From Clostridia bacterium (GTDB taxonomy: Bacteria > Bacillota > Clostridia > Oscillospirales > CAG-272), in assembly GCA_017466445.1 (NCBI GenBank), contig JAFTUC010000030.1, positions 1-51,076 of the forward strand: DNA of 51,076 nt, in the 5' to 3' direction. The position numbers were made by a program, and so were the translations under genes. Under the pieces are notes generated by a model that was not told where the DNA came from, ran no database searches, and worked only from the letters and a program-made list of their open reading frames with translations. Below, in pieces: positions 1-51,076 of this stretch; position 1 is the stretch's first letter; every line of letters starts with the position of its first letter.

Positions 1-100
1 CATCGTTGTCTTGAAGCAGTTGAAGCCCGAACATATCACGATAGAACTTTAACGCACGGTTACAATCTTTAACAACAATAAGAGTTCCTTTGTATTTCAT
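1..100 (-). CDS. VOC family protein, N-terminal fragment cut by window edge
   Basis: Only the first 33 codons are present. They read MKYKGTLIVVKDCNRALKFY and continue with RDMFGLQLLQDND, the typical first beta-alpha unit of the vicinal oxygen chelate (glyoxalase/bleomycin-resistance) fold. A GGAGGAGA ribosome binding site lies about 8 bases before the ATG at 98-100. Substrate cannot be inferred from a fragment; the family includes lyases, dioxygenases and drug-binding proteins. Confidence 0.7.
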   Translation of the reverse strand, partial: MKYKGTLIVVKDCNRALKFYRDMFGLQLLQDND

Positions 101-179
101 ATGTGTTCTCCTCCACAAGTTTTTATTTTCCTAATTGTTCAACTTATTGAAATTTAGCGAAAAAATATAATCACGGTCT

Positions 180-560
180 TTAATAATTCTCAGGATACGG
201 TTCGATTCCCAAAGAATATTTTACCTCTTTCAGTAATTCATCCTCTGTCAAATCATATGGGAAAGGGTCAGCTTCATCCATAACATTATTGATAAGTTCC
301 TCATACGTTCCATATTCTATGACAATAAATGGCTTACCTGGAAAACAAACTTCATCCACTCGGTAATACTCGCCTTTATATTCAAAGACTGGCCTTGTAG
401 AAATGTTTTCTACAAAATCATTTCCTACATACGAACGTGTTCTTTGTTCATAAGGCAATTCAATAGATACTTTATTTCCGCCAAGCATTACTATATATGT
501 TTCTACAACATCTTTAATTGATTCAAATTCTTGTCTTGTGACACTTTCATATGGCCACAT
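180..560 (-). CDS. Small acidic hypothetical protein, possible orphan immunity protein
   Basis: A 126-residue soluble acidic protein beginning MWPYESVTRQEF, with no signal peptide or membrane segment. A GAGAGGTG-like ribosome binding site precedes the ATG. I do not recognise the family. Its size, acidity (many D/E in the last 40 residues, including MDEADPFPYDLTEDELL) and position next to displaced RHS toxin fragments resemble orphan immunity proteins of polymorphic toxin loci, but this is inference from context only. It is transcribed away from the RHS tip at 715-1983. Confidence 0.55.
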   Translation of the reverse strand: MWPYESVTRQEFESIKDVVETYIVMLGGNKVSIELPYEQRTRSYVGNDFVENISTRPVFEYKGEYYRVDEVCFPGKPFIVIEYGTYEELINNVMDEADPFPYDLTEDELLKEVKYSLGIEPYPENY

Positions 561-714
561 ATCTCTTACACCTCTCTGTCAAATCTTATTTATCAGCGAG
601 TTTATTATATCATATTTCTATGCACTTTTCAATCGTCTTCGATGGTATTTGCCATTTTTGACACAAATTTTGAGGGCGCCTATAAGCGAGTTGCACCTTC
701 TGAATGGAACTTGC

Positions 715-1983
715 AAGCTCTACACCTACGCCGATAACAGCGACCAGTTGATGTCCTACGATGGCGAAGCGTTTGTGTATGATGTAATTGGCAACCCGAC
801 GACTTACAGAGGCAAGGCGGCTACTTGGGAATATGGCAGACAGTTGACTGCATTCGACGGCAACACCTTTAGCTATGATGCAAGAGGTCGCAGAACGGCA
901 AAGAATAGCATCACATTTACTTACGATTTCAACGGCAATCTCATCAAGCAAAGCAACGGCTTGGAGTTCTTGTATGACCATACTGGATTGTTCGCAGTAA
1001 AGCATGGCACACAAACATATTTTTATCGCAAGGATGCACAGGCAAATATTGTCGCTCTACTTGACAATACCGGAGCAGTTGTGGTAAAATATAAGTACGA
1101 TGCTTGGGGCAAGTGTAAGCTTCTCAATGCAGATGGTTCCGAGATTACGGACAGCAACCACATTGGTATTCTCAACCCCTTCAGATACCGTTCTTACTAC
1201 TTTGATACCGAAACTGGATTCTATTTCCTCAAGACAAGATATTACGATCCCGAAACCGGTCGCTTCATGACCATTGACGATCTTTCGTACCTTGATCCTG
1301 ATTCCATTAACGGATTGAATCTGTATGCGTATTGTAGGAATAATCCTGTAAATCGAGTAGACAGCGAAGGAAACTTTGCAATTTCAACAATCCTTATCGG
1401 ATGCTTAATTGCATTTGCCGTTGGTGCAACAGTCAGTACAGTATCTCAAGGATTGCAGTATGGATGGAACAATATTAGCGTCGGTCAGGTTTTAGTTGAC
1501 GGACTATTCGCGGCTGCATCTGTTGCGTTGGCTGCGACAGGAATACCCTTTATTACCTCTGTCGGAATCGGAACAGCTATGGGTCTTGGTCAATATGCTA
1601 TTGATTCAGCGTTCCACGGAGAAGCAATGACTTGGCAAGGTGCTATCATTGCAACAGTAATGGGTGGAATTGGCGGCGCCATTAGTGGTGCAGGAGCAAA
1701 AAACCTAAAATCCATCGCATCGATTTACGACAACATGACGGGGCGAGCTGCACAAGGCTTCAAAGCTTTGATTACGACTGCACAAAAATATGGATTAGGA
1801 AGCAAGCAAATCACACTTGTTAATAATCTATATGGAGAAGCTATCCAAACAGCAGTTAACCAAGGCATCAAAAAAGCTTTTATTCAAGGTGCTGTTAAGA
1901 TAAACATTTCCACACTCGGTATAGCACTCCTGACACCATTGGTTAATAGCGGCGTGAACAAGGTAAGAGAGCTGTATTTTTAA
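715..1983 (+). pseudogene. RHS/YD-repeat protein, displaced C-terminal tip with toxin domain (5' end missing)
   Basis: The open frame runs from 538 but RHS similarity begins near codon 60 (LYTYADNSDQL), so the protein lacks its N-terminus. YD-repeat strands follow (FVYDVIGNPTTY, FSYDARGRRTA, FTYDFNGNLI), then the conserved RHS core end (YKYDAWGK, NPFRYRSYYFD, FLKTRYYDPETGRF, NLYAYCRNNPVNRVD). After the core come hydrophobic Gly/Ala-rich segments and a variable C-terminal region of about 100 residues that I cannot assign to a toxin family. A full RHS protein would need more than 1,000 extra residues, so this is a displaced tip rather than an expressed gene. The gene at 2001 follows after 17 bases and is the natural candidate immunity partner. 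Confidence 0.8.
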
Positions 1984-2000
1984 CGAAAGGAACTTCGCAT

Positions 2001-2378
2001 ATGAGCAAATATTATTTACTTTTGGTAGTAATTTTAACATTATTACTTACACGAATTTTTGCAACTCAAATCCAAGGTGGATTGCACTTTTCTGGGAACG
2101 AAAAGCTCATTGTAAAAGACAATTCTATATTCAGGAAAATTCTGTTAAGGAAAAATAACAGAGATTATCCACTAAAAATTTACAAGGTTGTCCCCTTTGC
2201 GATTAATCTTGTGTTAATTTACATTGTTTTGTTGCTTTATGTATTATATTGGTGCTTCAATTCATATCAAATTGGGATTGCAATAGGTGGACTATTAGAA
2301 AGTGAATTTGCACATTTGTTCAGTATTATTTGGTTTTTACTTACAGGTTTGTATATTGGAATAATTCAGGCCTTGTAA
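2001..2378 (+). CDS. Small membrane protein, candidate immunity partner of the RHS tip
   Basis: A 125-residue protein with an N-terminal hydrophobic helix (YYLLLVVILTLLLT), a polar middle, and two further hydrophobic helices (INLVLIYIVLLLYVLYW and LFSIIWFLLTGLYIGII). An AAAGGAA ribosome binding site stands before the ATG. No family recognised. It begins 17 bases after the RHS tip and ends 22 bases before a strong terminator, the usual place for an immunity gene. A membrane immunity protein would fit a toxin acting at the membrane, consistent with the hydrophobic tip, but that is inference. Confidence 0.6.
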   Translation: MSKYYLLLVVILTLLLTRIFATQIQGGLHFSGNEKLIVKDNSIFRKILLRKNNRDYPLKIYKVVPFAINLVLIYIVLLLYVLYWCFNSYQIGIAIGGLLESEFAHLFSIIWFLLTGLYIGIIQAL

Positions 2379-2400
2379 TATTACCAAGCAAATTTTCTCT

Positions 2401-2449
2401 CCGCACTTGAAAGAATTCCTCGGAATTCCGCCAAGTGCGGTGTTTTTTT
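2401..2449 (+). terminator. Rho-independent terminator after the RHS tip/immunity pair
   Basis: Stem CCGCACTTG / CAAGTGCGG enclosing a second small palindrome (GGAATTCC), followed by a run of T at 2443-2449. Confidence 0.8.
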
Positions 2450-2450
2450 C

Positions 2451-2853
2451 GAAAAGGTAACCGCAACCATGGCAGATGGAACGATTGCAACGAGCATTAA
2501 GAATGCACACGGCAATGTGACCAAGAACACGATTGGAAACAAGACAGTAACCAACACTTACGATGCCGATCGGCAGCTTACCAAGACGGTTGATAGCGTC
2601 AGCGGAGAAACTACGCTTACCTACGACGACAAGGGCAAGGTAACCTCTGTTACTGCACCCGATCATAGCGAAGCTTTCACTTACGATGAACAGGACAACA
2701 CTCTGGACAGCAAGACGATCACGGTTAACGGTATTACACACACCTACGAATACGGCTACAAGCCGACAGCGGACAAGTCTCTTGACAGCATTTCTGTTGA
2801 CGATACAGTTGTAAGACCTCAGAGCGACGCGCTCGGTAGAAACACGGGTATTC
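2451..2853 (+). pseudogene. RHS/YD-repeat core fragment
   Basis: An open frame without start encodes YD-repeat sequence: ADGTIATSIKNAHGNVTK, TNTYDADRQLTKTVDS, LTYDDKGKVTSVTAP, FTYDEQDNTL, YEYGYKP. It is core material that should precede a tip such as the one at 715-1983, yet lies downstream of it and beyond a terminator. RHS sequence stops near 2853, where minus-strand integrase-like sequence begins. It is a dead fragment of a rearranged locus. Confidence 0.75.
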
Positions 2854-2854
2854 G

Positions 2855-3071
2855 GCGCCCTCTTTTAGTTTCGCTTTTTCCTCTGCAATCTCCGCTTTCT
2901 TTTGGGCGATCATTTCGGCGAGCTTGGCTTCGCATTGGTCTCGGGATTCGGCGTAGACGTTGAACTTCTTGCGCTTGCCGCTTGGCAGTCTTGGATAGAA
3001 GCTGCCTTCCCAAAGGTGATCGTTAATTTGATAGATGCATCCGGTGCCCGATTTGCGGATCTTTCTCTTTA
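2855..3071 (-). pseudogene. Remnant of integrase arm-type DNA-binding domain
   Basis: Translating the minus strand from about 3071 gives RKIRKSGTGCIYQINDHLWE, then GSFYPRLPSGKRKKFNVYAE and SRDQCEAKLAEMIAQKK. The W-E-G-x-(F/Y) strand, the K-R-K-F-x-V-Y strand and the following helix match the AP2-like arm-binding N-terminal domain of Tn916-type tyrosine recombinases. There is no start codon in frame, and the frame runs directly into RHS sequence at 2853, so only this domain survives. Confidence 0.55.
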
Positions 3072-3075
3072 ATGG

Positions 3076-3399
3076 GAATGAATGACCGTCATTTGAAAAA
3101 GCCTTGCAGATTTATTTTTGATTTATGACGGATTTATCCGTTCATTTTCAAATGATGCCGGAACCTCGTTTTCGGTATGGCGGGTTAACCTTCCTTTCGG
3201 AATGACAGGGATAGCATTGCTCTATGATTGTCCCACTTCCTCATTTCGGAAGTAGGGGGATCTACCCCTTATCATAACGAAAAAGAGTATCATCTTTTTT
3301 ATCATTCTAAAAAGGGGGAAAAAGAGGGGGAATTGAGAAATTCCAATTTTCCCATTGTTTTCGGGCTGTCAGAGGTGTCGTATCTACTGTCGTACCGCG
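3076..3399. other. Intergenic stretch without a convincing gene
   Basis: I see no supported gene here. There is an imperfect inverted repeat around TCATTTGAAAA (near 3089) and TTTTCAAATGA (near 3143), and a purine-rich G/A tract near 3310-3340. A 71-codon open frame at 3228-3443 lacks a good ribosome binding site and protein-like composition. Confidence 0.4.
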
Positions 3400-3428
3400 A
3401 AAAATTGACCGCCGATAGCTCGGCGGTC
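3400..3428 (-). terminator. Rho-independent terminator for the zinc/AP2 gene pair
   Basis: On the minus strand GACCGCCGA and TCGGCGGTC form a perfect 9-bp stem with a 4-base loop, followed by AATTTTT. It lies 30 bases past the stop of the gene at 3458-4423. Confidence 0.75.
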
Positions 3429-3457
3429 GGGAAAGTACTGTAGTGGGATCGCAGTTT

Positions 3458-4423
3458 TTAGACTATCAACGGTAAAAATACAACCGACAGCTCGCTTGAG
3501 TTTTTCTTTGATACGATGATTTCCACAGGATTATTCGCTGCCCATTCGGGATCGGCATCTGCTTTTATCTTCCATCGCTCATAATGTGCTGCAGCTCCGT
3601 CAAAGAGCAGTTCCTCGGCTTCTTTCCGAGCTTCGGCTGCTTCCTCAATATTGTCATATACGCCGAGATAGTATGCTTTTTTCTGAAACACGATCTTTGC
3701 TACATACTTGCCCTTAATAAGGTACACGCCACGATAGCCGGTGGTATTATCATTGGGGACTTTTTTGCTGCGAATCATATCCAGTGATGTGCCGTTTACG
3801 TGGGTTAAGTAAGTAGATAGGCTTTGTTCATGCTCACGGCGCTGACACCCGCAGCTCTGCATTCCGCTATACATCAGCCAGTTATATGGGATGTTCACCT
3901 CGTTTCCGCACTCGCACTTGCAATGCCAAACGACACTTCCCTTGCGATCACGGTCTTTAAGAGGATATTTTGCTGTTAAGTGTCCGAACTGTCGGTCGGT
4001 AATATCTACAGAGTAATACTGAGGGTCTGCCTTGCAGCCACAATGCGCTTTTCTGCCTGTCACAAGCAGCGAGGCAAGCACATCTATCTCATTCCCGCAG
4101 GAGCATCTGCAATGCCACCATACACCGCCACGAGCGTCCTTTGGATGATCCTTGGCTATATTCAGCACTTCAAGCTCACCGAAGGTCTTGCCGTGCAGAT
4201 CGTATGCACTAGCTTTAGCGCTGTTTATCCGTGCCAAGCATCCACAGCTCTTGGTTCCACCGTAAAGCAAGCTGCGCTCCAATATGTATTTCTCTGTACC
4301 GCAATCACAGAGACACAACCACTTGCGTTCCTGACGGTTGCGGGTATTGTTTATCGTGATATAATCTCCGATCACAGTCAACTGCCCGAAGCGTTGATTT
4401 TTCAGATCTTTAACCTTGTTCAT
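3458..4423 (-). CDS. Cys-rich zinc-knuckle repeat protein with C-terminal AP2 domain (paralogue 2)
   Basis: Three repeats of about 60 residues each start with a (R/T)FG-x-L strand (QRFGQLTVIG, KTFGELEVLN, RQFGHLTAKY) and carry CxCxCG followed by CGC, a likely zinc-binding knuckle. Next comes an AP2-type DNA-binding domain (TGYRGVYLIKGKYVAKIVF, YYLGVYDNIEEAAEAR). The start is placed at the ATG at 4423 because the protein then begins like its upstream paralogue and a CGGAG ribosome binding site is present; the open frame extends further upstream only inside the preceding gene, which it overlaps by 14 bases. Such proteins are seen in phages and mobile elements and probably bind DNA; specific role unknown. 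Confidence 0.75.
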   Translation of the reverse strand: MNKVKDLKNQRFGQLTVIGDYITINNTRNRQERKWLCLCDCGTEKYILERSLLYGGTKSCGCLARINSAKASAYDLHGKTFGELEVLNIAKDHPKDARGGVWWHCRCSCGNEIDVLASLLVTGRKAHCGCKADPQYYSVDITDRQFGHLTAKYPLKDRDRKGSVVWHCKCECGNEVNIPYNWLMYSGMQSCGCQRREHEQSLSTYLTHVNGTSLDMIRSKKVPNDNTTGYRGVYLIKGKYVAKIVFQKKAYYLGVYDNIEEAAEARKEAEELLFDGAAAHYERWKIKADADPEWAANNPVEIIVSKKNSSELSVVFLPLIV

Positions 4424-5063
4424 TTGCGGCTCCGACCTTTTCAAGGAACGCTCCATACAGATCTTCCTCTGCACGTTGTCGTGCTTTAATAGCATCTTCT
4501 ATATTCTTGTACGTTCCCAAATAATATCTCTTTCTTTGGAAGATGATCTGCGCCCTGTATCGGTCGAACTTGGATTCATAATAGATTCCACGGTATCCGC
4601 TTGTATTGGCGGCACCGGGAGTCATATCCCTGATCTTGGAGAGCTGCGTTCCCTCTACGAAGCCTGCGGACTTCCTTGCGATTTCCGCTGCAAATTTGCC
4701 TTGGCAATCCTGGCACATACTTTCGTCGGGACTAGTAAGAGTATCGGTTGCTTTATAAGTAATATTGCCGCACTCGCAACGACACTCCCACATGGGCGTT
4801 GTTCGAGCACCACGAGGGTTTCTTTTGTCGGAGCGTCCGATCACAGTGAGCCGACCGAATACTTTTCCCGTCAGATCGGGAGATTTCTTACAACCGCAAT
4901 TCGTTGAATGACCGCTGTTAAGATTTCCGCTTGTGGCGATATGCTCACCGCCGCAGTCGCATTTGCAAAGCCATCTGCGCTGGCCACATGCGGTAGATGG
5001 TAGTTGTTCTACAACCGTTAATTTTCCAAATCGTTTCCCGATAAGTGATGGAAATTCTCTCAT
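4410..5063 (-). CDS. Cys-rich zinc-knuckle repeat protein with AP2 domain (paralogue 1)
   Basis: About 217 residues with two copies of the repeat (KRFGKLTVVE...CKCDCGG...CGC, KVFGRLTVIG...CRCECGN...CQDC) and an AP2 domain near residues 160-210 (SGYRGIYYESKFDRYRAQI, YYLGTYKNIEDAIKAR). The start MREFPSLIG at 5063 is preferred over the ATG at 5090, because AAAGGA lies 9 bases before it and it aligns with the start of the paralogue downstream. The two genes overlap by 14 bases and are probably co-transcribed, arising by tandem duplication. The last repeat is degenerate (CQDC in place of CGC). Likely DNA-binding, mobile-element-associated; function unproven. Confidence 0.75.
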   Translation of the reverse strand: MREFPSLIGKRFGKLTVVEQLPSTACGQRRWLCKCDCGGEHIATSGNLNSGHSTNCGCKKSPDLTGKVFGRLTVIGRSDKRNPRGARTTPMWECRCECGNITYKATDTLTSPDESMCQDCQGKFAAEIARKSAGFVEGTQLSKIRDMTPGAANTSGYRGIYYESKFDRYRAQIIFQRKRYYLGTYKNIEDAIKARQRAEEDLYGAFLEKVGAANEQG

Positions 5064-5086
5064 TTTTATCAGTCCTTTGTAAAAAA

Positions 5087-5121
5087 CCATTCCGACACAT
5101 ACGGCGACGGAATGGCTTTTT
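5087..5121. terminator. Bidirectional terminator between the SipW array and the zinc/AP2 pair
   Basis: CCATTCCG and CGGAATGG form a stem followed by CTTTTT on the plus strand and GGTTTTTTAC on the minus strand. On the minus strand it sits after the adhesin gene at the end of the tetR-sipW array. Confidence 0.65.
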
Positions 5122-5297
5122 CGATCACCGATTGACGGTATCGTCTATTTCTTATTGCTTTCTTTACGGCTGAGTTCTACGGCACGAAGAATTTTGGCAT
5201 TGGATAAGGTTTCCCGTTCCGAATGGTAAATATTCCGTTTTTCTTATCTTTTTAGCCATATATGCTCGCTATTTTCTGATTATGCTGTTTTGTAAAT

Positions 5298-5327
5298 GAC
5301 AGCCCACCCAACAGGGGATGGGCTGTC
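5298..5327 (-). repeat. H1-type hairpin at the 3' end of the SipW array
   Basis: GACAGCCCACCC pairs imperfectly with GGGATGGGCTGTC around a short loop, directly after the stop of the adhesin gene. It belongs to the same family of CCCATCCCC/GGGGATGGG hairpins found between the genes of this array (6822-6890, 8439-8503, 9273-9336, 11042-11072). It lacks a T tract, so a role in mRNA 3'-end protection is more likely than termination. Confidence 0.6.
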
Positions 5328-5333
5328 TTAACG

Positions 5334-6773
5334 TTAAATTCTGCTGCGTTTTCTGTCGTAAACCACAAGGGCTACAAATGAAGAGCTACTGACGATCATC
5401 AAAATGAACCACAGCGTGAGGTTGGAGTTATCTCCGGTTGGAGGTGTCACGGGTGTGCCTGCATCGTAGGTGTTCTCAAACGTTGCATTCAAAGCATCCA
5501 CGCTCTTGCCATCCATTGTGAGAGCTGCGACCAATTCATTGTTTTCGCTTAGAGATACTGTGACGGTGATCTCATGAACGTCCGTATCGTAGGTCATTCC
5601 CGCAAAGCCCTGGTTTGTTTCGGAGAGCTTAAAGGTATAGGTCTTGCCGATGTCTGCCTTTGTATATGTCAGCGAGAAGGCTGCCTTACCGTTATCGTCA
5701 GAGGTTGCGCCCAAGCTTTCGGAGGTAGCAACGTTTTTCAGAACGAATTGGAAGCCGCCTTTTCCGTGAGTAGCTTCGCCGACGTTACTTATGATCTTAT
5801 CAATGCCGATCTGCACGGTGATGGGATCGGGATCGGGGACAACGGGAGGCACAAAGGTATTGTTGAACGTCACGGAAACTGCGTAGCCATCGTTTGTTTT
5901 GGTCACGGCTGCATTCTCGGTGCCGGAGGCGGTATTGATCTCCAGCTTGCCGTCCATGTCCACGTCGGTCACCTTAACGGTAAAGTGGTTGACGGTCTTG
6001 TCGTAGTCCACGTTTTCCAGTGTTCCCACAATCTCGCTCATGCGAAAGGTGTATGTACCGACCTTATCAAAGGTCAGAGCCCTGAATACATCGCTGAAAT
6101 CAAACTTGCTGAAATCGTCGTTTTCTGCATCGTAGGTTACGGTCTGCTCGCCGAGCTTGGTCCAGTTCTCTCCGGCTTTCTGTTCAAGCACGAAGGAGAA
6201 GCTGTCACCGACCTGCCACCGGCGGCCTTCCAAGACCTTGACACCGCCGACGGTGACATTGCTCGGCTTCACTGCATCGGGAGTGTAGGTGTTTACGAAG
6301 CTGATGCTTGCCGTGCCGTTTGCACCTACGGTTACCGTCTTGGTCGCATCGCCCTTCACCGCGAAGCCATCAAGGGATGTCATTTTCTCGGTTACCTTTA
6401 CAACCGTTCCTTCTTCAAGACCTTCAATGCCAAAGGTTGCACCGGGCTTGATGGTAACACTCAGAGTGCCGCTTGCGTCGACGGTCATTTCTCCGGCGGA
6501 AGTATTCAGTTTTGCGCCTGCATAATAGGCACCAAGTTCGACGTTGAAGTCGAAGCGGATATTGTCGGGGATGGCATAATCATCACCCAGGGGATGCTCC
6601 ACTGTTTTGCTGATCGCCAGAGTGCTTACGCCTGTCGCGCCGGGGACGAATACGTTGGTGATCGGGTCTGTTTTCGTCACGATATAACAGTATGTGGTGC
6701 CAATCGTCGAGGTGATCAGCATCACAAGCGACAGAAGCATCGCTATTCTTCTTAATATTTTGCCTGTTCTCAA
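5334..6773 (-). CDS. Pilin-like surface adhesin with isopeptide-type domains and PPTGD sorting signal
   Basis: 479 residues. The N-terminal hydrophobic segment (RIAMLLSLVMLITSTIG) and following YIVTKTDPITNVFVPG resemble the SipW-processed leaders of the neighbouring genes. Repeated beta-domains follow with motifs typical of streptococcal pilin-type isopeptide domains (FSFVLEQK, YTFRMSEI, FQFVLKN, YTFKLSETNQG, and the FxNTY/FxNTF strand at each domain end). The C-terminus has PVTPPTGDNS, a hydrophobic helix and DRKRSRI, a cell-wall sorting signal for a sortase not in this window. The start is TTG, chosen for GGAGG 8 bases upstream. Last gene of the array; likely anchors fibres to the wall (inference). 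Confidence 0.8.
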   Translation of the reverse strand: MRTGKILRRIAMLLSLVMLITSTIGTTYCYIVTKTDPITNVFVPGATGVSTLAISKTVEHPLGDDYAIPDNIRFDFNVELGAYYAGAKLNTSAGEMTVDASGTLSVTIKPGATFGIEGLEEGTVVKVTEKMTSLDGFAVKGDATKTVTVGANGTASISFVNTYTPDAVKPSNVTVGGVKVLEGRRWQVGDSFSFVLEQKAGENWTKLGEQTVTYDAENDDFSKFDFSDVFRALTFDKVGTYTFRMSEIVGTLENVDYDKTVNHFTVKVTDVDMDGKLEINTASGTENAAVTKTNDGYAVSVTFNNTFVPPVVPDPDPITVQIGIDKIISNVGEATHGKGGFQFVLKNVATSESLGATSDDNGKAAFSLTYTKADIGKTYTFKLSETNQGFAGMTYDTDVHEITVTVSLSENNELVAALTMDGKSVDALNATFENTYDAGTPVTPPTGDNSNLTLWFILMIVSSSSFVALVVYDRKRSRI

Positions 6774-6821
6774 ATTTATCTGCCTCCTGCGTTATGGAAC
6801 TATATATCAATCATCCATTGT

Positions 6822-6890
6822 CGGTAATCAAAAGACACAAACGCATTTGTATCCTTTGATTGCCGCCCATCCCCCGAAGGGGATGGGTGG
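6822..6890 (-). repeat. Two-hairpin intergenic element, copy 1 (H1+H2)
   Basis: On the minus strand CCCATCCCC-TTCG-GGGGATGGG is followed at once by CGGCAATCAAAGG paired with CTTTTGATTACCG around a 20-base apical part. Lies between the beta-helix gene at 6918 and the adhesin gene at 6773. The same pair recurs at 8439-8503 and 9273-9336. Confidence 0.75.
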
Positions 6891-6917
6891 ACTTAATGAA
6901 GACAAGACGAAATCAAA

Positions 6918-8345
6918 TTATTCAGCAACAACGGTGTACCAAGTCATGCCGTCAACCACGTTGGAAACAACCTTATAGCCATCAGCCAAAAGATTTCCGT
7001 CGGGAGAAGATGCAGGATTCCAATTCTTAAAGGAACCGCCGGAAACATCGACAAGCGAGATATTTCCTTGTCCATAAATATTAATAAGGTTCCAATAAGC
7101 AGTTTCATAAGTACCGCCGCTTACATTGAGTTTGCCCCAAATTGCATACAACATATCGTTGTTTGTGGTGCACTTATAATGGCCACCTTCGATATTGATT
7201 GTAGTAGCCGCATCATACGCAACAAAAATACCGCAATCACCAGTCACAGTACCATTTCCCTTGACGGTAAAGTTGTGACCACCGTTCACGAAAAATACGT
7301 CAGAAGCATAGCTCGGAGCATCCACGGTAATGTTATGACCATTCAGATCCAGTACCATATCAGCCTTGATCAGAAATGCGGAGCCATCGCTGTGACCGCC
7401 ATCGGCTTTGTAAAGTAACTCGGTAGAGCTTACATTGATATCAGCGGCAAGCTTGTATTCGCCGCCGGTTGCCATAGCCTCACGGAGTTCCGCAAGAGTC
7501 TTAACACTGGGAACGATCACGCCGTCAAACCACTCAGCAGCCTTTTCAGAGGACTTACCGAAGCCGGCATCAAGAGCAGTCTTTGCATCAGCAAAGCCGT
7601 CAGCCTGAACAGCCTGAGAGAGAACGAGGATTTCATATTTGCCGTTCTTGTTGCCGTCGATCTTCTCAACATCCTCGTTGGTAGCGGTGGAGCGCATATA
7701 AACCTGACCCAAACTGCACTGGGTAACTTCACCTGCGGGAAGAATACCGTTTTCATGGAAGCCCTTGTCGGGTCTGCCATTATAGGTATACTCCAGCACT
7801 ACGTAGTTGTTGTTTTCTACGGTAATGGAGCCGATTACAACAGGTTTTCCCCACGAAAAATGGTAAGAAGTGCTAACTACTTTGCCCCATTCTTCAGTAC
7901 TAAGAGAACCAGACTCGAAAGCAATAAGGGTACGGACATAGGCATCGGTCTTGCCGGTGTTCTCAACAAAGACGAACTTGTCGACTGCGTTGGGCTCAAC
8001 AAACACATTCATTCCGCCGCCGTTTGCGCCGACCTGCTCGAACATTGCGTTGGTGCTTTCATAAGTCCACTCAGCGGAGTTTGTCGGAATAGTAGCAGGA
8101 TACAAGGGCTTATCCTGAGTAAAGGGCTGGAGCTTATAGCCTCCTACGCTGCTATCCACAACATAGTCGCCATTGGCATCCACAGCACGCTCATACTCAT
8201 GCTGAGCAATGGACACATTGCCGAGTGTCATTACGTTTACGTCGCTATCGTCATCCTGTAAGTATGCAATAGTGCCGCCGATAGCAAGTGCGGCAACAAG
8301 CACGTATGCGGTACACATCAAGAGTACCTTTTTGAGTTTTGACAT
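6918..8345 (-). CDS. TasA-like SipW substrate with C-terminal beta-helix domain (paralogue B)
   Basis: 475 residues. The leader (KVLLMCTAYVLVAALAIGG) and TIAYLQDDDSDVNVMTLGNV form the SipW-dependent TasA/camelysin-type N-terminus. The TasA-like domain has the conserved KFVFVENTGKTDAYVRT and ends with QAVQADGFADAKTALDAGFG. A second half of Gly/Asn-rich strands (LDLNGHNITVD, VFFVNGGHNFTVKGNG, KLNVSGGTYETA) looks like a right-handed beta-helix. The start ATG at 8345 is supported by AAAAGGAGG. The first 54 residues are nearly identical to paralogue D, down to the nucleotides, while the tails differ. Likely a secreted fibre or matrix subunit with a variable display domain (inference). Confidence 0.8.
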   Translation of the reverse strand: MSKLKKVLLMCTAYVLVAALAIGGTIAYLQDDDSDVNVMTLGNVSIAQHEYERAVDANGDYVVDSSVGGYKLQPFTQDKPLYPATIPTNSAEWTYESTNAMFEQVGANGGGMNVFVEPNAVDKFVFVENTGKTDAYVRTLIAFESGSLSTEEWGKVVSTSYHFSWGKPVVIGSITVENNNYVVLEYTYNGRPDKGFHENGILPAGEVTQCSLGQVYMRSTATNEDVEKIDGNKNGKYEILVLSQAVQADGFADAKTALDAGFGKSSEKAAEWFDGVIVPSVKTLAELREAMATGGEYKLAADINVSSTELLYKADGGHSDGSAFLIKADMVLDLNGHNITVDAPSYASDVFFVNGGHNFTVKGNGTVTGDCGIFVAYDAATTINIEGGHYKCTTNNDMLYAIWGKLNVSGGTYETAYWNLINIYGQGNISLVDVSGGSFKNWNPASSPDGNLLADGYKVVSNVVDGMTWYTVVAE

Positions 8346-8370
8346 ATATGTATGCCTCCTTTTGATATTT

Positions 8371-8426
8371 GCCTGCATTTAAGTCTTAACTTTCCTTCGA
8401 TAATGCAGGCTTTATATCGAAGAAAG
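8371..8426 (-). promoter_or_regulatory. Possible pseudoknotted leader upstream of paralogue B
   Basis: GCCTGCATT (8371-8379) can pair with AATGCAGGC (8402-8410), and the CTTTCCTTCGAT arm ending at 8401 with ATCGAAGAAAG (8416-8426). The two helices interleave, so they form a pseudoknot or mutually exclusive hairpins some 25-80 bases before the gene start. No known riboswitch class recognised. Confidence 0.4.
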
Positions 8427-8438
8427 CGTTTTGCCTTT

Positions 8439-8503
8439 CGGCAATCAAAAGGTACAAGACTCGCTTATGCCCTTTGATTACCGCCCATCGAAAGCCGATG
8501 GGT
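8439..8503 (-). repeat. Two-hairpin intergenic element, copy 2 (H1+H2)
   Basis: Minus strand: CCCATCGG-CTTT-CGATGGG then CGGTAATCAAAGGGCATAAG pairing with CTTGTACCTTTTGATTGCCG. Sits between the short relative at 8513 and paralogue B. The stem bases vary from copy 1 while pairing is kept, which argues for an RNA structure. Confidence 0.75.
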
Positions 8504-8512
8504 AGCTGCTTG

Positions 8513-9223
8513 TTACTGCATTCCCCAAGGTTTGCTCACTTGACTCCAAGCGCCGTCATCGCTGACTACCTGACTGTAGGCACGAACCTCGTACTTGCCG
8601 TCGTGGTTTCCATCGAGCCTGTTGGCGGTGTCATTTGCCACATCGCTCTTGAGCAGAATTTGCAGGAGACTGGGAGCTGTGGTCGCTCCAACATCAAGTG
8701 CGTTTTTATACTCAGCACAGACTACTGCGTAACGTTCACCGTCGATCTGAACACCGTAGGTAAATTCTCCCCAAGTCCACCGGGTGGAGTTTTGGTTAAG
8801 AAGCACGGAGGCTTTGAATTCATCCTCGGTCAGATCGCCCATCTCAAAAGCAAACCAGGTGCGAACGTAGCCGACGTGATTGCCGGTGTTGGTGATCACC
8901 ACAATGTGATCCAGCACGTTCTCGGCGGTATACATATCCGCATTGACCGACAGATCTACGTTTACTGTGTTATTCTTTTTGTCAGTCACAGAAAACTGTT
9001 CGTTGAGCTGCACAGATTGCTTTGTCAGTTCCGCGTCGGTTACGAGCAACAGCTCCCGATCATCGGCTACCTCTGTCAGACCGGAGCCGCTTCGCTCTAG
9101 CTCCGACTGCACGATGCACAAATACTTTTCGTCGGAGCTTTCGTCACCGAGGGAGCCGTTGATAGCAACGACGGTCAGCATTGCCAAAAGCGCGGTTATT
9201 CCTATCCATTTAAGGGTTTTCAA
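8513..9223 (-). CDS. Shortened TasA-like relative lacking the SipW signature (paralogue C)
   Basis: 236 residues with an N-terminal hydrophobic segment (WIGITALLAMLTVVAIN) but no AYLxDxDS-V-N-x-(F/M)T-x-G signature. The body keeps TasA-family features seen in the neighbours: ITNTGNHVGYVRTWFAFEMG and LDGNHDGKYEVRAYSQVV, with DGAWSQV near the end, and no beta-helix tail. The start is TTG with TTGGAG about 8 bases upstream. It may be a capping or accessory subunit, or a decaying copy; the sequence does not decide. It lies between two H1+H2 elements. Confidence 0.65.
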   Translation of the reverse strand: MKTLKWIGITALLAMLTVVAINGSLGDESSDEKYLCIVQSELERSGSGLTEVADDRELLLVTDAELTKQSVQLNEQFSVTDKKNNTVNVDLSVNADMYTAENVLDHIVVITNTGNHVGYVRTWFAFEMGDLTEDEFKASVLLNQNSTRWTWGEFTYGVQIDGERYAVVCAEYKNALDVGATTAPSLLQILLKSDVANDTANRLDGNHDGKYEVRAYSQVVSDDGAWSQVSKPWGMQ

Positions 9224-9272
9224 AATTTCATCTCCAATTTTAACCCGAATATTTCAGGATCATTTGCCTGTA

Positions 9273-9336
9273 CCGGCAATCAAAAGGCACAAACACGAGA
9301 CTTATGCCCTTTGATTGCCGCCTATCCCACGAGGGG
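9273..9336 (-). repeat. Two-hairpin intergenic element, copy 3 (H1+H2)
   Basis: Minus strand: CCTATCCCC-TCGT-GGGATAGG followed by CGGCAATCAAAGGGCATAAG pairing with CTTTTGATTGCCG. Between paralogue D and the short relative C. Best conserved in the H2 stem with copies 1 and 2. Confidence 0.75.
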
Positions 9337-9363
9337 ATAGGACGGGCTGTAAAATAACAATTA

Positions 9364-11016
9364 TTAAGCGTTCTGCCAATCAGTGATGGTTGCATACTCA
9401 ACGCCGTTAGCAATGATCTTGCCAACAGTTGCGCCATCTTCGATGGTAATGTTGATCTTTGTCTTGTTGGCAATAGCGGAAAGATCAATCGCACCAACGG
9501 TAGCACCGGCCTCGATAGTAAGGCCATACTTGGAGGTATTCATATTTCCGCGAACAATGACAGTTTCAACATCGGAACCGTCAGCAACAGTAACCTTTGC
9601 CTGATTCCACATGTAGAGGGATCCGATATTGCTGTTATTTACGGTAAGATCCGAATAGTTAACAGCAGCAATGTCATATACGGGCCACATGGGATCGGTA
9701 TCAAGTTCAGAGAGAGTCGTGCCGTAAACGTTGCAGTTGTTAAGAACCGCGGTACCATAGACACAAGCGGCGGGAGAAATACCGGCAGAGAAAGAAACAA
9801 CTTCAGTATTGACGATATCAACGTTATTGAATTCGGTGTTATACCAATTGGAGCTACTGTTAACATAATGTCCAAGAGAAACAGCAGACATGGTACCAGT
9901 GAAGGTCAAATCGTTTACAGTAACCTTGCTGCCGTCAGCAGACGAGAAAATAGCAGACATTGCGGGAATTGTGCCGCCTTCCCACTGGAATGCATCTACA
10001 GAGGTAGCAACACCTTCTACAGTAGCACCGTTGCCGTTAATAGTAACAGGAGCGGTAACCTTCTGAGTGTGGAAGTATGCAGAGTCGATGGTGTATACGT
10101 CACCGTTGAGATCGTAAGTACCAGCTTCGGTAATGCCAACTTCATCAGCCACGATGGTATTTGCCCAAGGATGATTGGTAGCGGTGATGTCACCGAAGCC
10201 TGCGTTCAGAGCGGTCTCGGCGTCAGCAAAACCGTCAACCTGAACAGCCTGAGAGAGAACGAGGATATCGAGGGTGCCGTTGCCGTTGCCGTCGATAGCA
10301 ACCATATCCTCGTTAGTAGCATTGTGCTTCAGATAAACCTGGCAAAGGTTGGGATAAGTAGTATCGCCTGCGGGGAGAATACCGTTTACGTGACGGTTAA
10401 CGTCGCTTGCTCCACGGTATACGTACTCGAAGAGGAGGTAGGTGTTGTTGTCAATTACGATCTTACCGATCTCGTACTCGATCCAAGGCATGGTGCTGCT
10501 TGCTGCTTGATCAGCGGCAACACAACGGTCACCGGTTCCGATAAGCGCGGGATTGCCGGTTCCACACTCAATTGCAACGAGAGTACGGATATAAGCGTCG
10601 TTCTTGCCGGTGTTCTCAACGGTCACAAACTTATCCTGCGCATTCTTGCCTGCAAACACTTGCATACCGCCGTAGGAATCGACCTGAGTCATACGGACAA
10701 TAGTGTTGTCGAAGCCGGCATAAGCGGGGCTGTTGCCGGGCTCGTTAGGATCACCAACGATAGGCAGCAGGGGCTTGCCCTGTGTGAAGTCCTTCAGAAC
10801 ATAGCTTGTTACACCGTCGATGGTATCGGTCTTGTAGGAGCCGTCTGCGTTGGTTGCACGCTCATACTCATGCTGAGCAATGGACACATTGCCGAGGGTC
10901 ATTACGTTTACGTCGCTATCGTCATCCTGTAAGTATGCAATGGTGCCGCCGATAGCAAGCGCGGCAACAAGCACGTATGCGGTACACATCAAGAGTACCT
11001 TTTTGAGTTTTGACAT
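9364..11016 (-). CDS. TasA-like SipW substrate with C-terminal beta-helix domain (paralogue D)
   Basis: 550 residues, the longest of the set. Same leader as paralogue B (KVLLMCTAYVLVAALAIGG, TIAYLQDDDSDVNVMTLGNV), TasA-like core with KFVTVENTGKNDAYIRTLVA and LDILVLSQAVQVDGFADAET, then a different C-terminal domain from about residue 290 with beta-helix strands (DLTFTGTMSAVSLG, NVDIVNTEVVSF, LTVNNSNIGSLYMWNQ, LTIEAGATVGAIDLS). The ATG has AAAAGGAGG upstream. Over the first ~160 bases it differs from paralogue B by only a few substitutions, suggesting recent duplication or gene conversion. Presumed secreted matrix or fibre protein. Confidence 0.8.
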   Translation of the reverse strand: MSKLKKVLLMCTAYVLVAALAIGGTIAYLQDDDSDVNVMTLGNVSIAQHEYERATNADGSYKTDTIDGVTSYVLKDFTQGKPLLPIVGDPNEPGNSPAYAGFDNTIVRMTQVDSYGGMQVFAGKNAQDKFVTVENTGKNDAYIRTLVAIECGTGNPALIGTGDRCVAADQAASSTMPWIEYEIGKIVIDNNTYLLFEYVYRGASDVNRHVNGILPAGDTTYPNLCQVYLKHNATNEDMVAIDGNGNGTLDILVLSQAVQVDGFADAETALNAGFGDITATNHPWANTIVADEVGITEAGTYDLNGDVYTIDSAYFHTQKVTAPVTINGNGATVEGVATSVDAFQWEGGTIPAMSAIFSSADGSKVTVNDLTFTGTMSAVSLGHYVNSSSNWYNTEFNNVDIVNTEVVSFSAGISPAACVYGTAVLNNCNVYGTTLSELDTDPMWPVYDIAAVNYSDLTVNNSNIGSLYMWNQAKVTVADGSDVETVIVRGNMNTSKYGLTIEAGATVGAIDLSAIANKTKINITIEDGATVGKIIANGVEYATITDWQNA

Positions 11017-11041
11017 ATATGTATGCCTCCTTTTAGTATTT

Positions 11042-11072
11042 GCCGTCTATCCCCCGAAGGGGATAGGACGGC
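11042..11072 (-). repeat. H1-only hairpin upstream of paralogue D
   Basis: GCCGTCTATCCCC-CGAA-GGGGATAGGACGGC, a strong stem with one small asymmetry, in the short gap between paralogues E and D. The H2 part is absent here. Confidence 0.7.
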
Positions 11073-11091
11073 GTGGATTAATACGGGTCAA

Positions 11092-12528
11092 TTATTTGAT
11101 AGTAACTACAGGAATGTTGCCGCCGCGGATGATGCCGTCGGTGTTGTCAACATAGTAGACAGGAGTACCACCATTCATAGTACAGGAGTCGAAAGTGACG
11201 GACAGGCCGTTGGAGCCAGCCACAACAACACGGTTGTTGAATTCGCAGTTGTTGAACTCAGCGGGGCTGTACACACGGATGCCCTTCTCAGACCAAATGG
11301 AGGTGGAGGTGGTCTCTTCGAACACGCAGTCGTTGAAGGTTACAGTAGCGGTCATATCCTTGTTTGTACCGATCTGAATCTTGCCGGACTTGAAGGTGCA
11401 GTTATTGAATACCAGGTCGCCGAACAGCTCGTCATAGTGGACAGCGGCGTTATCTGCTCCACAATCAAAGGTACAATTGGTGAAGGTCGCATCGTTGATG
11501 TACATATAGTTCATGTGAGCGGTGAAGGTGCAGTCAACGAAGTCAACGTTGCGATCCTTATAGTAACGACCATTGAATTTGTTCTCATCAATGGTAGCGC
11601 CAACGACAACGAGATCCTTCTCACCGGCATCCAGAGCAGCATACATATCATCAGCGGAGGAAACGGTCACGGGAACCTTCACACCATCAGTCCAAGGATG
11701 GTTGGTAGTGGTGATATCACCGAAGCCAGCGTTCAGAGCGGTCTCGGCGTCAGCAAAGCCGTCAACCTGAACAGCCTGCGAGAATACGAGTATCTCGTAA
11801 GTGCCGTTCTTGTTGCCGTCGATCTTCTCAACATCCTCGTTGGTTGCAGTAGCCTTCATATAGACCTGAGCAAGGCTGGGATAAGTAGTGTCGCCTGCGG
11901 GAAGAACGCCGTTCTCGTGAACGCCGCCCAGATCCTTCGCGCCTTCGTAGATGTACTCGGAAACATAGTAATTGTTGCCGTCAATCTCAACAACGCCGAT
12001 ATCGGTTACTTTCCAAACGCCCTGGGCAGTCATGAAGCTGCTCGTACTGATAACTTCATCAAATCTGGCCTCAGTCAAAGAACCGATTTCCATAGCGATA
12101 ATCGTACGAACGTAAGCGTCGGTCTTACCGGTGTTCTCAACGGTTACGAACTTGTCGATAGCGTTCTCATTTACGAACACGTCCATAGAGCCGTGGGAGC
12201 CAACCTGAGACATTTTTACACGGGTGGGGCCGTAATCACCTGCACCGTAGTTGTAGGGGTTGCCGTTAGCATCGAGCTCAGTTGCGGGGTAAAGGGGCTT
12301 TGCCTGTGTGAAGTCCTTAAGGACATAGCCGTAAGTGGCATCAGTCTTGTAGGAGCCGTCTGCGTTGGTGGCACGCTCATACTCATGCTGAGCAATGGAC
12401 ACGTTTCCAAGGGTCATGACGTTTACGTCGCTATCGGAATCCTGTAAGTATGCAATGGTGCCGCCGATAGCGAGAGCCGCAACGAGGGCGAGGCTGAGAC
12501 CTGACAAAAGAATGTTTTTCAGTTTCAT
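11092..12528 (-). CDS. TasA-like SipW substrate with C-terminal beta-helix domain (paralogue E)
   Basis: 478 residues. Leader LSLALVAALAIGG with TIAYLQDSDSDVNVMTLGNV, TasA-like core (KFVTVENTGKTDAYVRTI; YEILVFSQAVQVDGFADAET) and a third, different C-terminal tail from about residue 290 with repeated strands NNCTFKSGKIQIG, FTNCTFDCGAD, FNNCEFNNRVVVAG, FDSCTMNGG. The repeated (F/N)xxC(T/E)F pattern is a pentapeptide- or beta-helix-like coil with an inward Cys ladder. Start supported by GAAAGGAAAG. The N-terminal leader differs from B and D but the signature onward is near identical. Presumed secreted surface or matrix protein. Confidence 0.8.
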   Translation of the reverse strand: MKLKNILLSGLSLALVAALAIGGTIAYLQDSDSDVNVMTLGNVSIAQHEYERATNADGSYKTDATYGYVLKDFTQAKPLYPATELDANGNPYNYGAGDYGPTRVKMSQVGSHGSMDVFVNENAIDKFVTVENTGKTDAYVRTIIAMEIGSLTEARFDEVISTSSFMTAQGVWKVTDIGVVEIDGNNYYVSEYIYEGAKDLGGVHENGVLPAGDTTYPSLAQVYMKATATNEDVEKIDGNKNGTYEILVFSQAVQVDGFADAETALNAGFGDITTTNHPWTDGVKVPVTVSSADDMYAALDAGEKDLVVVGATIDENKFNGRYYKDRNVDFVDCTFTAHMNYMYINDATFTNCTFDCGADNAAVHYDELFGDLVFNNCTFKSGKIQIGTNKDMTATVTFNDCVFEETTSTSIWSEKGIRVYSPAEFNNCEFNNRVVVAGSNGLSVTFDSCTMNGGTPVYYVDNTDGIIRGGNIPVVTIK

Positions 12529-12622
12529 TGGTCATCTTTCCTTTCAAAAATAGTATAAAATTTGGTTATGTAACGGGTCGCCCCTTTACATCATGGATTT
12601 GTTCAGACATCCGTCTGCGGGA

Positions 12623-13258
12623 TCAGTTGCTGCTTTGGCCGATAAGCGCCCAAGCTTCTGCGGCGGAGTCGATGGCATCGATGCTCATGTCACGCTGAAC
12701 AGCATAACCGGTGAAGGTCATTTTGGGATAGTTGGAGCTATTGAGCGCCTGGAGCATTGCCTGTGTTACACTGCCCTTAACAGTGACCTGATCGTCCTTC
12801 AGTACAGAGAATGTCTGTTCCGCAGAACTGTTGTCCACCGTGCGGTAGTATACGCCTTCAACGCCATTCAGAGCCGTCCAACCGTCGGCAATAGCATACT
12901 CAATGAAATCATCGATCGCCTTGTCGCTGGATTTCTCGATCTTCACGAACAGCCAGCAATCTTCACTGTCGGCCAATACGGAGATCTTCGGGTCTTTCTC
13001 GATCACCTTGCCGGGGGTCATCTTGAAGTAGCGTCCGTCCGTCAGTTCCTCACCCTTCGTTTCTGTAAGGGTTATGCGGATATCGCCGTAGGTAAATACG
13101 TTGACGATGGGTTTGGTCGAGGTCATCAACCACGCAAGAGAGCCGCCGATCACGGAGAAGATCATGAGGCAGACCACAAAGGACATAAGGGCTGCCTTCA
13201 AGGCAGAATCCTTACGGCGGTGACTGCGCTTGGGTGCAGAGTATTTTCCGCGATACAT
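12623..13258 (-). CDS. TasA/camelysin-like SipW substrate (paralogue F)
   Basis: 211 residues. A basic N-terminus (GKYSAPKRSHRRKDSALK), hydrophobic leader (SFVVCLMIFSVIGGSLAWL) and MTSTKPIVNVFTYGDIRITL, the SipW-type signature. The core carries LPG-like MTPGKVIEKDPKISVLADSE and VKIEKSSD, as in camelysin/TasA proteins, and ends in IDSAAEAWALI. No beta-helix tail. It could be the main structural subunit. A 13-bp stem covers its ribosome binding site (13261-13314), suggesting translational control. Confidence 0.8.
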   Translation of the reverse strand: MYRGKYSAPKRSHRRKDSALKAALMSFVVCLMIFSVIGGSLAWLMTSTKPIVNVFTYGDIRITLTETKGEELTDGRYFKMTPGKVIEKDPKISVLADSEDCWLFVKIEKSSDKAIDDFIEYAIADGWTALNGVEGVYYRTVDNSSAEQTFSVLKDDQVTVKGSVTQAMLQALNSSNYPKMTFTGYAVQRDMSIDAIDSAAEAWALIGQSSN

Positions 13259-13260
13259 AT

Positions 13261-13314
13261 TTCGTGTTCCTCCTTTCTTTAGTTTTTATATTTCAACAAG
13301 CGGAGGAACACGAA
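13261..13314 (-). promoter_or_regulatory. Hairpin sequestering the ribosome binding site of paralogue F
   Basis: TTCGTGTTCCTCC at 13261-13273 is a perfect inverted repeat of GGAGGAACACGAA at 13302-13314 on the plus strand. In the mRNA the GGAGG ribosome binding site just before the ATG at 13258 is fully inside this 13-bp stem (loop 28 bases). Confidence 0.75.
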
Positions 13315-13340
13315 TTCATCCGTCTGTGTGAAACCATAGT

Positions 13341-13979
13341 TTATTTAGAGAATGCTGTCCAAGCATCATCGGCACTGGCAAAGCCGGTTGCCTGAATTGC
13401 GTGAGCTTCAACGGTGATCTTCAGATCGGCGATGGTTGCAAGCTGCTCGCCGGTTATGGTGTCGGGGACGGTCACGGTATCGAAGAGAGCTTCGAGAACG
13501 AGATCGTCATTCTGTTCGGGCTTGACAGTCTTGAAATAACGGAACTCATAAGTGATCGTATTATCATTTCCTCTTGTCACATCAACGTATTCCCACTTGG
13601 TGGCATCGTAGCCCTTGAAGATCTCGGTAAGAACAGCACCGTTGGGAGCAAAAATGGCATCCAATTCACCGGCGCAGTTAAGGGTGAGCATCATACGCAC
13701 GTAGGATTCATCGCTGCCCTTCAGAACGGTAACGGTGGGGTCTTTTGTGTAGGTTTCGCCGGGAAGAAGGTGGTACGCATTTCCGGTTTCGGTTCTGCCG
13801 CCGGTGGGTTCACCTTTTTCATCCACCACAGCTTCATCGAGCTTTAAGTGTACGTTTCCTACGGTGAATGTATTGACGACCGAGGCAGTATCCTGCAAAT
13901 AGGCAACGGTTCCGAGGATCGCGCCTACCGCCAGGAGGATTGCGCACAGTGCTAGTACGAGGGGTTTAGATCTTTTCAT
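13341..13979 (-). CDS. TasA/camelysin-like SipW substrate (paralogue G)
   Basis: 212 residues, starting MKRSKPLVLALC. Hydrophobic leader with TVAYLQDTASVVNTFTVGNV, then the camelysin/TasA core: LPGETYTKDPTVTVLKGSDE, SYVRMMLTLNCAG, and the C-terminal AHAIQATGFASADDAWTAF shared by this family. The ATG at 13979 has AAAGGAG 8 bases upstream and overlaps the end of sipW by 14 bases; a longer frame from 14027 has no better site. Closest in layout to the classical sipW-tasA pair, so probably a fibre subunit exported by Sec and cleaved by the adjacent SipW. Confidence 0.85.
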   Translation of the reverse strand: MKRSKPLVLALCAILLAVGAILGTVAYLQDTASVVNTFTVGNVHLKLDEAVVDEKGEPTGGRTETGNAYHLLPGETYTKDPTVTVLKGSDESYVRMMLTLNCAGELDAIFAPNGAVLTEIFKGYDATKWEYVDVTRGNDNTITYEFRYFKTVKPEQNDDLVLEALFDTVTVPDTITGEQLATIADLKITVEAHAIQATGFASADDAWTAFSK

Positions 13980-14523
13980 TGTCGGATTCTCCTTTATGTT
14001 CATTTTTATTTTTTGACTTTTTATCATCGGTGATCGTATCCACGACCATCACGAAGAAAATAGTTGCAAGTGCCGTGCCGATGGCAACGTAAAGTCCCGG
14101 CGGACGTTGGATATACATAGCCAAATGTCCAAGAAGCGGGATACAGAAGATCACTTTACCTTCGACCTGCTCAAACTCCACGAGGCTGCCATCATAGTCA
14201 TCGTTGTTATCGCCCTTTGTGCGGAAGCGGACAATGCTCGGATCGTCCTCATCGGGGATGATCTCCTTGATGCGGTGGGTGGCCGTGGTATTTTCGGATA
14301 TCCGGTAGGTGATCACGTCATCCACCTCAAGCTTTGCCGGATCGACGTCCACAAGGTAGATCAGTGATCCTGTAGGATACTTCGGCTCCATCGACGGTGA
14401 CAGAACTGTCAAGATATCAATACCGAAGATCCTAACACCAACAAGCAGGATGGCAAGAATAATAACCACAACGAGAAGCGAATTAGAAGCTATCTTCAGT
14501 GCTTTTTTCAATTTTGAATTCAT
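13966..14523 (-). CDS. sipW: Signal peptidase I, SipW type
   Basis: 185 residues. N-terminal membrane helix (ASNSLLVVVIILAILLVGV), catalytic serine in LSPSMEPKYPTGS (about residue 44) and histidine in TTATHRIKEI (about residue 83), the Ser-His arrangement of the ER/archaeal-type enzymes to which SipW belongs, instead of Ser-Lys. A C-terminal helix (YVAIGTALATIFFVMVV) and a charged tail follow. The ATG at 14523 is preferred to a GTG at 14538, because GAGGTG then lies upstream at a usable distance. It should release the mature TasA-like proteins encoded downstream. Confidence 0.88.
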   Translation of the reverse strand: MNSKLKKALKIASNSLLVVVIILAILLVGVRIFGIDILTVLSPSMEPKYPTGSLIYLVDVDPAKLEVDDVITYRISENTTATHRIKEIIPDEDDPSIVRFRTKGDNNDDYDGSLVEFEQVEGKVIFCIPLLGHLAMYIQRPPGLYVAIGTALATIFFVMVVDTITDDKKSKNKNEHKGESDNEKI

Positions 14524-14540
14524 ACTTGTTGCGCTCACCT

Positions 14541-15119
14541 CTATTCACGGAAGTACTGTTTTACCGAGGCGTAGATCACGAGGAACACGTGCTCGACGTA
14601 ATGATCCTCTTCTGACATTTGCCCGTTGTGTGCCTTTACCGCAAAATCGAGCATTACGTTTAATATGTGGTTGAGGATCATCCACACATCTGCCTCATCC
14701 TTGAAGGCTTCCTTGAATTTTTCCACGACCGGTACATAGCGGCGTTTATGGCTTTCGGCAGAATATTTTGTAAAATACGGCGAATAATAATACCGAACGA
14801 ACGCCAGGCACTTTTCCTTGTTACCGAGCAGGAACTTCCAAACTGCTTCAAAAAACACTCTGCAACGCAGCTCGTATTCCAACTCCCGCATATACATCAC
14901 CGGAAGGTGTTGCATTACTTTAGCGACGAGTTCCTCATCCAGGGTGTCAAAGACATGAGACAGAAGATCCTCTTTATCACTAAAGTAACGGTAAATATAT
15001 GCTTCGTTGATGTCCGTTCCCTTGACGATGGCTTTGGTCGTAGTTTTATCCAAACCGTTTTCTGCAATGACTATGATTGTCCGATCAATCAGTCGGCTTT
15101 GCACATCATAGTGCTTCAC
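14541..15119 (-). CDS. TetR/AcrR family transcriptional regulator
   Basis: 192 residues. N-terminal helix-turn-helix near residues 10-55 (TTKAIVKGTDINEAYIYRYF then SDKEDLLSHVF), the standard TetR layout, followed by a helical ligand-binding domain with aromatic clusters (FVRYYYSPYFTKY). The start is GTG with AAAGGAGG 8 bases upstream. First gene of the tetR-sipW-tasA-like array, 17 bases ahead of sipW, so it probably regulates the array or itself. No strong promoter is visible in the 140 bases between it and the inverted repeat at 15260, which is relevant to the proposed promoter switch. Confidence 0.85.
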   Translation of the reverse strand: MKHYDVQSRLIDRTIIVIAENGLDKTTTKAIVKGTDINEAYIYRYFSDKEDLLSHVFDTLDEELVAKVMQHLPVMYMRELEYELRCRVFFEAVWKFLLGNKEKCLAFVRYYYSPYFTKYSAESHKRRYVPVVEKFKEAFKDEADVWMILNHILNVMLDFAVKAHNGQMSEEDHYVEHVFLVIYASVKQYFRE

Positions 15120-15259
15120 GGGAAATAGCCTCCTTTCTCTGTATTGTTAAGCATTTGCTATTTTTGTAACAGAAAATAGGCAGACAACTCCCCATCCAGT
15201 CCATAAGCTGCGGTTTTCAAATAATTACGAACCAACGAGGTTGCCGGCCTCACAACATA

Positions 15260-15280
15260 TTCGCAGAGTTCAGCACTCTG
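15260..15280. repeat. Left 21-bp inverted repeat of the recombinase segment
   Basis: TTCGCAGAGT TCAGC ACTCTG; the exact reverse complement is at 16710-16730. The repeat is itself a dyad with 7-bp arms (GCAGAGT / ACTCTGC) around a non-palindromic 5-bp centre TCAGC, the shape of a tyrosine-recombinase core site. A TetR operator is the main alternative reading. Confidence 0.75.
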
Positions 15281-15288
15281 CCGTATAT

Positions 15289-15322
15289 GAGAAAAAGCCC
15301 CTTGGATAAAGGGCTTTTTCTC
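15289..15322. terminator. Terminator between integrase and tetR
   Basis: GAGAAAAAGCCC(CTT) pairs with (AAAG)GGCTTTTTCTC, a near-perfect hairpin with U-rich arms on both strands. It should stop integrase transcription before tetR. It lies inside the inverted-repeat segment, 8 bases from the left repeat. Confidence 0.8.
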
Positions 15323-15353
15323 ATTTGGGACGGAGTTTTTTGACGGCGTATAA

Positions 15354-16475
15354 TCAGAAACCTATTGCTGTGAGTTTACTCATATTACTTCTTTTCAGTT
15401 CCATGGAGGAATGAACATATCGCTCTAATGTGATTTGGGGACTGGAGTGACCTAATATCTCACTGAGGGATTTAATTTCAAAATCCACTTCAACGCAACG
15501 AGTAGCAAAGGTATGGCGGAGTGTGTGAAAATGAACACCTTCCAGTCCGCACTTTGCAGTATATCGCTCCAATTTGTATTGCATCGTTCTCGGCTCAATA
15601 AAGCGGTCTGTTTCTCCCGTCAAAACAAATGCGGAAGGATTGCTGCAAAATATGGTTTTACATAGATTGACTGCATATTCTGTTAGGGGTATCATTCGGA
15701 CGGAGGTATCGCTTTTAGGCTCGCTGATAACAACTTTTGTTTTTGCGTCTCCATTCCCATCCAAATTCTGAAGGCGTTGCATCGTAGCTTTTACCTTGAT
15801 CGTTTGTTCCTTTATGGATAAGTTTTCCCAACGCAGAGCACACACCTCCCCGATCCGCATACCGGTAACAAGAGCAAGTAGTACGCCGAATTTACACTCA
15901 TCCATATCTTCAAGCAAATATTTTACAAAGCGGGTTTGTTCTTCTACGGACATAACCCGCATTTCATTTTTCGGAACCTTTGGATAAGCAATCTCGATCA
16001 TTGGCAATGGATCCGGGAACTGTCTGCTTGTGTATTTGATGACCGAATGCAGCATCGTCAAAATATCTTTCACGGTCTTGGGCGATAACTCCTCCTCATA
16101 CAGCAGATCGTGGCTGAACTGCTCTACAATCAAGGATGTCAGCGATTGCACAAGGCAACCGCCCAGCTTGGGTTTAATATGTTTTTCAATAATACCGCTA
16201 TACTTTACATAGGTGGATTCCTTAATGCGGCTACGATTGATTCGCAACCATTCATCACAATAGAACGCAAAACGCCGTTTGCGCGAAGTTGTTGCTATCG
16301 GTTTTTCCGTTAGCAGAGCCGTCTTTGCCTGTGTTACCTTTTGCTTGGCTTCACGGTATGTTTTACCGTAGCAATAGCCGTACTTTGGTGTTCCGTCCGG
16401 GTGGTAGGCCTTAATATATCGCGCCTCCCACCGCTTGTCCTTACGTTTGTAGATGTTTTCGCCTTTTTTTGACAT
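15354..16475 (-). CDS. Tyrosine recombinase (Tn916/phage integrase type)
   Basis: 373 residues. N-terminal arm-binding domain (IYKRKDKRWEARYIKAYHPD), SAM-like core-binding domain (FYCDEWLRINRSRIKESTY) and catalytic domain with Arg207 in TGMRIGEVCALRW, His317 and Arg320 in HTLRHTFATRC, His343 in LGHSSPQITLERY and nucleophile Tyr353. All catalytic residues are present, so it is probably active. The ATG at 16475 has GAAGGAGG upstream. It sits alone inside a segment bounded by perfect 21-bp inverted repeats, which predicts inversion rather than excision. It may instead be the end of a decayed integrative element. Confidence 0.9.
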   Translation of the reverse strand: MSKKGENIYKRKDKRWEARYIKAYHPDGTPKYGYCYGKTYREAKQKVTQAKTALLTEKPIATTSRKRRFAFYCDEWLRINRSRIKESTYVKYSGIIEKHIKPKLGGCLVQSLTSLIVEQFSHDLLYEEELSPKTVKDILTMLHSVIKYTSRQFPDPLPMIEIAYPKVPKNEMRVMSVEEQTRFVKYLLEDMDECKFGVLLALVTGMRIGEVCALRWENLSIKEQTIKVKATMQRLQNLDGNGDAKTKVVISEPKSDTSVRMIPLTEYAVNLCKTIFCSNPSAFVLTGETDRFIEPRTMQYKLERYTAKCGLEGVHFHTLRHTFATRCVEVDFEIKSLSEILGHSSPQITLERYVHSSMELKRSNMSKLTAIGF

Positions 16476-16509
16476 AATGATGTCCTCCTTCAATTATTGG
16501 GTATATATT

Positions 16510-16539
16510 ATTTTAAATGACAGATTTGATTTTTTTCAA
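16510..16539 (-). promoter_or_regulatory. Candidate promoter of the recombinase gene
   Basis: Minus strand TTGAAA, 18-base spacer, TAAAAT, about 35 bases before the ATG. A second strong AAAAGGAGG motif further upstream on this strand (near 16625) is not followed by a start codon. Confidence 0.45.
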
Positions 16540-16671
16540 ACAACAAGGTAAGACGGAACATTTGACGGCGAATTTGTTTGTGAAAATGCCCAAATCGACC
16601 CGTTTCCGGGGTGATACCTCCTTTTAAAATGTAAATTTTTATGAAAATTCTGTTTAAACGCCTAAAACCTA

Positions 16672-16700
16672 TTGCAATTTCAAAAGTTTTGTGCTATAAT
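16672..16700 (+). promoter_or_regulatory. Consensus sigma-A promoter inside the inverted-repeat segment, pointing outward
   Basis: TTGCAA, 17-base spacer ending TGC, TATAAT (extended -10). Its start site would fall at the edge of the right inverted repeat. No coding gene lies downstream on this strand for nearly 2 kb; the transcript meets a terminator about 95 bases on. Confidence 0.8.
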
Positions 16701-16709
16701 CTGTATCCA

Positions 16710-16730
16710 CAGAGTGCTGAACTCTGCGAA
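16710..16730. repeat. Right 21-bp inverted repeat of the recombinase segment
   Basis: CAGAGTGCTGAACTCTGCGA plus A, exact reverse complement of 15260-15280. Identity stops abruptly at both sides of the 21 bases. Confidence 0.75.
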
Positions 16731-16772
16731 AAAAACTAATATTTTATCATAGTGCGTTATATGTTTTCAAAG

Positions 16773-16802
16773 GATGCTGTCCGATTGGATGGCATCTTTT
16801 TT
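16773..16802 (+). terminator. Rho-independent terminator
   Basis: GATGCTGTCC-GATT-GGATGGCATC, ten pairs including G-U, followed by TTTTTT. Confidence 0.85.
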
Positions 16803-16841
16803 CGTTCAGAAGATGAAACATGGCAATCTAAAAAGCAAGAA

Positions 16842-16887
16842 AAAAAGCCAACATTGAAAGCTTCTCTACTTTCGATGTTGGCTTTTT
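16842..16887. terminator. Bidirectional terminator
   Basis: AAAAAGCCAACATTGAAAG and CTTTCGATGTTGGCTTTTT pair with one G-T wobble, giving A/T-rich flanks on both strands. Confidence 0.75.
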
Positions 16888-17176
16888 CACGATAGTCAAT
16901 ATGAATTTCTATAGTTCGGTCGTATGCTGCGGATATAGATTTAGCCTGCTGTGTGCAATGCTTCCGCAGATTCCAATATTTTTTAGATTGATTTCGCGAC
17001 GAATTTTTTTGTTTGCCACTAATAACTAATATGATTTGCTTATGCTGAAAGACTTTGGTACAAAATCAAGCGGCTATTTCAAGATTCTTTGTTATGCTTT
17101 CTGTTCGGCACCCGTGCGTTTCACTTTGCAATTGAGTCTCAAGTTCACCGACCGTAAAAGTCAGGGGAGGGCTTTT
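16888..17176. other. Intergenic stretch, nothing recognised
   Basis: Between the terminator pair and the acyltransferase gene I see no gene, RNA or repeat I can support. Confidence 0.4.
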
Positions 17177-18460
17177 TCATTCCTTTACTGCATTTCTCAT
17201 TTTAGCCTTTTTTATTTTAAAGAGCTCTTCGGTAGCGAGTCTCACCTTTGTGACCGAAACGTTGCTTTTCGGGAAGCAGAAATAGGAAAACTCATTATCT
17301 CCGATCCCTATAACGTCGCCGATCTCGTACCAATAATAATCGGAATAGAGAGTATGCGAGAATATCGGGGACTGCTTATAATCGAGCTTTCCGTCCGCAC
17401 CCGTCAAGTGAAATCCGTCGAGATCGTGTCTCAGGCGGCCCCTTCCGATATTGCAAACGCCGTCGAGATTCACCTGAACGGCGATATCGACCTCCTCGTC
17501 AAGAAGATAGCTTCCATCCTCAAGCTCGCGGCGAACACATTCTCTTTGCCACGTATACCAATCGGGAATATGCGAATATTTCGTTTCTCCGCTAAGTGCA
17601 GAAAGCTGTCCGTACTCATCCATCTCCCAACGCATTCCGCATGAGTGGCAACTGAGATGTATTCCCTTGCCCTCTGTCTGATTTTCAGTACCGCAGCATG
17701 GACATTTATACAGGATCCTATGCAGTCCGTCGGCGCGAAAGGGCACGTCAAGTGAGATCTTACTATCCCTCTGCCATGCGAAATTATCAAAGGAAAATGC
17801 CTCGTCGATAAGCGCGTCGAGCTGCTCGACCGATTTTTCCCTTATCTCCTCGGGCGTAGCGATACATTTTACGTGCGCGCTGACCTTAACGTCTCGGATC
17901 TGAAGCATATTATAAAGCGGATCACGGTGAAAGGCACCCTTGGTAATGACAGTCACGACCGGAACCTTCAGGCGCTTGAGCAGAGCGCCGAGACCTCGCG
18001 GAAGAGTCGTGGTACGTCCGTCGAAGGAATATCCGGCCTCGGGGTACATAAGCACGCTCGTCTTATTTTCCTTAAGCATATATTTGATATCGCTGATAAG
18101 CGACGCATCCGATACGTATTTATGCGTGGGCGTACATCCGAGAAGGCGCATAAGCTTTCCCAAAAATCCCGACATGGCGTCTACCGATGTAACGATGCCC
18201 ATTCGTCTCGGATAAAAGATACCGAAGGCAAGCTTCATATCGGTAAAGCTCGAATGATTCATCAAAATGAGACAGGGCTGATCGCCGACAAGCTCCATTC
18301 GCTCGGTCGTATAAGAAAATTTGGTCTTTTTAAGTGTCGAGTCGGAGATAATGCGAACGACGGTCGCAAGGAACCTGCTCGGCTTCAGTGGCTTCTTATG
18401 CTTCAGGCGGGGCAGCTTCAAAACGTCATCGTATGACATCTCACGCATTTTGATCTTCAT
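17177..18460 (-). CDS. PlsC-type acyltransferase with C-terminal zinc-ribbon extension
   Basis: 427 residues. The acyltransferase domain (about 55-250) has the HX4D motif in LMNHSSFTD and the substrate motif YPEAGYSFDGR (EG-like element with Ala), as in 1-acylglycerol-3-phosphate acyltransferases, which add the second acyl chain in phospholipid synthesis. After it comes a zinc ribbon (KCPCCGTENQ ... LSCHSCGMRW) and a domain of about 130 residues ending near a basic tail. Family members are usually about 200-260 residues, so the C-terminal half is an unusual fusion. The ATG has AGTAGGAA upstream. Monocistronic, divergent from the FMN reductase gene. Confidence 0.75.
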   Translation of the reverse strand: MKIKMREMSYDDVLKLPRLKHKKPLKPSRFLATVVRIISDSTLKKTKFSYTTERMELVGDQPCLILMNHSSFTDMKLAFGIFYPRRMGIVTSVDAMSGFLGKLMRLLGCTPTHKYVSDASLISDIKYMLKENKTSVLMYPEAGYSFDGRTTTLPRGLGALLKRLKVPVVTVITKGAFHRDPLYNMLQIRDVKVSAHVKCIATPEEIREKSVEQLDALIDEAFSFDNFAWQRDSKISLDVPFRADGLHRILYKCPCCGTENQTEGKGIHLSCHSCGMRWEMDEYGQLSALSGETKYSHIPDWYTWQRECVRRELEDGSYLLDEEVDIAVQVNLDGVCNIGRGRLRHDLDGFHLTGADGKLDYKQSPIFSHTLYSDYYWYEIGDVIGIGDNEFSYFCFPKSNVSVTKVRLATEELFKIKKAKMRNAVKE

Positions 18461-18541
18461 AAAGTATTCCTACTCTTTCAGAATTTATTTGGTCATCAAA
18501 TATCTTTTCGGTAAAAATATCAGGTGTTTTTCAAATATCGC

Positions 18542-18570
18542 TTGACTTAATGCGAATTTTAATGTATAAA
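18542..18570 (+). promoter_or_regulatory. Promoter of the flavin reductase gene
   Basis: TTGACT, 17-base spacer, TATAAA, about 75 bases before the ATG. Confidence 0.65.
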
Positions 18571-18644
18571 TTATTATATCACACATTTTTCAAACATGCA
18601 ATAGGAAAACCACACTTACGATCACACAAAGGGGAGACAGAGAT

Positions 18645-19178
18645 ATGAAAAAGGTTCTGATTCTTTCGGGAAGTCCGAGAAAGCACGGAAATTCCGATAT
18701 TTTATGCGACGAATTTGCCAAAGGCGCGATACTTGCGGGTCACGAGGTCGAAAAGATCCGTGTTGCCGAAAAGAAGATCGGATACTGCCTCGGATGCTAT
18801 GCCTGCAAAAGCACGGGGGTCTGCGCCATAAAGGACGATATGGCTGAGATCCTGCAGAAAATGATCGACGCCGACGTTCTCGTTCTCGCAAGCCCGGTAT
18901 ATTTCTATTCCATAGACGCTCAGCTTAAGACTCTGATCGACAGGACCGTTGCTCGTTGGCTCGAGGTGAAAAACAAGGAGTTTTACTACATCGTCACGGC
19001 CGCGGACGAGGAGCTCTCCTCTGCGGAGACCACGCTTGCCTGCTTCAGGGGATATGCCGACTGTGTAGAGGGGGCACGGGAAATGGGCGTCATCTGCGGA
19101 ATGGGCGCGTATGAAAAGGGAGAGATCGTGGGTAGCCCTGCTATGACCGAGGCTTTCGAAATGGGAAGAAGCGTCTGA
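18645..19178 (+). CDS. NADPH-dependent FMN reductase / iron-sulfur flavoprotein-like
   Basis: 177 residues with a flavodoxin-like fold: the FMN phosphate loop LSGSPRKHGNSD (residues 6-17), a Cys-rich stretch GYCLGCYACKSTGVCAIKDD and ASPVYFYSIDAQLKTLIDR typical of the NADPH-dependent FMN reductase family. The C-x2-C-x2-C-x5-C spacing resembles archaeal iron-sulfur flavoproteins, though in many homologues these cysteines bind no cluster. Probably a general electron carrier or reductase; substrate unknown. Strong ribosome binding site (AAAGGGGAG). Confidence 0.8.
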   Translation: MKKVLILSGSPRKHGNSDILCDEFAKGAILAGHEVEKIRVAEKKIGYCLGCYACKSTGVCAIKDDMAEILQKMIDADVLVLASPVYFYSIDAQLKTLIDRTVARWLEVKNKEFYYIVTAADEELSSAETTLACFRGYADCVEGAREMGVICGMGAYEKGEIVGSPAMTEAFEMGRSV

Positions 19179-19192
19179 CTGCAAGCAAACAA

Positions 19193-19231
19193 AAAGTCGA
19201 TACGGAGATTCCGTATCGACTTTATTTTTTA
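19193..19231. terminator. Bidirectional terminator between convergent genes
   Basis: AAAGTCGATACGGA-GAT-TCCGTATCGACTTT followed by ATTTTTTATT; serves the FMN reductase gene and, from the other side, the leucine-rich-repeat gene. Confidence 0.85.
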
Positions 19232-19242
19232 TTCAGCTACGA

Positions 19243-22056
19243 TCAAGCCTCGGGGGTCTCGGGCTCTTCGGGATTCTCGGGCTCTTCGGGATTCTCGGGC
19301 TCCTCGGGAGTCTCGGGAACGGGAGTATGATCGGGGATCTTGGTCTCGACCTTGATTCCGAGAGTCTTCTCATTCACCTTGAGATACGATCCTGCGGGAG
19401 CGTAGAATTTTACGTTATCCGAGCCTGCGGCGAAGTCATTTCCGAGAGTGATCTCACCCGCAACAGATCCTGCGGGAGCGTCCTCGGGAAGCTTGTAAGA
19501 CGTTGCAACGAAGATAAGCTCTGCGAGTGCGGGGCAGTTTGCAAAAGCCTCACTTCCTACGGTCTTTATCCAGGAAGGAATATAGACCACCTCGACGCTT
19601 GCGTTGCCCTTGAATGCACCGTCTGCGATCTCGACTACAAAGAGGTTGTCTGCGTCAAACATCTCGGGGATAACGACGATCTTATCGCTTCCCTTATATT
19701 TGAGGATTCTGACGCCGTCCTTTTTGATAACGACGATCTCTTCCTCGCCGGTCTCTTCATTTACAACGGTCTCGGTATATTCGATAGCGTCCTTTATTAT
19801 CTCATATTCGAAATTCTCGAAGTACTCGGTCTTGATCTCGCCGATAAATCCGAGTCCCACGTGATTTACTGCATTTCCGTCGATATCGACGTAGGATCTT
19901 ACGTAAAGATCGAATGCGCTATAAACGATCTTGTCGCCCGAAACACGGCTTCCGAGATATCCGTAAGCGGTGAAGTTCTTGTTAACAACCGGCTTTGTGA
20001 TAATACCTTCGATAACAACGTCATTTTCAAGGAATCCGAACGCATATCCGCCGATCTTACCGAGCTTTTCACCGAATCTGAGCTCGGTGAGTGCGGGGCA
20101 GTTGAAGAATGCGCCTCTTCCGACCTCATAGAGGTTTGCGCCAAGCTTAACGCTGGAAAGATTGAGGCAGTTTCTGAATGCGTCAACGCCGATTGTAAAG
20201 AGGCTATCGGGAAGGATTATATCTTCAAGTGCGGTACATCCCATAAATGCCTTCGCGCCGAGAGTTTCGATCTGTCCGAGGATAGTGACCTTCTTAAGAG
20301 CGGTACATCCGTCGAAGAGTCCGTTTACGGTAACGCCTATGGGAAGCTTGGGCTCGTCATGCGTAAGGCTCACGCAGCTTGCGGGGATAGTCACCTCTGC
20401 AAGAGACGTGCAGTTGCTGAACACCGCCATACCCATTCTTTCAAGACCGGTCTCGTGAAGGTTTATACTCTTAAGCGAGGAGCAGTTTCTGAACGCGAAA
20501 TACTGGATTATCTTAAGCGAAGCGGGAAGCTTGATATTCTCGATAGAAGAACAGTTCTCGAAAGCATAAAGAGCGATGGTCTCAACGGTATCCGGAAGAG
20601 TTACGCTCTTAAGAGCGGTACATCCGCTGAACATTCCCTCGGGAATGAGCTTTGCGCTTCCGTTTATCGAGATGCTCTTAAGAAGCGTGCAGTTCTGGAA
20701 TGCGTACGCGCCGAGCGTCTTAACGCTTGAGGGAACATTGAAGGTCTCAAGCGAGGTGTTCATGAACGCCTTCGCTTCGATAGCGGTAAGGCTTGCGGAG
20801 AAGTTTACGTCCTTAAGCTTGTTGCAGTTTGCGAAAGCCATCTCGGGAATAACGACAACTCCACTCGGGATCGTAAGCTCTTCAATAGCAAGCGATCCGA
20901 AAACTCCCTTTCCGAGTGTCTTGAGGCTTGCGGGAAGCTCAAGCTCGGTCACAAGGTCACATCCGAAGAATGCGAACGCGCCAATCGACTCAAGAGCGTT
21001 GCCGAGCGAGATGCTCTCGATATTCTTGCAGTTATAGAACGCGTATGCGCCAAGCGACTTAACAGTATCGGGAAGCTCTACATTTTCAATAAGCGCACAG
21101 CCGTAGAATGCCTTGTCTCCGATCGATTCAAGCTTTTCGGGAAGGTTTATTTCCTTAATATTATAGCAACAGAAGAATGCCTCATCGCCGATCTTGGTAA
21201 CGTCGTTTCCGATAACGATCTCAGTAAGATTCTTACAGGACGAAACGATTCCGGCAGGAATCTCGGTAACGCCCTCGGATGCAGTGATCTTAGTAAGCGA
21301 CTCGCAGAAATAATACACGTCCTTGCCGTAGGAGATGCTACTGTCTATATCAACGCTCTCGATAGCGGTGAAGGCGAACGCTCTGTCACCTACGGTCTTG
21401 AGCTTTTCGGGGAAATTGACAGTCTTAAGGTTAGCGCAGGATCTGAACGCATCCGCACCTATGTACTCGATGCTGTCGGGAAGCTTGATCTCGGATGCGC
21501 TGACCTTATAGAAAGCGCCATTTCCGACAGCCTTGACCTCGATCATCTCGGTATGTCCCGCCATTCCGTTCTGGATGCAGTCCTCACAGACCTCGTCATC
21601 GTCCTCTGCGGCAGCGGCAAGAGCGTTTGCCTCGGGAACGTTACTGTCTTTATCGTCATCGTCGGGAGTCTCCTCGCCACCCTCGTCGGGCTCGGGCTCA
21701 GGCTCGGGTTCGGGCTCGGGTTCGGGCTCGGGAATATCTACGTAGATAAACTCAACTGTTCCGGGAATCTCTATAACGTCCTTAGGGCAGAAGCAATCGT
21801 ATACGACTGCGCCGTTTTCGTAAATAGCGTAAACGACCTTCTGGAAGGTAACGGTCGTTCTGTATCTGCCGAGACCGTAATCAACATCGCCGGTAGGACT
21901 TACGTTAGTGTCCACTCCGGAGGTACTGGGACCCGGGGTGTCATCGAGCTCGGTGTCCTTATTGCCACTGTCAGTCTTTTTCTTGTCGTTGCCGGAACAA
22001 GCAAAAAGAGAGAGGGAAAGAACCATAGCCAGTAAAAGTGCGATAAGTTTCTTCAT
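19243..22056 (-). CDS. Large leucine-rich-repeat (BspA-type, LRR_5) lipoprotein
   Basis: 937 residues. Lipoprotein leader LLAMVLSLSLFACSG with Cys20 as lipid anchor, then an acidic low-complexity linker rich in EPEP and DDDD, and some 20 repeats of about 23 residues of the BspA type (for example VGDRAFAFTAIESVDI, IGDEAFFCCYNIKEINLPE, LGAYAFYNCKNIESISLG). Close to the C-terminus the beta-strand pattern continues (DGAFKGNASVEVVYIPSW), followed by a Pro/Glu tail (PEEPENPEEPE). Such proteins are displayed at the cell surface and often bind host or matrix ligands; ligand unknown. Has its own promoter and is monocistronic. The long plus-strand frames within it are antisense shadows. Confidence 0.88.
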   Translation of the reverse strand: MKKLIALLLAMVLSLSLFACSGNDKKKTDSGNKDTELDDTPGPSTSGVDTNVSPTGDVDYGLGRYRTTVTFQKVVYAIYENGAVVYDCFCPKDVIEIPGTVEFIYVDIPEPEPEPEPEPEPEPDEGGEETPDDDDKDSNVPEANALAAAAEDDDEVCEDCIQNGMAGHTEMIEVKAVGNGAFYKVSASEIKLPDSIEYIGADAFRSCANLKTVNFPEKLKTVGDRAFAFTAIESVDIDSSISYGKDVYYFCESLTKITASEGVTEIPAGIVSSCKNLTEIVIGNDVTKIGDEAFFCCYNIKEINLPEKLESIGDKAFYGCALIENVELPDTVKSLGAYAFYNCKNIESISLGNALESIGAFAFFGCDLVTELELPASLKTLGKGVFGSLAIEELTIPSGVVVIPEMAFANCNKLKDVNFSASLTAIEAKAFMNTSLETFNVPSSVKTLGAYAFQNCTLLKSISINGSAKLIPEGMFSGCTALKSVTLPDTVETIALYAFENCSSIENIKLPASLKIIQYFAFRNCSSLKSINLHETGLERMGMAVFSNCTSLAEVTIPASCVSLTHDEPKLPIGVTVNGLFDGCTALKKVTILGQIETLGAKAFMGCTALEDIILPDSLFTIGVDAFRNCLNLSSVKLGANLYEVGRGAFFNCPALTELRFGEKLGKIGGYAFGFLENDVVIEGIITKPVVNKNFTAYGYLGSRVSGDKIVYSAFDLYVRSYVDIDGNAVNHVGLGFIGEIKTEYFENFEYEIIKDAIEYTETVVNEETGEEEIVVIKKDGVRILKYKGSDKIVVIPEMFDADNLFVVEIADGAFKGNASVEVVYIPSWIKTVGSEAFANCPALAELIFVATSYKLPEDAPAGSVAGEITLGNDFAAGSDNVKFYAPAGSYLKVNEKTLGIKVETKIPDHTPVPETPEEPENPEEPENPEEPETPEA

Positions 22057-22087
22057 GGGTTTTCACTCCTGTATAAGTAATCACTCT

Positions 22088-22116
22088 ATTATATAACACA
22101 AATCTGTTTATGTCAA
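22088..22116 (-). promoter_or_regulatory. Promoter of the leucine-rich-repeat lipoprotein
   Basis: Minus strand TTGACA, 17-base spacer, TATAAT, about 30 bases before the ATG. Confidence 0.8.
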
Positions 22117-22147
22117 GAGAATTTGTTTAGTTTTTCATTTAAAACTA

Positions 22148-22176
22148 TTGACAAAAGTGTAACTTTGATGTATATT
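22148..22176 (+). promoter_or_regulatory. Promoter of the thiT transcript
   Basis: TTGACA, 17-base spacer, TATATT, starting transcription just upstream of the TPP riboswitch. Confidence 0.75.
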
Positions 22177-22203
22177 ATATGTGAAATTTGCATACTTGAA
22201 CAG

Positions 22204-22283
22204 TCAGGGGTGCTGCTCGGCGGCTGAGACGGTGATCCACCGAACCCTTTAACCTGATACGGATAATACCGGCGGAGGGAGAT
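22204..22283 (+). promoter_or_regulatory. TPP riboswitch (THI element)
   Basis: Contains the conserved blocks AGGGGTGC, CGGCTGAGA, ACCCTTTAACCTGAT and CGGATAATACCGGCGGAGGGA in order. It binds thiamine diphosphate; with the terminator at 22313-22355 it should switch thiT off when TPP is high. Confidence 0.93.
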
Positions 22284-22312
22284 TTGTCAGACACTTTTGT
22301 AAAAGATGATCG

Positions 22313-22355
22313 AGGATCCGCAGGACGTAGAACGTACGACTGCGGATCCTTTTAT
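22313..22355 (+). terminator. Riboswitch expression-platform terminator
   Basis: AGGATCCGCA and TGCGGATCCT form a 10-bp stem followed by TTTTA, between the TPP aptamer and the ribosome binding site of thiT. Confidence 0.8.
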
Positions 22356-22408
22356 ACTTACACCGACTGCTCACGGGGCAAAAATAAAATTTTAGGAGGG
22401 AACATATT

Positions 22409-23233
22409 TTGAAACGTTCCGAAAATCTCAAAAAACTTATCGTATGCGCTCTTATGATCGCGGTCGCAAGCGTGCTGAGCTTTGTCAAGATCGATATGCC
22501 GATGGGCGGCGGTCTTACCGTGTGCAGCATGGTCCCTATCGTCCTTGCCGCTTATCTCTACGGTCCGAAATGGGGACTTTCCTGTGCCTTCGTCTACAGC
22601 GTATTCCAGCTCCTCTTCGGACTTGACAACGTAGCTTACGCCACAAATATCGGTCTTGCGCTGCTTATAATCTTCTTTGATTATATCGTCGCGTACACTG
22701 TCATCGGACTTGCAGGATTCTTCAGATCCTCCGCAATATCGGTAAAAAGGATAGTCCTTGCGTCGGTGACCGTGCTCACTCTCAGATTCGTCTGCCATTT
22801 CATAACCGGCATATTCGTGTGGGACGCTCTCTGGCCGAACGAATTCGGTCTTTCCTCTGCCGTATACTCGCTCGCATACAACGGTATCTACATGCTCCCC
22901 GAGATAATCACGACCTCGATAGCGTGCGCCCTTCTCTGCTCTTCAAGGCAGATAACAAATCTTCTCGTAAAGGAGCTTTCGGGCGCTGACAGTAACGAAG
23001 GTGCAAAGGATCACCTTGTGCTTTTCTGGGTGGGAATTGCCTTCATAGTTATACAGATCGCCGCTTACGTAGGGCTTTCTCTGACCGGATCTATGAGCTT
23101 TTTGTTTGAAGCATCCTCGGCAGGTGCCGTCCTCAAGGCCTCATGGGAGCTTTTCTCGGCATCTCTTGTCGGCATCATAGGAATAATCCTCACCGTCTGC
23201 GGTGCTCTGTCGATAAAAAAGAGCAAAAAATAA
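22409..23233 (+). CDS. thiT: Thiamine ECF transporter substrate-binding subunit
   Basis: 274 residues. Predicted six membrane helices. Early motif DMPMGGGLTVCSMVPIVLAA and YGPKWGLSCAFVYSVFQLLF match ThiT, the S-component that binds thiamine and works with the shared ECF module (EcfA, EcfA', EcfT), not encoded here. The TPP riboswitch directly upstream supports thiamine specificity. The start is TTG, with TAGGAGGG 8 bases upstream. The C-terminal part is longer than the ~190-residue classical ThiT, with extra hydrophobic helices (VLFWVGIAFIVIQIAAYVG and LVGIIGIILTVCGAL). Confidence 0.88.
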   Translation: MKRSENLKKLIVCALMIAVASVLSFVKIDMPMGGGLTVCSMVPIVLAAYLYGPKWGLSCAFVYSVFQLLFGLDNVAYATNIGLALLIIFFDYIVAYTVIGLAGFFRSSAISVKRIVLASVTVLTLRFVCHFITGIFVWDALWPNEFGLSSAVYSLAYNGIYMLPEIITTSIACALLCSSRQITNLLVKELSGADSNEGAKDHLVLFWVGIAFIVIQIAAYVGLSLTGSMSFLFEASSAGAVLKASWELFSASLVGIIGIILTVCGALSIKKSKK

Positions 23234-23258
23234 ATTTTAAATCAAAAAGCATACCGTC

Positions 23259-23284
23259 AAAAGCGCCTTAACAGGCGCTTTTTC
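23259..23284 (+). terminator. Terminator after thiT
   Basis: AAGCGCC-TTAACA-GGCGCTT followed by TTT, 25 bases past the stop. Confidence 0.75.
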
Positions 23285-23334
23285 GTTTGTCTGCCGCGAT
23301 CTGTTATTTTTTTAACCAAATTCAAGAAAAACTA

Positions 23335-23363
23335 TTGATTTTTCAAAAAAAATGTATTATTAT
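23335..23363 (+). promoter_or_regulatory. Promoter of pfkA
   Basis: TTGATT, 17-base spacer, TATTAT, about 72 bases before the ATG. Confidence 0.65.
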
Positions 23364-23434
23364 ATAGACATCTAATAATTTTCGCTTAATATCGACCGAT
23401 TCGGTCGTTTTGCGCAGATAAGGAAGGCAGATAT

Positions 23435-24496
23435 ATGCAGAAATTCAGAAAAATCGGAGTACTTACATCGGGTGGAGACGCACCCGGAATGAACGCTGCT
23501 ATCCGCGCGGTAACTCTCGCGGGAGAAACGAGCGGAGTTGACGTCGTCGCAGTCTACGAGGGCTATCAGGGTCTTATGGAGGGCAAGGTAGTCGATTTCT
23601 CCACAGGCAGCGTAAACGGTATAATAAGAAGAGGCGGCACCACCCTCTACTCGGCACGTAGCCCCGAATTCATGCTCGAATCGGGCATGCAGAAGGCCAT
23701 CGAGACCTGCAGGAAATTTGAAATAGACGGAATCGTCACCATCGGAGGCGACGGAACCTTCCGCGGCGCTACCGATCTTACCAGAAGGGGTATTCCCTGC
23801 ATCGGCATTCCCGGAACCATAGACAACGACGTTACCGCAACCGACGCCACCATAGGCTACGACACCGCTCTCAATACCACCATCGGTATGATCGACTGTC
23901 TGCGTGACACCTGCGAGTCTCACGCGCGCTGCAACGTCGTCGAGGTAATGGGAAGACATGCAGGATACATTGCCCTCGAAAGCGCGATCGCTACCGGTGC
24001 CGAGGCAGTAATAATCAGCGAGATCGCTCATGACGAAGAGGCTATCATTAAGAGAATAGCCGATCTCAGAGCGGCAGGAAAGCGTAGCTTTATCATCGTA
24101 GTTTCCGAGGGAATGGGCGCTTACGGCGAGGAGCTTACCGTGAAGATCGAAAATGCCACCGGAGTTGAATCGAGATTCGCTCGCTTCGCTCACGTCGTAA
24201 GAGGCGGAGTTCCCACGGTCGCTGACCGCGTAATGGCTTCGCAGATGGGTGCAAAGGCCGTCGAGCTTCTTCTCGAGGGCAAGAGCAACATGGTCGTATG
24301 CAAGCGTAACGGAAGGATCGTTTCCGAGGACATCGCTTACGCTCTCACAGTTGACAGAATGTTCAAGGGCAAGCTCAAGGAGGGTGACCTCGATCCCTTC
24401 ACAGAGGATCAGATCGAGTCCATGAAGGCACTCTGCGAGATCAGAAAGCAGGAGATTCGCGATCTTTACGATCTTGTTGAAAAAACAGCACGATAA
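23435..24496 (+). CDS. pfkA: 6-phosphofructokinase, ATP-dependent type
   Basis: 353 residues. Phosphorylates fructose 6-phosphate in glycolysis. Motifs in order: VLTSGGDAPGMNAAIRA (nucleotide loop), IGGDGTFRGA, PGTIDNDV with the catalytic Asp, and MGRHAGY. Gly is present both in GGDG and in PGTID, the residues that distinguish ATP-dependent enzymes from pyrophosphate-dependent ones (which carry Asp and Lys there). About 30 residues longer than the 320-residue classical bacterial enzyme, mostly at the C-terminus. AAGGAAGG precedes the ATG. Followed closely by a terminator, so transcribed alone. Confidence 0.93.
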   Translation: MQKFRKIGVLTSGGDAPGMNAAIRAVTLAGETSGVDVVAVYEGYQGLMEGKVVDFSTGSVNGIIRRGGTTLYSARSPEFMLESGMQKAIETCRKFEIDGIVTIGGDGTFRGATDLTRRGIPCIGIPGTIDNDVTATDATIGYDTALNTTIGMIDCLRDTCESHARCNVVEVMGRHAGYIALESAIATGAEAVIISEIAHDEEAIIKRIADLRAAGKRSFIIVVSEGMGAYGEELTVKIENATGVESRFARFAHVVRGGVPTVADRVMASQMGAKAVELLLEGKSNMVVCKRNGRIVSEDIAYALTVDRMFKGKLKEGDLDPFTEDQIESMKALCEIRKQEIRDLYDLVEKTAR

Positions 24497-24506
24497 CACA
24501 AAAAAG

Positions 24507-24536
24507 CACGGAATTCCCCGAAATTCCGTGTTTTTT
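24507..24536 (+). terminator. Terminator after pfkA
   Basis: CACGGAATT-CCCCG-AAATTCCGTG followed by TTTTTT. Confidence 0.85.
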
Positions 24537-24565
24537 GATAATCTGACAAAGTGAAAGGAGCAGAA

Positions 24566-26098
24566 ATGCTTACAGTTCTTCATTCGGCATCTCTTCTCGG
24601 TGCGGACGGCTTCGCGGTCACCATCGAGTGCAGTGTATCGGACAAGCTTCCGATGTTCGAGATCGTCGGTCTGCCCGACAACGCCATAAAGGAATCAAAG
24701 GAAAGAATACGCATCGCGTCCGAAAATTCGGGACTCTTCTTCCCCGACTCAGAGATTCTTGTAAATCTTGCGCCTGCCGATATCAAGAAGGCGGGATCGG
24801 CATTCGATCTTGCGATACTTATCGGAATATTTGCGGGTGCGGGACATCTGAACTGCGACTTTTCGGACAAATGCTTCATAGGAGAGCTTTCTCTCTCGGG
24901 CGAGGTCCGTCCGGTACGCGGAGCGCTCTGCATGTGCATTGCCGCCGCAAAGGCAGGACTTACCGAGATATACGTTTCCGAGGAGAACGCGGCGGAGGCT
25001 TCGGTAGTCGAGGGAGTCAGGGTGCATCCCGTAAAGACGGTGCGCGATCTCTACGAATCTCTCAGCGGACGGCTCGAGCTTCCTACCGTGACCTTTGACA
25101 AAAACGGATTTTTCTCGGAGGCGATACACTCGGAGCTTGATTTCTCGGACGTTCGCGGGCAGGAAAGAGCCAAGCGCGCGATCGAGATCGCCGCGGCAGG
25201 CTCTCACAACATGCTTATGATAGGACCGCCCGGAACGGGAAAGAGCATGCTCGCAAAGCGCATTCCGACCGTTCTTCCCGCAATGACCTTCAGGGAGGCG
25301 CTCGAAACCACAAAGATACATTCGATCTCGGGAATACTGCCTCCGGGCGCATCACTTGTGACATCGCGTCCCTTCAGATCACCTCATCACACGATGTCGT
25401 CAGCATCGCTCGCAGGAGGCGGAAGCATTCCCGTTCCCGGTGAGGTATCGCTTGCTCACAACGGAGTACTCTTCCTCGACGAGCTTCCCGAATTTAACAA
25501 GCAGGTGACCGAAACTCTTCGTCAGCCGCTCGAGGACGGGCAGATAACGATAACGAGAGCGCTCGGAAAATTCACCTTCCAAAGTGATTTTATGCTGGTC
25601 TGCGCAATGAATCCCTGCCGTTGCGGATATTACGGTCATCCCACGAAGAAATGCACCTGCAAGGCGGAGGACATACAGAAATATCTGTCCAAGATAAGCG
25701 GTCCTCTTCTTGACCGCATCGACATACAGATCGAGGTGCCGTCGATTTCGTTTGACGAGATATCCGATCCGACGCCTGCGGAAAGCTCGGAAAAGATACG
25801 TGAAAGAGTCAACGCCGCACGTGATTTCGCGCATAAGAGATACGAAAAAAGCCCTCATGATATAAAATCGAATGGAAGTCTGTCCGCATCTGACGTTCGT
25901 ACCTACTGCAAAGTCGATGACAGCGGGCACGAGCTTCTCAAATCAGCGTTCAACTCGCTCGGACTGTCTGCAAGAGGGCACGACCGCCTGCTGAGAGTCG
26001 CGCGCACGATCGCAGATCTTGAGGAAAGCGAGATCATAAAGGCGCATCACATCGCAGAGGCGATACAGCTTCGAACGCTCGACAGGAAATACTGGTAG
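24566..26098 (+). CDS. comM: YifB/ComM family Mg-chelatase-like AAA+ ATPase
   Basis: 510 residues. N-terminal Lon-like domain (GADGFAVTIECSVS, MFEIVGLPDNAIKESKERI), central AAA+ domain with Walker A GPPGTGKSMLAKR, sensor region and MNPCRCGYYG zinc-knuckle-like loop (CxC...C...CTC), and a C-terminal helical Mg-chelatase domain (SARGHDRLLRVARTIADLE). ComM is a helicase aiding branch migration during natural transformation. ATG at 24566 is chosen over an in-frame GTG at 24551, because AAAGGAG lies right before it. Monocistronic, flanked by terminators. Confidence 0.9.
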   Translation: MLTVLHSASLLGADGFAVTIECSVSDKLPMFEIVGLPDNAIKESKERIRIASENSGLFFPDSEILVNLAPADIKKAGSAFDLAILIGIFAGAGHLNCDFSDKCFIGELSLSGEVRPVRGALCMCIAAAKAGLTEIYVSEENAAEASVVEGVRVHPVKTVRDLYESLSGRLELPTVTFDKNGFFSEAIHSELDFSDVRGQERAKRAIEIAAAGSHNMLMIGPPGTGKSMLAKRIPTVLPAMTFREALETTKIHSISGILPPGASLVTSRPFRSPHHTMSSASLAGGGSIPVPGEVSLAHNGVLFLDELPEFNKQVTETLRQPLEDGQITITRALGKFTFQSDFMLVCAMNPCRCGYYGHPTKKCTCKAEDIQKYLSKISGPLLDRIDIQIEVPSISFDEISDPTPAESSEKIRERVNAARDFAHKRYEKSPHDIKSNGSLSASDVRTYCKVDDSGHELLKSAFNSLGLSARGHDRLLRVARTIADLEESEIIKAHHIAEAIQLRTLDRKYW

Positions 26099-26100
26099 AC

Positions 26101-26131
26101 AGAAAGACCCGTGAAAGGGTCTTTCTCGTTT
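26101..26131 (+). terminator. Terminator after comM
   Basis: AGAAAGACCC-GTGA-AAGGGTCTTTCT, then CGTTTG, directly after the stop codon. Confidence 0.75.
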
Positions 26132-26180
26132 GTACGGATATTTTCGGTTTTATGATGAAATGGATAGATCACAAATAACA

Positions 26181-26215
26181 AAAAGGAACTTTTGATAAAC
26201 AAAAGTTCCTTTTTT
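26181..26215. terminator. Bidirectional terminator
   Basis: AAAAGGAACTTTTG-ATAAA-CAAAAGTTCCTTTTT; U-rich on both strands, so it also serves the minus-strand glycosidase gene ending at 26262. Confidence 0.8.
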
Positions 26216-26261
26216 GCGCAGCGAAAACTATCTACAGTATTCACTAAACTGCAATTTTCAA

Positions 26262-27893
26262 TCAGCCCCTGTTCATTTCGGTCTTTTCCTTAGTGATCCG
26301 CTCGACAGTAGCATTGTCGCAAACGCACGAGCCACAAGAGGTCAGAATGATTGTCATGTCCTCTGAAGCGCTGTTCGTATTGCCCGTGAAAACGATGTTG
26401 TTTGAATATCCTCCGATCAGAGGAGTCTGCGAAACGAAGGTGTTGTTCACGATCTTAACATTCTCATGATAATAAGGAGCCTTGGGCGTCGGGATGAATT
26501 CGGGACAGATTTGGATGATCGCGCGAGGAAGTGTAAAAGAACAGTTTTGGATCGTCAGATCCTGTATCGGACTCGATTCGTACCAATAGCTTGCGTCACC
26601 CGTGAGAATGATGGGAAGCTCTAAGGTCGAATTTTCGAACAGCACCTTTCCGCGTGTTTGCAGACGGATATGTGAGTTCGCCTTGCCGAAAACGCAGTTC
26701 CTTACGGTAAGATTCGGCTGGGTAGAAAGATTTTCGATAAGACCGCCGTTTGATACCTCTACGGGCACATCGGTCACGATAACTGCGTTTTCGCCGTCGA
26801 TCCATGTGATACTCTCTATCTTGCCGATGCCGATACGTTCCATCGTCGGGCCGTTGTAGCTTGCTATCGTATCACCTACATTGAATATGCGAGCGAAGGA
26901 TGTCGGTAACTGAGACGTGTTTTGTACATGCAGGGTACATCCATCAGAGTTGATCGCCGACAGAAAGTTGCCGTGAACGTTGAGGGCATCGTCGATCATA
27001 CCCTCAAACACGCTGTTTTCGATGATCATTTCTCCCTTGCATCCGACGGCGTGTATCAGATCTGCCGTGTTGGAGATGATTCCGCGCGAACGTGAGTCAT
27101 AAGTGGCGATCAAACGGTCAACATAGAAATTTTCGGTATTGAAGGGAGCAAGACCCATGCTGAATCCGTTGATAATACGGAAGTTTTGAACATGGATGTT
27201 GCGGCAATTCATAGTAGTAAGGGCGGTGAGCCAACGAGCTTCGTGGGGAATAGCAATAATGTTTCCCACTTTCCATCCCGACGGATGAGCGCCGTGCAGA
27301 ATAACAGTATCGCCGTCCTCTTCGGCAAGAAAATGCCAATAAGGATAGGGCCAATCTTCCGGGACGATGATATTTTCGCCGGTTACACCCAAATCAAGTC
27401 CCAATCCGAGGCGGCTCTCTTTATCAAAGGGTTGATAAAAAAGTGGGGAAGGACGGGATGTACTCTCCCATGTATCACTTGTGAAAATGAGACCTTTGTT
27501 TTCGACGTCGACTCTGTAGGGGAAGGCATCACCGAATTTCAGCCGTACGGTATCTTCTGTGATTTCTAAAATTTCCGCTTCGGAGTAAGCTGCCCGGTCA
27601 TATTCGATCACACAGTTTTTTACAGTAATATTTTCGCAGTCCTCGAGCAGAATGGGCTGGATCTGACCGTGCAGCTTGAGGGTCGCACCGGCAAAATCAA
27701 GGGTTACGTTTTTCCTGCCCTTCAGATAAAAGGCGATCGGCATCTCCCTTTTTTTGTAGTCGAACATGTACTTTAAATGGAATTCATCACGCGATTTTAT
27801 CGTTTGTTCTAAACAAACATCATACTGAGAACGATCGGCAGTGTAGACACAACCGTCCTCAAAAAGATTGTCTAAGCTTAAAATACGATTCAT
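26262..27893 (-). CDS. Right-handed beta-helix glycosidase, GH110-like (alpha-1,3-galactosidase family)
   Basis: 543 residues with no signal peptide. Repeated beta-helix coils (VTLDFAGATLKLHG, ITVKNCVIEYDRAAY, IHVQNFRIINGFSMGL, MIIENSVFEGMIDDALNVHG, LTVRNCVFGKANSHIRLQ, VKIVNNTFVSQTPLIGGYSN). The MIDDALNVHG motif and overall layout fit glycoside hydrolase family 110, inverting exo-alpha-1,3-galactosidases acting on blood-group B or linear alpha-galactosyl ends. Without a leader it is probably cytoplasmic and would act on imported oligosaccharides. Other beta-helix enzymes (pectate lyase, polygalacturonase relatives) cannot be excluded. Start ATG preceded by AAGGAG. Confidence 0.7.
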   Translation of the reverse strand: MNRILSLDNLFEDGCVYTADRSQYDVCLEQTIKSRDEFHLKYMFDYKKREMPIAFYLKGRKNVTLDFAGATLKLHGQIQPILLEDCENITVKNCVIEYDRAAYSEAEILEITEDTVRLKFGDAFPYRVDVENKGLIFTSDTWESTSRPSPLFYQPFDKESRLGLGLDLGVTGENIIVPEDWPYPYWHFLAEEDGDTVILHGAHPSGWKVGNIIAIPHEARWLTALTTMNCRNIHVQNFRIINGFSMGLAPFNTENFYVDRLIATYDSRSRGIISNTADLIHAVGCKGEMIIENSVFEGMIDDALNVHGNFLSAINSDGCTLHVQNTSQLPTSFARIFNVGDTIASYNGPTMERIGIGKIESITWIDGENAVIVTDVPVEVSNGGLIENLSTQPNLTVRNCVFGKANSHIRLQTRGKVLFENSTLELPIILTGDASYWYESSPIQDLTIQNCSFTLPRAIIQICPEFIPTPKAPYYHENVKIVNNTFVSQTPLIGGYSNNIVFTGNTNSASEDMTIILTSCGSCVCDNATVERITKEKTEMNRG

Positions 27894-27960
27894 AGGTAGA
27901 TCTCCTTATCGTTGCCAATTCCCCAAAGCGATAAACTTTGGAGTGCATATATTCTGCATC

Positions 27961-27989
27961 ATTATAACACATCCGTGCCGGAATGTAAA
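27961..27989 (-). promoter_or_regulatory. Promoter of the beta-helix glycosidase
   Basis: Minus strand TTTACA, 17-base spacer, TATAAT, about 65 bases before the ATG; a small hairpin CCAAAG/CTTTGG lies in the leader. Confidence 0.65.
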
Positions 27990-28077
27990 GTGCGTATGTC
28001 AGTAAATCAAAAAAATGTTTGATTTTAAATAACAGGTAACAATTTAGCAGGTTTTTAAAAAAAATTCAAAAAAACTA

Positions 28078-28106
28078 TTGACAAAGCGAAATGCTTGTGC
28101 TATAAT
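28078..28106 (+). promoter_or_regulatory. Promoter of the tRNA operon
   Basis: TTGACA, 17-base spacer ending TGC, TATAAT, 29 bases before tRNA-Thr. Confidence 0.85.
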
Positions 28107-28135
28107 ACATTCTGCCGCGTGAAACGGGCAGAAGC

Positions 28136-28207
28136 GCTGGTGTGGCTCAATGGCAGAGCAGCTGATTTGTAATCAGCAGGTTGATGGTTCGACTCCGTTC
28201 ACCAGCT
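28136..28207 (+). tRNA. tRNA-Thr (TGT)
   Basis: 72-nt cloverleaf: acceptor GCTGGTG / CACCAGC with discriminator T, anticodon stem GCTGA / TCAGC, loop TTTGTAA (anticodon TGT), T arm with GGTTCGACTCC. CCA is not encoded. Confidence 0.92.
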
Positions 28208-28247
28208 TTGTTATGGATCGCATAAAGCGACTTAACTTAATACTTAT

Positions 28248-28330
28248 GGGGGAATTCCCGAGCGGTCAAAGGGGGCAGACTGTAAATCTGTTGTGCATTC
28301 ACTTCGGTGGTCCGAATCCACCTTCCCCCA
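28248..28330 (+). tRNA. tRNA-Tyr (GTA)
   Basis: 83-nt class II tRNA with long variable arm: acceptor GGGGGAA / TTCCCCC, discriminator A, anticodon stem CAGA / TCTG with loop CTGTAAA (anticodon GTA), T arm GGTCCGAATCC. Same transcript as tRNA-Thr. Confidence 0.92.
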
Positions 28331-28336
28331 CTCAAC

Positions 28337-28376
28337 AAAAAGCCTAATTTGTCTACCAGACAAATTAGGCTTTTTT
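28337..28376 (+). terminator. Terminator of the tRNA operon
   Basis: AGCCTAATTTGTCT-ACC-AGACAAATTAGGCT followed by TTTTT; 14-bp perfect stem. Confidence 0.9.
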
Positions 28377-28377
28377 G

Positions 28378-28545
28378 AATGATGTTTGCCTTCGGCAAAT
28401 GATGTTGGCTTCGCCTAATGATGTTCGCTGCGCGAATGATGTGTGCCTTACGGCACATTGGGCAAACATCGCATCATTGCGACCAACGGGAGCAACATCA
28501 TTTTGAGCGAAGCGAAAAACATCATATCGCCGTAGGCGATGCATC
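28378..28545. repeat. Cluster of short TGATGT-linked hairpins
   Basis: Successive small hairpins, each introduced by (A)ATGATGT: TTTGCCTTCGGCAAA, TTGGCTTCGCCTAA, TTCGCTGCGCGAA, GTGCCTTACGGCAC, then further variants near TTGAGCGAAGCGAAAA and TCGCCGTAGGCGA. Spacing is 18-20 bases. Hairpin arms change while pairing and linker are kept. REP-like intergenic element between the tRNA terminator and the next promoter; no coding potential. Confidence 0.75.
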
Positions 28546-28547
28546 AT

Positions 28548-28576
28548 TTGACAAACAACCGATTTTATGCTATAAT
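28548..28576 (+). promoter_or_regulatory. Promoter of the alpha/beta hydrolase gene
   Basis: TTGACA, 17-base spacer ending TGC, TATAAT, about 50 bases before the ATG. Confidence 0.85.
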
Positions 28577-28626
28577 ACCGCCGATATTATTACGGACCGA
28601 CCGAATTTTACGAAAAGAGGATCATT

Positions 28627-29643
28627 ATGACATACAGAGAAGACACCGGAGCAAGCGAGTCTGCAAAGAAGGAATATCTCGACTCGATACTTAAAATAAT
28701 AGAAGACCGTCAGAGCGACGCGGAAAAGCGCAGAAAAGATCACTCGGCAGACATATTCAAAAATCCCGAAAAGTACCGTGCCGAGCTTCGCGAGATGATC
28801 GGATGGCCGCTCGTCGATCATGCCGACACTTCCCTTCCTCGCCTTGTAAAAAGCGAGCCGCTCGCCTCTTTCGACGGATACGAGGTAAGCAGAATGACCT
28901 TTGAAGTCCTTGACGGTCTTAAGATAAGCGGACTTTTCTTCAAGGCGGACGCAAAGGAAAAAAGACCGCTCGTGATACTCCAGCACGGAGGCGGCGGAAC
29001 GCCCGAGCTTATCGCGAGCTTTTACGGCGACACCTACAACTACAACGATATGCTCCACCGCGTTCGAAGAAAGGGAGTTCACGTATTCGCTCCCCAGCTC
29101 CTTTTATGGAGTGACGATTACAACGTAAATTTCGACCGAAAGGTGATCGACGCCCGTCTCAAGCGCGTCGGAAGCTCGATAAGCGCAATTGAGATATATT
29201 CAATTTCCCGCATCATTGATTATTTCGAGGTCTGCGACTTCGTTTCCGGATTTGGTATGGTCGGACTTTCCTACGGCGGATTTTACACTCTGTTTACTGC
29301 CGCTATTGACACGAGGATAGCTTCGTCGATCTCCTGCTCTTACTTCAACAGCAGAGATCTTCACAAATCGGCATTTACCGACTGGACGTGGAAAAGCTCC
29401 GCCGAGCTTTTCGACGATGCCGAGGTCGCTTGCCTCTGTTATCCGAGACACATCTGTCTGCAAATGGGAGACAGGGACGAGCTTTTTGAAAAGGAAGCGA
29501 CCGAGCGCTCCTTTAAGAAGATCGAGGAGCTTGCGTCCAAGGTCGGTACCTCATGGGTGGATCTCATAATATTTGAAGGAAATCACGAGTTCTGCCGTGA
29601 CGATGCTCCGATAGAGCGTCTTGTACAAGATCTCGGGCTTTAA
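28627..29643 (+). CDS. Alpha/beta hydrolase (acetyl-xylan-esterase/dienelactone-hydrolase-like)
   Basis: 338 residues, cytoplasmic. Oxyanion strand VILQHGGGGTPE, nucleophile elbow GMVGLSYGGFYTLF, acid in LQMGDRDELF and catalytic histidine in FEGNHEF complete the Ser-Asp-His triad. The N-terminal 90 residues are helical and precede the core. Homologues are annotated as esterases or unknown; substrate cannot be told. The neighbours (glycosidases and an SGNH esterase within 4 kb) suggest carbohydrate ester cleavage, by inference. AAAAGAGGA precedes the ATG. Confidence 0.75.
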   Translation: MTYREDTGASESAKKEYLDSILKIIEDRQSDAEKRRKDHSADIFKNPEKYRAELREMIGWPLVDHADTSLPRLVKSEPLASFDGYEVSRMTFEVLDGLKISGLFFKADAKEKRPLVILQHGGGGTPELIASFYGDTYNYNDMLHRVRRKGVHVFAPQLLLWSDDYNVNFDRKVIDARLKRVGSSISAIEIYSISRIIDYFEVCDFVSGFGMVGLSYGGFYTLFTAAIDTRIASSISCSYFNSRDLHKSAFTDWTWKSSAELFDDAEVACLCYPRHICLQMGDRDELFEKEATERSFKKIEELASKVGTSWVDLIIFEGNHEFCRDDAPIERLVQDLGL

Positions 29644-29649
29644 AAAAAT

Positions 29650-29685
29650 CGGAGCATCCGTTATACAGCGGATGCTCCCGTTTTA
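29650..29685. terminator. Terminator between convergent hydrolase and eda genes
   Basis: GGAGCATCCG ... CGGATGCTCC followed by CGTTTTA on the plus strand and by TTTTTTA on the minus strand. Confidence 0.8.
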
Positions 29686-29700
29686 TTTAGCGTTGTCTTT

Positions 29701-30300
29701 TCATGCAAGGATCTTTGAAAGTCTTGCGCAATTTTCCTTGATATCGCCCTTCATCATAAAGCTTCCGCCGACGGCAACTATCTTGTCAAAGGCAAGGAAT
29801 TCAAGGATGTTATCCTCATTCGCTCCACCCGTGGGCAGGAATCTGACCTGCGGGAAGGGTGCGGCAAGTGCCTTGATAGCGCCAAGTCCTCCGTAAACGT
29901 TTGCGGGGAAAAATTTGAGAGTGGTGAGTCCGAGCTCGAGCGCGTGCATTATCTCGGTAGGTGTGACGCATCCGGGAATGTAGGGAATGTCAGCCTCCTT
30001 GCAAACAGCCGCAACCGAATCGGAAAGTCCGGGAGAGACGATAAACTGTGCTCCCGCCTCGATCGCCTGTCTTGCCTGAGTATCGTTTATGACCGTTCCG
30101 GCACCTATCTTCATTTCGGGAAAGTGCTTTCTGCCGAGCGAGATAGCCTCCGGGGCGCACGCGGTACGGAAGGTTATCTCCGCAACGGGGATACCACCCT
30201 CACACATCGCACCAAGAGTCGGAAGAGTATCCTCGATAGACTTTATAACCACAACGGGAACCACCTTTGTATCCTTGAAAAGCGCTTCGTATTTATCCAT
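29701..30300 (-). CDS. eda: Bifunctional KDPG/KHG aldolase
   Basis: 199 residues, the usual length. Cleaves 2-keto-3-deoxy-6-phosphogluconate to pyruvate and glyceraldehyde 3-phosphate (Entner-Doudoroff or sugar-acid catabolism). Active-site Glu41 in AEITFRT, Schiff-base Lys129 in TTLKFFPAN, plus GAGTVIN, IPGCVTPTEIM and LPTGGAN. The gene stands alone; no kdgK or dehydratase nearby. Promoter at 30339-30367; divergent from the SGNH hydrolase gene. Confidence 0.93.
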   Translation of the reverse strand: MDKYEALFKDTKVVPVVVIKSIEDTLPTLGAMCEGGIPVAEITFRTACAPEAISLGRKHFPEMKIGAGTVINDTQARQAIEAGAQFIVSPGLSDSVAAVCKEADIPYIPGCVTPTEIMHALELGLTTLKFFPANVYGGLGAIKALAAPFPQVRFLPTGGANEDNILEFLAFDKIVAVGGSFMMKGDIKENCARLSKILA

Positions 30301-30338
30301 TTTATCTACTCCTTATCATCTGATCTATACATATGGGA

Positions 30339-30367
30339 ATTATATCACACAAAATCGCGCTTGTCAA
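30339..30367 (-). promoter_or_regulatory. Promoter of eda
   Basis: Minus strand TTGACA, 17-base spacer, TATAAT, about 40 bases before the ATG. Confidence 0.82.
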
Positions 30368-30405
30368 TGAAATTTGCAGACATTTGATCATATTTCGATA
30401 GGCTA

Positions 30406-30434
30406 TTGACTTTTGCTATTTTCAATGCTATAAT
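30406..30434 (+). promoter_or_regulatory. Promoter of the SGNH hydrolase gene
   Basis: TTGACT, 17-base spacer ending TGC, TATAAT; divergent from the eda promoter with 38 bases between them. Confidence 0.82.
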
Positions 30435-30472
30435 TGACAAAGGTTCGTTTTGACCAAAGAAAGGAAACAAAA

Positions 30473-31120
30473 ATGATGAAAATACTTTTTCAAGGCGACT
30501 CAATAACCGATGTCGGTCGTGCAAGAGACAACGATGTAAACGTAGGTCGCGGATATCCGCACCTTGTAAAGGCATCTCTCGGATACACTGAGCCCGGATG
30601 CTACAGCTTTATAAACAGAGGCATCAGCGGAAACCGCATAGTTGACATCTACGCGCGCATAAAGATCGATATTATAAACCTTTCTCCCGATTTTATGAGC
30701 ATCCTTATCGGAATAAACGACGTATGGCACGAATTCGGAAGCAAGAACGGAGTTTCTGCCGAAAAGTTTGAAAAGATATATTCCATGCTCATAGAAGAGA
30801 TCAAAGACGCTCTTCCAGATATTAAGATACTGATCATGGAGCCCTTCGTGCTTCCCGCCTGCTCTACCCAGGGAGTCCTCGAGAACGGAAGCGACAAATA
30901 TACTGCATTCAGACGCGAAACCGAACTCAGAGCGGCGGCAGCCCGTCGCATAGCTGAAAAATACTCTCTCGGATTCCTGCCTCTTCAGGAGGTATTTGAC
31001 AAGGCGTGCGAAAAGGCAGAGCCGTCCTATTGGCTCGCGGACGGTGTACACCCGACCGAAGCGGGACACGCGCTCATCACTGAGCTCTGGATCAAAAAAT
31101 TCAACGAAATGATGAAATAA
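30473..31120 (+). CDS. SGNH/GDSL-type esterase
   Basis: 215 residues, no signal peptide. Block I FQGDSITDVGR with the nucleophile serine, block II Gly in NRGISGNRIVD, block III LIGINDVWHEF and block V WLADGVHPTEAGH with the Asp-His pair. Family members deacetylate xylan, rhamnogalacturonan and other sugars; substrate unknown here. ATG at 30473 chosen because AAAGGAAAC precedes it; the frame extends upstream into the promoter and is not used. A second ATG follows directly. Confidence 0.82.
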   Translation: MMKILFQGDSITDVGRARDNDVNVGRGYPHLVKASLGYTEPGCYSFINRGISGNRIVDIYARIKIDIINLSPDFMSILIGINDVWHEFGSKNGVSAEKFEKIYSMLIEEIKDALPDIKILIMEPFVLPACSTQGVLENGSDKYTAFRRETELRAAAARRIAEKYSLGFLPLQEVFDKACEKAEPSYWLADGVHPTEAGHALITELWIKKFNEMMK

Positions 31121-31171
31121 AGAACAAAAAACGCTTGCGAAAAGGTGTGCACAGTTAGCGGAAAATTTATC

Positions 31172-31231
31172 TAACCCTCGGTAGGGGCGAACTGTGTTCG
31201 CCCGCGGGAGACCGCAGGTCTCCCCTACGGA
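31172..31231. repeat. GTAGGGG-type palindromic element, copy 1
   Basis: Ends GTAGGGG / CCCCTAC enclose two hairpins, GGGCGAAC-TGT-GTTCGCCC and GGGAGACC-GCA-GGTCTCCC. Related to 31970-32040 and, in its termini, to 50841-50998. Probably a MITE-like or REP-like repeat. Confidence 0.6.
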
Positions 31232-31263
31232 TAAGCAAAAATTGATACGCAGAAAACAAAGAA

Positions 31264-31306
31264 ATAACCCCAACAGATTTTTCAAAACCTGTAGGGGTAA
31301 TTTTTA
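31264..31306. terminator. Bidirectional terminator
   Basis: TAACCCCAACAG ... CTGTAGGGGTA followed by ATTTTTATTTA on the plus strand; on the minus strand it follows the stop of the gene at 31304. Confidence 0.6.
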
Positions 31307-31690
31307 TTTAGTAATTCGCCATTTCATGGATTCTGCAATAACGTACGATCCTTTTTTCATATCTTCTGCACTTGTATAAATATCATCCATCCAAACAATT
31401 AGATTATTTTCGTTAAAAAACACGGAAACATCAAAAATATCCGATTGATTGTCTTTGATTTGCCATTCCAAAAGATTTTCAAACTCTATTTCAACCACAG
31501 CATCCCAAATGCTTGTCACTAGTATTTTGAGAACCAACTTTGTTTTTGCCGGTTCAAAATAATGACCACCTTTTATTTTCGATATGCCATTGTTATTATA
31601 TTTAACCTCCACAACATATCCATCGTGTAACGAGTTGGTTTTATCAAGAAAGTCCTTTATATCATTTGTACTCTTTATTGAATGTAACAT
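31304..31690 (-). CDS. Hypothetical protein (128 aa)
   Basis: Starts MLHSIKSTNDIKDFLDKTNS; ATG at 31690 has AAGGAAGAAG upstream, while the longer frame to 31945 only reads through a repeat element. Contents are alternating beta strands (GYVVEVKYNN, KLVLKILVTSIWDAVVEIEF, DIFDVSVFFNENNLIVWMDD) with an early LHDGYV motif. No membrane segment. Similar small proteins with a C-terminal W-rich beta half are found scattered in Clostridia without known function; I cannot assign one. Bases are more A/T-rich than its neighbours, suggesting acquisition, and it is enclosed by palindromic repeats on both sides. Confidence 0.65.
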   Translation of the reverse strand: MLHSIKSTNDIKDFLDKTNSLHDGYVVEVKYNNNGISKIKGGHYFEPAKTKLVLKILVTSIWDAVVEIEFENLLEWQIKDNQSDIFDVSVFFNENNLIVWMDDIYTSAEDMKKGSYVIAESMKWRITK

Positions 31691-31792
31691 TATGCTTCTT
31701 CCTTCTACAAGTCGTTGTTTTATCGCCGGTTTAGCCTTTGTATTACAAAGGCACAGGGCAAAGCCCATACCCCTAAAGATGCACGTATCTTT

Positions 31793-31903
31793 AGGCTCTC
31801 CCTTAGGGAGAGCTCCCGCGATAGCGGGTGAGAGGGTAGTCGTTGCAACAATTTGCCCTCTCCGTCGGCTACGCCGCCACCTCTCCCAAAGGGAGAGGCT
31901 TTT
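31793..31903. repeat. CTCTCCC-type palindromic repeat (MITE-like)
   Basis: About 110 bases with terminal GGCTCTCCCTTAGGGAGAGC and CCTCTCCCAAAGGGAGAGG, an internal GCTCCCGCGATAGCGGG and a central CGTCGGCTACGCCG. This is a recurrent non-coding repeat of clostridial genomes by my recollection, here only one copy. Confidence 0.6.
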
Positions 31904-31969
31904 CGTTAGCACCATTATAACACAAATCGGCAGAGAAAACAACATCTCTGCCGAAATTTATGTGTGTCC

Positions 31970-32040
31970 GTAGGGGCGATTCATGAATCGCCCGTTTTTG
32001 TTTTGCGTATTTCAGCGGGCGATTCGTGAATCGCCCCTAC
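31970..32040. repeat. GTAGGGG-type palindromic element, copy 2
   Basis: GTAGGGGCGATTCATGAATC ... GATTCGTGAATCGCCCCTAC: 20-base inverted ends around a T-rich middle, each end itself a small dyad (GGGCGATTC-ATGAATCGCCC). Between the hypothetical gene and the beta-propeller gene. Confidence 0.65.
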
Positions 32041-32101
32041 AAAATCCAAACTTCCTTATGAGAAGGAGCCTAATCCGCAAGCGTTTTTTATTCTTTACTT
32101 A

Positions 32102-33517
32102 TTATCCGACTACGTAAGGCACCCGGAAATTCTCGTCGATCGCATCGTCATAGTCATCAAGAGTATATGAATACAGATCGGCTCTGAACATCTTGATCTT
32201 AAATCGGTATCCGATATCCTCCGGGATTTCGGAAAGGGGCTTTTTCCATCTGACTTCATAAGAATTACAGTCGATGGCCTCAAGAGTACAGTCATCAAAA
32301 TCAAATCCGTCATGCGCGATATTCGATACGGGATCGGTGGCGGCAATTTTTATGTATCCCGCAGTACCTATATCGGCGTTTATCTTAAGTCCCTTTGCGC
32401 GAGGTCTCGGAAGCGTCGTTATACATCCGTGAGATTTTGCGTGAAGAGAGGTATATCCGTCCTCACGGAAAACCAATCTGTACAGTCCGGATCCCTCTTC
32501 CTTGCCATTCCCGCCATCGTGATGTCCTCGCTTGTAAGAGCTGAAGACATGTATCCAGTTTCCGTTTCCGTCCTCTATAACACCGATATCGGCATAGTTC
32601 GATTTGCGGAAGGTCTGCTCCGGTCCTATTACGACCTTTCCGTTACTCGGCTTATTCCACGTGCTAAGATCTCGGCTTACGAGAAGCTCGACCTCGGTAA
32701 AATCAGCAGTACGGTGGAAGCGCGCAGGGAAAAGGAGATGCGCGTTCTCCGCATCCTTCCAAATGTGGTATGCGGAGGTATAGTAATCGGTATCCGGCGG
32801 ATCGTTTGGACTTCCGTGAAGCAAATAAACAGGCTCGCTGAAGCTCTTGAAATCATCGCTCTCGACCATAATTATCGTACGGCGTACAATATTTTCGGGA
32901 TCCTGTGCTTTCGTAATGATCACGTATTTTTTTCTTTTCTCATCATAGGCAAAGCTGGTCTGGGTATCTCCTCCTCTGAAAAGCTTCCCTATCTCACTCC
33001 AGTGGAGTCCGTCCTCAGAAACAGCGCCCATTATCCACACAGAGTGACTTCCGTCCTCGGCGTAAAAAACTCTTGTAAAGACCATCTTGAAGCGTTCGCT
33101 TTCGGGAGCATTCTCCTGATAGATAACACACCAGCCCTCGTCAACAATATTCTTTACGTCATTGTTAAACAAAATGTTGTTATCATACGAGCCTTCAAAC
33201 TCAACGATCCCAAGCGAGGGCTTTTCCCACTTAAGTCCGTCCTTACTTGTCGCGTAACACAACTTGATCCCGGGACCTATTCCATCGTACCACATACGGT
33301 ATTCGTCCCCGACCTTTATTACAGTCGAATAGCATCCGACTCTGGTAGCCTCCCACGGCTTATCGGGCACGATCATCGGAATCGGATCAACAAGCGGCAT
33401 ATGAGCAACGATCTCAACACCGTACGGAGAGGCATCCTGCGGCTGATATCCCGGCTTATCTATTCCGTAACCCGGATCGGTATCGTTCCAATCGATAAAA
33501 ACATACTTTTTACTCAT
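32102..33517 (-). CDS. Five-bladed beta-propeller glycosidase-like protein (GH32/43-type fold)
   Basis: 471 residues, no signal peptide. The repeated blades show propeller motifs: STVIKVGDEYRMWYDGIG, LCYATSKDGLKWEKPSLG, SVWIMGAVSEDGLHWSEIG, TSFAYDEKRKKYVIIT, TADFTEVELLVSRDLSTWNKP. These S-x-D-G-(L/I)-x-W repeats are typical of clans GH-F and GH-J and related uncharacterised proteins. A C-terminal beta-sandwich-like part follows. No clear catalytic Asp/Glu pattern that would fix a family, so substrate is open. Start at 33517 from AAAGGAG. Its promoter overlaps a strong 13-bp hairpin shared with the asd 3' end. Confidence 0.7.
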   Translation of the reverse strand: MSKKYVFIDWNDTDPGYGIDKPGYQPQDASPYGVEIVAHMPLVDPIPMIVPDKPWEATRVGCYSTVIKVGDEYRMWYDGIGPGIKLCYATSKDGLKWEKPSLGIVEFEGSYDNNILFNNDVKNIVDEGWCVIYQENAPESERFKMVFTRVFYAEDGSHSVWIMGAVSEDGLHWSEIGKLFRGGDTQTSFAYDEKRKKYVIITKAQDPENIVRRTIIMVESDDFKSFSEPVYLLHGSPNDPPDTDYYTSAYHIWKDAENAHLLFPARFHRTADFTEVELLVSRDLSTWNKPSNGKVVIGPEQTFRKSNYADIGVIEDGNGNWIHVFSSYKRGHHDGGNGKEEGSGLYRLVFREDGYTSLHAKSHGCITTLPRPRAKGLKINADIGTAGYIKIAATDPVSNIAHDGFDFDDCTLEAIDCNSYEVRWKKPLSEIPEDIGYRFKIKMFRADLYSYTLDDYDDAIDENFRVPYVVG

Positions 33518-33554
33518 GTTTTTTCTCCTTTGGTTTAAATTTATCTTCATCTTG

Positions 33555-33583
33555 AGTATAACAGTAAGAAATAAAAATGTCAA
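33555..33583 (-). promoter_or_regulatory. Promoter of the beta-propeller gene
   Basis: Minus strand TTGACA, 17-base spacer, TATACT, about 40 bases before the ATG. Confidence 0.8.
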
Positions 33584-33610
33584 GGACACAAAACGAATTT
33601 TGTGTCCTTG
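33581..33610 (-). terminator. Terminator of asd, overlapping the next promoter
   Basis: CAAGGACACAAAA-CGAA-TTTTGTGTCCTTG, 13-bp perfect stem followed on the minus strand by ACATTTTTATTTC. Its last bases form the -35 box of the downstream gene. Confidence 0.7.
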
Positions 33611-33624
33611 TAAATCTTATTTTA

Positions 33625-34704
33625 TCAGATGTATCCTTTTTCGCAAAGAAGCTCTGCGATAAGGACAGCACCGCCCGCCGCACCGCGGAGAGTGTTGTGC
33701 GAAAGTCCTACGAACTTATAGTCGAAAACGCTATCCTCGCGAAGACGTCCGACGGTAACGCCCATTCCTCCGTAGATATCGCGGTCAAGTCTTGCCTGAG
33801 GGCGTGCAGGATCCTCAAAGTAGGTAATGAACTGTTCGGGCGCGCTCGGAAGCTCCTTGACGGGAGATCCGAAATCGACCCATGCCTGCTTGATCTCGTC
33901 GATAGTAGGTTTATTTTCAAAGTTCACAAATACTGCCGCGGTATGTCCGTCGGTAACGGGAACTCTTATGCACTGAGTCGTGATCTTCGGCTCTGCGCAG
34001 GGCACGATCTCACCGTTTTTCACACTTCCCCAGATACGGAGAGGCTCTTTCTCACTCTTTTCCTCCTCACCGCCGATATAGGGGATAACGTTATCGATCA
34101 TCTCGGGCCACTCGTTAAAGGTCTTTCCTGCACCCGAGATCGCCTGATAGGTGGTAGCGACGACGAGCGTGGGCCTAAACTTAAGAAGGGGGGTAAGTGC
34201 GGGAACGTAGCTCTGGATCGAGCAGTTCGGCTTTACGGCGATAAAGCCCTTCTTTGTACCGAGACGTGCCCTCTGAGCCTCAATTGCCTCAAGGTGAGAT
34301 GCGTTGATCTCGGGAATGACCATAGGAACGTCGGGTGTCCAGCGGTTGGCAGAGTTATTGGAAACTACCGGGATCTCTGCCTTGGCATACGCCTCCTCGA
34401 GAGCCTTGATCTCCTCCTTCTTCATATCTACAGCGCAGAATACGAAGTCAACGAGAGGCTTTACGTCATCTATCTTGGATGCATCCATAACGGTCATCTT
34501 CTTATACTTTTCGGGCATCGGGGAAGCGAGCTTCCAGCGCGATCCGACAGCCTCCTCGTAGGTCTTTCCCGCAGAGCGTGCGCTCGCTACAAGCGCGGTG
34601 ACCTCAAACCACGGGTGGTTTTCGAGAAGGGTCAAAAATCTCTGTCCTACCATTCCGGTAGCACCGATGACGCCTACTTTATACGTTTTGTGCTGATCTT
34701 TCAT
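33625..34704 (-). CDS. asd: Aspartate-semialdehyde dehydrogenase, archaeal/fungal-like type
   Basis: 359 residues. Reduces aspartyl phosphate to aspartate semialdehyde with NADPH for lysine, threonine and methionine synthesis. NADP loop VGVIGATGMVGQRF, catalytic Cys161 in VKPNCSIQS, and active-site strand VPVTDGHTAAVF with the His. The PNCSIQ form and length match the archaeal/fungal branch, not the E. coli branch (PGNCTV/FGGCTV). Probably anciently transferred and common in Clostridia. Promoter at 34752-34780; single gene. Confidence 0.93.
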   Translation of the reverse strand: MKDQHKTYKVGVIGATGMVGQRFLTLLENHPWFEVTALVASARSAGKTYEEAVGSRWKLASPMPEKYKKMTVMDASKIDDVKPLVDFVFCAVDMKKEEIKALEEAYAKAEIPVVSNNSANRWTPDVPMVIPEINASHLEAIEAQRARLGTKKGFIAVKPNCSIQSYVPALTPLLKFRPTLVVATTYQAISGAGKTFNEWPEMIDNVIPYIGGEEEKSEKEPLRIWGSVKNGEIVPCAEPKITTQCIRVPVTDGHTAAVFVNFENKPTIDEIKQAWVDFGSPVKELPSAPEQFITYFEDPARPQARLDRDIYGGMGVTVGRLREDSVFDYKFVGLSHNTLRGAAGGAVLIAELLCEKGYI

Positions 34705-34751
34705 TTCTTTATTCCTTTCATCTGTTCGCGTTTAAAAATACATTACCTAAT

Positions 34752-34780
34752 ATTATACACCCACTCAGGTGATTTGTCAA
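34752..34780 (-). promoter_or_regulatory. Promoter of asd
   Basis: Minus strand TTGACA, 17-base spacer, TATAAT. Confidence 0.85.
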
Positions 34781-34919
34781 GTAACTTCGGATATAATTTA
34801 TGCCTCGCTTGGTCATTTGGTCATTTTTGCATTCCAAATGCTCGTAAGTAAATACGTAAGTGCAAACTCGCAGTTTTCGTTAAAATTTATATTTTTTTGG
34901 GATTTTTTTGCTTTTGTGC

Positions 34920-34948
34920 TTGACTAAAGAGCGATTTACGTATATAAT
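34920..34948 (+). promoter_or_regulatory. Promoter of glnN
   Basis: TTGACT, 17-base spacer, TATAAT, about 55 bases before the GTG start. Confidence 0.8.
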
Positions 34949-35001
34949 GGGTAAGCAAATCTCGTTTTTTGATCAAAAGCTTTGAAAAGAGGTAAATAAA
35001 A

Positions 35002-37086
35002 GTGGCAAATCTGAACTCGCTTTTCGGCAGCCGTGTCTTCAACGACTCGGTAATGAAGGAAAGGCTCCCAAAGGAGACCTATATATCTCTGCGTGACACT
35101 ATATCCGAGGGAAAGGAGCTTGATCTTTCGGTAGCGAACATCGTAGCAAACGCGATGAAGGATTGGGCGATCGACAACGGAGCAACTCACTATACTCACT
35201 GGTTCCAGCCGATGACAGGGATCACAGCGGAAAAGCACGATTCCTTTCTTACCGTACAAAGCGACGGCACCGTGCTTACCAAATTTTCGGGTAAAAATCT
35301 TATAAAGGGAGAATCGGACGCATCCTCCTTCCCGTCGGGCGGTCTTCGCGCGACCTTCGAGGCACGCGGATACACCGCATGGGACCCGACCTCCTACGCG
35401 TTTATAAAGGATGACACTCTCTGCATCCCGACCGTTTTCTGTTCACACGGCGGCGAGGTGCTCGACAAGAAGACTCCCCTTCTCCGCTCGTGCGAGGCGC
35501 TTTCCTATCAGGCTATAAGGGTCCTAAAGCTCCTCGGACACAGCGACGTCACGAGAGTCACTCCGATGGTCGGGGCCGAGCAGGAATATTTCCTTATCGA
35601 CAAGGACATGTACGAAAAGCGAAGCGACCTCATCTACACGGGCAAGACTCTTTTCGGCGCGCGTCCTCCGAAGACCCAAGAGCTTAACGACCAGTACTAC
35701 GGAACGATAAGCCCGAAGGTCAAGAGCTATATGGCAGATCTCGACAAGGAGCTCTGGGCACTCGGCGTTTATGCAAAGACCGAGCACAACGAGGCAGCGC
35801 CCGCTCAGCACGAGCTTGCGCCCACGTATTCAAACGCCAACACGGCAACAGACCACAATCAGCTGATGATGGAGACGATGAAGACCATTGCTCTCGATCA
35901 CGGCTTCGTATGTCTTCTCGGCGAAAAGCCGTTTGAGGGCATAAACGGAAGCGGAAAGCACAACAACTGGTCAGCTTCCACCAACACGGGCATCGATCTG
36001 TTCAAGCCGGGCAAGGAGCCTTACGACAACACTCTCTTTCTTCTCTTTATGACGGCAATGATCAAGGCAGTCGACGAATATCAGGATCTTTTGAGGATCT
36101 CGGTAGCCTCCGCATCGAACGATCGCCGTCTCGGCGGAAACGAGGCGCCTCCCGCAATACTTTCGATCTTCCTCGGAGAGGAGCTTACCGACATTATCGA
36201 CTCGATAATCACGGGCAAAAAGTACAGCGGAAGCAAGAAGACCAACATGGAGACAGGCGTAAATGCGCTTCCCGAATTCGTACGTGACAACACAGACAGG
36301 AACCGCACCTCGCCCTTTGCCTTCACGGGCAACAAGTTCGAGTTCCGTATGCCGGGTGCATCCCAATCCATCGCCGATGCAAACATAGTTTTAAACACGA
36401 TAATGGCAGAATCACTCTGCCAGTTTGCTGACAAGCTTGAAAAAAAGACCGACGACGTCGAGAGCGCCTGCAGACGTCTCATCCGCGACACTCTTAAAAA
36501 GCACCGCCGCATCCTATTCAACGGAAACGGCTATGCAAAGGAGTGGGTCGAGGAGGCGGCATCCCGTGGACTCTGCAACTATCGCACGACCGCTGACGCC
36601 CTTCCTCATCTGACCGATCCCAAGAACGTTTCCCTTTTCGCTCGCCATAAGGTATATACCGAGGCAGAGCTGATATCGCGCAGAGAGATAATGAGCAGCG
36701 ACTACGTAAAGGTGACTCACATCGAGGCATCGACCATGATCGATATGGCAAAAAGAGAGATCATTCCCGCATCTCTTTCGTATCTCAGGGAGGTCTCAAG
36801 CACGATCGTAAGTCTCGGTGAGATCGGACTCGACACCTCATCCTACCGGTCACTCGCAGAAAAGATATCTAAAAACACCGCAGATCTTCAAAAAGCAGTG
36901 GACGAGCTCTCTTCCCTTCTCGACGGTCTCGATTCGGCAAAGAACGTTACCCGTCAGACCGAGCTTGCGCGTGACGGGGTGATACCCAAAATGAGCGAGG
37001 TCCGCGCATTTGCCGACACGCTCGAGACTCTCGTTGCAAGAAAATATTGGCCCTTCCCCACCTACGGAGACATGCTGTTTATATAG
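35002..37086 (+). CDS. glnN: Glutamine synthetase, type III
   Basis: 694 residues, the characteristic size of GSIII (type I is about 470). Forms glutamine from glutamate, ammonia and ATP as a double-hexameric-ring enzyme. Recognised from the type III N-terminus ([20 protein letters not shown]), [68 protein letters not shown] and [11 protein letters not shown] catalytic segments, and [16 protein letters not shown]. Start is GTG with AAAAGAGG upstream. No regulatory genes beside it. Followed by a hairpin and a 100-bp tandem repeat array. Confidence 0.95.
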
Positions 37087-37124
37087 GAGAAACGAGGGGG
37101 TCGACTTCTTTTCTCTTCTTCTCT

Positions 37125-37160
37125 CTTCTTTTCTCTTCTTTGAAAAGAAGAGAAAAGAAG
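37125..37160. terminator. Perfect polypyrimidine hairpin after glnN
   Basis: CTTCTTTTCTCTTCTT-TGAA-AAGAAGAGAAAAGAAG, a 16-bp perfect stem, about 40 bases after the glnN stop. No T tract follows, so termination efficiency is uncertain; it may be a termination or mRNA-end structure. Confidence 0.5.
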
Positions 37161-37590
37161 CAAAAGAGAAAGAAACTTTTCTTACTTTTGGTCTTACAGG
37201 TCAACTTAAAAACAAACAGTTGAAAATCCGACACGAGCTCTTTTTTGCTCCCTTTTAAAAGCAAAAGAGAAAGAAACTTTTCTACTTTTGGTCTTACAGG
37301 TCAACTTAAAAATAAACAGTTGAAAATCCGACACGAGCTCTTTTTCGCTCCCTTTTAAAAGCAAAAGAGAAAGAAACTTTTCTACTTTTGGTCTCACAGG
37401 TCAACTTAAAAACAAACAGTTGAAAATCCGACACGAGCTCTTTTTCGCTCCCTTTTAAAAGCAAAAGAGAAAGAAACTTTTCTACTTTTGGTCTTACAGG
37501 TCAACTTAAAAACAAACAGTTGAAAATCCGACACGAGCTCTTTTTCGCTCCCTTTTAAAAGCAAAAGAGAAAGAAACTTTTCTTACTAAC
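37160..37590. repeat. Tandem array with 100-bp unit, four copies plus a partial fifth
   Basis: The marker GCAAAAGAGAAAGAAACTTT occurs at 37160, 37261, 37361, 37461 and 37561. Each unit continues with CTTTTGGTCTTACAGGTCAA, CAGTTGAAAATCCGACACGA and GCTCTTTTTCGCTCCCTTTT. Copies differ at only a few bases (for example GGTCTT versus GGTCTC) and one extra T in the first. No open frame is conserved across units and there are no variable spacers. Confidence 0.9.
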
Positions 37591-37615
37591 AGTTTAACAT
37601 ATCAAGCCAAAGCCC

Positions 37616-37644
37616 GACCCGACGGATCCCGTCGGGTCGTTTTT
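37616..37644 (+). terminator. Rho-independent terminator after the tandem array
   Basis: GACCCGACGG-ATC-CCGTCGGGTC then GTTTTT; points away from glnN and meets the stop of the minus-strand gene at 37644. Confidence 0.75.
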
Positions 37645-38888
37645 CATCTCGAAACAAGATATCTTATGGCAGAGTAAAGTCGGTCTATATCGCTTTTCTG
37701 AGAAAAGGGTCCTACACTTACGCGCACGCCGCCTCCGCTTTGGTAGCTTCCCACCCTTCTGTGGGCAAGCGGCGCGCAGTGAAATCCGCTCCGCACGCAT
37801 ATTCCCTGCCTGTCAAGATATTCACCGACGTCGCGGCAGGGTATCTGATCGATATTAAAAAGCATCACCGCGCCCGTTTGCTCGTCGGGAAGATATATTT
37901 TAACTCTCGGAAGACTCGAAAGAGCTTCCTTTGCGTAAGAAATGAGCGATCCTTCATATGCATCGATATCACGGACTCCTCTTTCGATAATATATTTCAT
38001 ACCCTCACAAAGTCCCGCTATTGCAGGTGTCGGAAGGGTTCCCGCCTCCATTCTGTGCGGAAAAACGCCGGGCATCTCGCTCTCCGAAACGCTCAGAGCG
38101 CTTCCTCCGAAATAAAAGGGAGCGACGTCTTCGGGGATTATGTCCTCCCCGAAGGCGACAAGTCCCGAGCCCTGCACTCCGCAAAGACCCTTATGCCCCG
38201 GGGCGCATATCGCCCATGCCGAAAATTTATTCACGCTCACCTCGGTGCTTCCCGCCGACTGCGAGGCATCTACTATAAATTTTATTCCTCTTTTTTTGCA
38301 AAGAGCCCCTATCTCCTCCACGGGAAGCTCTATGGGAGCGATGTTCGACCTATGGCACGCCACGACAAGCACGGTGTCCTGTCTGATCCTCGATTCCAGC
38401 GCCTTAACTATCGCCTCTTTTTTCCCGAGTGTCGGATAGATCTCAAGCGTGATCCGCCCCCGTCTCGCAAGCTCGGAAAGCACCCTGTATACCGAATTGT
38501 GCTCGATATCCGACATAAGGACGTGACCTCCGGACAGCGTAGCGGCGTTTATCGCCATATTGAGTGCCTCGGTCGCATTATGGGTGAATATGATATTTTC
38601 GGGTTTTGACGAGCCGAGTATCTGCGAAGCAAGCTCTCTTGCCTCGTTTATTTTCGATGCCGCGCGCCTTGACAGGATGTGAGATCCGCGACCCGGATTT
38701 CCTCCGTATTCATTGACGGCGCGCACGATCTCCTCAGCCACACCCTTCGGCTTCGGGAAGGAGGTCGCGGCGTTATCAAGGTAAACGGTAGAGACGTTTT
38801 GTGCGGCAGTTGCCGTAAGATTCGCCCTTGCAGAAGCATAGGGACGGTTGGGTATTTGTCTTGTATTTTGATTTAAACTTCTTTTCAT
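37644..38888 (-). CDS. Cysteine desulfurase-like class V aminotransferase
   Basis: 414 residues. PLP enzyme that would mobilise sulfur from cysteine as a persulfide. YLDNAATSFPKP near residue 36, HNATEALNMAI, DIEHNSVYR, FIVDASQSAGS with the PLP Asp, APGHKGLCGVQG with the Schiff-base lysine, and the Cys-containing GICVRSGFHCAPLAH loop near the C-terminus. The RSGFHCAP loop matches the SufS/CsdA-like group; no suf or isc genes adjoin. The first 30 residues (QNTRQIPNRPYASAR) are an unusual N-terminal extension; the true start may be internal. No strong ribosome binding site is visible before ATG 38888. Confidence 0.8.
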   Translation of the reverse strand: MKRSLNQNTRQIPNRPYASARANLTATAAQNVSTVYLDNAATSFPKPKGVAEEIVRAVNEYGGNPGRGSHILSRRAASKINEARELASQILGSSKPENIIFTHNATEALNMAINAATLSGGHVLMSDIEHNSVYRVLSELARRGRITLEIYPTLGKKEAIVKALESRIRQDTVLVVACHRSNIAPIELPVEEIGALCKKRGIKFIVDASQSAGSTEVSVNKFSAWAICAPGHKGLCGVQGSGLVAFGEDIIPEDVAPFYFGGSALSVSESEMPGVFPHRMEAGTLPTPAIAGLCEGMKYIIERGVRDIDAYEGSLISYAKEALSSLPRVKIYLPDEQTGAVMLFNIDQIPCRDVGEYLDRQGICVRSGFHCAPLAHRRVGSYQSGGGVRVSVGPFSQKSDIDRLYSAIRYLVSR

Positions 38889-39002
38889 AGTACAAAGCAG
38901 TGCCTTTCGCTGATATCATTCTCTTACATTTTATGCAAAAGGTGTGCTATCGGTCAAAAGAGCATCAACAGAGATATTTTTTCAAAAAAATCAAAAAAGG
39001 TA

Positions 39003-39031
39003 TTGACAAATCAAAAAACGAGGTTTATAAT
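39003..39031 (+). promoter_or_regulatory. Promoter of the aroF-tyrA-aroA operon
   Basis: TTGACA, 17-base spacer, TATAAT, about 48 bases before the leader-peptide start. Confidence 0.85.
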
Positions 39032-39078
39032 ACCTTACAAAGTGGATCGCTTCCGCTTTCCAAGTTCAAAAGGAGTCA

Positions 39079-39198
39079 ATGCAGATCATGGCAAACCTTC
39101 GTCGTTCTTCTCAGTTTAGCTATTTTTACTACTGCTTTATCGCGTTTTACGATAAGGCTTTTTGTGGTTGCACTGAAAAGAATACGGTATTTGCGTAA
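39079..39198 (+). CDS. Aromatic-amino-acid leader peptide (Phe/Tyr-rich)
   Basis: A 39-codon frame too short for ordinary gene calling. It reads MQIMANLRRSSQ then FSYFYYCFIAFYDKAF and ends CGCTEKNTVFA. Between codons 13 and 28 there are six Phe and four Tyr, a density expected only of an attenuation leader. AAAAGGAG precedes it; translation could start at 39079 or at the in-frame ATG at 39088, for which spacing is better. It is followed by a terminator with competing antiterminator and then aroF, the first enzyme of aromatic synthesis. Scarcity of charged tRNA-Phe or tRNA-Tyr would stall the ribosome and allow read-through (inference from architecture). Confidence 0.85.
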   Translation: MQIMANLRRSSQFSYFYYCFIAFYDKAFCGCTEKNTVFA

Positions 39199-39246
39199 TT
39201 TTTATCGACTATCGTATCCGCAACCACACGGTTGCGGATTTTTTGT
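39164..39246 (+). promoter_or_regulatory. Attenuator: terminator and overlapping antiterminator
   Basis: Terminator: ATCCGCAACC-ACAC-GGTTGCGGAT (39216-39239) plus T run. Antiterminator: GTGGTTGC (39164-39171) is complementary to GCAACCAC (39220-39227), extended by ATACG (39182-39186) with CGTAT (39213-39217). The 5' arm lies just after the Phe/Tyr codons and inside the leader frame, so a ribosome that finishes the leader covers it and the terminator forms. Confidence 0.85.
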
Positions 39247-39310
39247 TTGACTTAGTCCCACGAAGGCGAATTTACTTAATCATTTTTTAAAAACCAAGGA
39301 GATTTTTATC

Positions 39311-40318
39311 ATGGTAGTAGTACTCAGACCCAGTCCCGACAAAGAAAAGCTCGACTCTCTTATTCTCTGGCTTCAAAGCAAAAACATCAGCATCCATCAG
39401 GTCGTAGGTGAATCCAAGGTCATTCTCGGACTCATCGGAGACACCTCGAAGCTCGACATCGACATGCTTCACGCTCTTGACATCGTAGAGGACGTAAAGC
39501 GAGTCAAGGAGCCTTACAAGGAGGCAAACCGTCAGTTCCACCCCGAGGACACGGTAATCAAGGTCGCAAACACACAGATCGGCGGAGGCAGCCTCACTAT
39601 GATGGCAGGCCCCTGCTCGGTCGAGAGCGAGGAGCAGATCGTCGGCATCGCAAAGGCTGTCAAGGAAGCGGGCGCGACCATCCTCCGCGGCGGAAGCTTC
39701 AAGCCCCGTACCTCGCCCTACTCCTTCCAGGGACTCGGTGCAGAAGGCATCGAGCTTCTGAAGATCGCGAGAAAAGAGACCGGTCTTCCCATAATTACCG
39801 AAATAATGGAGATCTCTCAGCTTCCCCTGTTCGATGACATCGACGTTATCCAGGTCGGAACGAGAAACATGCAGAACTTCAATCTTCTCAAGGAGCTCGG
39901 AAAGCAGAAGAAGCCGATCATGCTCAAGAGAGGTATGTCGGCTACCTACGAGGAGCTTCTCATGAGTGCGGAATACATAATGTCCGAGGGTAACGAGAAC
40001 GTCATTCTCTGCGAAAGAGGAATCCGTACCTTCGAGACCTACACGAGAAACACTCTTGATCTTGCCGCAATCCCCGTTCTTAAGAAGCTCTCGCACTTCC
40101 CCATCATCATCGACCCGAGCCACGCCACCGGAAAATCCGCGCTCGTCGGAGATCTCGCATTCGCGGCGATCGCGGCAGGCGCTGACGGCGTTATGGTAGA
40201 GGTACACAACGATCCCGCAAAGGCTTGGTGCGACGGCGCGCAGTCGATCACTCCCGACACCTTCAGGGGTATAGCGAAGCGCATAATCGCTCTTCACGAG
40301 TTCATGAAGACTCTCTGA
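39311..40318 (+). CDS. aroF: 3-deoxy-7-phosphoheptulonate synthase (DAHP synthase, type I beta)
   Basis: 335 residues. Condenses phosphoenolpyruvate and erythrose 4-phosphate, the first step of the shikimate pathway. An N-terminal ferredoxin-like regulatory domain (residues 1-75, VVVLRPSPDKEKLDSLILWL) precedes the barrel, as in the Thermotoga enzyme. Conserved parts: MAGPCSVESEEQI, RGGSFKPRTSPYSFQG, PIITEIMEI, QVGTRNMQNF, PIMLKRGMSATYEE, CERGIRTFETYTRNTLD, IDPSHATGKS. First gene of an operon with tyrA and aroA, under the Phe/Tyr attenuator; the N-terminal domain suggests allosteric feedback as well. Confidence 0.95.
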   Translation: MVVVLRPSPDKEKLDSLILWLQSKNISIHQVVGESKVILGLIGDTSKLDIDMLHALDIVEDVKRVKEPYKEANRQFHPEDTVIKVANTQIGGGSLTMMAGPCSVESEEQIVGIAKAVKEAGATILRGGSFKPRTSPYSFQGLGAEGIELLKIARKETGLPIITEIMEISQLPLFDDIDVIQVGTRNMQNFNLLKELGKQKKPIMLKRGMSATYEELLMSAEYIMSEGNENVILCERGIRTFETYTRNTLDLAAIPVLKKLSHFPIIIDPSHATGKSALVGDLAFAAIAAGADGVMVEVHNDPAKAWCDGAQSITPDTFRGIAKRIIALHEFMKTL

Positions 40319-40348
40319 TACAGGGCAGCTTGAAAGGCAGGAAATAAA

Positions 40349-41185
40349 ATGAAGATAGGTATAGTCGGACTCGGTCTTATCGGAGGATCTCTTGCAAAGA
40401 GCATCAAGGCGAGAACCTCACACACAGTATATGCGACCGACACAAACGAAGAAACGATGCTGCTCGCCCGTATGTGCGGTGCGTACGACAAGCCTCTTGA
40501 CAGCACCTCGATCGGCGAGTGCGAGCTTATCATTCTTGCGCTCTGCCCGAGCGTCGCAATATCGTGGACAAGGGAGCACGCCTCCGAGATAGCGAAGGGA
40601 TCGATCCTCTCCGATGTATGCGGAGTAAAGCGCACTGTCGTTCCTGCGCTCACCGAGATCGCGGACAAAAACGAATTTTACTACGTCGGAGCGCATCCAA
40701 TGGCAGGAAAGGAAAGAGGAAAATTCCAAAACTCTACCGACGATCTTTTCGTCGGAGCGTCGCTCATTCTGACACCTGACACAAGCACTCCCTCGAGCGT
40801 CCTCGGAACGATATGCGAGCTTTCCTCGGATATCGGATTTGCGAGAAACGTTTTCTCCACTCCCGAGGAGCACGACCGTATAATCTCCTATACCTCTCAG
40901 CTTCCCCACGTTATTTCAAACGCTTACGTAAAATCTCCCGAATCCCACAAAAACAGAGGATTTTCCGCGGGAAGCTTCAAGGATCTGTCTCGCGTCGCTC
41001 TTCTTGACGAAAACATGTGGACCGAGCTCTTTATGGAAAACCGAGATTTCCTTTCGGAGCAGCTCGACATACTTATAGAAAATCTTCAGAAATACTCGCA
41101 GGCGATAAAAAGCGGCGATGCCGACACTCTTCGTGAGCTTCTTAGGGAGGGTCGCGAGATAAAGTCAAGCGTCGGCGGACACTGA
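40349..41185 (+). CDS. tyrA: Prephenate dehydrogenase
   Basis: 278 residues. Oxidises prephenate to 4-hydroxyphenylpyruvate with NAD, for tyrosine. Nucleotide loop VGLGLIGGSLAKSI (residues 6-19), ALCPSV, SDVCGVKRTVV, FYYVGAHPMAGKERGKF and the helical C-terminal domain with HDRIISYTSQLPHVIS. No ACT or chorismate mutase domain is attached. Begins 30 bases after aroF and shares its transcript. The length is typical. Confidence 0.93.
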   Translation: MKIGIVGLGLIGGSLAKSIKARTSHTVYATDTNEETMLLARMCGAYDKPLDSTSIGECELIILALCPSVAISWTREHASEIAKGSILSDVCGVKRTVVPALTEIADKNEFYYVGAHPMAGKERGKFQNSTDDLFVGASLILTPDTSTPSSVLGTICELSSDIGFARNVFSTPEEHDRIISYTSQLPHVISNAYVKSPESHKNRGFSAGSFKDLSRVALLDENMWTELFMENRDFLSEQLDILIENLQKYSQAIKSGDADTLRELLREGREIKSSVGGH

Positions 41186-41212
41186 TATATCACACCGAAA
41201 AGAGGAATTTAT

Positions 41213-42472
41213 ATGAAATCGACCGAAACGCGCGCGATCACTCTGCGACACAACAGAAAAGCGCCCGACAAAGTATCCGTGATACCCTCAAAATCAGAGC
41301 TTCACCGTCTTCTTATCGCGTCCGCTCTTTCCGATAGCGAGACCGTGATCCTGTGCGGACGTGATATGCTTTCAAAGGACATTGAAGCTACGTCAAAATG
41401 TCTCTCGGAGCTCGGTGCGAAAATAAGCTTTGAAGGTGAGCTGATACGGGTGACCCCGATATCCGATCTGCCAAAGGAGTGCCTGCTCGACTGCTATGAG
41501 AGCGGTTCCACCCTGAGATTCATGCTCCCCGTTGTCGCCGCGCTCGGTGTAAATGCGACGTTCACGGGAAGGGGCAGGCTTCCTGAGCGTCCTCTCGATG
41601 ATCTCCTGTGCGTTATGAAGGAGCACGGGATATCGTTTTCCTCGGAAAAGCTTCCTCTCACCGTTTCGGGAAAGCTCTCTCCCGGGCTCTTTTCGATATC
41701 GGGAGGAGTGAGCTCGCAGTATATAACAGGGCTTCTGTTTGCTCTTTCCCTTTTAAGCGGCGACTCGACTGTGTCGCTCACATCTCCGCTCGAATCGGCA
41801 GGCTACGTAAAAATAACCCTCGACGTGCTTAAAAGCTTCGGCGTTTGCGTGTCGGAAGGCTCCGAGGGCTCCTACTCGGTAAGCGGAGGCGCACGCTTTA
41901 CATCCCCGCGCGAGATACGTGCATCGGGCGACTGGTCCAACGCCTCCTATTTCCTTGCGTCGGGCGCCCTGTTTGCTCCGATACGCGTATCCAATCTCGA
42001 CCTTCTATCATCGCAGGGAGATATGAAAATACTCGATATCCTTGCAGATTTCGGTGCGGACATAGAGATAAACGAGGGCGACGTGACCGTTTCTCCAAAC
42101 ATAAGAAGACCTCTTACGGTCGATCTTCAGCAGATCCCCGATCTGCTTCCCACTCTTGCCGCCCTTGCGGTGTTTGCCGACGGAGAAAGCGTATTCACGG
42201 GCGGAAAACGTCTCCGAATAAAGGAGAGCGACCGCATAAGCTCGGTCGCAAATATGATAAACTCGCTCGGCGGTGAGGCTCTCGAGCTTCCCGAGGGTCT
42301 TATCGTAAGAGGAAAGCGTCCGATCGGTGGCGTGATCGATTCGGCAAACGATCACAGAATAGCGATGGCGAGTGCGCTCATATCTCTTGGATGCGAGAGC
42401 GACGTCACCCTGACCGGAGCAGACGCCGTAAGCAAATCCTATCCAACGTTTTTTGAGGAATTTGGTATTTAA
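41213..42472 (+). CDS. aroA: 3-phosphoshikimate 1-carboxyvinyltransferase (EPSP synthase)
   Basis: 419 residues. Joins phosphoenolpyruvate to shikimate 3-phosphate. Motifs: IPSKSELHRLLIASAL (Lys-Ser near residue 25), ESGSTLRFMLPVVAALG, TGRGRLPERPLDDL, SSQYITGLLFALSLL, SGDWSNASYFLA, IPDLLPTLAALA, KRLRIKESDRISS, NDHRIAMASA. The SGSTLRF form with Leu, in place of the Ala-containing SGTAMR/NAGTAMRP of plants and E. coli, points to a class II-like or divergent Gram-positive enzyme. Last gene of the operon, 27 bases after tyrA. Confidence 0.93.
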   Translation: MKSTETRAITLRHNRKAPDKVSVIPSKSELHRLLIASALSDSETVILCGRDMLSKDIEATSKCLSELGAKISFEGELIRVTPISDLPKECLLDCYESGSTLRFMLPVVAALGVNATFTGRGRLPERPLDDLLCVMKEHGISFSSEKLPLTVSGKLSPGLFSISGGVSSQYITGLLFALSLLSGDSTVSLTSPLESAGYVKITLDVLKSFGVCVSEGSEGSYSVSGGARFTSPREIRASGDWSNASYFLASGALFAPIRVSNLDLLSSQGDMKILDILADFGADIEINEGDVTVSPNIRRPLTVDLQQIPDLLPTLAALAVFADGESVFTGGKRLRIKESDRISSVANMINSLGGEALELPEGLIVRGKRPIGGVIDSANDHRIAMASALISLGCESDVTLTGADAVSKSYPTFFEEFGI

Positions 42473-42482
42473 AAAATGATGA

Positions 42483-42514
42483 TCCCCGAGAAGTCAACTT
42501 CTCGGGGAATTTTT
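42483..42514. terminator. Terminator of the aro operon
   Basis: TCCCCGAGAAGT-CAA-CTTCTCGGGGA followed by ATTTTTA; also usable from the convergent gene. Confidence 0.85.
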
Positions 42515-43478
42515 ATCCGTTTGCGGATATATTCGGTGCCCTACCTCCCGAAAGCGTCACCGATCCGGGTGAAAGGACGTCTCTGTCGGCAACGTGACAG
42601 TTTTCTCCGACAACAGATCCGCTCGGCACGCCCGCGTCCCGTCCGATATGCGCTCCGCTGCATATCAGAGCACCGCTCACGCAGGCACCGGCCTCGATGG
42701 TCACGCCATCGAATATCACGCTACCCTTCACCTGCGCGCTCGGGGATATACTGCAGTTCTTTCCGATTATATTCGACCCGTGAGAATATCTCATATTACA
42801 GTCGAGATAGGAGGAAAGTGTACCCATATCGCACCAATAATCGCCCGTTTCCCACGCGCTTATTACAAAATCCTTCAAAAGACGCGGAAAAACATCGAGC
42901 GAAAAATCTATCTTTTCGTTTTCGGGCAGAGAATCTATTATCCCGCGCGATATCACGTATATTCCGATATTTGCAAGATCGGAGTCGCATTCTCCCTTTT
43001 TCGGCTTCTCGCAAAAGCGAGTCACCCTTCCGCTACTGTCGGTCACGAGCACACCGAAGGATGAGGTGTCCTCGATCCTTTTACAGGCTATAGTGACGTC
43101 AGAGCGATTTTTATAGTGCGACTCTATCATTTTCGACAGATCGCCTTCGAAGACCGCGTCTCCGCTGATAACGAGCAGGTCGCCGTCAAGATATTTGGAG
43201 GCGTTCTTTACGCCCCCCGCCGTTCCGAGCGGTGTTTCTTCGTAAGCGTAGACGATATCGACGTCGTAGACCGAGCTTCCGACCCTCTTTTCAAGCTCGG
43301 AAGCGAGATATCCGACCGAGATCGCCGCCTTTTTGATCCCGTACCGACTTATCTCGGCGAGTATTTTTATTATATTCGGTATATTATTGACCGGAAGAAG
43401 GGGCTTCGGGGTGCTTTCTGTCAGCGGATAGAGCCGACTTCCCCTTCCCCCTGCCATTATGACCGCACTTAATTTCAT
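42513..43478 (-). CDS. Sugar-1-phosphate nucleotidyltransferase with left-handed beta-helix tail
   Basis: 321 residues. Nucleotide-binding signature AVIMAGGRGSRLYPLTESTPKPLLPV (written in parts: AGGRGSRLYP, TPKPLLPV), YEETPLGTAGGVKNA, VISGDAVFEGDL, and a C-terminal run of hexapeptide-like turns (IGKNCSISPSAQVKGSVIFD, IGRDAGVPSGSVVGENCHV). Similar to GDP-mannose or glucose-1-phosphate pyrophosphorylases used in cell-surface sugar synthesis; the exact nucleotide and sugar are not decided by the sequence. Start ATG at 43478 selected for AAAGGAAAA; the frame opens earlier at 43520 without a good site. Ends on the aro terminator, convergent to aroA. Confidence 0.8.
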   Translation of the reverse strand: MKLSAVIMAGGRGSRLYPLTESTPKPLLPVNNIPNIIKILAEISRYGIKKAAISVGYLASELEKRVGSSVYDVDIVYAYEETPLGTAGGVKNASKYLDGDLLVISGDAVFEGDLSKMIESHYKNRSDVTIACKRIEDTSSFGVLVTDSSGRVTRFCEKPKKGECDSDLANIGIYVISRGIIDSLPENEKIDFSLDVFPRLLKDFVISAWETGDYWCDMGTLSSYLDCNMRYSHGSNIIGKNCSISPSAQVKGSVIFDGVTIEAGACVSGALICSGAHIGRDAGVPSGSVVGENCHVADRDVLSPGSVTLSGGRAPNISANG

Positions 43479-43560
43479 TTTAGGGTTTTCCTTTCGATTT
43501 GTCTTTTCAATAATTTTCACATCCGTTTTTAGTTTTCCTCAAGGCTTTGCTATTATCCTC

Positions 43561-43589
43561 TTGAAAAAAGAAAATTTTGATGCTATAAT
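43561..43589 (+). promoter_or_regulatory. Promoter of rnhA
   Basis: TTGAAA, 17-base spacer ending TGC, TATAAT, about 40 bases before the ATG. Confidence 0.75.
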
Positions 43590-43629
43590 TGATAAAAAGA
43601 GATAAAAAAACGAAAGAGACCGTAATTTT

Positions 43630-44067
43630 ATGAAAAAAATAGAGATATACACAGACGGCGCCTGCAGAGGAAATCCCGGACCGGGCGGTTGGGGAGCTAT
43701 ACTCGTTTACCAAAATCGCGAAAAGGTAATGTCGGGCGGCGAAAAAAATACCACCAACAACAGAATGGAGCTTCTCGGTGCGATATCCGCCTTTGAGGCG
43801 CTGAAGGAGCCCTGCGAGGTGACCTTCTGCTCGGATTCAAAATACGTCATCGATGGCCTCTCAAAGGGATGGGCGGCATCCTGGAAGAAAAAAGGCTGGA
43901 AAAAATCGGACGGCAAGGCGGCTCTCAATCCCGAGCTTTGGGACAGACTTCTTCACGCTATCGAGGGTCACAGTATAAATTACGTCTGGGTCAAGGGTCA
44001 CGTCGGTCACGAGTACAACGAGCGCTGCGACGCTCTTGCCACAGCAGAGGCGGACAAGCTCAAATAA
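43630..44067 (+). CDS. rnhA: Ribonuclease HI
   Basis: 145 residues, close to the 155 of E. coli. Cuts RNA in RNA-DNA hybrids. Catalytic acids are visible: Asp9 in YTDGACRGNPGPGGWG, Glu47 in NNRMELLGA, Asp69 in FCSDSKYV, and the last Asp in NERCDALAT; the KGHVGHEYNE loop carries the active-site His. The basic loop WKKKGWKKSDGK (the handle region) is present, which gives good substrate binding. Own promoter. Confidence 0.94.
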   Translation: MKKIEIYTDGACRGNPGPGGWGAILVYQNREKVMSGGEKNTTNNRMELLGAISAFEALKEPCEVTFCSDSKYVIDGLSKGWAASWKKKGWKKSDGKAALNPELWDRLLHAIEGHSINYVWVKGHVGHEYNERCDALATAEADKLK

Positions 44068-44208
44068 AATCGTTTATTCACGAAATATATATTGATTTAC
44101 GCCTTTTTATGTGATATCATTAAAAAAAACGATATTTTTTAAAAAAACACTTATAATCTCTCCCCAAGCGGGCGTATAATCTAAAAAAGCAAAACGGAGG
44201 AAACAAAA

Positions 44209-45285
44209 ATGCCGGAAAACAGAAGGATCCACAAGCACCCGTTAGGCGGTATCGTACTTGCCTCTATAGTACTCTTACTGATCGCCGCTATATCACTCAC
44301 GATAACGCTCACAGCGCTCTCCAAGGGCAAGGACGATTCCCAAAAGGATGACAATGTCGAGGACAGCAGCGATGACAAGAGCTCTTCAAGCGACGACAAG
44401 AACAGTTCGGGCAACAGCAGCGGAAACCAGAACCAAAATCAGAATCAGAATCAGAACCAAAGCGGCAACGTGAAGATAGAAAAGATCGAACTCGAAAGCT
44501 CGCAAAGCGGCTTCGGGCCCCTTCTCCAGCTCGATGATCAGCATCTTTACAAGATGCCTGTCGAAAAGCTCATATCAAGATCGGCTATGTCGGGACTGAC
44601 CGCAGGTCAGCTTCTTCGCGATTACAATTTCGTATCTCTCTTTAACGGTCACAACGGAAATTTCATCCTCAAGGACCGAAATCTTTTCCTTGACAAGGAG
44701 GTCTCGGATGCGCTCTACGCTATGATGGACGCTTACGTAAACGAGATCGGACACAAGGACATATATCTCAGAAATGCGTACTATTACGACAAGACCGAGG
44801 ATGACAATAACACACCCGACGTGAACGAGGCACTTCTCAATCCCCATGCGCTCGGAACGGCTATCGATATTCAGATCCAAACCTCCGGCGGCGGTCAGCT
44901 TCCTCTTAAGAACAGCTTCGCGGGATATCCGAGAGCCGAATATTACGATTGGTTTATCGACAACTGCCACAAATTCGGATTTATACACGCGGGCGACACG
45001 ACAAATTACTCCTCATTCAGATATATAGGCGTACCTCATTCGACCTATATCTACGAGAAAAATCTGACCTTCGACAAATATCTCTCCGAAATAAGGGGGT
45101 TTGATTACAACAACAAAAAGCCCATCACAGTAAACGGCACGAGCTGGTGGGTATATTACGTCAAGGCGGATGAGGCAGAGACGACTCTTGTTCCCGTTAT
45201 CGGAACGAAATATTCTATTTCAGGCGACAACGCGGGCGGATTTATCGTGACCGTGGATCAGTCGGGAATAAACGCATCAAAGTAA
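44209..45285 (+). CDS. D-alanyl-D-alanine carboxypeptidase, VanY/M15B family
   Basis: 358 residues. One N-terminal membrane helix (GGIVLASIVLLLIAAISLTI), an acidic/Ser linker with an NQNQNQNQ run, and an extracytoplasmic peptidase domain (about 130-300). Zinc ligands expected in NPHALGTAIDIQ and near IGVPHSTYI; YYDWFIDNCHKFGFI and TNYSSFRYIG match VanY-type proteins. It would trim the terminal D-Ala of peptidoglycan stem peptides; the usual SxHxxGxAxD motif appears as NPHALGTAID, with Ser replaced by Asn. No van genes nearby, so a housekeeping wall enzyme. Good ribosome binding site GGAGG. Confidence 0.82.
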   Translation: MPENRRIHKHPLGGIVLASIVLLLIAAISLTITLTALSKGKDDSQKDDNVEDSSDDKSSSSDDKNSSGNSSGNQNQNQNQNQNQSGNVKIEKIELESSQSGFGPLLQLDDQHLYKMPVEKLISRSAMSGLTAGQLLRDYNFVSLFNGHNGNFILKDRNLFLDKEVSDALYAMMDAYVNEIGHKDIYLRNAYYYDKTEDDNNTPDVNEALLNPHALGTAIDIQIQTSGGGQLPLKNSFAGYPRAEYYDWFIDNCHKFGFIHAGDTTNYSSFRYIGVPHSTYIYEKNLTFDKYLSEIRGFDYNNKKPITVNGTSWWVYYVKADEAETTLVPVIGTKYSISGDNAGGFIVTVDQSGINASK

Positions 45286-45289
45286 AATA

Positions 45290-45326
45290 AAAATTGCAGA
45301 GCTTGAAGCTCTGCAATTTTATTTTT
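45290..45326. terminator. Terminator between convergent genes
   Basis: AAAATTGCAGAGCTT-GA-AGCTCTGCAATTTT followed by ATTTTTA. Confidence 0.85.
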
Positions 45327-46617
45327 ACCAGTTATCTCTCGTTTTATCCTCGGGAATTACCTCGTTTATAGATCTTATCGCACATTCTATCATATCGTCG
45401 GTCGGCTCCTTGGTAGTTATGTGCTGGAGCCATACACCGGGTGCCGAGATTATTCTCGTTACTATATTATCATGACGTCCCGCAAACTTTATGAGCTCAT
45501 ATCCGATTCCCACGATAACGGGAACGAGCAGGATCCTTACGAGCGTACGAAGGAAGATGTTGTCGATGTGGATAAGTCCGCCGAGTACTATTCCGACGAG
45601 CACGACAAGGGTTATAAAGGATGTGCCGCATCTCGGATGGAATCTCTTCTGCTTTCTTACGTTCTCTACGTTAAGCTCGAGTCCCGCCTCATAGCAAAAG
45701 ATCGTCTTATGCTCCGCTCCGTGATACATAAAGGTACGGCGGATATCCTTCATAAAGGATACTGCCCACATATAAAGAACGAGCAGAGCGAGCTTTATAA
45801 CGCCTGTAAATGCGCTTCTTCCAAGATATCCCCAAGCACCCGCATCCTCGGAAAGCTCGCCGAAAATGAGGTTATATATAAATTCGGGAAGAAAGACGAA
45901 AAGTCCGACAACAAGGATGAGCGCAAGGCAGACGCTTATGACCATTATTATTCCCATTTCGCCGCTCGAACTCTTATCCTTTTTCTTGCTCTTATCCTTG
46001 CTTTCTTCGGTTTTTTCGGTGTTTTCGGTGTTTTCGACCTTTTGCTCAGCTGTTTCCTCAGTTACCTCCTCGATGCTCTCGGAAGCCGTCTGCTCCGCTG
46101 CCTCTGACAGATCCGCAGCGTCAGCCTCAACTGTTGCCTCGGTCTCCTCGTCAGCCTTAGCCTCCGCTTCTGCTGCCGCTTCCGCCTCAGCCTTTGCCTT
46201 AGCCTCCGCTTCTGCTGCCGCTTCCGCCTCAGCCTTTGCCTTAGCCTCCGCTTCCTTGCGCGCATTTTCCTCGGCAAGAAGCTCCTTAAACGGTCTGCCC
46301 TCAGCCTTTGCTCTCTTCTTAAGAGCCTTCATTTCGGCCTCCTGACGCTCGAGCTCCTCGATATCCATAGCTATCTCAGCCGACTCGGAAAGGCATTTAT
46401 ATCCGGTAGTAAATGACGAGATCATATTGAATATCCCCCTAATAAATGGGGTTTTATGCCAGACCGACGAGGTCTTTTCGGTATCCCATTTTTTCAAAAC
46501 GATCTCGCCCTTCGGATCGCGAACCGCCATAGCGGTCTTTTCGGGACCTCTCATCATTATTCCCTCGATCAGCGCCTGACCGCCTATCGAGGTCTTTTTT
46601 GTACATTTATCTGCCAT
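45325..46617 (-). CDS. DUF1385 membrane protein with low-complexity insertion
   Basis: 430 residues against about 300 in usual DUF1385 proteins. N-terminal signature SIGGQALIEGIMMRGPEKTAMAVR and the later FMYHGAEHKTIFCYEAGLELN, RFHPRCGTSF and GRHDNIVTRIISAPGVWLQHIT are the family blocks, with several membrane helices (MVISVCLALILVVGLFVFLP, VVLVGIVLGGLIH). Between the first block and the first helix lies a roughly 150-residue insertion rich in Ala, Glu, Lys, with 14-residue repeats and KDKSKKKDKSS. Function of the family is not established. Start ATG 46617; the downstream (3') end meets a terminator. Confidence 0.85.
   Translation of the reverse strand: MADKCTKKTSIGGQALIEGIMMRGPEKTAMAVRDPKGEIVLKKWDTEKTSSVWHKTPFIRGIFNMISSFTTGYKCLSESAEIAMDIEELERQEAEMKALKKRAKAEGRPFKELLAEENARKEAEAKAKAEAEAAAEAEAKAKAEAEAAAEAEAKADEETEATVEADAADLSEAAEQTASESIEEVTEETAEQKVENTENTEKTEESKDKSKKKDKSSSGEMGIIMVISVCLALILVVGLFVFLPEFIYNLIFGELSEDAGAWGYLGRSAFTGVIKLALLVLYMWAVSFMKDIRRTFMYHGAEHKTIFCYEAGLELNVENVRKQKRFHPRCGTSFITLVVLVGIVLGGLIHIDNIFLRTLVRILLVPVIVGIGYELIKFAGRHDNIVTRIISAPGVWLQHITTKEPTDDMIECAIRSINEVIPEDKTRDNW
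46154..46255. repeat. 42-bp coding tandem repeat inside the DUF1385 gene
   Basis: GCCTTAGCCTCCGCTTCTGC begins at 46154 and 46196 with a partial third copy at 46238; the two full units are identical. It encodes KAKAEAEAAAEAEA repeated, an Ala/Glu helix likely to vary in copy number. Confidence 0.85.
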
Positions 46618-46707
46618 TTTTATACTCCGTTAGGTAAAAAAAGTTTATTTAAGTGTATATTATATTTATTAACACAGAGTGAACTTACTTGTGTTTTTAT
46701 GTAATTT

Positions 46708-47703
46708 TTACTCTTCGCTTTTATTTTTCACTTTTATATCTGCAAGCGGATTTGCGCTCATAGCCTCCTCCATTTGCGTATTGCTGATATGCGTATATAT
46801 CTGCGTGGTGTTCAGCTGCTCGTGTCCGAGTATATCCTTAAGCACGCGGATATCCACCTGCCCGCTCTGATACATCAAAGTAGCCGCGGTATGGCGAAGC
46901 TTATGCACGGAAAAGTGGCGGTATTCAAGCCCTGCGAGCTTAAGATATTTTCCGATCATCCACTGCACAGTCTTTATCGAGATACGCGTTCCGAGCCGAC
47001 TTAAAAACAGCGCATTCTTGTCCTTTATCTCATAGCTGTCGCGCACTCTCATATAGTCGCGAAGTGCGCTCTTGCATGCCCCGTTAAGATAAACGACCCT
47101 ATTCTTGCTTCCCTTTCCCGTGACCTTAAGAGAGCGCATATCGGGATCGATGTCGTAAAGGCTTATTCCTACGAGCTCGGAAAGACGCATTCCGCAGTTC
47201 AGAAAAAGAGTCGCTATCGCAAAATCACGCTCTCTGAATTTCGAAGACGTATCGTTTTGTATCGCGCTGAGAAGCTCAACACACTCTTCGACCGTCAGAT
47301 ATTTCGGAAGCGGACGCTTCACGCTCGGGGAATCGATATCCTTTGCGGGATTTTCGTCAAGAAAGCGCTTGCTTACCGTATAATATTTAAAAAAGCTGCG
47401 TATTGCGGAAAGCTTTCGCGCTGTGACCGATGCCTTATTTCCACGCCTTCTCGCGGCGTGCATAAGAAAGCTCATTATCATATCCGAGGTTATTCCTCTT
47501 AAAAATTCAATATCAATATCGGATATGTCGGTCTCATCTATCCCCTCAAGATCGCCGTCCGAGACTCCGTTTTGCATCGCCTTTACGTATTTCAGAAAAA
47601 GCGTGAGGTCGATCTCGTACTGCTCGACCGTCTTCGGAGAGCGGTTCTGTATGAGCTGCTTATATGCGGAAAACTGCGTTATTACGTTCGGAACGTTTGA
47701 CAT
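46708..47703 (-). CDS. Tyrosine recombinase, XerC/XerD-like
   Basis: 331 residues. N-terminal SAM-like domain (QLIQNRSPKTVEQYEIDLTL), catalytic domain with Arg in LNCGMRLSELVGI, Lys in KVTGKGSKNRVVYL, His and Arg in SVHKLRHTAATL, His in LGHEQLNTTQIYTH with the nucleophile Tyr. Longer than standard XerC/D (about 300) because of an acidic insertion (QNGVSDGDLEGIDETDISDI). Lacks an arm-binding domain, unlike the integrase at 15354. Could be a chromosome-dimer resolvase or an accessory recombinase; I see no dif-like site here. Confidence 0.85.
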   Translation of the reverse strand: MSNVPNVITQFSAYKQLIQNRSPKTVEQYEIDLTLFLKYVKAMQNGVSDGDLEGIDETDISDIDIEFLRGITSDMIMSFLMHAARRRGNKASVTARKLSAIRSFFKYYTVSKRFLDENPAKDIDSPSVKRPLPKYLTVEECVELLSAIQNDTSSKFRERDFAIATLFLNCGMRLSELVGISLYDIDPDMRSLKVTGKGSKNRVVYLNGACKSALRDYMRVRDSYEIKDKNALFLSRLGTRISIKTVQWMIGKYLKLAGLEYRHFSVHKLRHTAATLMYQSGQVDIRVLKDILGHEQLNTTQIYTHISNTQMEEAMSANPLADIKVKNKSEE

Positions 47704-47818
47704 TTAATGCTTTTCCTCCGTATAAATGATACTCTTTTAATAATATTTATTATATAGTTGTTTCTTTGTTCACAATTGTATATTAAAATTATTGTAGTTT
47801 GAAAATCAGGAGAATTTT

Positions 47819-48403
47819 ATGGATCTTTACAGAAAACAGGGCTATCAGATAGTTCGTCTTTGTCTTTATCAGTTCGGAATGACTCTGTTCGGACTTGTCG
47901 TCGCAATGGCGACCAGATCGCCCAAGGCACTCTTCATAGCATGCGGAATCTTCTCCGCACTCTTCTATCTTTATCTTATTTATTCCCTCGTTTACGAGCT
48001 CGGTCAGAAGGACGGACTCAGGATCGAGGCAGGACGCAGGACCTACAAGCCACTGACCGGATTTTGGCTCGCTCTTGCGGCAAACTCGCTGAATATCCTG
48101 CTCGGAATACTTTCCTTTATCGGAAAGACGGTATTTGACGCAAACGGAGCGGCATGGGCCGAAAATCTTTACGGTATCGCAAACGCTGCCGCCAAATTCA
48201 TTCAGGGAATGTATGTTGCACTTCTCACCCTCATAATGGATGCAAGCTACGCAAATCTCCTCACTCCCATTCCCGGAATCATCGTCTGCACCGTAGCGTA
48301 TATTCTCGGAGTAAAATACTGTCACGGAGTAAGACCTCCCAAGGAGGAAAAGAGGGACAGATACTACCCGAACATTTCGGATCCCAGAGAAAAGCGCAAA
48401 TAA
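47819..48403 (+). CDS. Conserved small membrane protein of unknown function
   Basis: 194 residues with about five hydrophobic helices (YQFGMTLFGLVVAMA, ALFIACGIFSALFYLYLIYS, FWLALAANSLNILLGILSFI, IQGMYVALLTLIM, IPGIIVCTVAYILGV) and a basic soluble tail (RPPKEEKRDRYYPNISDPRE). I do not recognise a family with function; similar proteins occur in Clostridia. TCAGGAG ribosome binding site 8 bases before the ATG. Upstream of cwlD in the same direction, with 88 bases between them; co-transcription is possible. Confidence 0.7.
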   Translation: MDLYRKQGYQIVRLCLYQFGMTLFGLVVAMATRSPKALFIACGIFSALFYLYLIYSLVYELGQKDGLRIEAGRRTYKPLTGFWLALAANSLNILLGILSFIGKTVFDANGAAWAENLYGIANAAAKFIQGMYVALLTLIMDASYANLLTPIPGIIVCTVAYILGVKYCHGVRPPKEEKRDRYYPNISDPREKRK

Positions 48404-48491
48404 ACGGGATAAGATAAAAACATTTTCTAATTTCACCCGCATCGGCATATATATGTAAAAAAGCATCTATGTCCGGGCGGGTGATCTTATA

Positions 48492-49286
48492 ATGAACCAC
48501 AAAAAGCAAAAAAATCGCATAAAAAGGCTCTTTTCCCGTTTTTACGAGGTAAGAAGCGGAGTTTCGTTTGTTGCCTGCACGGCAATGATACTTGTCTGCT
48601 CTGTCCTCATAAGCGGATTTTCCGAAAGAAGCACACAGGATATTTTAACAGAAAACGCTCTCAATGTCAATAGCTTTACAGGGAGCGACTCTCTTAATAT
48701 CATAATCGATCCCGGTCACGGCGGCGCTGACGGCGGCGCTACCGGAGCAAACGGCGTGCTCGAAAAGGATCTCAATCTCGATCTTTCGCTGAAGCTTCGC
48801 GATATGCTCCTCTTTCACGGCTACCGTGCGGTAATGACAAGGGAGGATGACAGTATGCATTTCAGCGAAGGCTCTCCTCTTTCCAAAAAGGTTCAGGACA
48901 CGAAATATCGTGTCGATCTCACGAAAGGCTATGAAAACTGTATTTTTGTGAGTATCCATATGAACAAATTCGTCTCACCGAAATACAGCGGGCTTCAGGT
49001 CTACTATTCGCAAAACGATCCCGAGAGCATCGAGATAGCAAAGCGCATACAGACGCTCACGCGCGAGCTTTTGCAATGCGAGAACGACCGCAAGGTCAAA
49101 AAAGCCGATTCCACTATCTACGTTCTTGACAAGGCGACCGTACCTGCGGTCCTTGTCGAATGCGGATTTTTATCAAACGAAGAGGAGACCGCTCTTCTGT
49201 GCAGCAATGAATACAGAAAGCTGCTGGCGAGCGTGATCTTCGAGGCACTCGACGGCTATATTTCCGAAAAAAGCACGGACAAATGA
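48492..49286 (+). CDS. cwlD: N-acetylmuramoyl-L-alanine amidase, CwlD-like
   Basis: 264 residues. One N-terminal membrane anchor (FVACTAMILVCSVLISGF) and an Amidase_3 domain: zinc ligands His in IIDPGHGGADGGATG, Glu in LEKDLNLDLSLKL, His in VSIHMNKF, with the catalytic Glu in VLVECGFLSN. Size and architecture resemble CwlD, the muramic-delta-lactam amidase of the spore cortex, so a sporulating or formerly sporulating ancestor is suggested; other membrane-bound Amidase_3 enzymes are similar. No signal of a partner gerD/pdaA. It overlaps or nearly touches radA. Confidence 0.8.
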   Translation: MNHKKQKNRIKRLFSRFYEVRSGVSFVACTAMILVCSVLISGFSERSTQDILTENALNVNSFTGSDSLNIIIDPGHGGADGGATGANGVLEKDLNLDLSLKLRDMLLFHGYRAVMTREDDSMHFSEGSPLSKKVQDTKYRVDLTKGYENCIFVSIHMNKFVSPKYSGLQVYYSQNDPESIEIAKRIQTLTRELLQCENDRKVKKADSTIYVLDKATVPAVLVECGFLSNEEETALLCSNEYRKLLASVIFEALDGYISEKSTDK

Positions 49287-49306
49287 CAAAAAAAGGACTT
49301 AAGCAT

Positions 49307-50689
49307 ATGAAACAGACAAAATCTTATTACGAATGCTCAAGCTGCGAGTACAGAAGCGCAAAATGGATGGGAAGATGTCCCTCCTGCGGGGAATGGAACA
49401 CTCTTGAGGAAAAGGTGATCCAAAGCGAGAGCACGCAGAGTGCGCGCCGCGCGGGAACGATCGTAAACAGCGAAAACAGAGCGGTAAAATTCACCGAGCT
49501 TGAGCTTCCCGAATATATGAGAACGCTTACCGGAATGAAGGAGCTTGACAGAGTCCTCGGCGGCGGAATAGTCGACGGCTCCGCCGTCCTGATCGCGGGC
49601 GAGCCCGGAATCGGAAAATCCACCCTGCTTATGCAGATCTGCGAGGTACTGTCGAGATCGCGCAAGGTGCTCTACGTTTCGGGCGAGGAATCATCCGGAC
49701 AGATAAAATACCGTGCAAAGCGGCTCGGTGTCTCGGGCGATATGCTCTATCTTATGACCGAGACCTCTCTTGAGCGTGTGCTCGCGCAGTGCGACGAGCT
49801 TTCGCCCGATTTCGTTATCGTTGACTCGATACAGACCCTTTATTCGGATGCTGTAAGCGCGTCGGCGGGAAGTCTCACCCAGGTCAAGGAATGCGCCGCG
49901 CGCTTTATCGCTATGGCGAAGGGCAAGGGGATCGCCGTTCTGATGGTCGGTCACGTGAATAAGGAAGGAAGCATAGCCGGTCCCAAGGTGCTTGAGCATA
50001 TGGTCGACGCAGTTCTCTCGTTTGAGGGCGACAGACAGCAGCTGTTCAGGGTTATAAGGGCATCGAAGAATCGCTACGGATCGACGAACGAGATAGGCGT
50101 CTTCGAGATGACCGGTGAGGGACTCAGAGAGGTCGAGAATCCGTCCGAGATGCTTCTTGCGGGACGCCCGAAGAGTATTTCGGGAAACTGTGCCGTCTGC
50201 GTCGTCGAGGGAAGCAGACCGATGATAACCGAGATCCAGGCGCTCACCTCAAGCAGCTTTCTCTCGTCTCCGAGAAGGACCTCAAACGGTATAGATTATA
50301 ACAGGATGTACCTCATTCTTGCTGTACTTGAGAAACGTCTGGGGCTTAGATTTTCGTCCTGCGACGCATATCTGAACGTTATCGGAGGACTCCGTCTGGA
50401 CGAGCCTGCCGCCGATATGGCAATAGCGCTCGCCCTGCTCTCAAGTATAAAGGACATTCCGGTTCCCGACGAGCTTATCGCCTTCGGAGAGATCGGTCTT
50501 GCGGGAGAATGCCGCTCTGTATCGGCACCCGAGATAAGGATCAACGAGGCGGTACGTCTCGGATTTACCAAGATAATGCTCCCGAAAAAGGATCTCAGCC
50601 GATTCAACGGTGCGACTCTTCCAAGCGAGATCGAGCTTATCGGCGTGGGCGGTATATTCGACGCGCTGAAGATATTCTCAAAGCAGTAA
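49307..50689 (+). CDS. radA: DNA repair protein RadA (Sms)
   Basis: 460 residues. N-terminal zinc finger Cys10, Cys13, Cys24, Cys27 (YYECSSCEYRSAKWMGRCPS), RecA-like core with Walker A GEPGIGKST (residues 98-105), VDSIQTLYS, and the RadA-specific KNRYGSTNEIGVF motif; a Lon-like C-terminal domain follows (LNVIGGLRLDEPAADMAIAL). It promotes branch migration in recombinational repair. The frame opens at 49283 with an ATGA overlap with cwlD, but the ATG at 49307 has AAAGGACTT in good position and starts like known RadA. Last gene of the window. Confidence 0.92.
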   Translation: MKQTKSYYECSSCEYRSAKWMGRCPSCGEWNTLEEKVIQSESTQSARRAGTIVNSENRAVKFTELELPEYMRTLTGMKELDRVLGGGIVDGSAVLIAGEPGIGKSTLLMQICEVLSRSRKVLYVSGEESSGQIKYRAKRLGVSGDMLYLMTETSLERVLAQCDELSPDFVIVDSIQTLYSDAVSASAGSLTQVKECAARFIAMAKGKGIAVLMVGHVNKEGSIAGPKVLEHMVDAVLSFEGDRQQLFRVIRASKNRYGSTNEIGVFEMTGEGLREVENPSEMLLAGRPKSISGNCAVCVVEGSRPMITEIQALTSSSFLSSPRRTSNGIDYNRMYLILAVLEKRLGLRFSSCDAYLNVIGGLRLDEPAADMAIALALLSSIKDIPVPDELIAFGEIGLAGECRSVSAPEIRINEAVRLGFTKIMLPKKDLSRFNGATLPSEIELIGVGGIFDALKIFSKQ

Positions 50690-50697
50690 TAATAATC

Positions 50698-50722
50698 CAC
50701 CCGCATAGCGGGTGGTATTTCA
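50698..50722 (+). terminator. Possible terminator after radA
   Basis: CCACCCGC-ATAG-CGGGTGG then TATTTC, about 8 bases past the stop. Short T tract, so moderate confidence. Confidence 0.55.
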
Positions 50723-50840
50723 GTTTCGGGCATAGCCCTAATAATACTGGCTGCGCACAAGTGCGTCTTTTATTGGCCTGCCAGCCACGCAATTGCTACT
50801 TGCTACCCGTAAACGGGTTATCTTTGAGTTTATTATTTTC
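50723..50840. other. Non-coding stretch, possible repeat remnant
   Basis: Contains small dyads (GGGCATAGCCC, GCTACCCGTAAACGGGTTATC) and no gene. Looks like intergenic repeat material. Confidence 0.4.
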
Positions 50841-50998
50841 TGTAGGGACAGGCGTCCCCGACTGTCCGTTTTAGCGTGAATTTAATTCTTGCAAAAATTC
50901 GGGAGCAGCAAGCCACTTACCGATAAATCATACCATAATGTCTGTACGCCAAACCAAGACTTTGCTTTTTTGGACAGTCGAGGACGCCTGTCCCTACA
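50841..50998. repeat. MITE-like element with inverted ends
   Basis: TGTAGGGACAGGCGTCCCCG and ACTGTCC at the left are matched inversely by GGACAGTCGAGGACGCCTGT and CCCTACA at the right (about 27 bases with one mismatch), 158 bases in all with an A/T-rich non-coding centre. Confidence 0.7.
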
Positions 50999-51076
50999 AA
51001 CTCTCTCTTTTATTTTTCTTAATTCTTTATTCTTTTTCTTCTCATCGGTTAACCTCTACCGAACCACCCGTCAAAC

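Follow-up and report, generated by a model that had tools for sequence, protein, structure and literature searches.

We identified a 1,471-bp (1.47-kb) segment at positions 15260-16730 of a 51,076-nt stretch of DNA from a Clostridia bacterium (hereafter the window) that we infer, from sequence comparison, to be a self-contained invertible promoter, or inverton, switching an operon headed by a tetR gene; we give this reading a probability of roughly 0.93. An integrase encoded within the segment would recombine the two inverted core sites at its ends and thereby turn around everything between them, the integrase gene as well. In the orientation found in this assembly (OFF), the promoter would read away from the operon and into a terminator; in the opposite orientation (ON), as in the related locus L076, it would cross the repeat and transcribe tetR, and transcription would presumably continue into the sipW, TasA-like and pilin-like genes behind it. 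Coordinates are collected in Table 1; W denotes the window's own cassette, L-numbers denote loci of relatives, and G-numbers denote genomes.

Table 1. Features of the candidate switch, its target operon and a second candidate in the same genome.
Feature	Position	Strand	Basis or remark
Left inverted repeat, presumed core recombination site	15260..15280	+	Adjoins tetR; breakpoint of L076 inversion
Right inverted repeat, presumed core recombination site	16710..16730	-	Adjoins promoter; breakpoint of L076 inversion
Tn916-type tyrosine integrase, presumed invertase	15354..16475	-	Likelier ATG start; ORF 15354-16493 opens at TTG
Candidate arm-like motif GTC-N9-GTC, integrase-start end	16552..16566	-	Motif search
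Candidate arm-like motif GTC-N10-GTC, integrase-stop end	15329..15344	-	Same direction as integrase-start motif
Outward sigma-70-type promoter TTGCAA-17-TATAAT	16672..16700	+	Consensus scan; in this assembly it points away from tetR
Terminator hairpin between integrase and left repeat	15285..15335	-	-24.6 kcal/mol, z -7.2; listed by pattern scan
Hairpin outside right repeat	16842..16887	+	Would halt promoter in OFF state; folding; unlisted by pattern scan
TetR-family regulator, opening gene of target operon	14541..15119	-	Protein-family match
SipW-type signal peptidase	13966..14538	-	TIGR02228 above cut-off; NF046067 (E 1.5e-26) below cut-off
SipW-dependent (TasA-like) secreted protein	13341..14027	-	TIGR04088; ORF overlaps sipW
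Other array ORFs, presumably secreted	12623-13258, 11092-12528, 9364-11016, 8513-9223, 6918-8378	-	Span 6918..13258
Pilin-like protein, FctA/isopeptide and DUF7601 domains	5334..6773	-	Domain matches
Second candidate inverton	L070:7924-9769 = C22 about 104923-106768		Recombinase outside repeats

The segment ends in perfect 21-bp inverted repeats, which our repeat search found again where a preliminary description of the window had placed them. Each reads CAGAGT-TCAGC-ACTCTG, a dyad with an asymmetric TCAGC centre, also as described there. Searching the window with the 21-bp sequence at up to three mismatches returned two sites, both already known (none in 100 shuffles), and the 17-bp dyad at zero mismatches occurs at these two sites alone in the 52-contig assembly (completeness 87%). 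A search of the same genome for a second target in trans, allowing up to two mismatches to the site pattern, gave the known two and two weaker matches, none convincing (the control gave one match). Tandemly doubled core sites, which might permit different crossovers, occur in L041, L094, L101 and, at the integrase-stop end, L077.

The ORF between the repeats matches Pfam Phage_integrase (E 5e-25) and, as claimed earlier, encodes an intact tyrosine recombinase with the R-H-R-H-Y residues: R213, H323, R326, H349 and Y359 are invariant across 12 aligned integrases, its own counted. The ATG at 16475 is the likelier start because AAGGAGG precedes it (read by eye). This is the sole ORF of at least 80 aa between the repeats, where shorter ORFs mostly overlap it, and the transfer genes of a Tn916-type mobile element are absent. 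In the predicted structure, the N-terminus forms strands at residues 14-16, 22-30 and 36-43 and a helix at 46-61 (pLDDT about 70-83 there). Three strands and one helix make up the N-terminal arm-binding domain of the IntTn916 subgroup according to PMC8138268, and by the secondary structure of the model the integrase is predicted to carry a domain of this type. A Pfam search of this region returned no match even at E 1, so the arm-binding assignment stands on the predicted model. For the core-binding and catalytic part, with strands 231-257 outside the comparison, the nearest solved structures are Tn1549 Int fragments, that is, a Tn916-family integrase; among the 50 structure matches listed, the N-terminal region was reached by full-length lambda Int (1z1b, 1z1g) only.

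A consensus scan recovered the outward promoter beside the right repeat that the preliminary description had reported; by sequence consensus, it would start inside the segment and exit through this repeat. On the tetR strand, a scan requiring 9 of 12 consensus bases listed no promoter in 15120-15259, in agreement with the earlier statement that the 140 bases before tetR hold no good one. The terminator proposed near the left repeat folds stably. As for the other terminator, said to await the promoter about 95 bases on, the strong hairpin is there (fold of 16835-16895 on the plus strand, -25.6 kcal/mol, z -7.3), but the distance needs correcting, as it begins about 110 bases past the right repeat.

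Behind tetR and sipW lies an array of genes for TasA-like and presumably secreted proteins, and a pilin-like gene. The real start of the first TasA-like protein is probably further inside its ORF, as the ORF overlaps sipW. ORF 11092-12528 matches TIGR04088, with a HalA match far below cut-off; the other four array ORFs had no NCBIfam match at E 0.001. Elsewhere in the window, a 937-aa protein encoded near the operon (19243-22056) matches the leucine-rich-repeat adhesin model HupY/LrrG well below cut-off, and one of two ORFs downstream of the fibre operon (3458-5090) has an AP2-domain match below cut-off.

Evidence for inversion comes from close relatives, each a metagenome assembly with one orientation per locus. 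In L076, a sheep rectum MAG by title, W 15260-16733 aligns at 95.4% to positions 3112-1638, that is, reversed. The tetR side (W 14550-15284) aligns to L076 942-1665 in the opposite direction to the segment at 72% (whole tetR ORFs, 64% identical), and past the right repeat the loci align over some 40 bp only, in the same direction as the tetR side. Both breakpoints fall at the repeats. The L076 promoter faces tetR (ON) and that of W faces away from it (OFF), so the prediction that inverting the segment would put the promoter before tetR is matched by an existing arrangement. A second pair, the two 'Lapin' MAGs L097 and L101, shares the segment at 97.2% and one flank at 95.5% over 5.8 kb, encoding an SLH protein and a type II/IV secretion ATPase; the segment is inverted relative to this flank, which adjoins the integrase-stop end of one cassette but the integrase-start end of its counterpart. 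The concern that all relatives might show one fixed orientation is thus not borne out: compared with W and L097, respectively, the segments of L076 and L101 are 95-97% identical yet inverted against homologous neighbours.

More distant comparisons add to this picture. A TetR gene lies at the integrase-start end in L034 (77% identical), L039 (28%) and L041 (29%), and at the integrase-stop end in W, L036 and L075, whose integrase is 99% identical to that of W and oriented as in the window. L039 is cut by a contig end, and no repeat was seen there. Where loci share homologous flanks, these sit at opposite ends in 50 pairs of loci and at matching ends in 67. Searches of three further genomes from the window's genus gave no integrase match at E 1e-60 and no tetR match at E 1e-20. 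With both orientations at homologous loci, breakpoints at the repeats and the same layout across the family (see below), these comparisons support the phase variation that the preliminary description had suggested.

Integrase matches at E 1e-60 or better were present in 31 of 295 genomes of the host's family (37 matches). We took 35 stretches around these matches and added the best 80 of 555 loci from a contig scan, which, once four duplicates (L078, L079, L092, L121) were dropped, gave 112 loci, 99 with enough flank. Inverted repeats flank the integrase in 73 of the 99, against 0.15 expected from shuffles, which, like all shuffles in our scripts, preserved single-base content only, and the other 26 showed no repeat above the score threshold. 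One of the 73, L066, was later left out, its best repeat being long and unrelated (a shorter repeat is also present); the remaining 72 and eight loci cut at one end make up the 80 cassettes considered below, in which the integrase lies between repeats by construction of the search. An outward promoter at the integrase-start end (score at least 9) was found in 61 of the 80 cassettes and in 15% of shuffles; at control positions the counts were 17/80 (same end, inward), 9/80 (other end, outward) and 7/80 (other end, inward). Promoter weights followed E. coli frequencies, and we set the promoter and repeat score cut-offs, 9 and 15, ourselves.

By ORF census, 32 cassettes are OFF-like, 15 ON-like and 13 undecided at contig edges; the target gene is not always clear, as genes point away at both ends in 19/80 and at neither in 1/80. 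We scanned 146 outward-pointing neighbours of 100 to 2000 aa (90 first, 56 second genes) against Pfam. Among the families listed (the first 25 of 113 and of 74), TetR_N occurred in 7/90 first and 3/56 second genes, signal peptidase S26 in 6 and 3, type II/IV secretion ATPase in 3 and 1, HTH_3 in 5/56, and DUF7601 and helicase domains in 4/90 each; SLH, sortase and sugar-transferase domains occurred two or three times each, and ribosomal proteins L10 and L12, a resolvase and an AMP-binding enzyme once each. Surface and regulator genes thus recur beside cassettes, yet other neighbours do too. In the complete genome of Blautia parvula NBRC 113351 (L096), the integrase-stop end adjoins a gene whose product, 543 aa long, combines DUF7601 with Listeria-Bacteroides repeats.

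Inside both ends, the cassettes carry candidate arm-like motifs. A tandem GTC motif is present inside the integrase-start end in 73/80 cassettes (1.7 expected) and inside the integrase-stop end in 70/80, in the same reading direction. In a stricter test, 35/80 cassettes repeat one and the same 5-mer with a spacing of 12 at one end and of 13 at the opposite end (0.5 expected); requiring 12 at both ends gave 22, and seven further pairs of spacings gave 0 to 5 each. At the integrase-start end, spacings of 8 and 9 are also slightly in excess (8/80 and 7/80, 1.9 expected). The GTC pairs look like the arm sites of an integrative element, and the N-terminal domain of the integrase may bind them.

The cassette also seems to have passed between distant hosts, in the case of L075 together with the operon. 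A 699-aa part of RpoB from the window's genome is 64% identical in L076's genome and 63% in L075's, AroA (encoded in the window) is 44% and 48% identical, and RadA is 52% identical in L076's genome with no match at E 1e-60 in L075's; the integrases are 97% (L076) and 99% (L075) identical to that of W. The W and L076 segments are 94-100% identical along most of their length and 75-86% in the final 170 bases of the promoter end; immediately outside, identity is 52-65% beside tetR, and at the opposite edge 58% followed by 32%. The edge of the shared unit is therefore sharp on the tetR side and less so at the promoter end. Wrong binning of contigs is conceivable as a source of such host differences, and the diverged flanks are independent of binning. 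Within the operon, tetR (14541-15119) is 67-82% identical to that of L075 in places, and the surrounding sipW and integrase segment mostly above 90%, a mosaic pattern.

The segment could instead be a small IS-like mobile element, an integrase with terminal inverted repeats, that came to lie beside tetR by chance and has no regulatory role. Terminal inverted repeats around a recombinase gene are what such an element would have, and a segment 95% identical between hosts with 64% identity in part of RpoB, with identity dropping outside the repeats, would also fit. We nevertheless regard this account as very unlikely: a chance neighbour would leave unexplained the outward consensus promoter at one end in 61/80 cassettes, the regulator and surface-structure genes that repeatedly adjoin them (other genes do as well), and the opposite orientations at homologous places. 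Target-site duplications of at least 4 bp, as insertion sequences leave, were found in 2/77, no excess over the control (1.2%). Movement and switching are not exclusive, and both can hold.

The design of the cassette resembles the integrase-and-ends module of a Tn916-type element, pared down to the integrase, whose core sites, being inverted, would yield inversion rather than excision. In a broader interpretation, a large family of arm-domain integrases, with the arm layout kept and the core sites inverted, would act as a plug-in switch, bounded by its repeats, that travels among distant Clostridia and inserts into or replaces the control regions of surface operons, possibly via integrase-driven cassette exchange. 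We offer this broader interpretation tentatively, at somewhat less than even odds, partly because the 75-86% identity between W and L076 at the promoter end blurs the edge of the unit.

A phage or plasmid origin was rejected, as the best relatives among 9 phage and 12 plasmid records were less than 60% identical at E 1e-30. A scan of viral contigs confirmed nine loci, identical at 50% at best. The identical viral contigs L174 and L175 have homologous flanks on opposite ends relative to L177; no repeat was found in either, and the pair was not counted as evidence of inversion. Three contigs filed as viral (L173, L177, L179) hold distant integrase relatives that are bounded by inverted repeats and accompanied by the GTC motif.

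The opposite orientations might instead be old, fixed rearrangements or assembly errors in an element that is now locked, a reading to which the single orientation of each assembled locus lends itself. We consider it highly improbable. On a tree of 52 integrases (the 32 OFF-like and 15 ON-like census loci plus L034, L039, L041, L097 and L101, labelled by hand from homology, three of which are 'both' in the census), orientation requires 17 changes, against a mean of 15.7 under shuffled labels, and well-supported branches force at least 11. Removing three long-branch rows (L132, translated out of frame, L063 and L053) gave 17 changes, 15.3 shuffled and 10 forced, and removing the five hand-set labels as well gave 14, 12.7 and 9. 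Orientation thus behaves on the tree as shuffled labels do. In 9/80 cassettes, about nine times the expected 1.02, a contig end falls less than 120 bp beyond a repeat, and in four 120-bp control intervals further out there were 0, 0, 1 and 2 ends; these breaks would fit mixed orientations confusing the assembler, and repeats alone can break contigs too. The two repeats of a cassette are alike and differ between cassettes (partly by construction, as inverted repeats were sought), and synonymous codon changes in the integrase outnumber others (47 and 5 for W versus L075; 17 and 10 for W versus L076), both of which argue against a locked element. We infer that the segment flips in living populations, probably by its own integrase and with an effect on fibre expression.

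Inversion by another recombinase in trans, conceivable because the genome has other tyrosine recombinases and because Mpi and RecV act at a distance (PMC5903667), has very little probability in our estimate, as repeat similarity tracks the identity of the enclosed integrase (Mantel r 0.50, 0/2000 permutations as high, with shared ancestry remaining in the permutation) and the putative arm motifs flank the integrase gene.

The same genome appears to hold a paralogous operon under a different inverton. On contig C22 (L070), another tetR, 67% identical to the window's, is followed by an apparent signal peptidase and TasA-like proteins (by eye). Upstream of it lie a separate tyrosine recombinase, outside the repeats, and 27-nt inverted repeats, 96% complementary and 214 nt apart, with a promoter (TTGCAA-17-TATACT) near-identical to that of the window and likewise directed away from tetR. 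An 18-base core of this repeat matched 3 of 290 genomes including its own, as a pair in G236 and singly near a contig end in G233. A candidate inverton before a paralogous operon supports the functional reading of the W cassette.

Several known systems resemble parts of this arrangement. In the Salmonella Hin/hix flagellar switch, the promoter lies inside the invertible segment; the fimS and RecV switches keep the gene for their recombinase outside the invertible DNA, and FimB, a simple recombinase, lacks an arm-binding domain. Tn916 has arm repeats, and its core sites are direct. W shares with Hin a recombinase gene within the invertible segment (described for Hin in PMC5903667); Hin is a serine recombinase, whereas W encodes a Tn916-type tyrosine integrase with arm-like motifs. 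Like FimB/FimE at fimS and RecV in Clostridioides difficile, W would use a tyrosine recombinase to invert a segment controlling surface genes. Tn916/Tn1549-type elements are the closest in protein and ends: the W integrase is nearest to Tn1549 Int fragments, has three predicted N-terminal strands and a helix, and is flanked by candidate arm-like direct repeats inside both ends. In contrast to these elements, W has inverted core sites, no transfer genes and one long ORF, and the apparent outcome is inversion. Finally, PMC11892184 reports inverton group 139 with invertase group 35 in gut Clostridia (32/33 invertons from Clostridia), also with a tyrosine-type recombinase/integrase nearby; two of its examples have about 206 and 228 bp between the repeats, too short for an integrase.

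Invertible promoters are therefore known, and Hin is a precedent for a recombinase inside the segment; what sets the present case apart is the enzyme class, the arm-like sites, and a cassette that is widespread and apparently transferable, a description of which we did not find in the open-licence literature searched. PMC8138268 treats the arm-binding domain as strongly predictive of phage or ICE mobility; if our reading is true, the dozens of members of this family would form a counter-example. The family points to a simple way in which the integration module of a mobile element could become a genetic switch, and it opens to testing the working of arm sites in a reaction that yields an inversion. 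The combination of core repeat, GTC pair and promoter is a recognisable signature by which more cassettes could be found. For uncultured gut Clostridia, the arrangement suggests a route to phase variation of TasA-like, SLH and type IV pilus operons.
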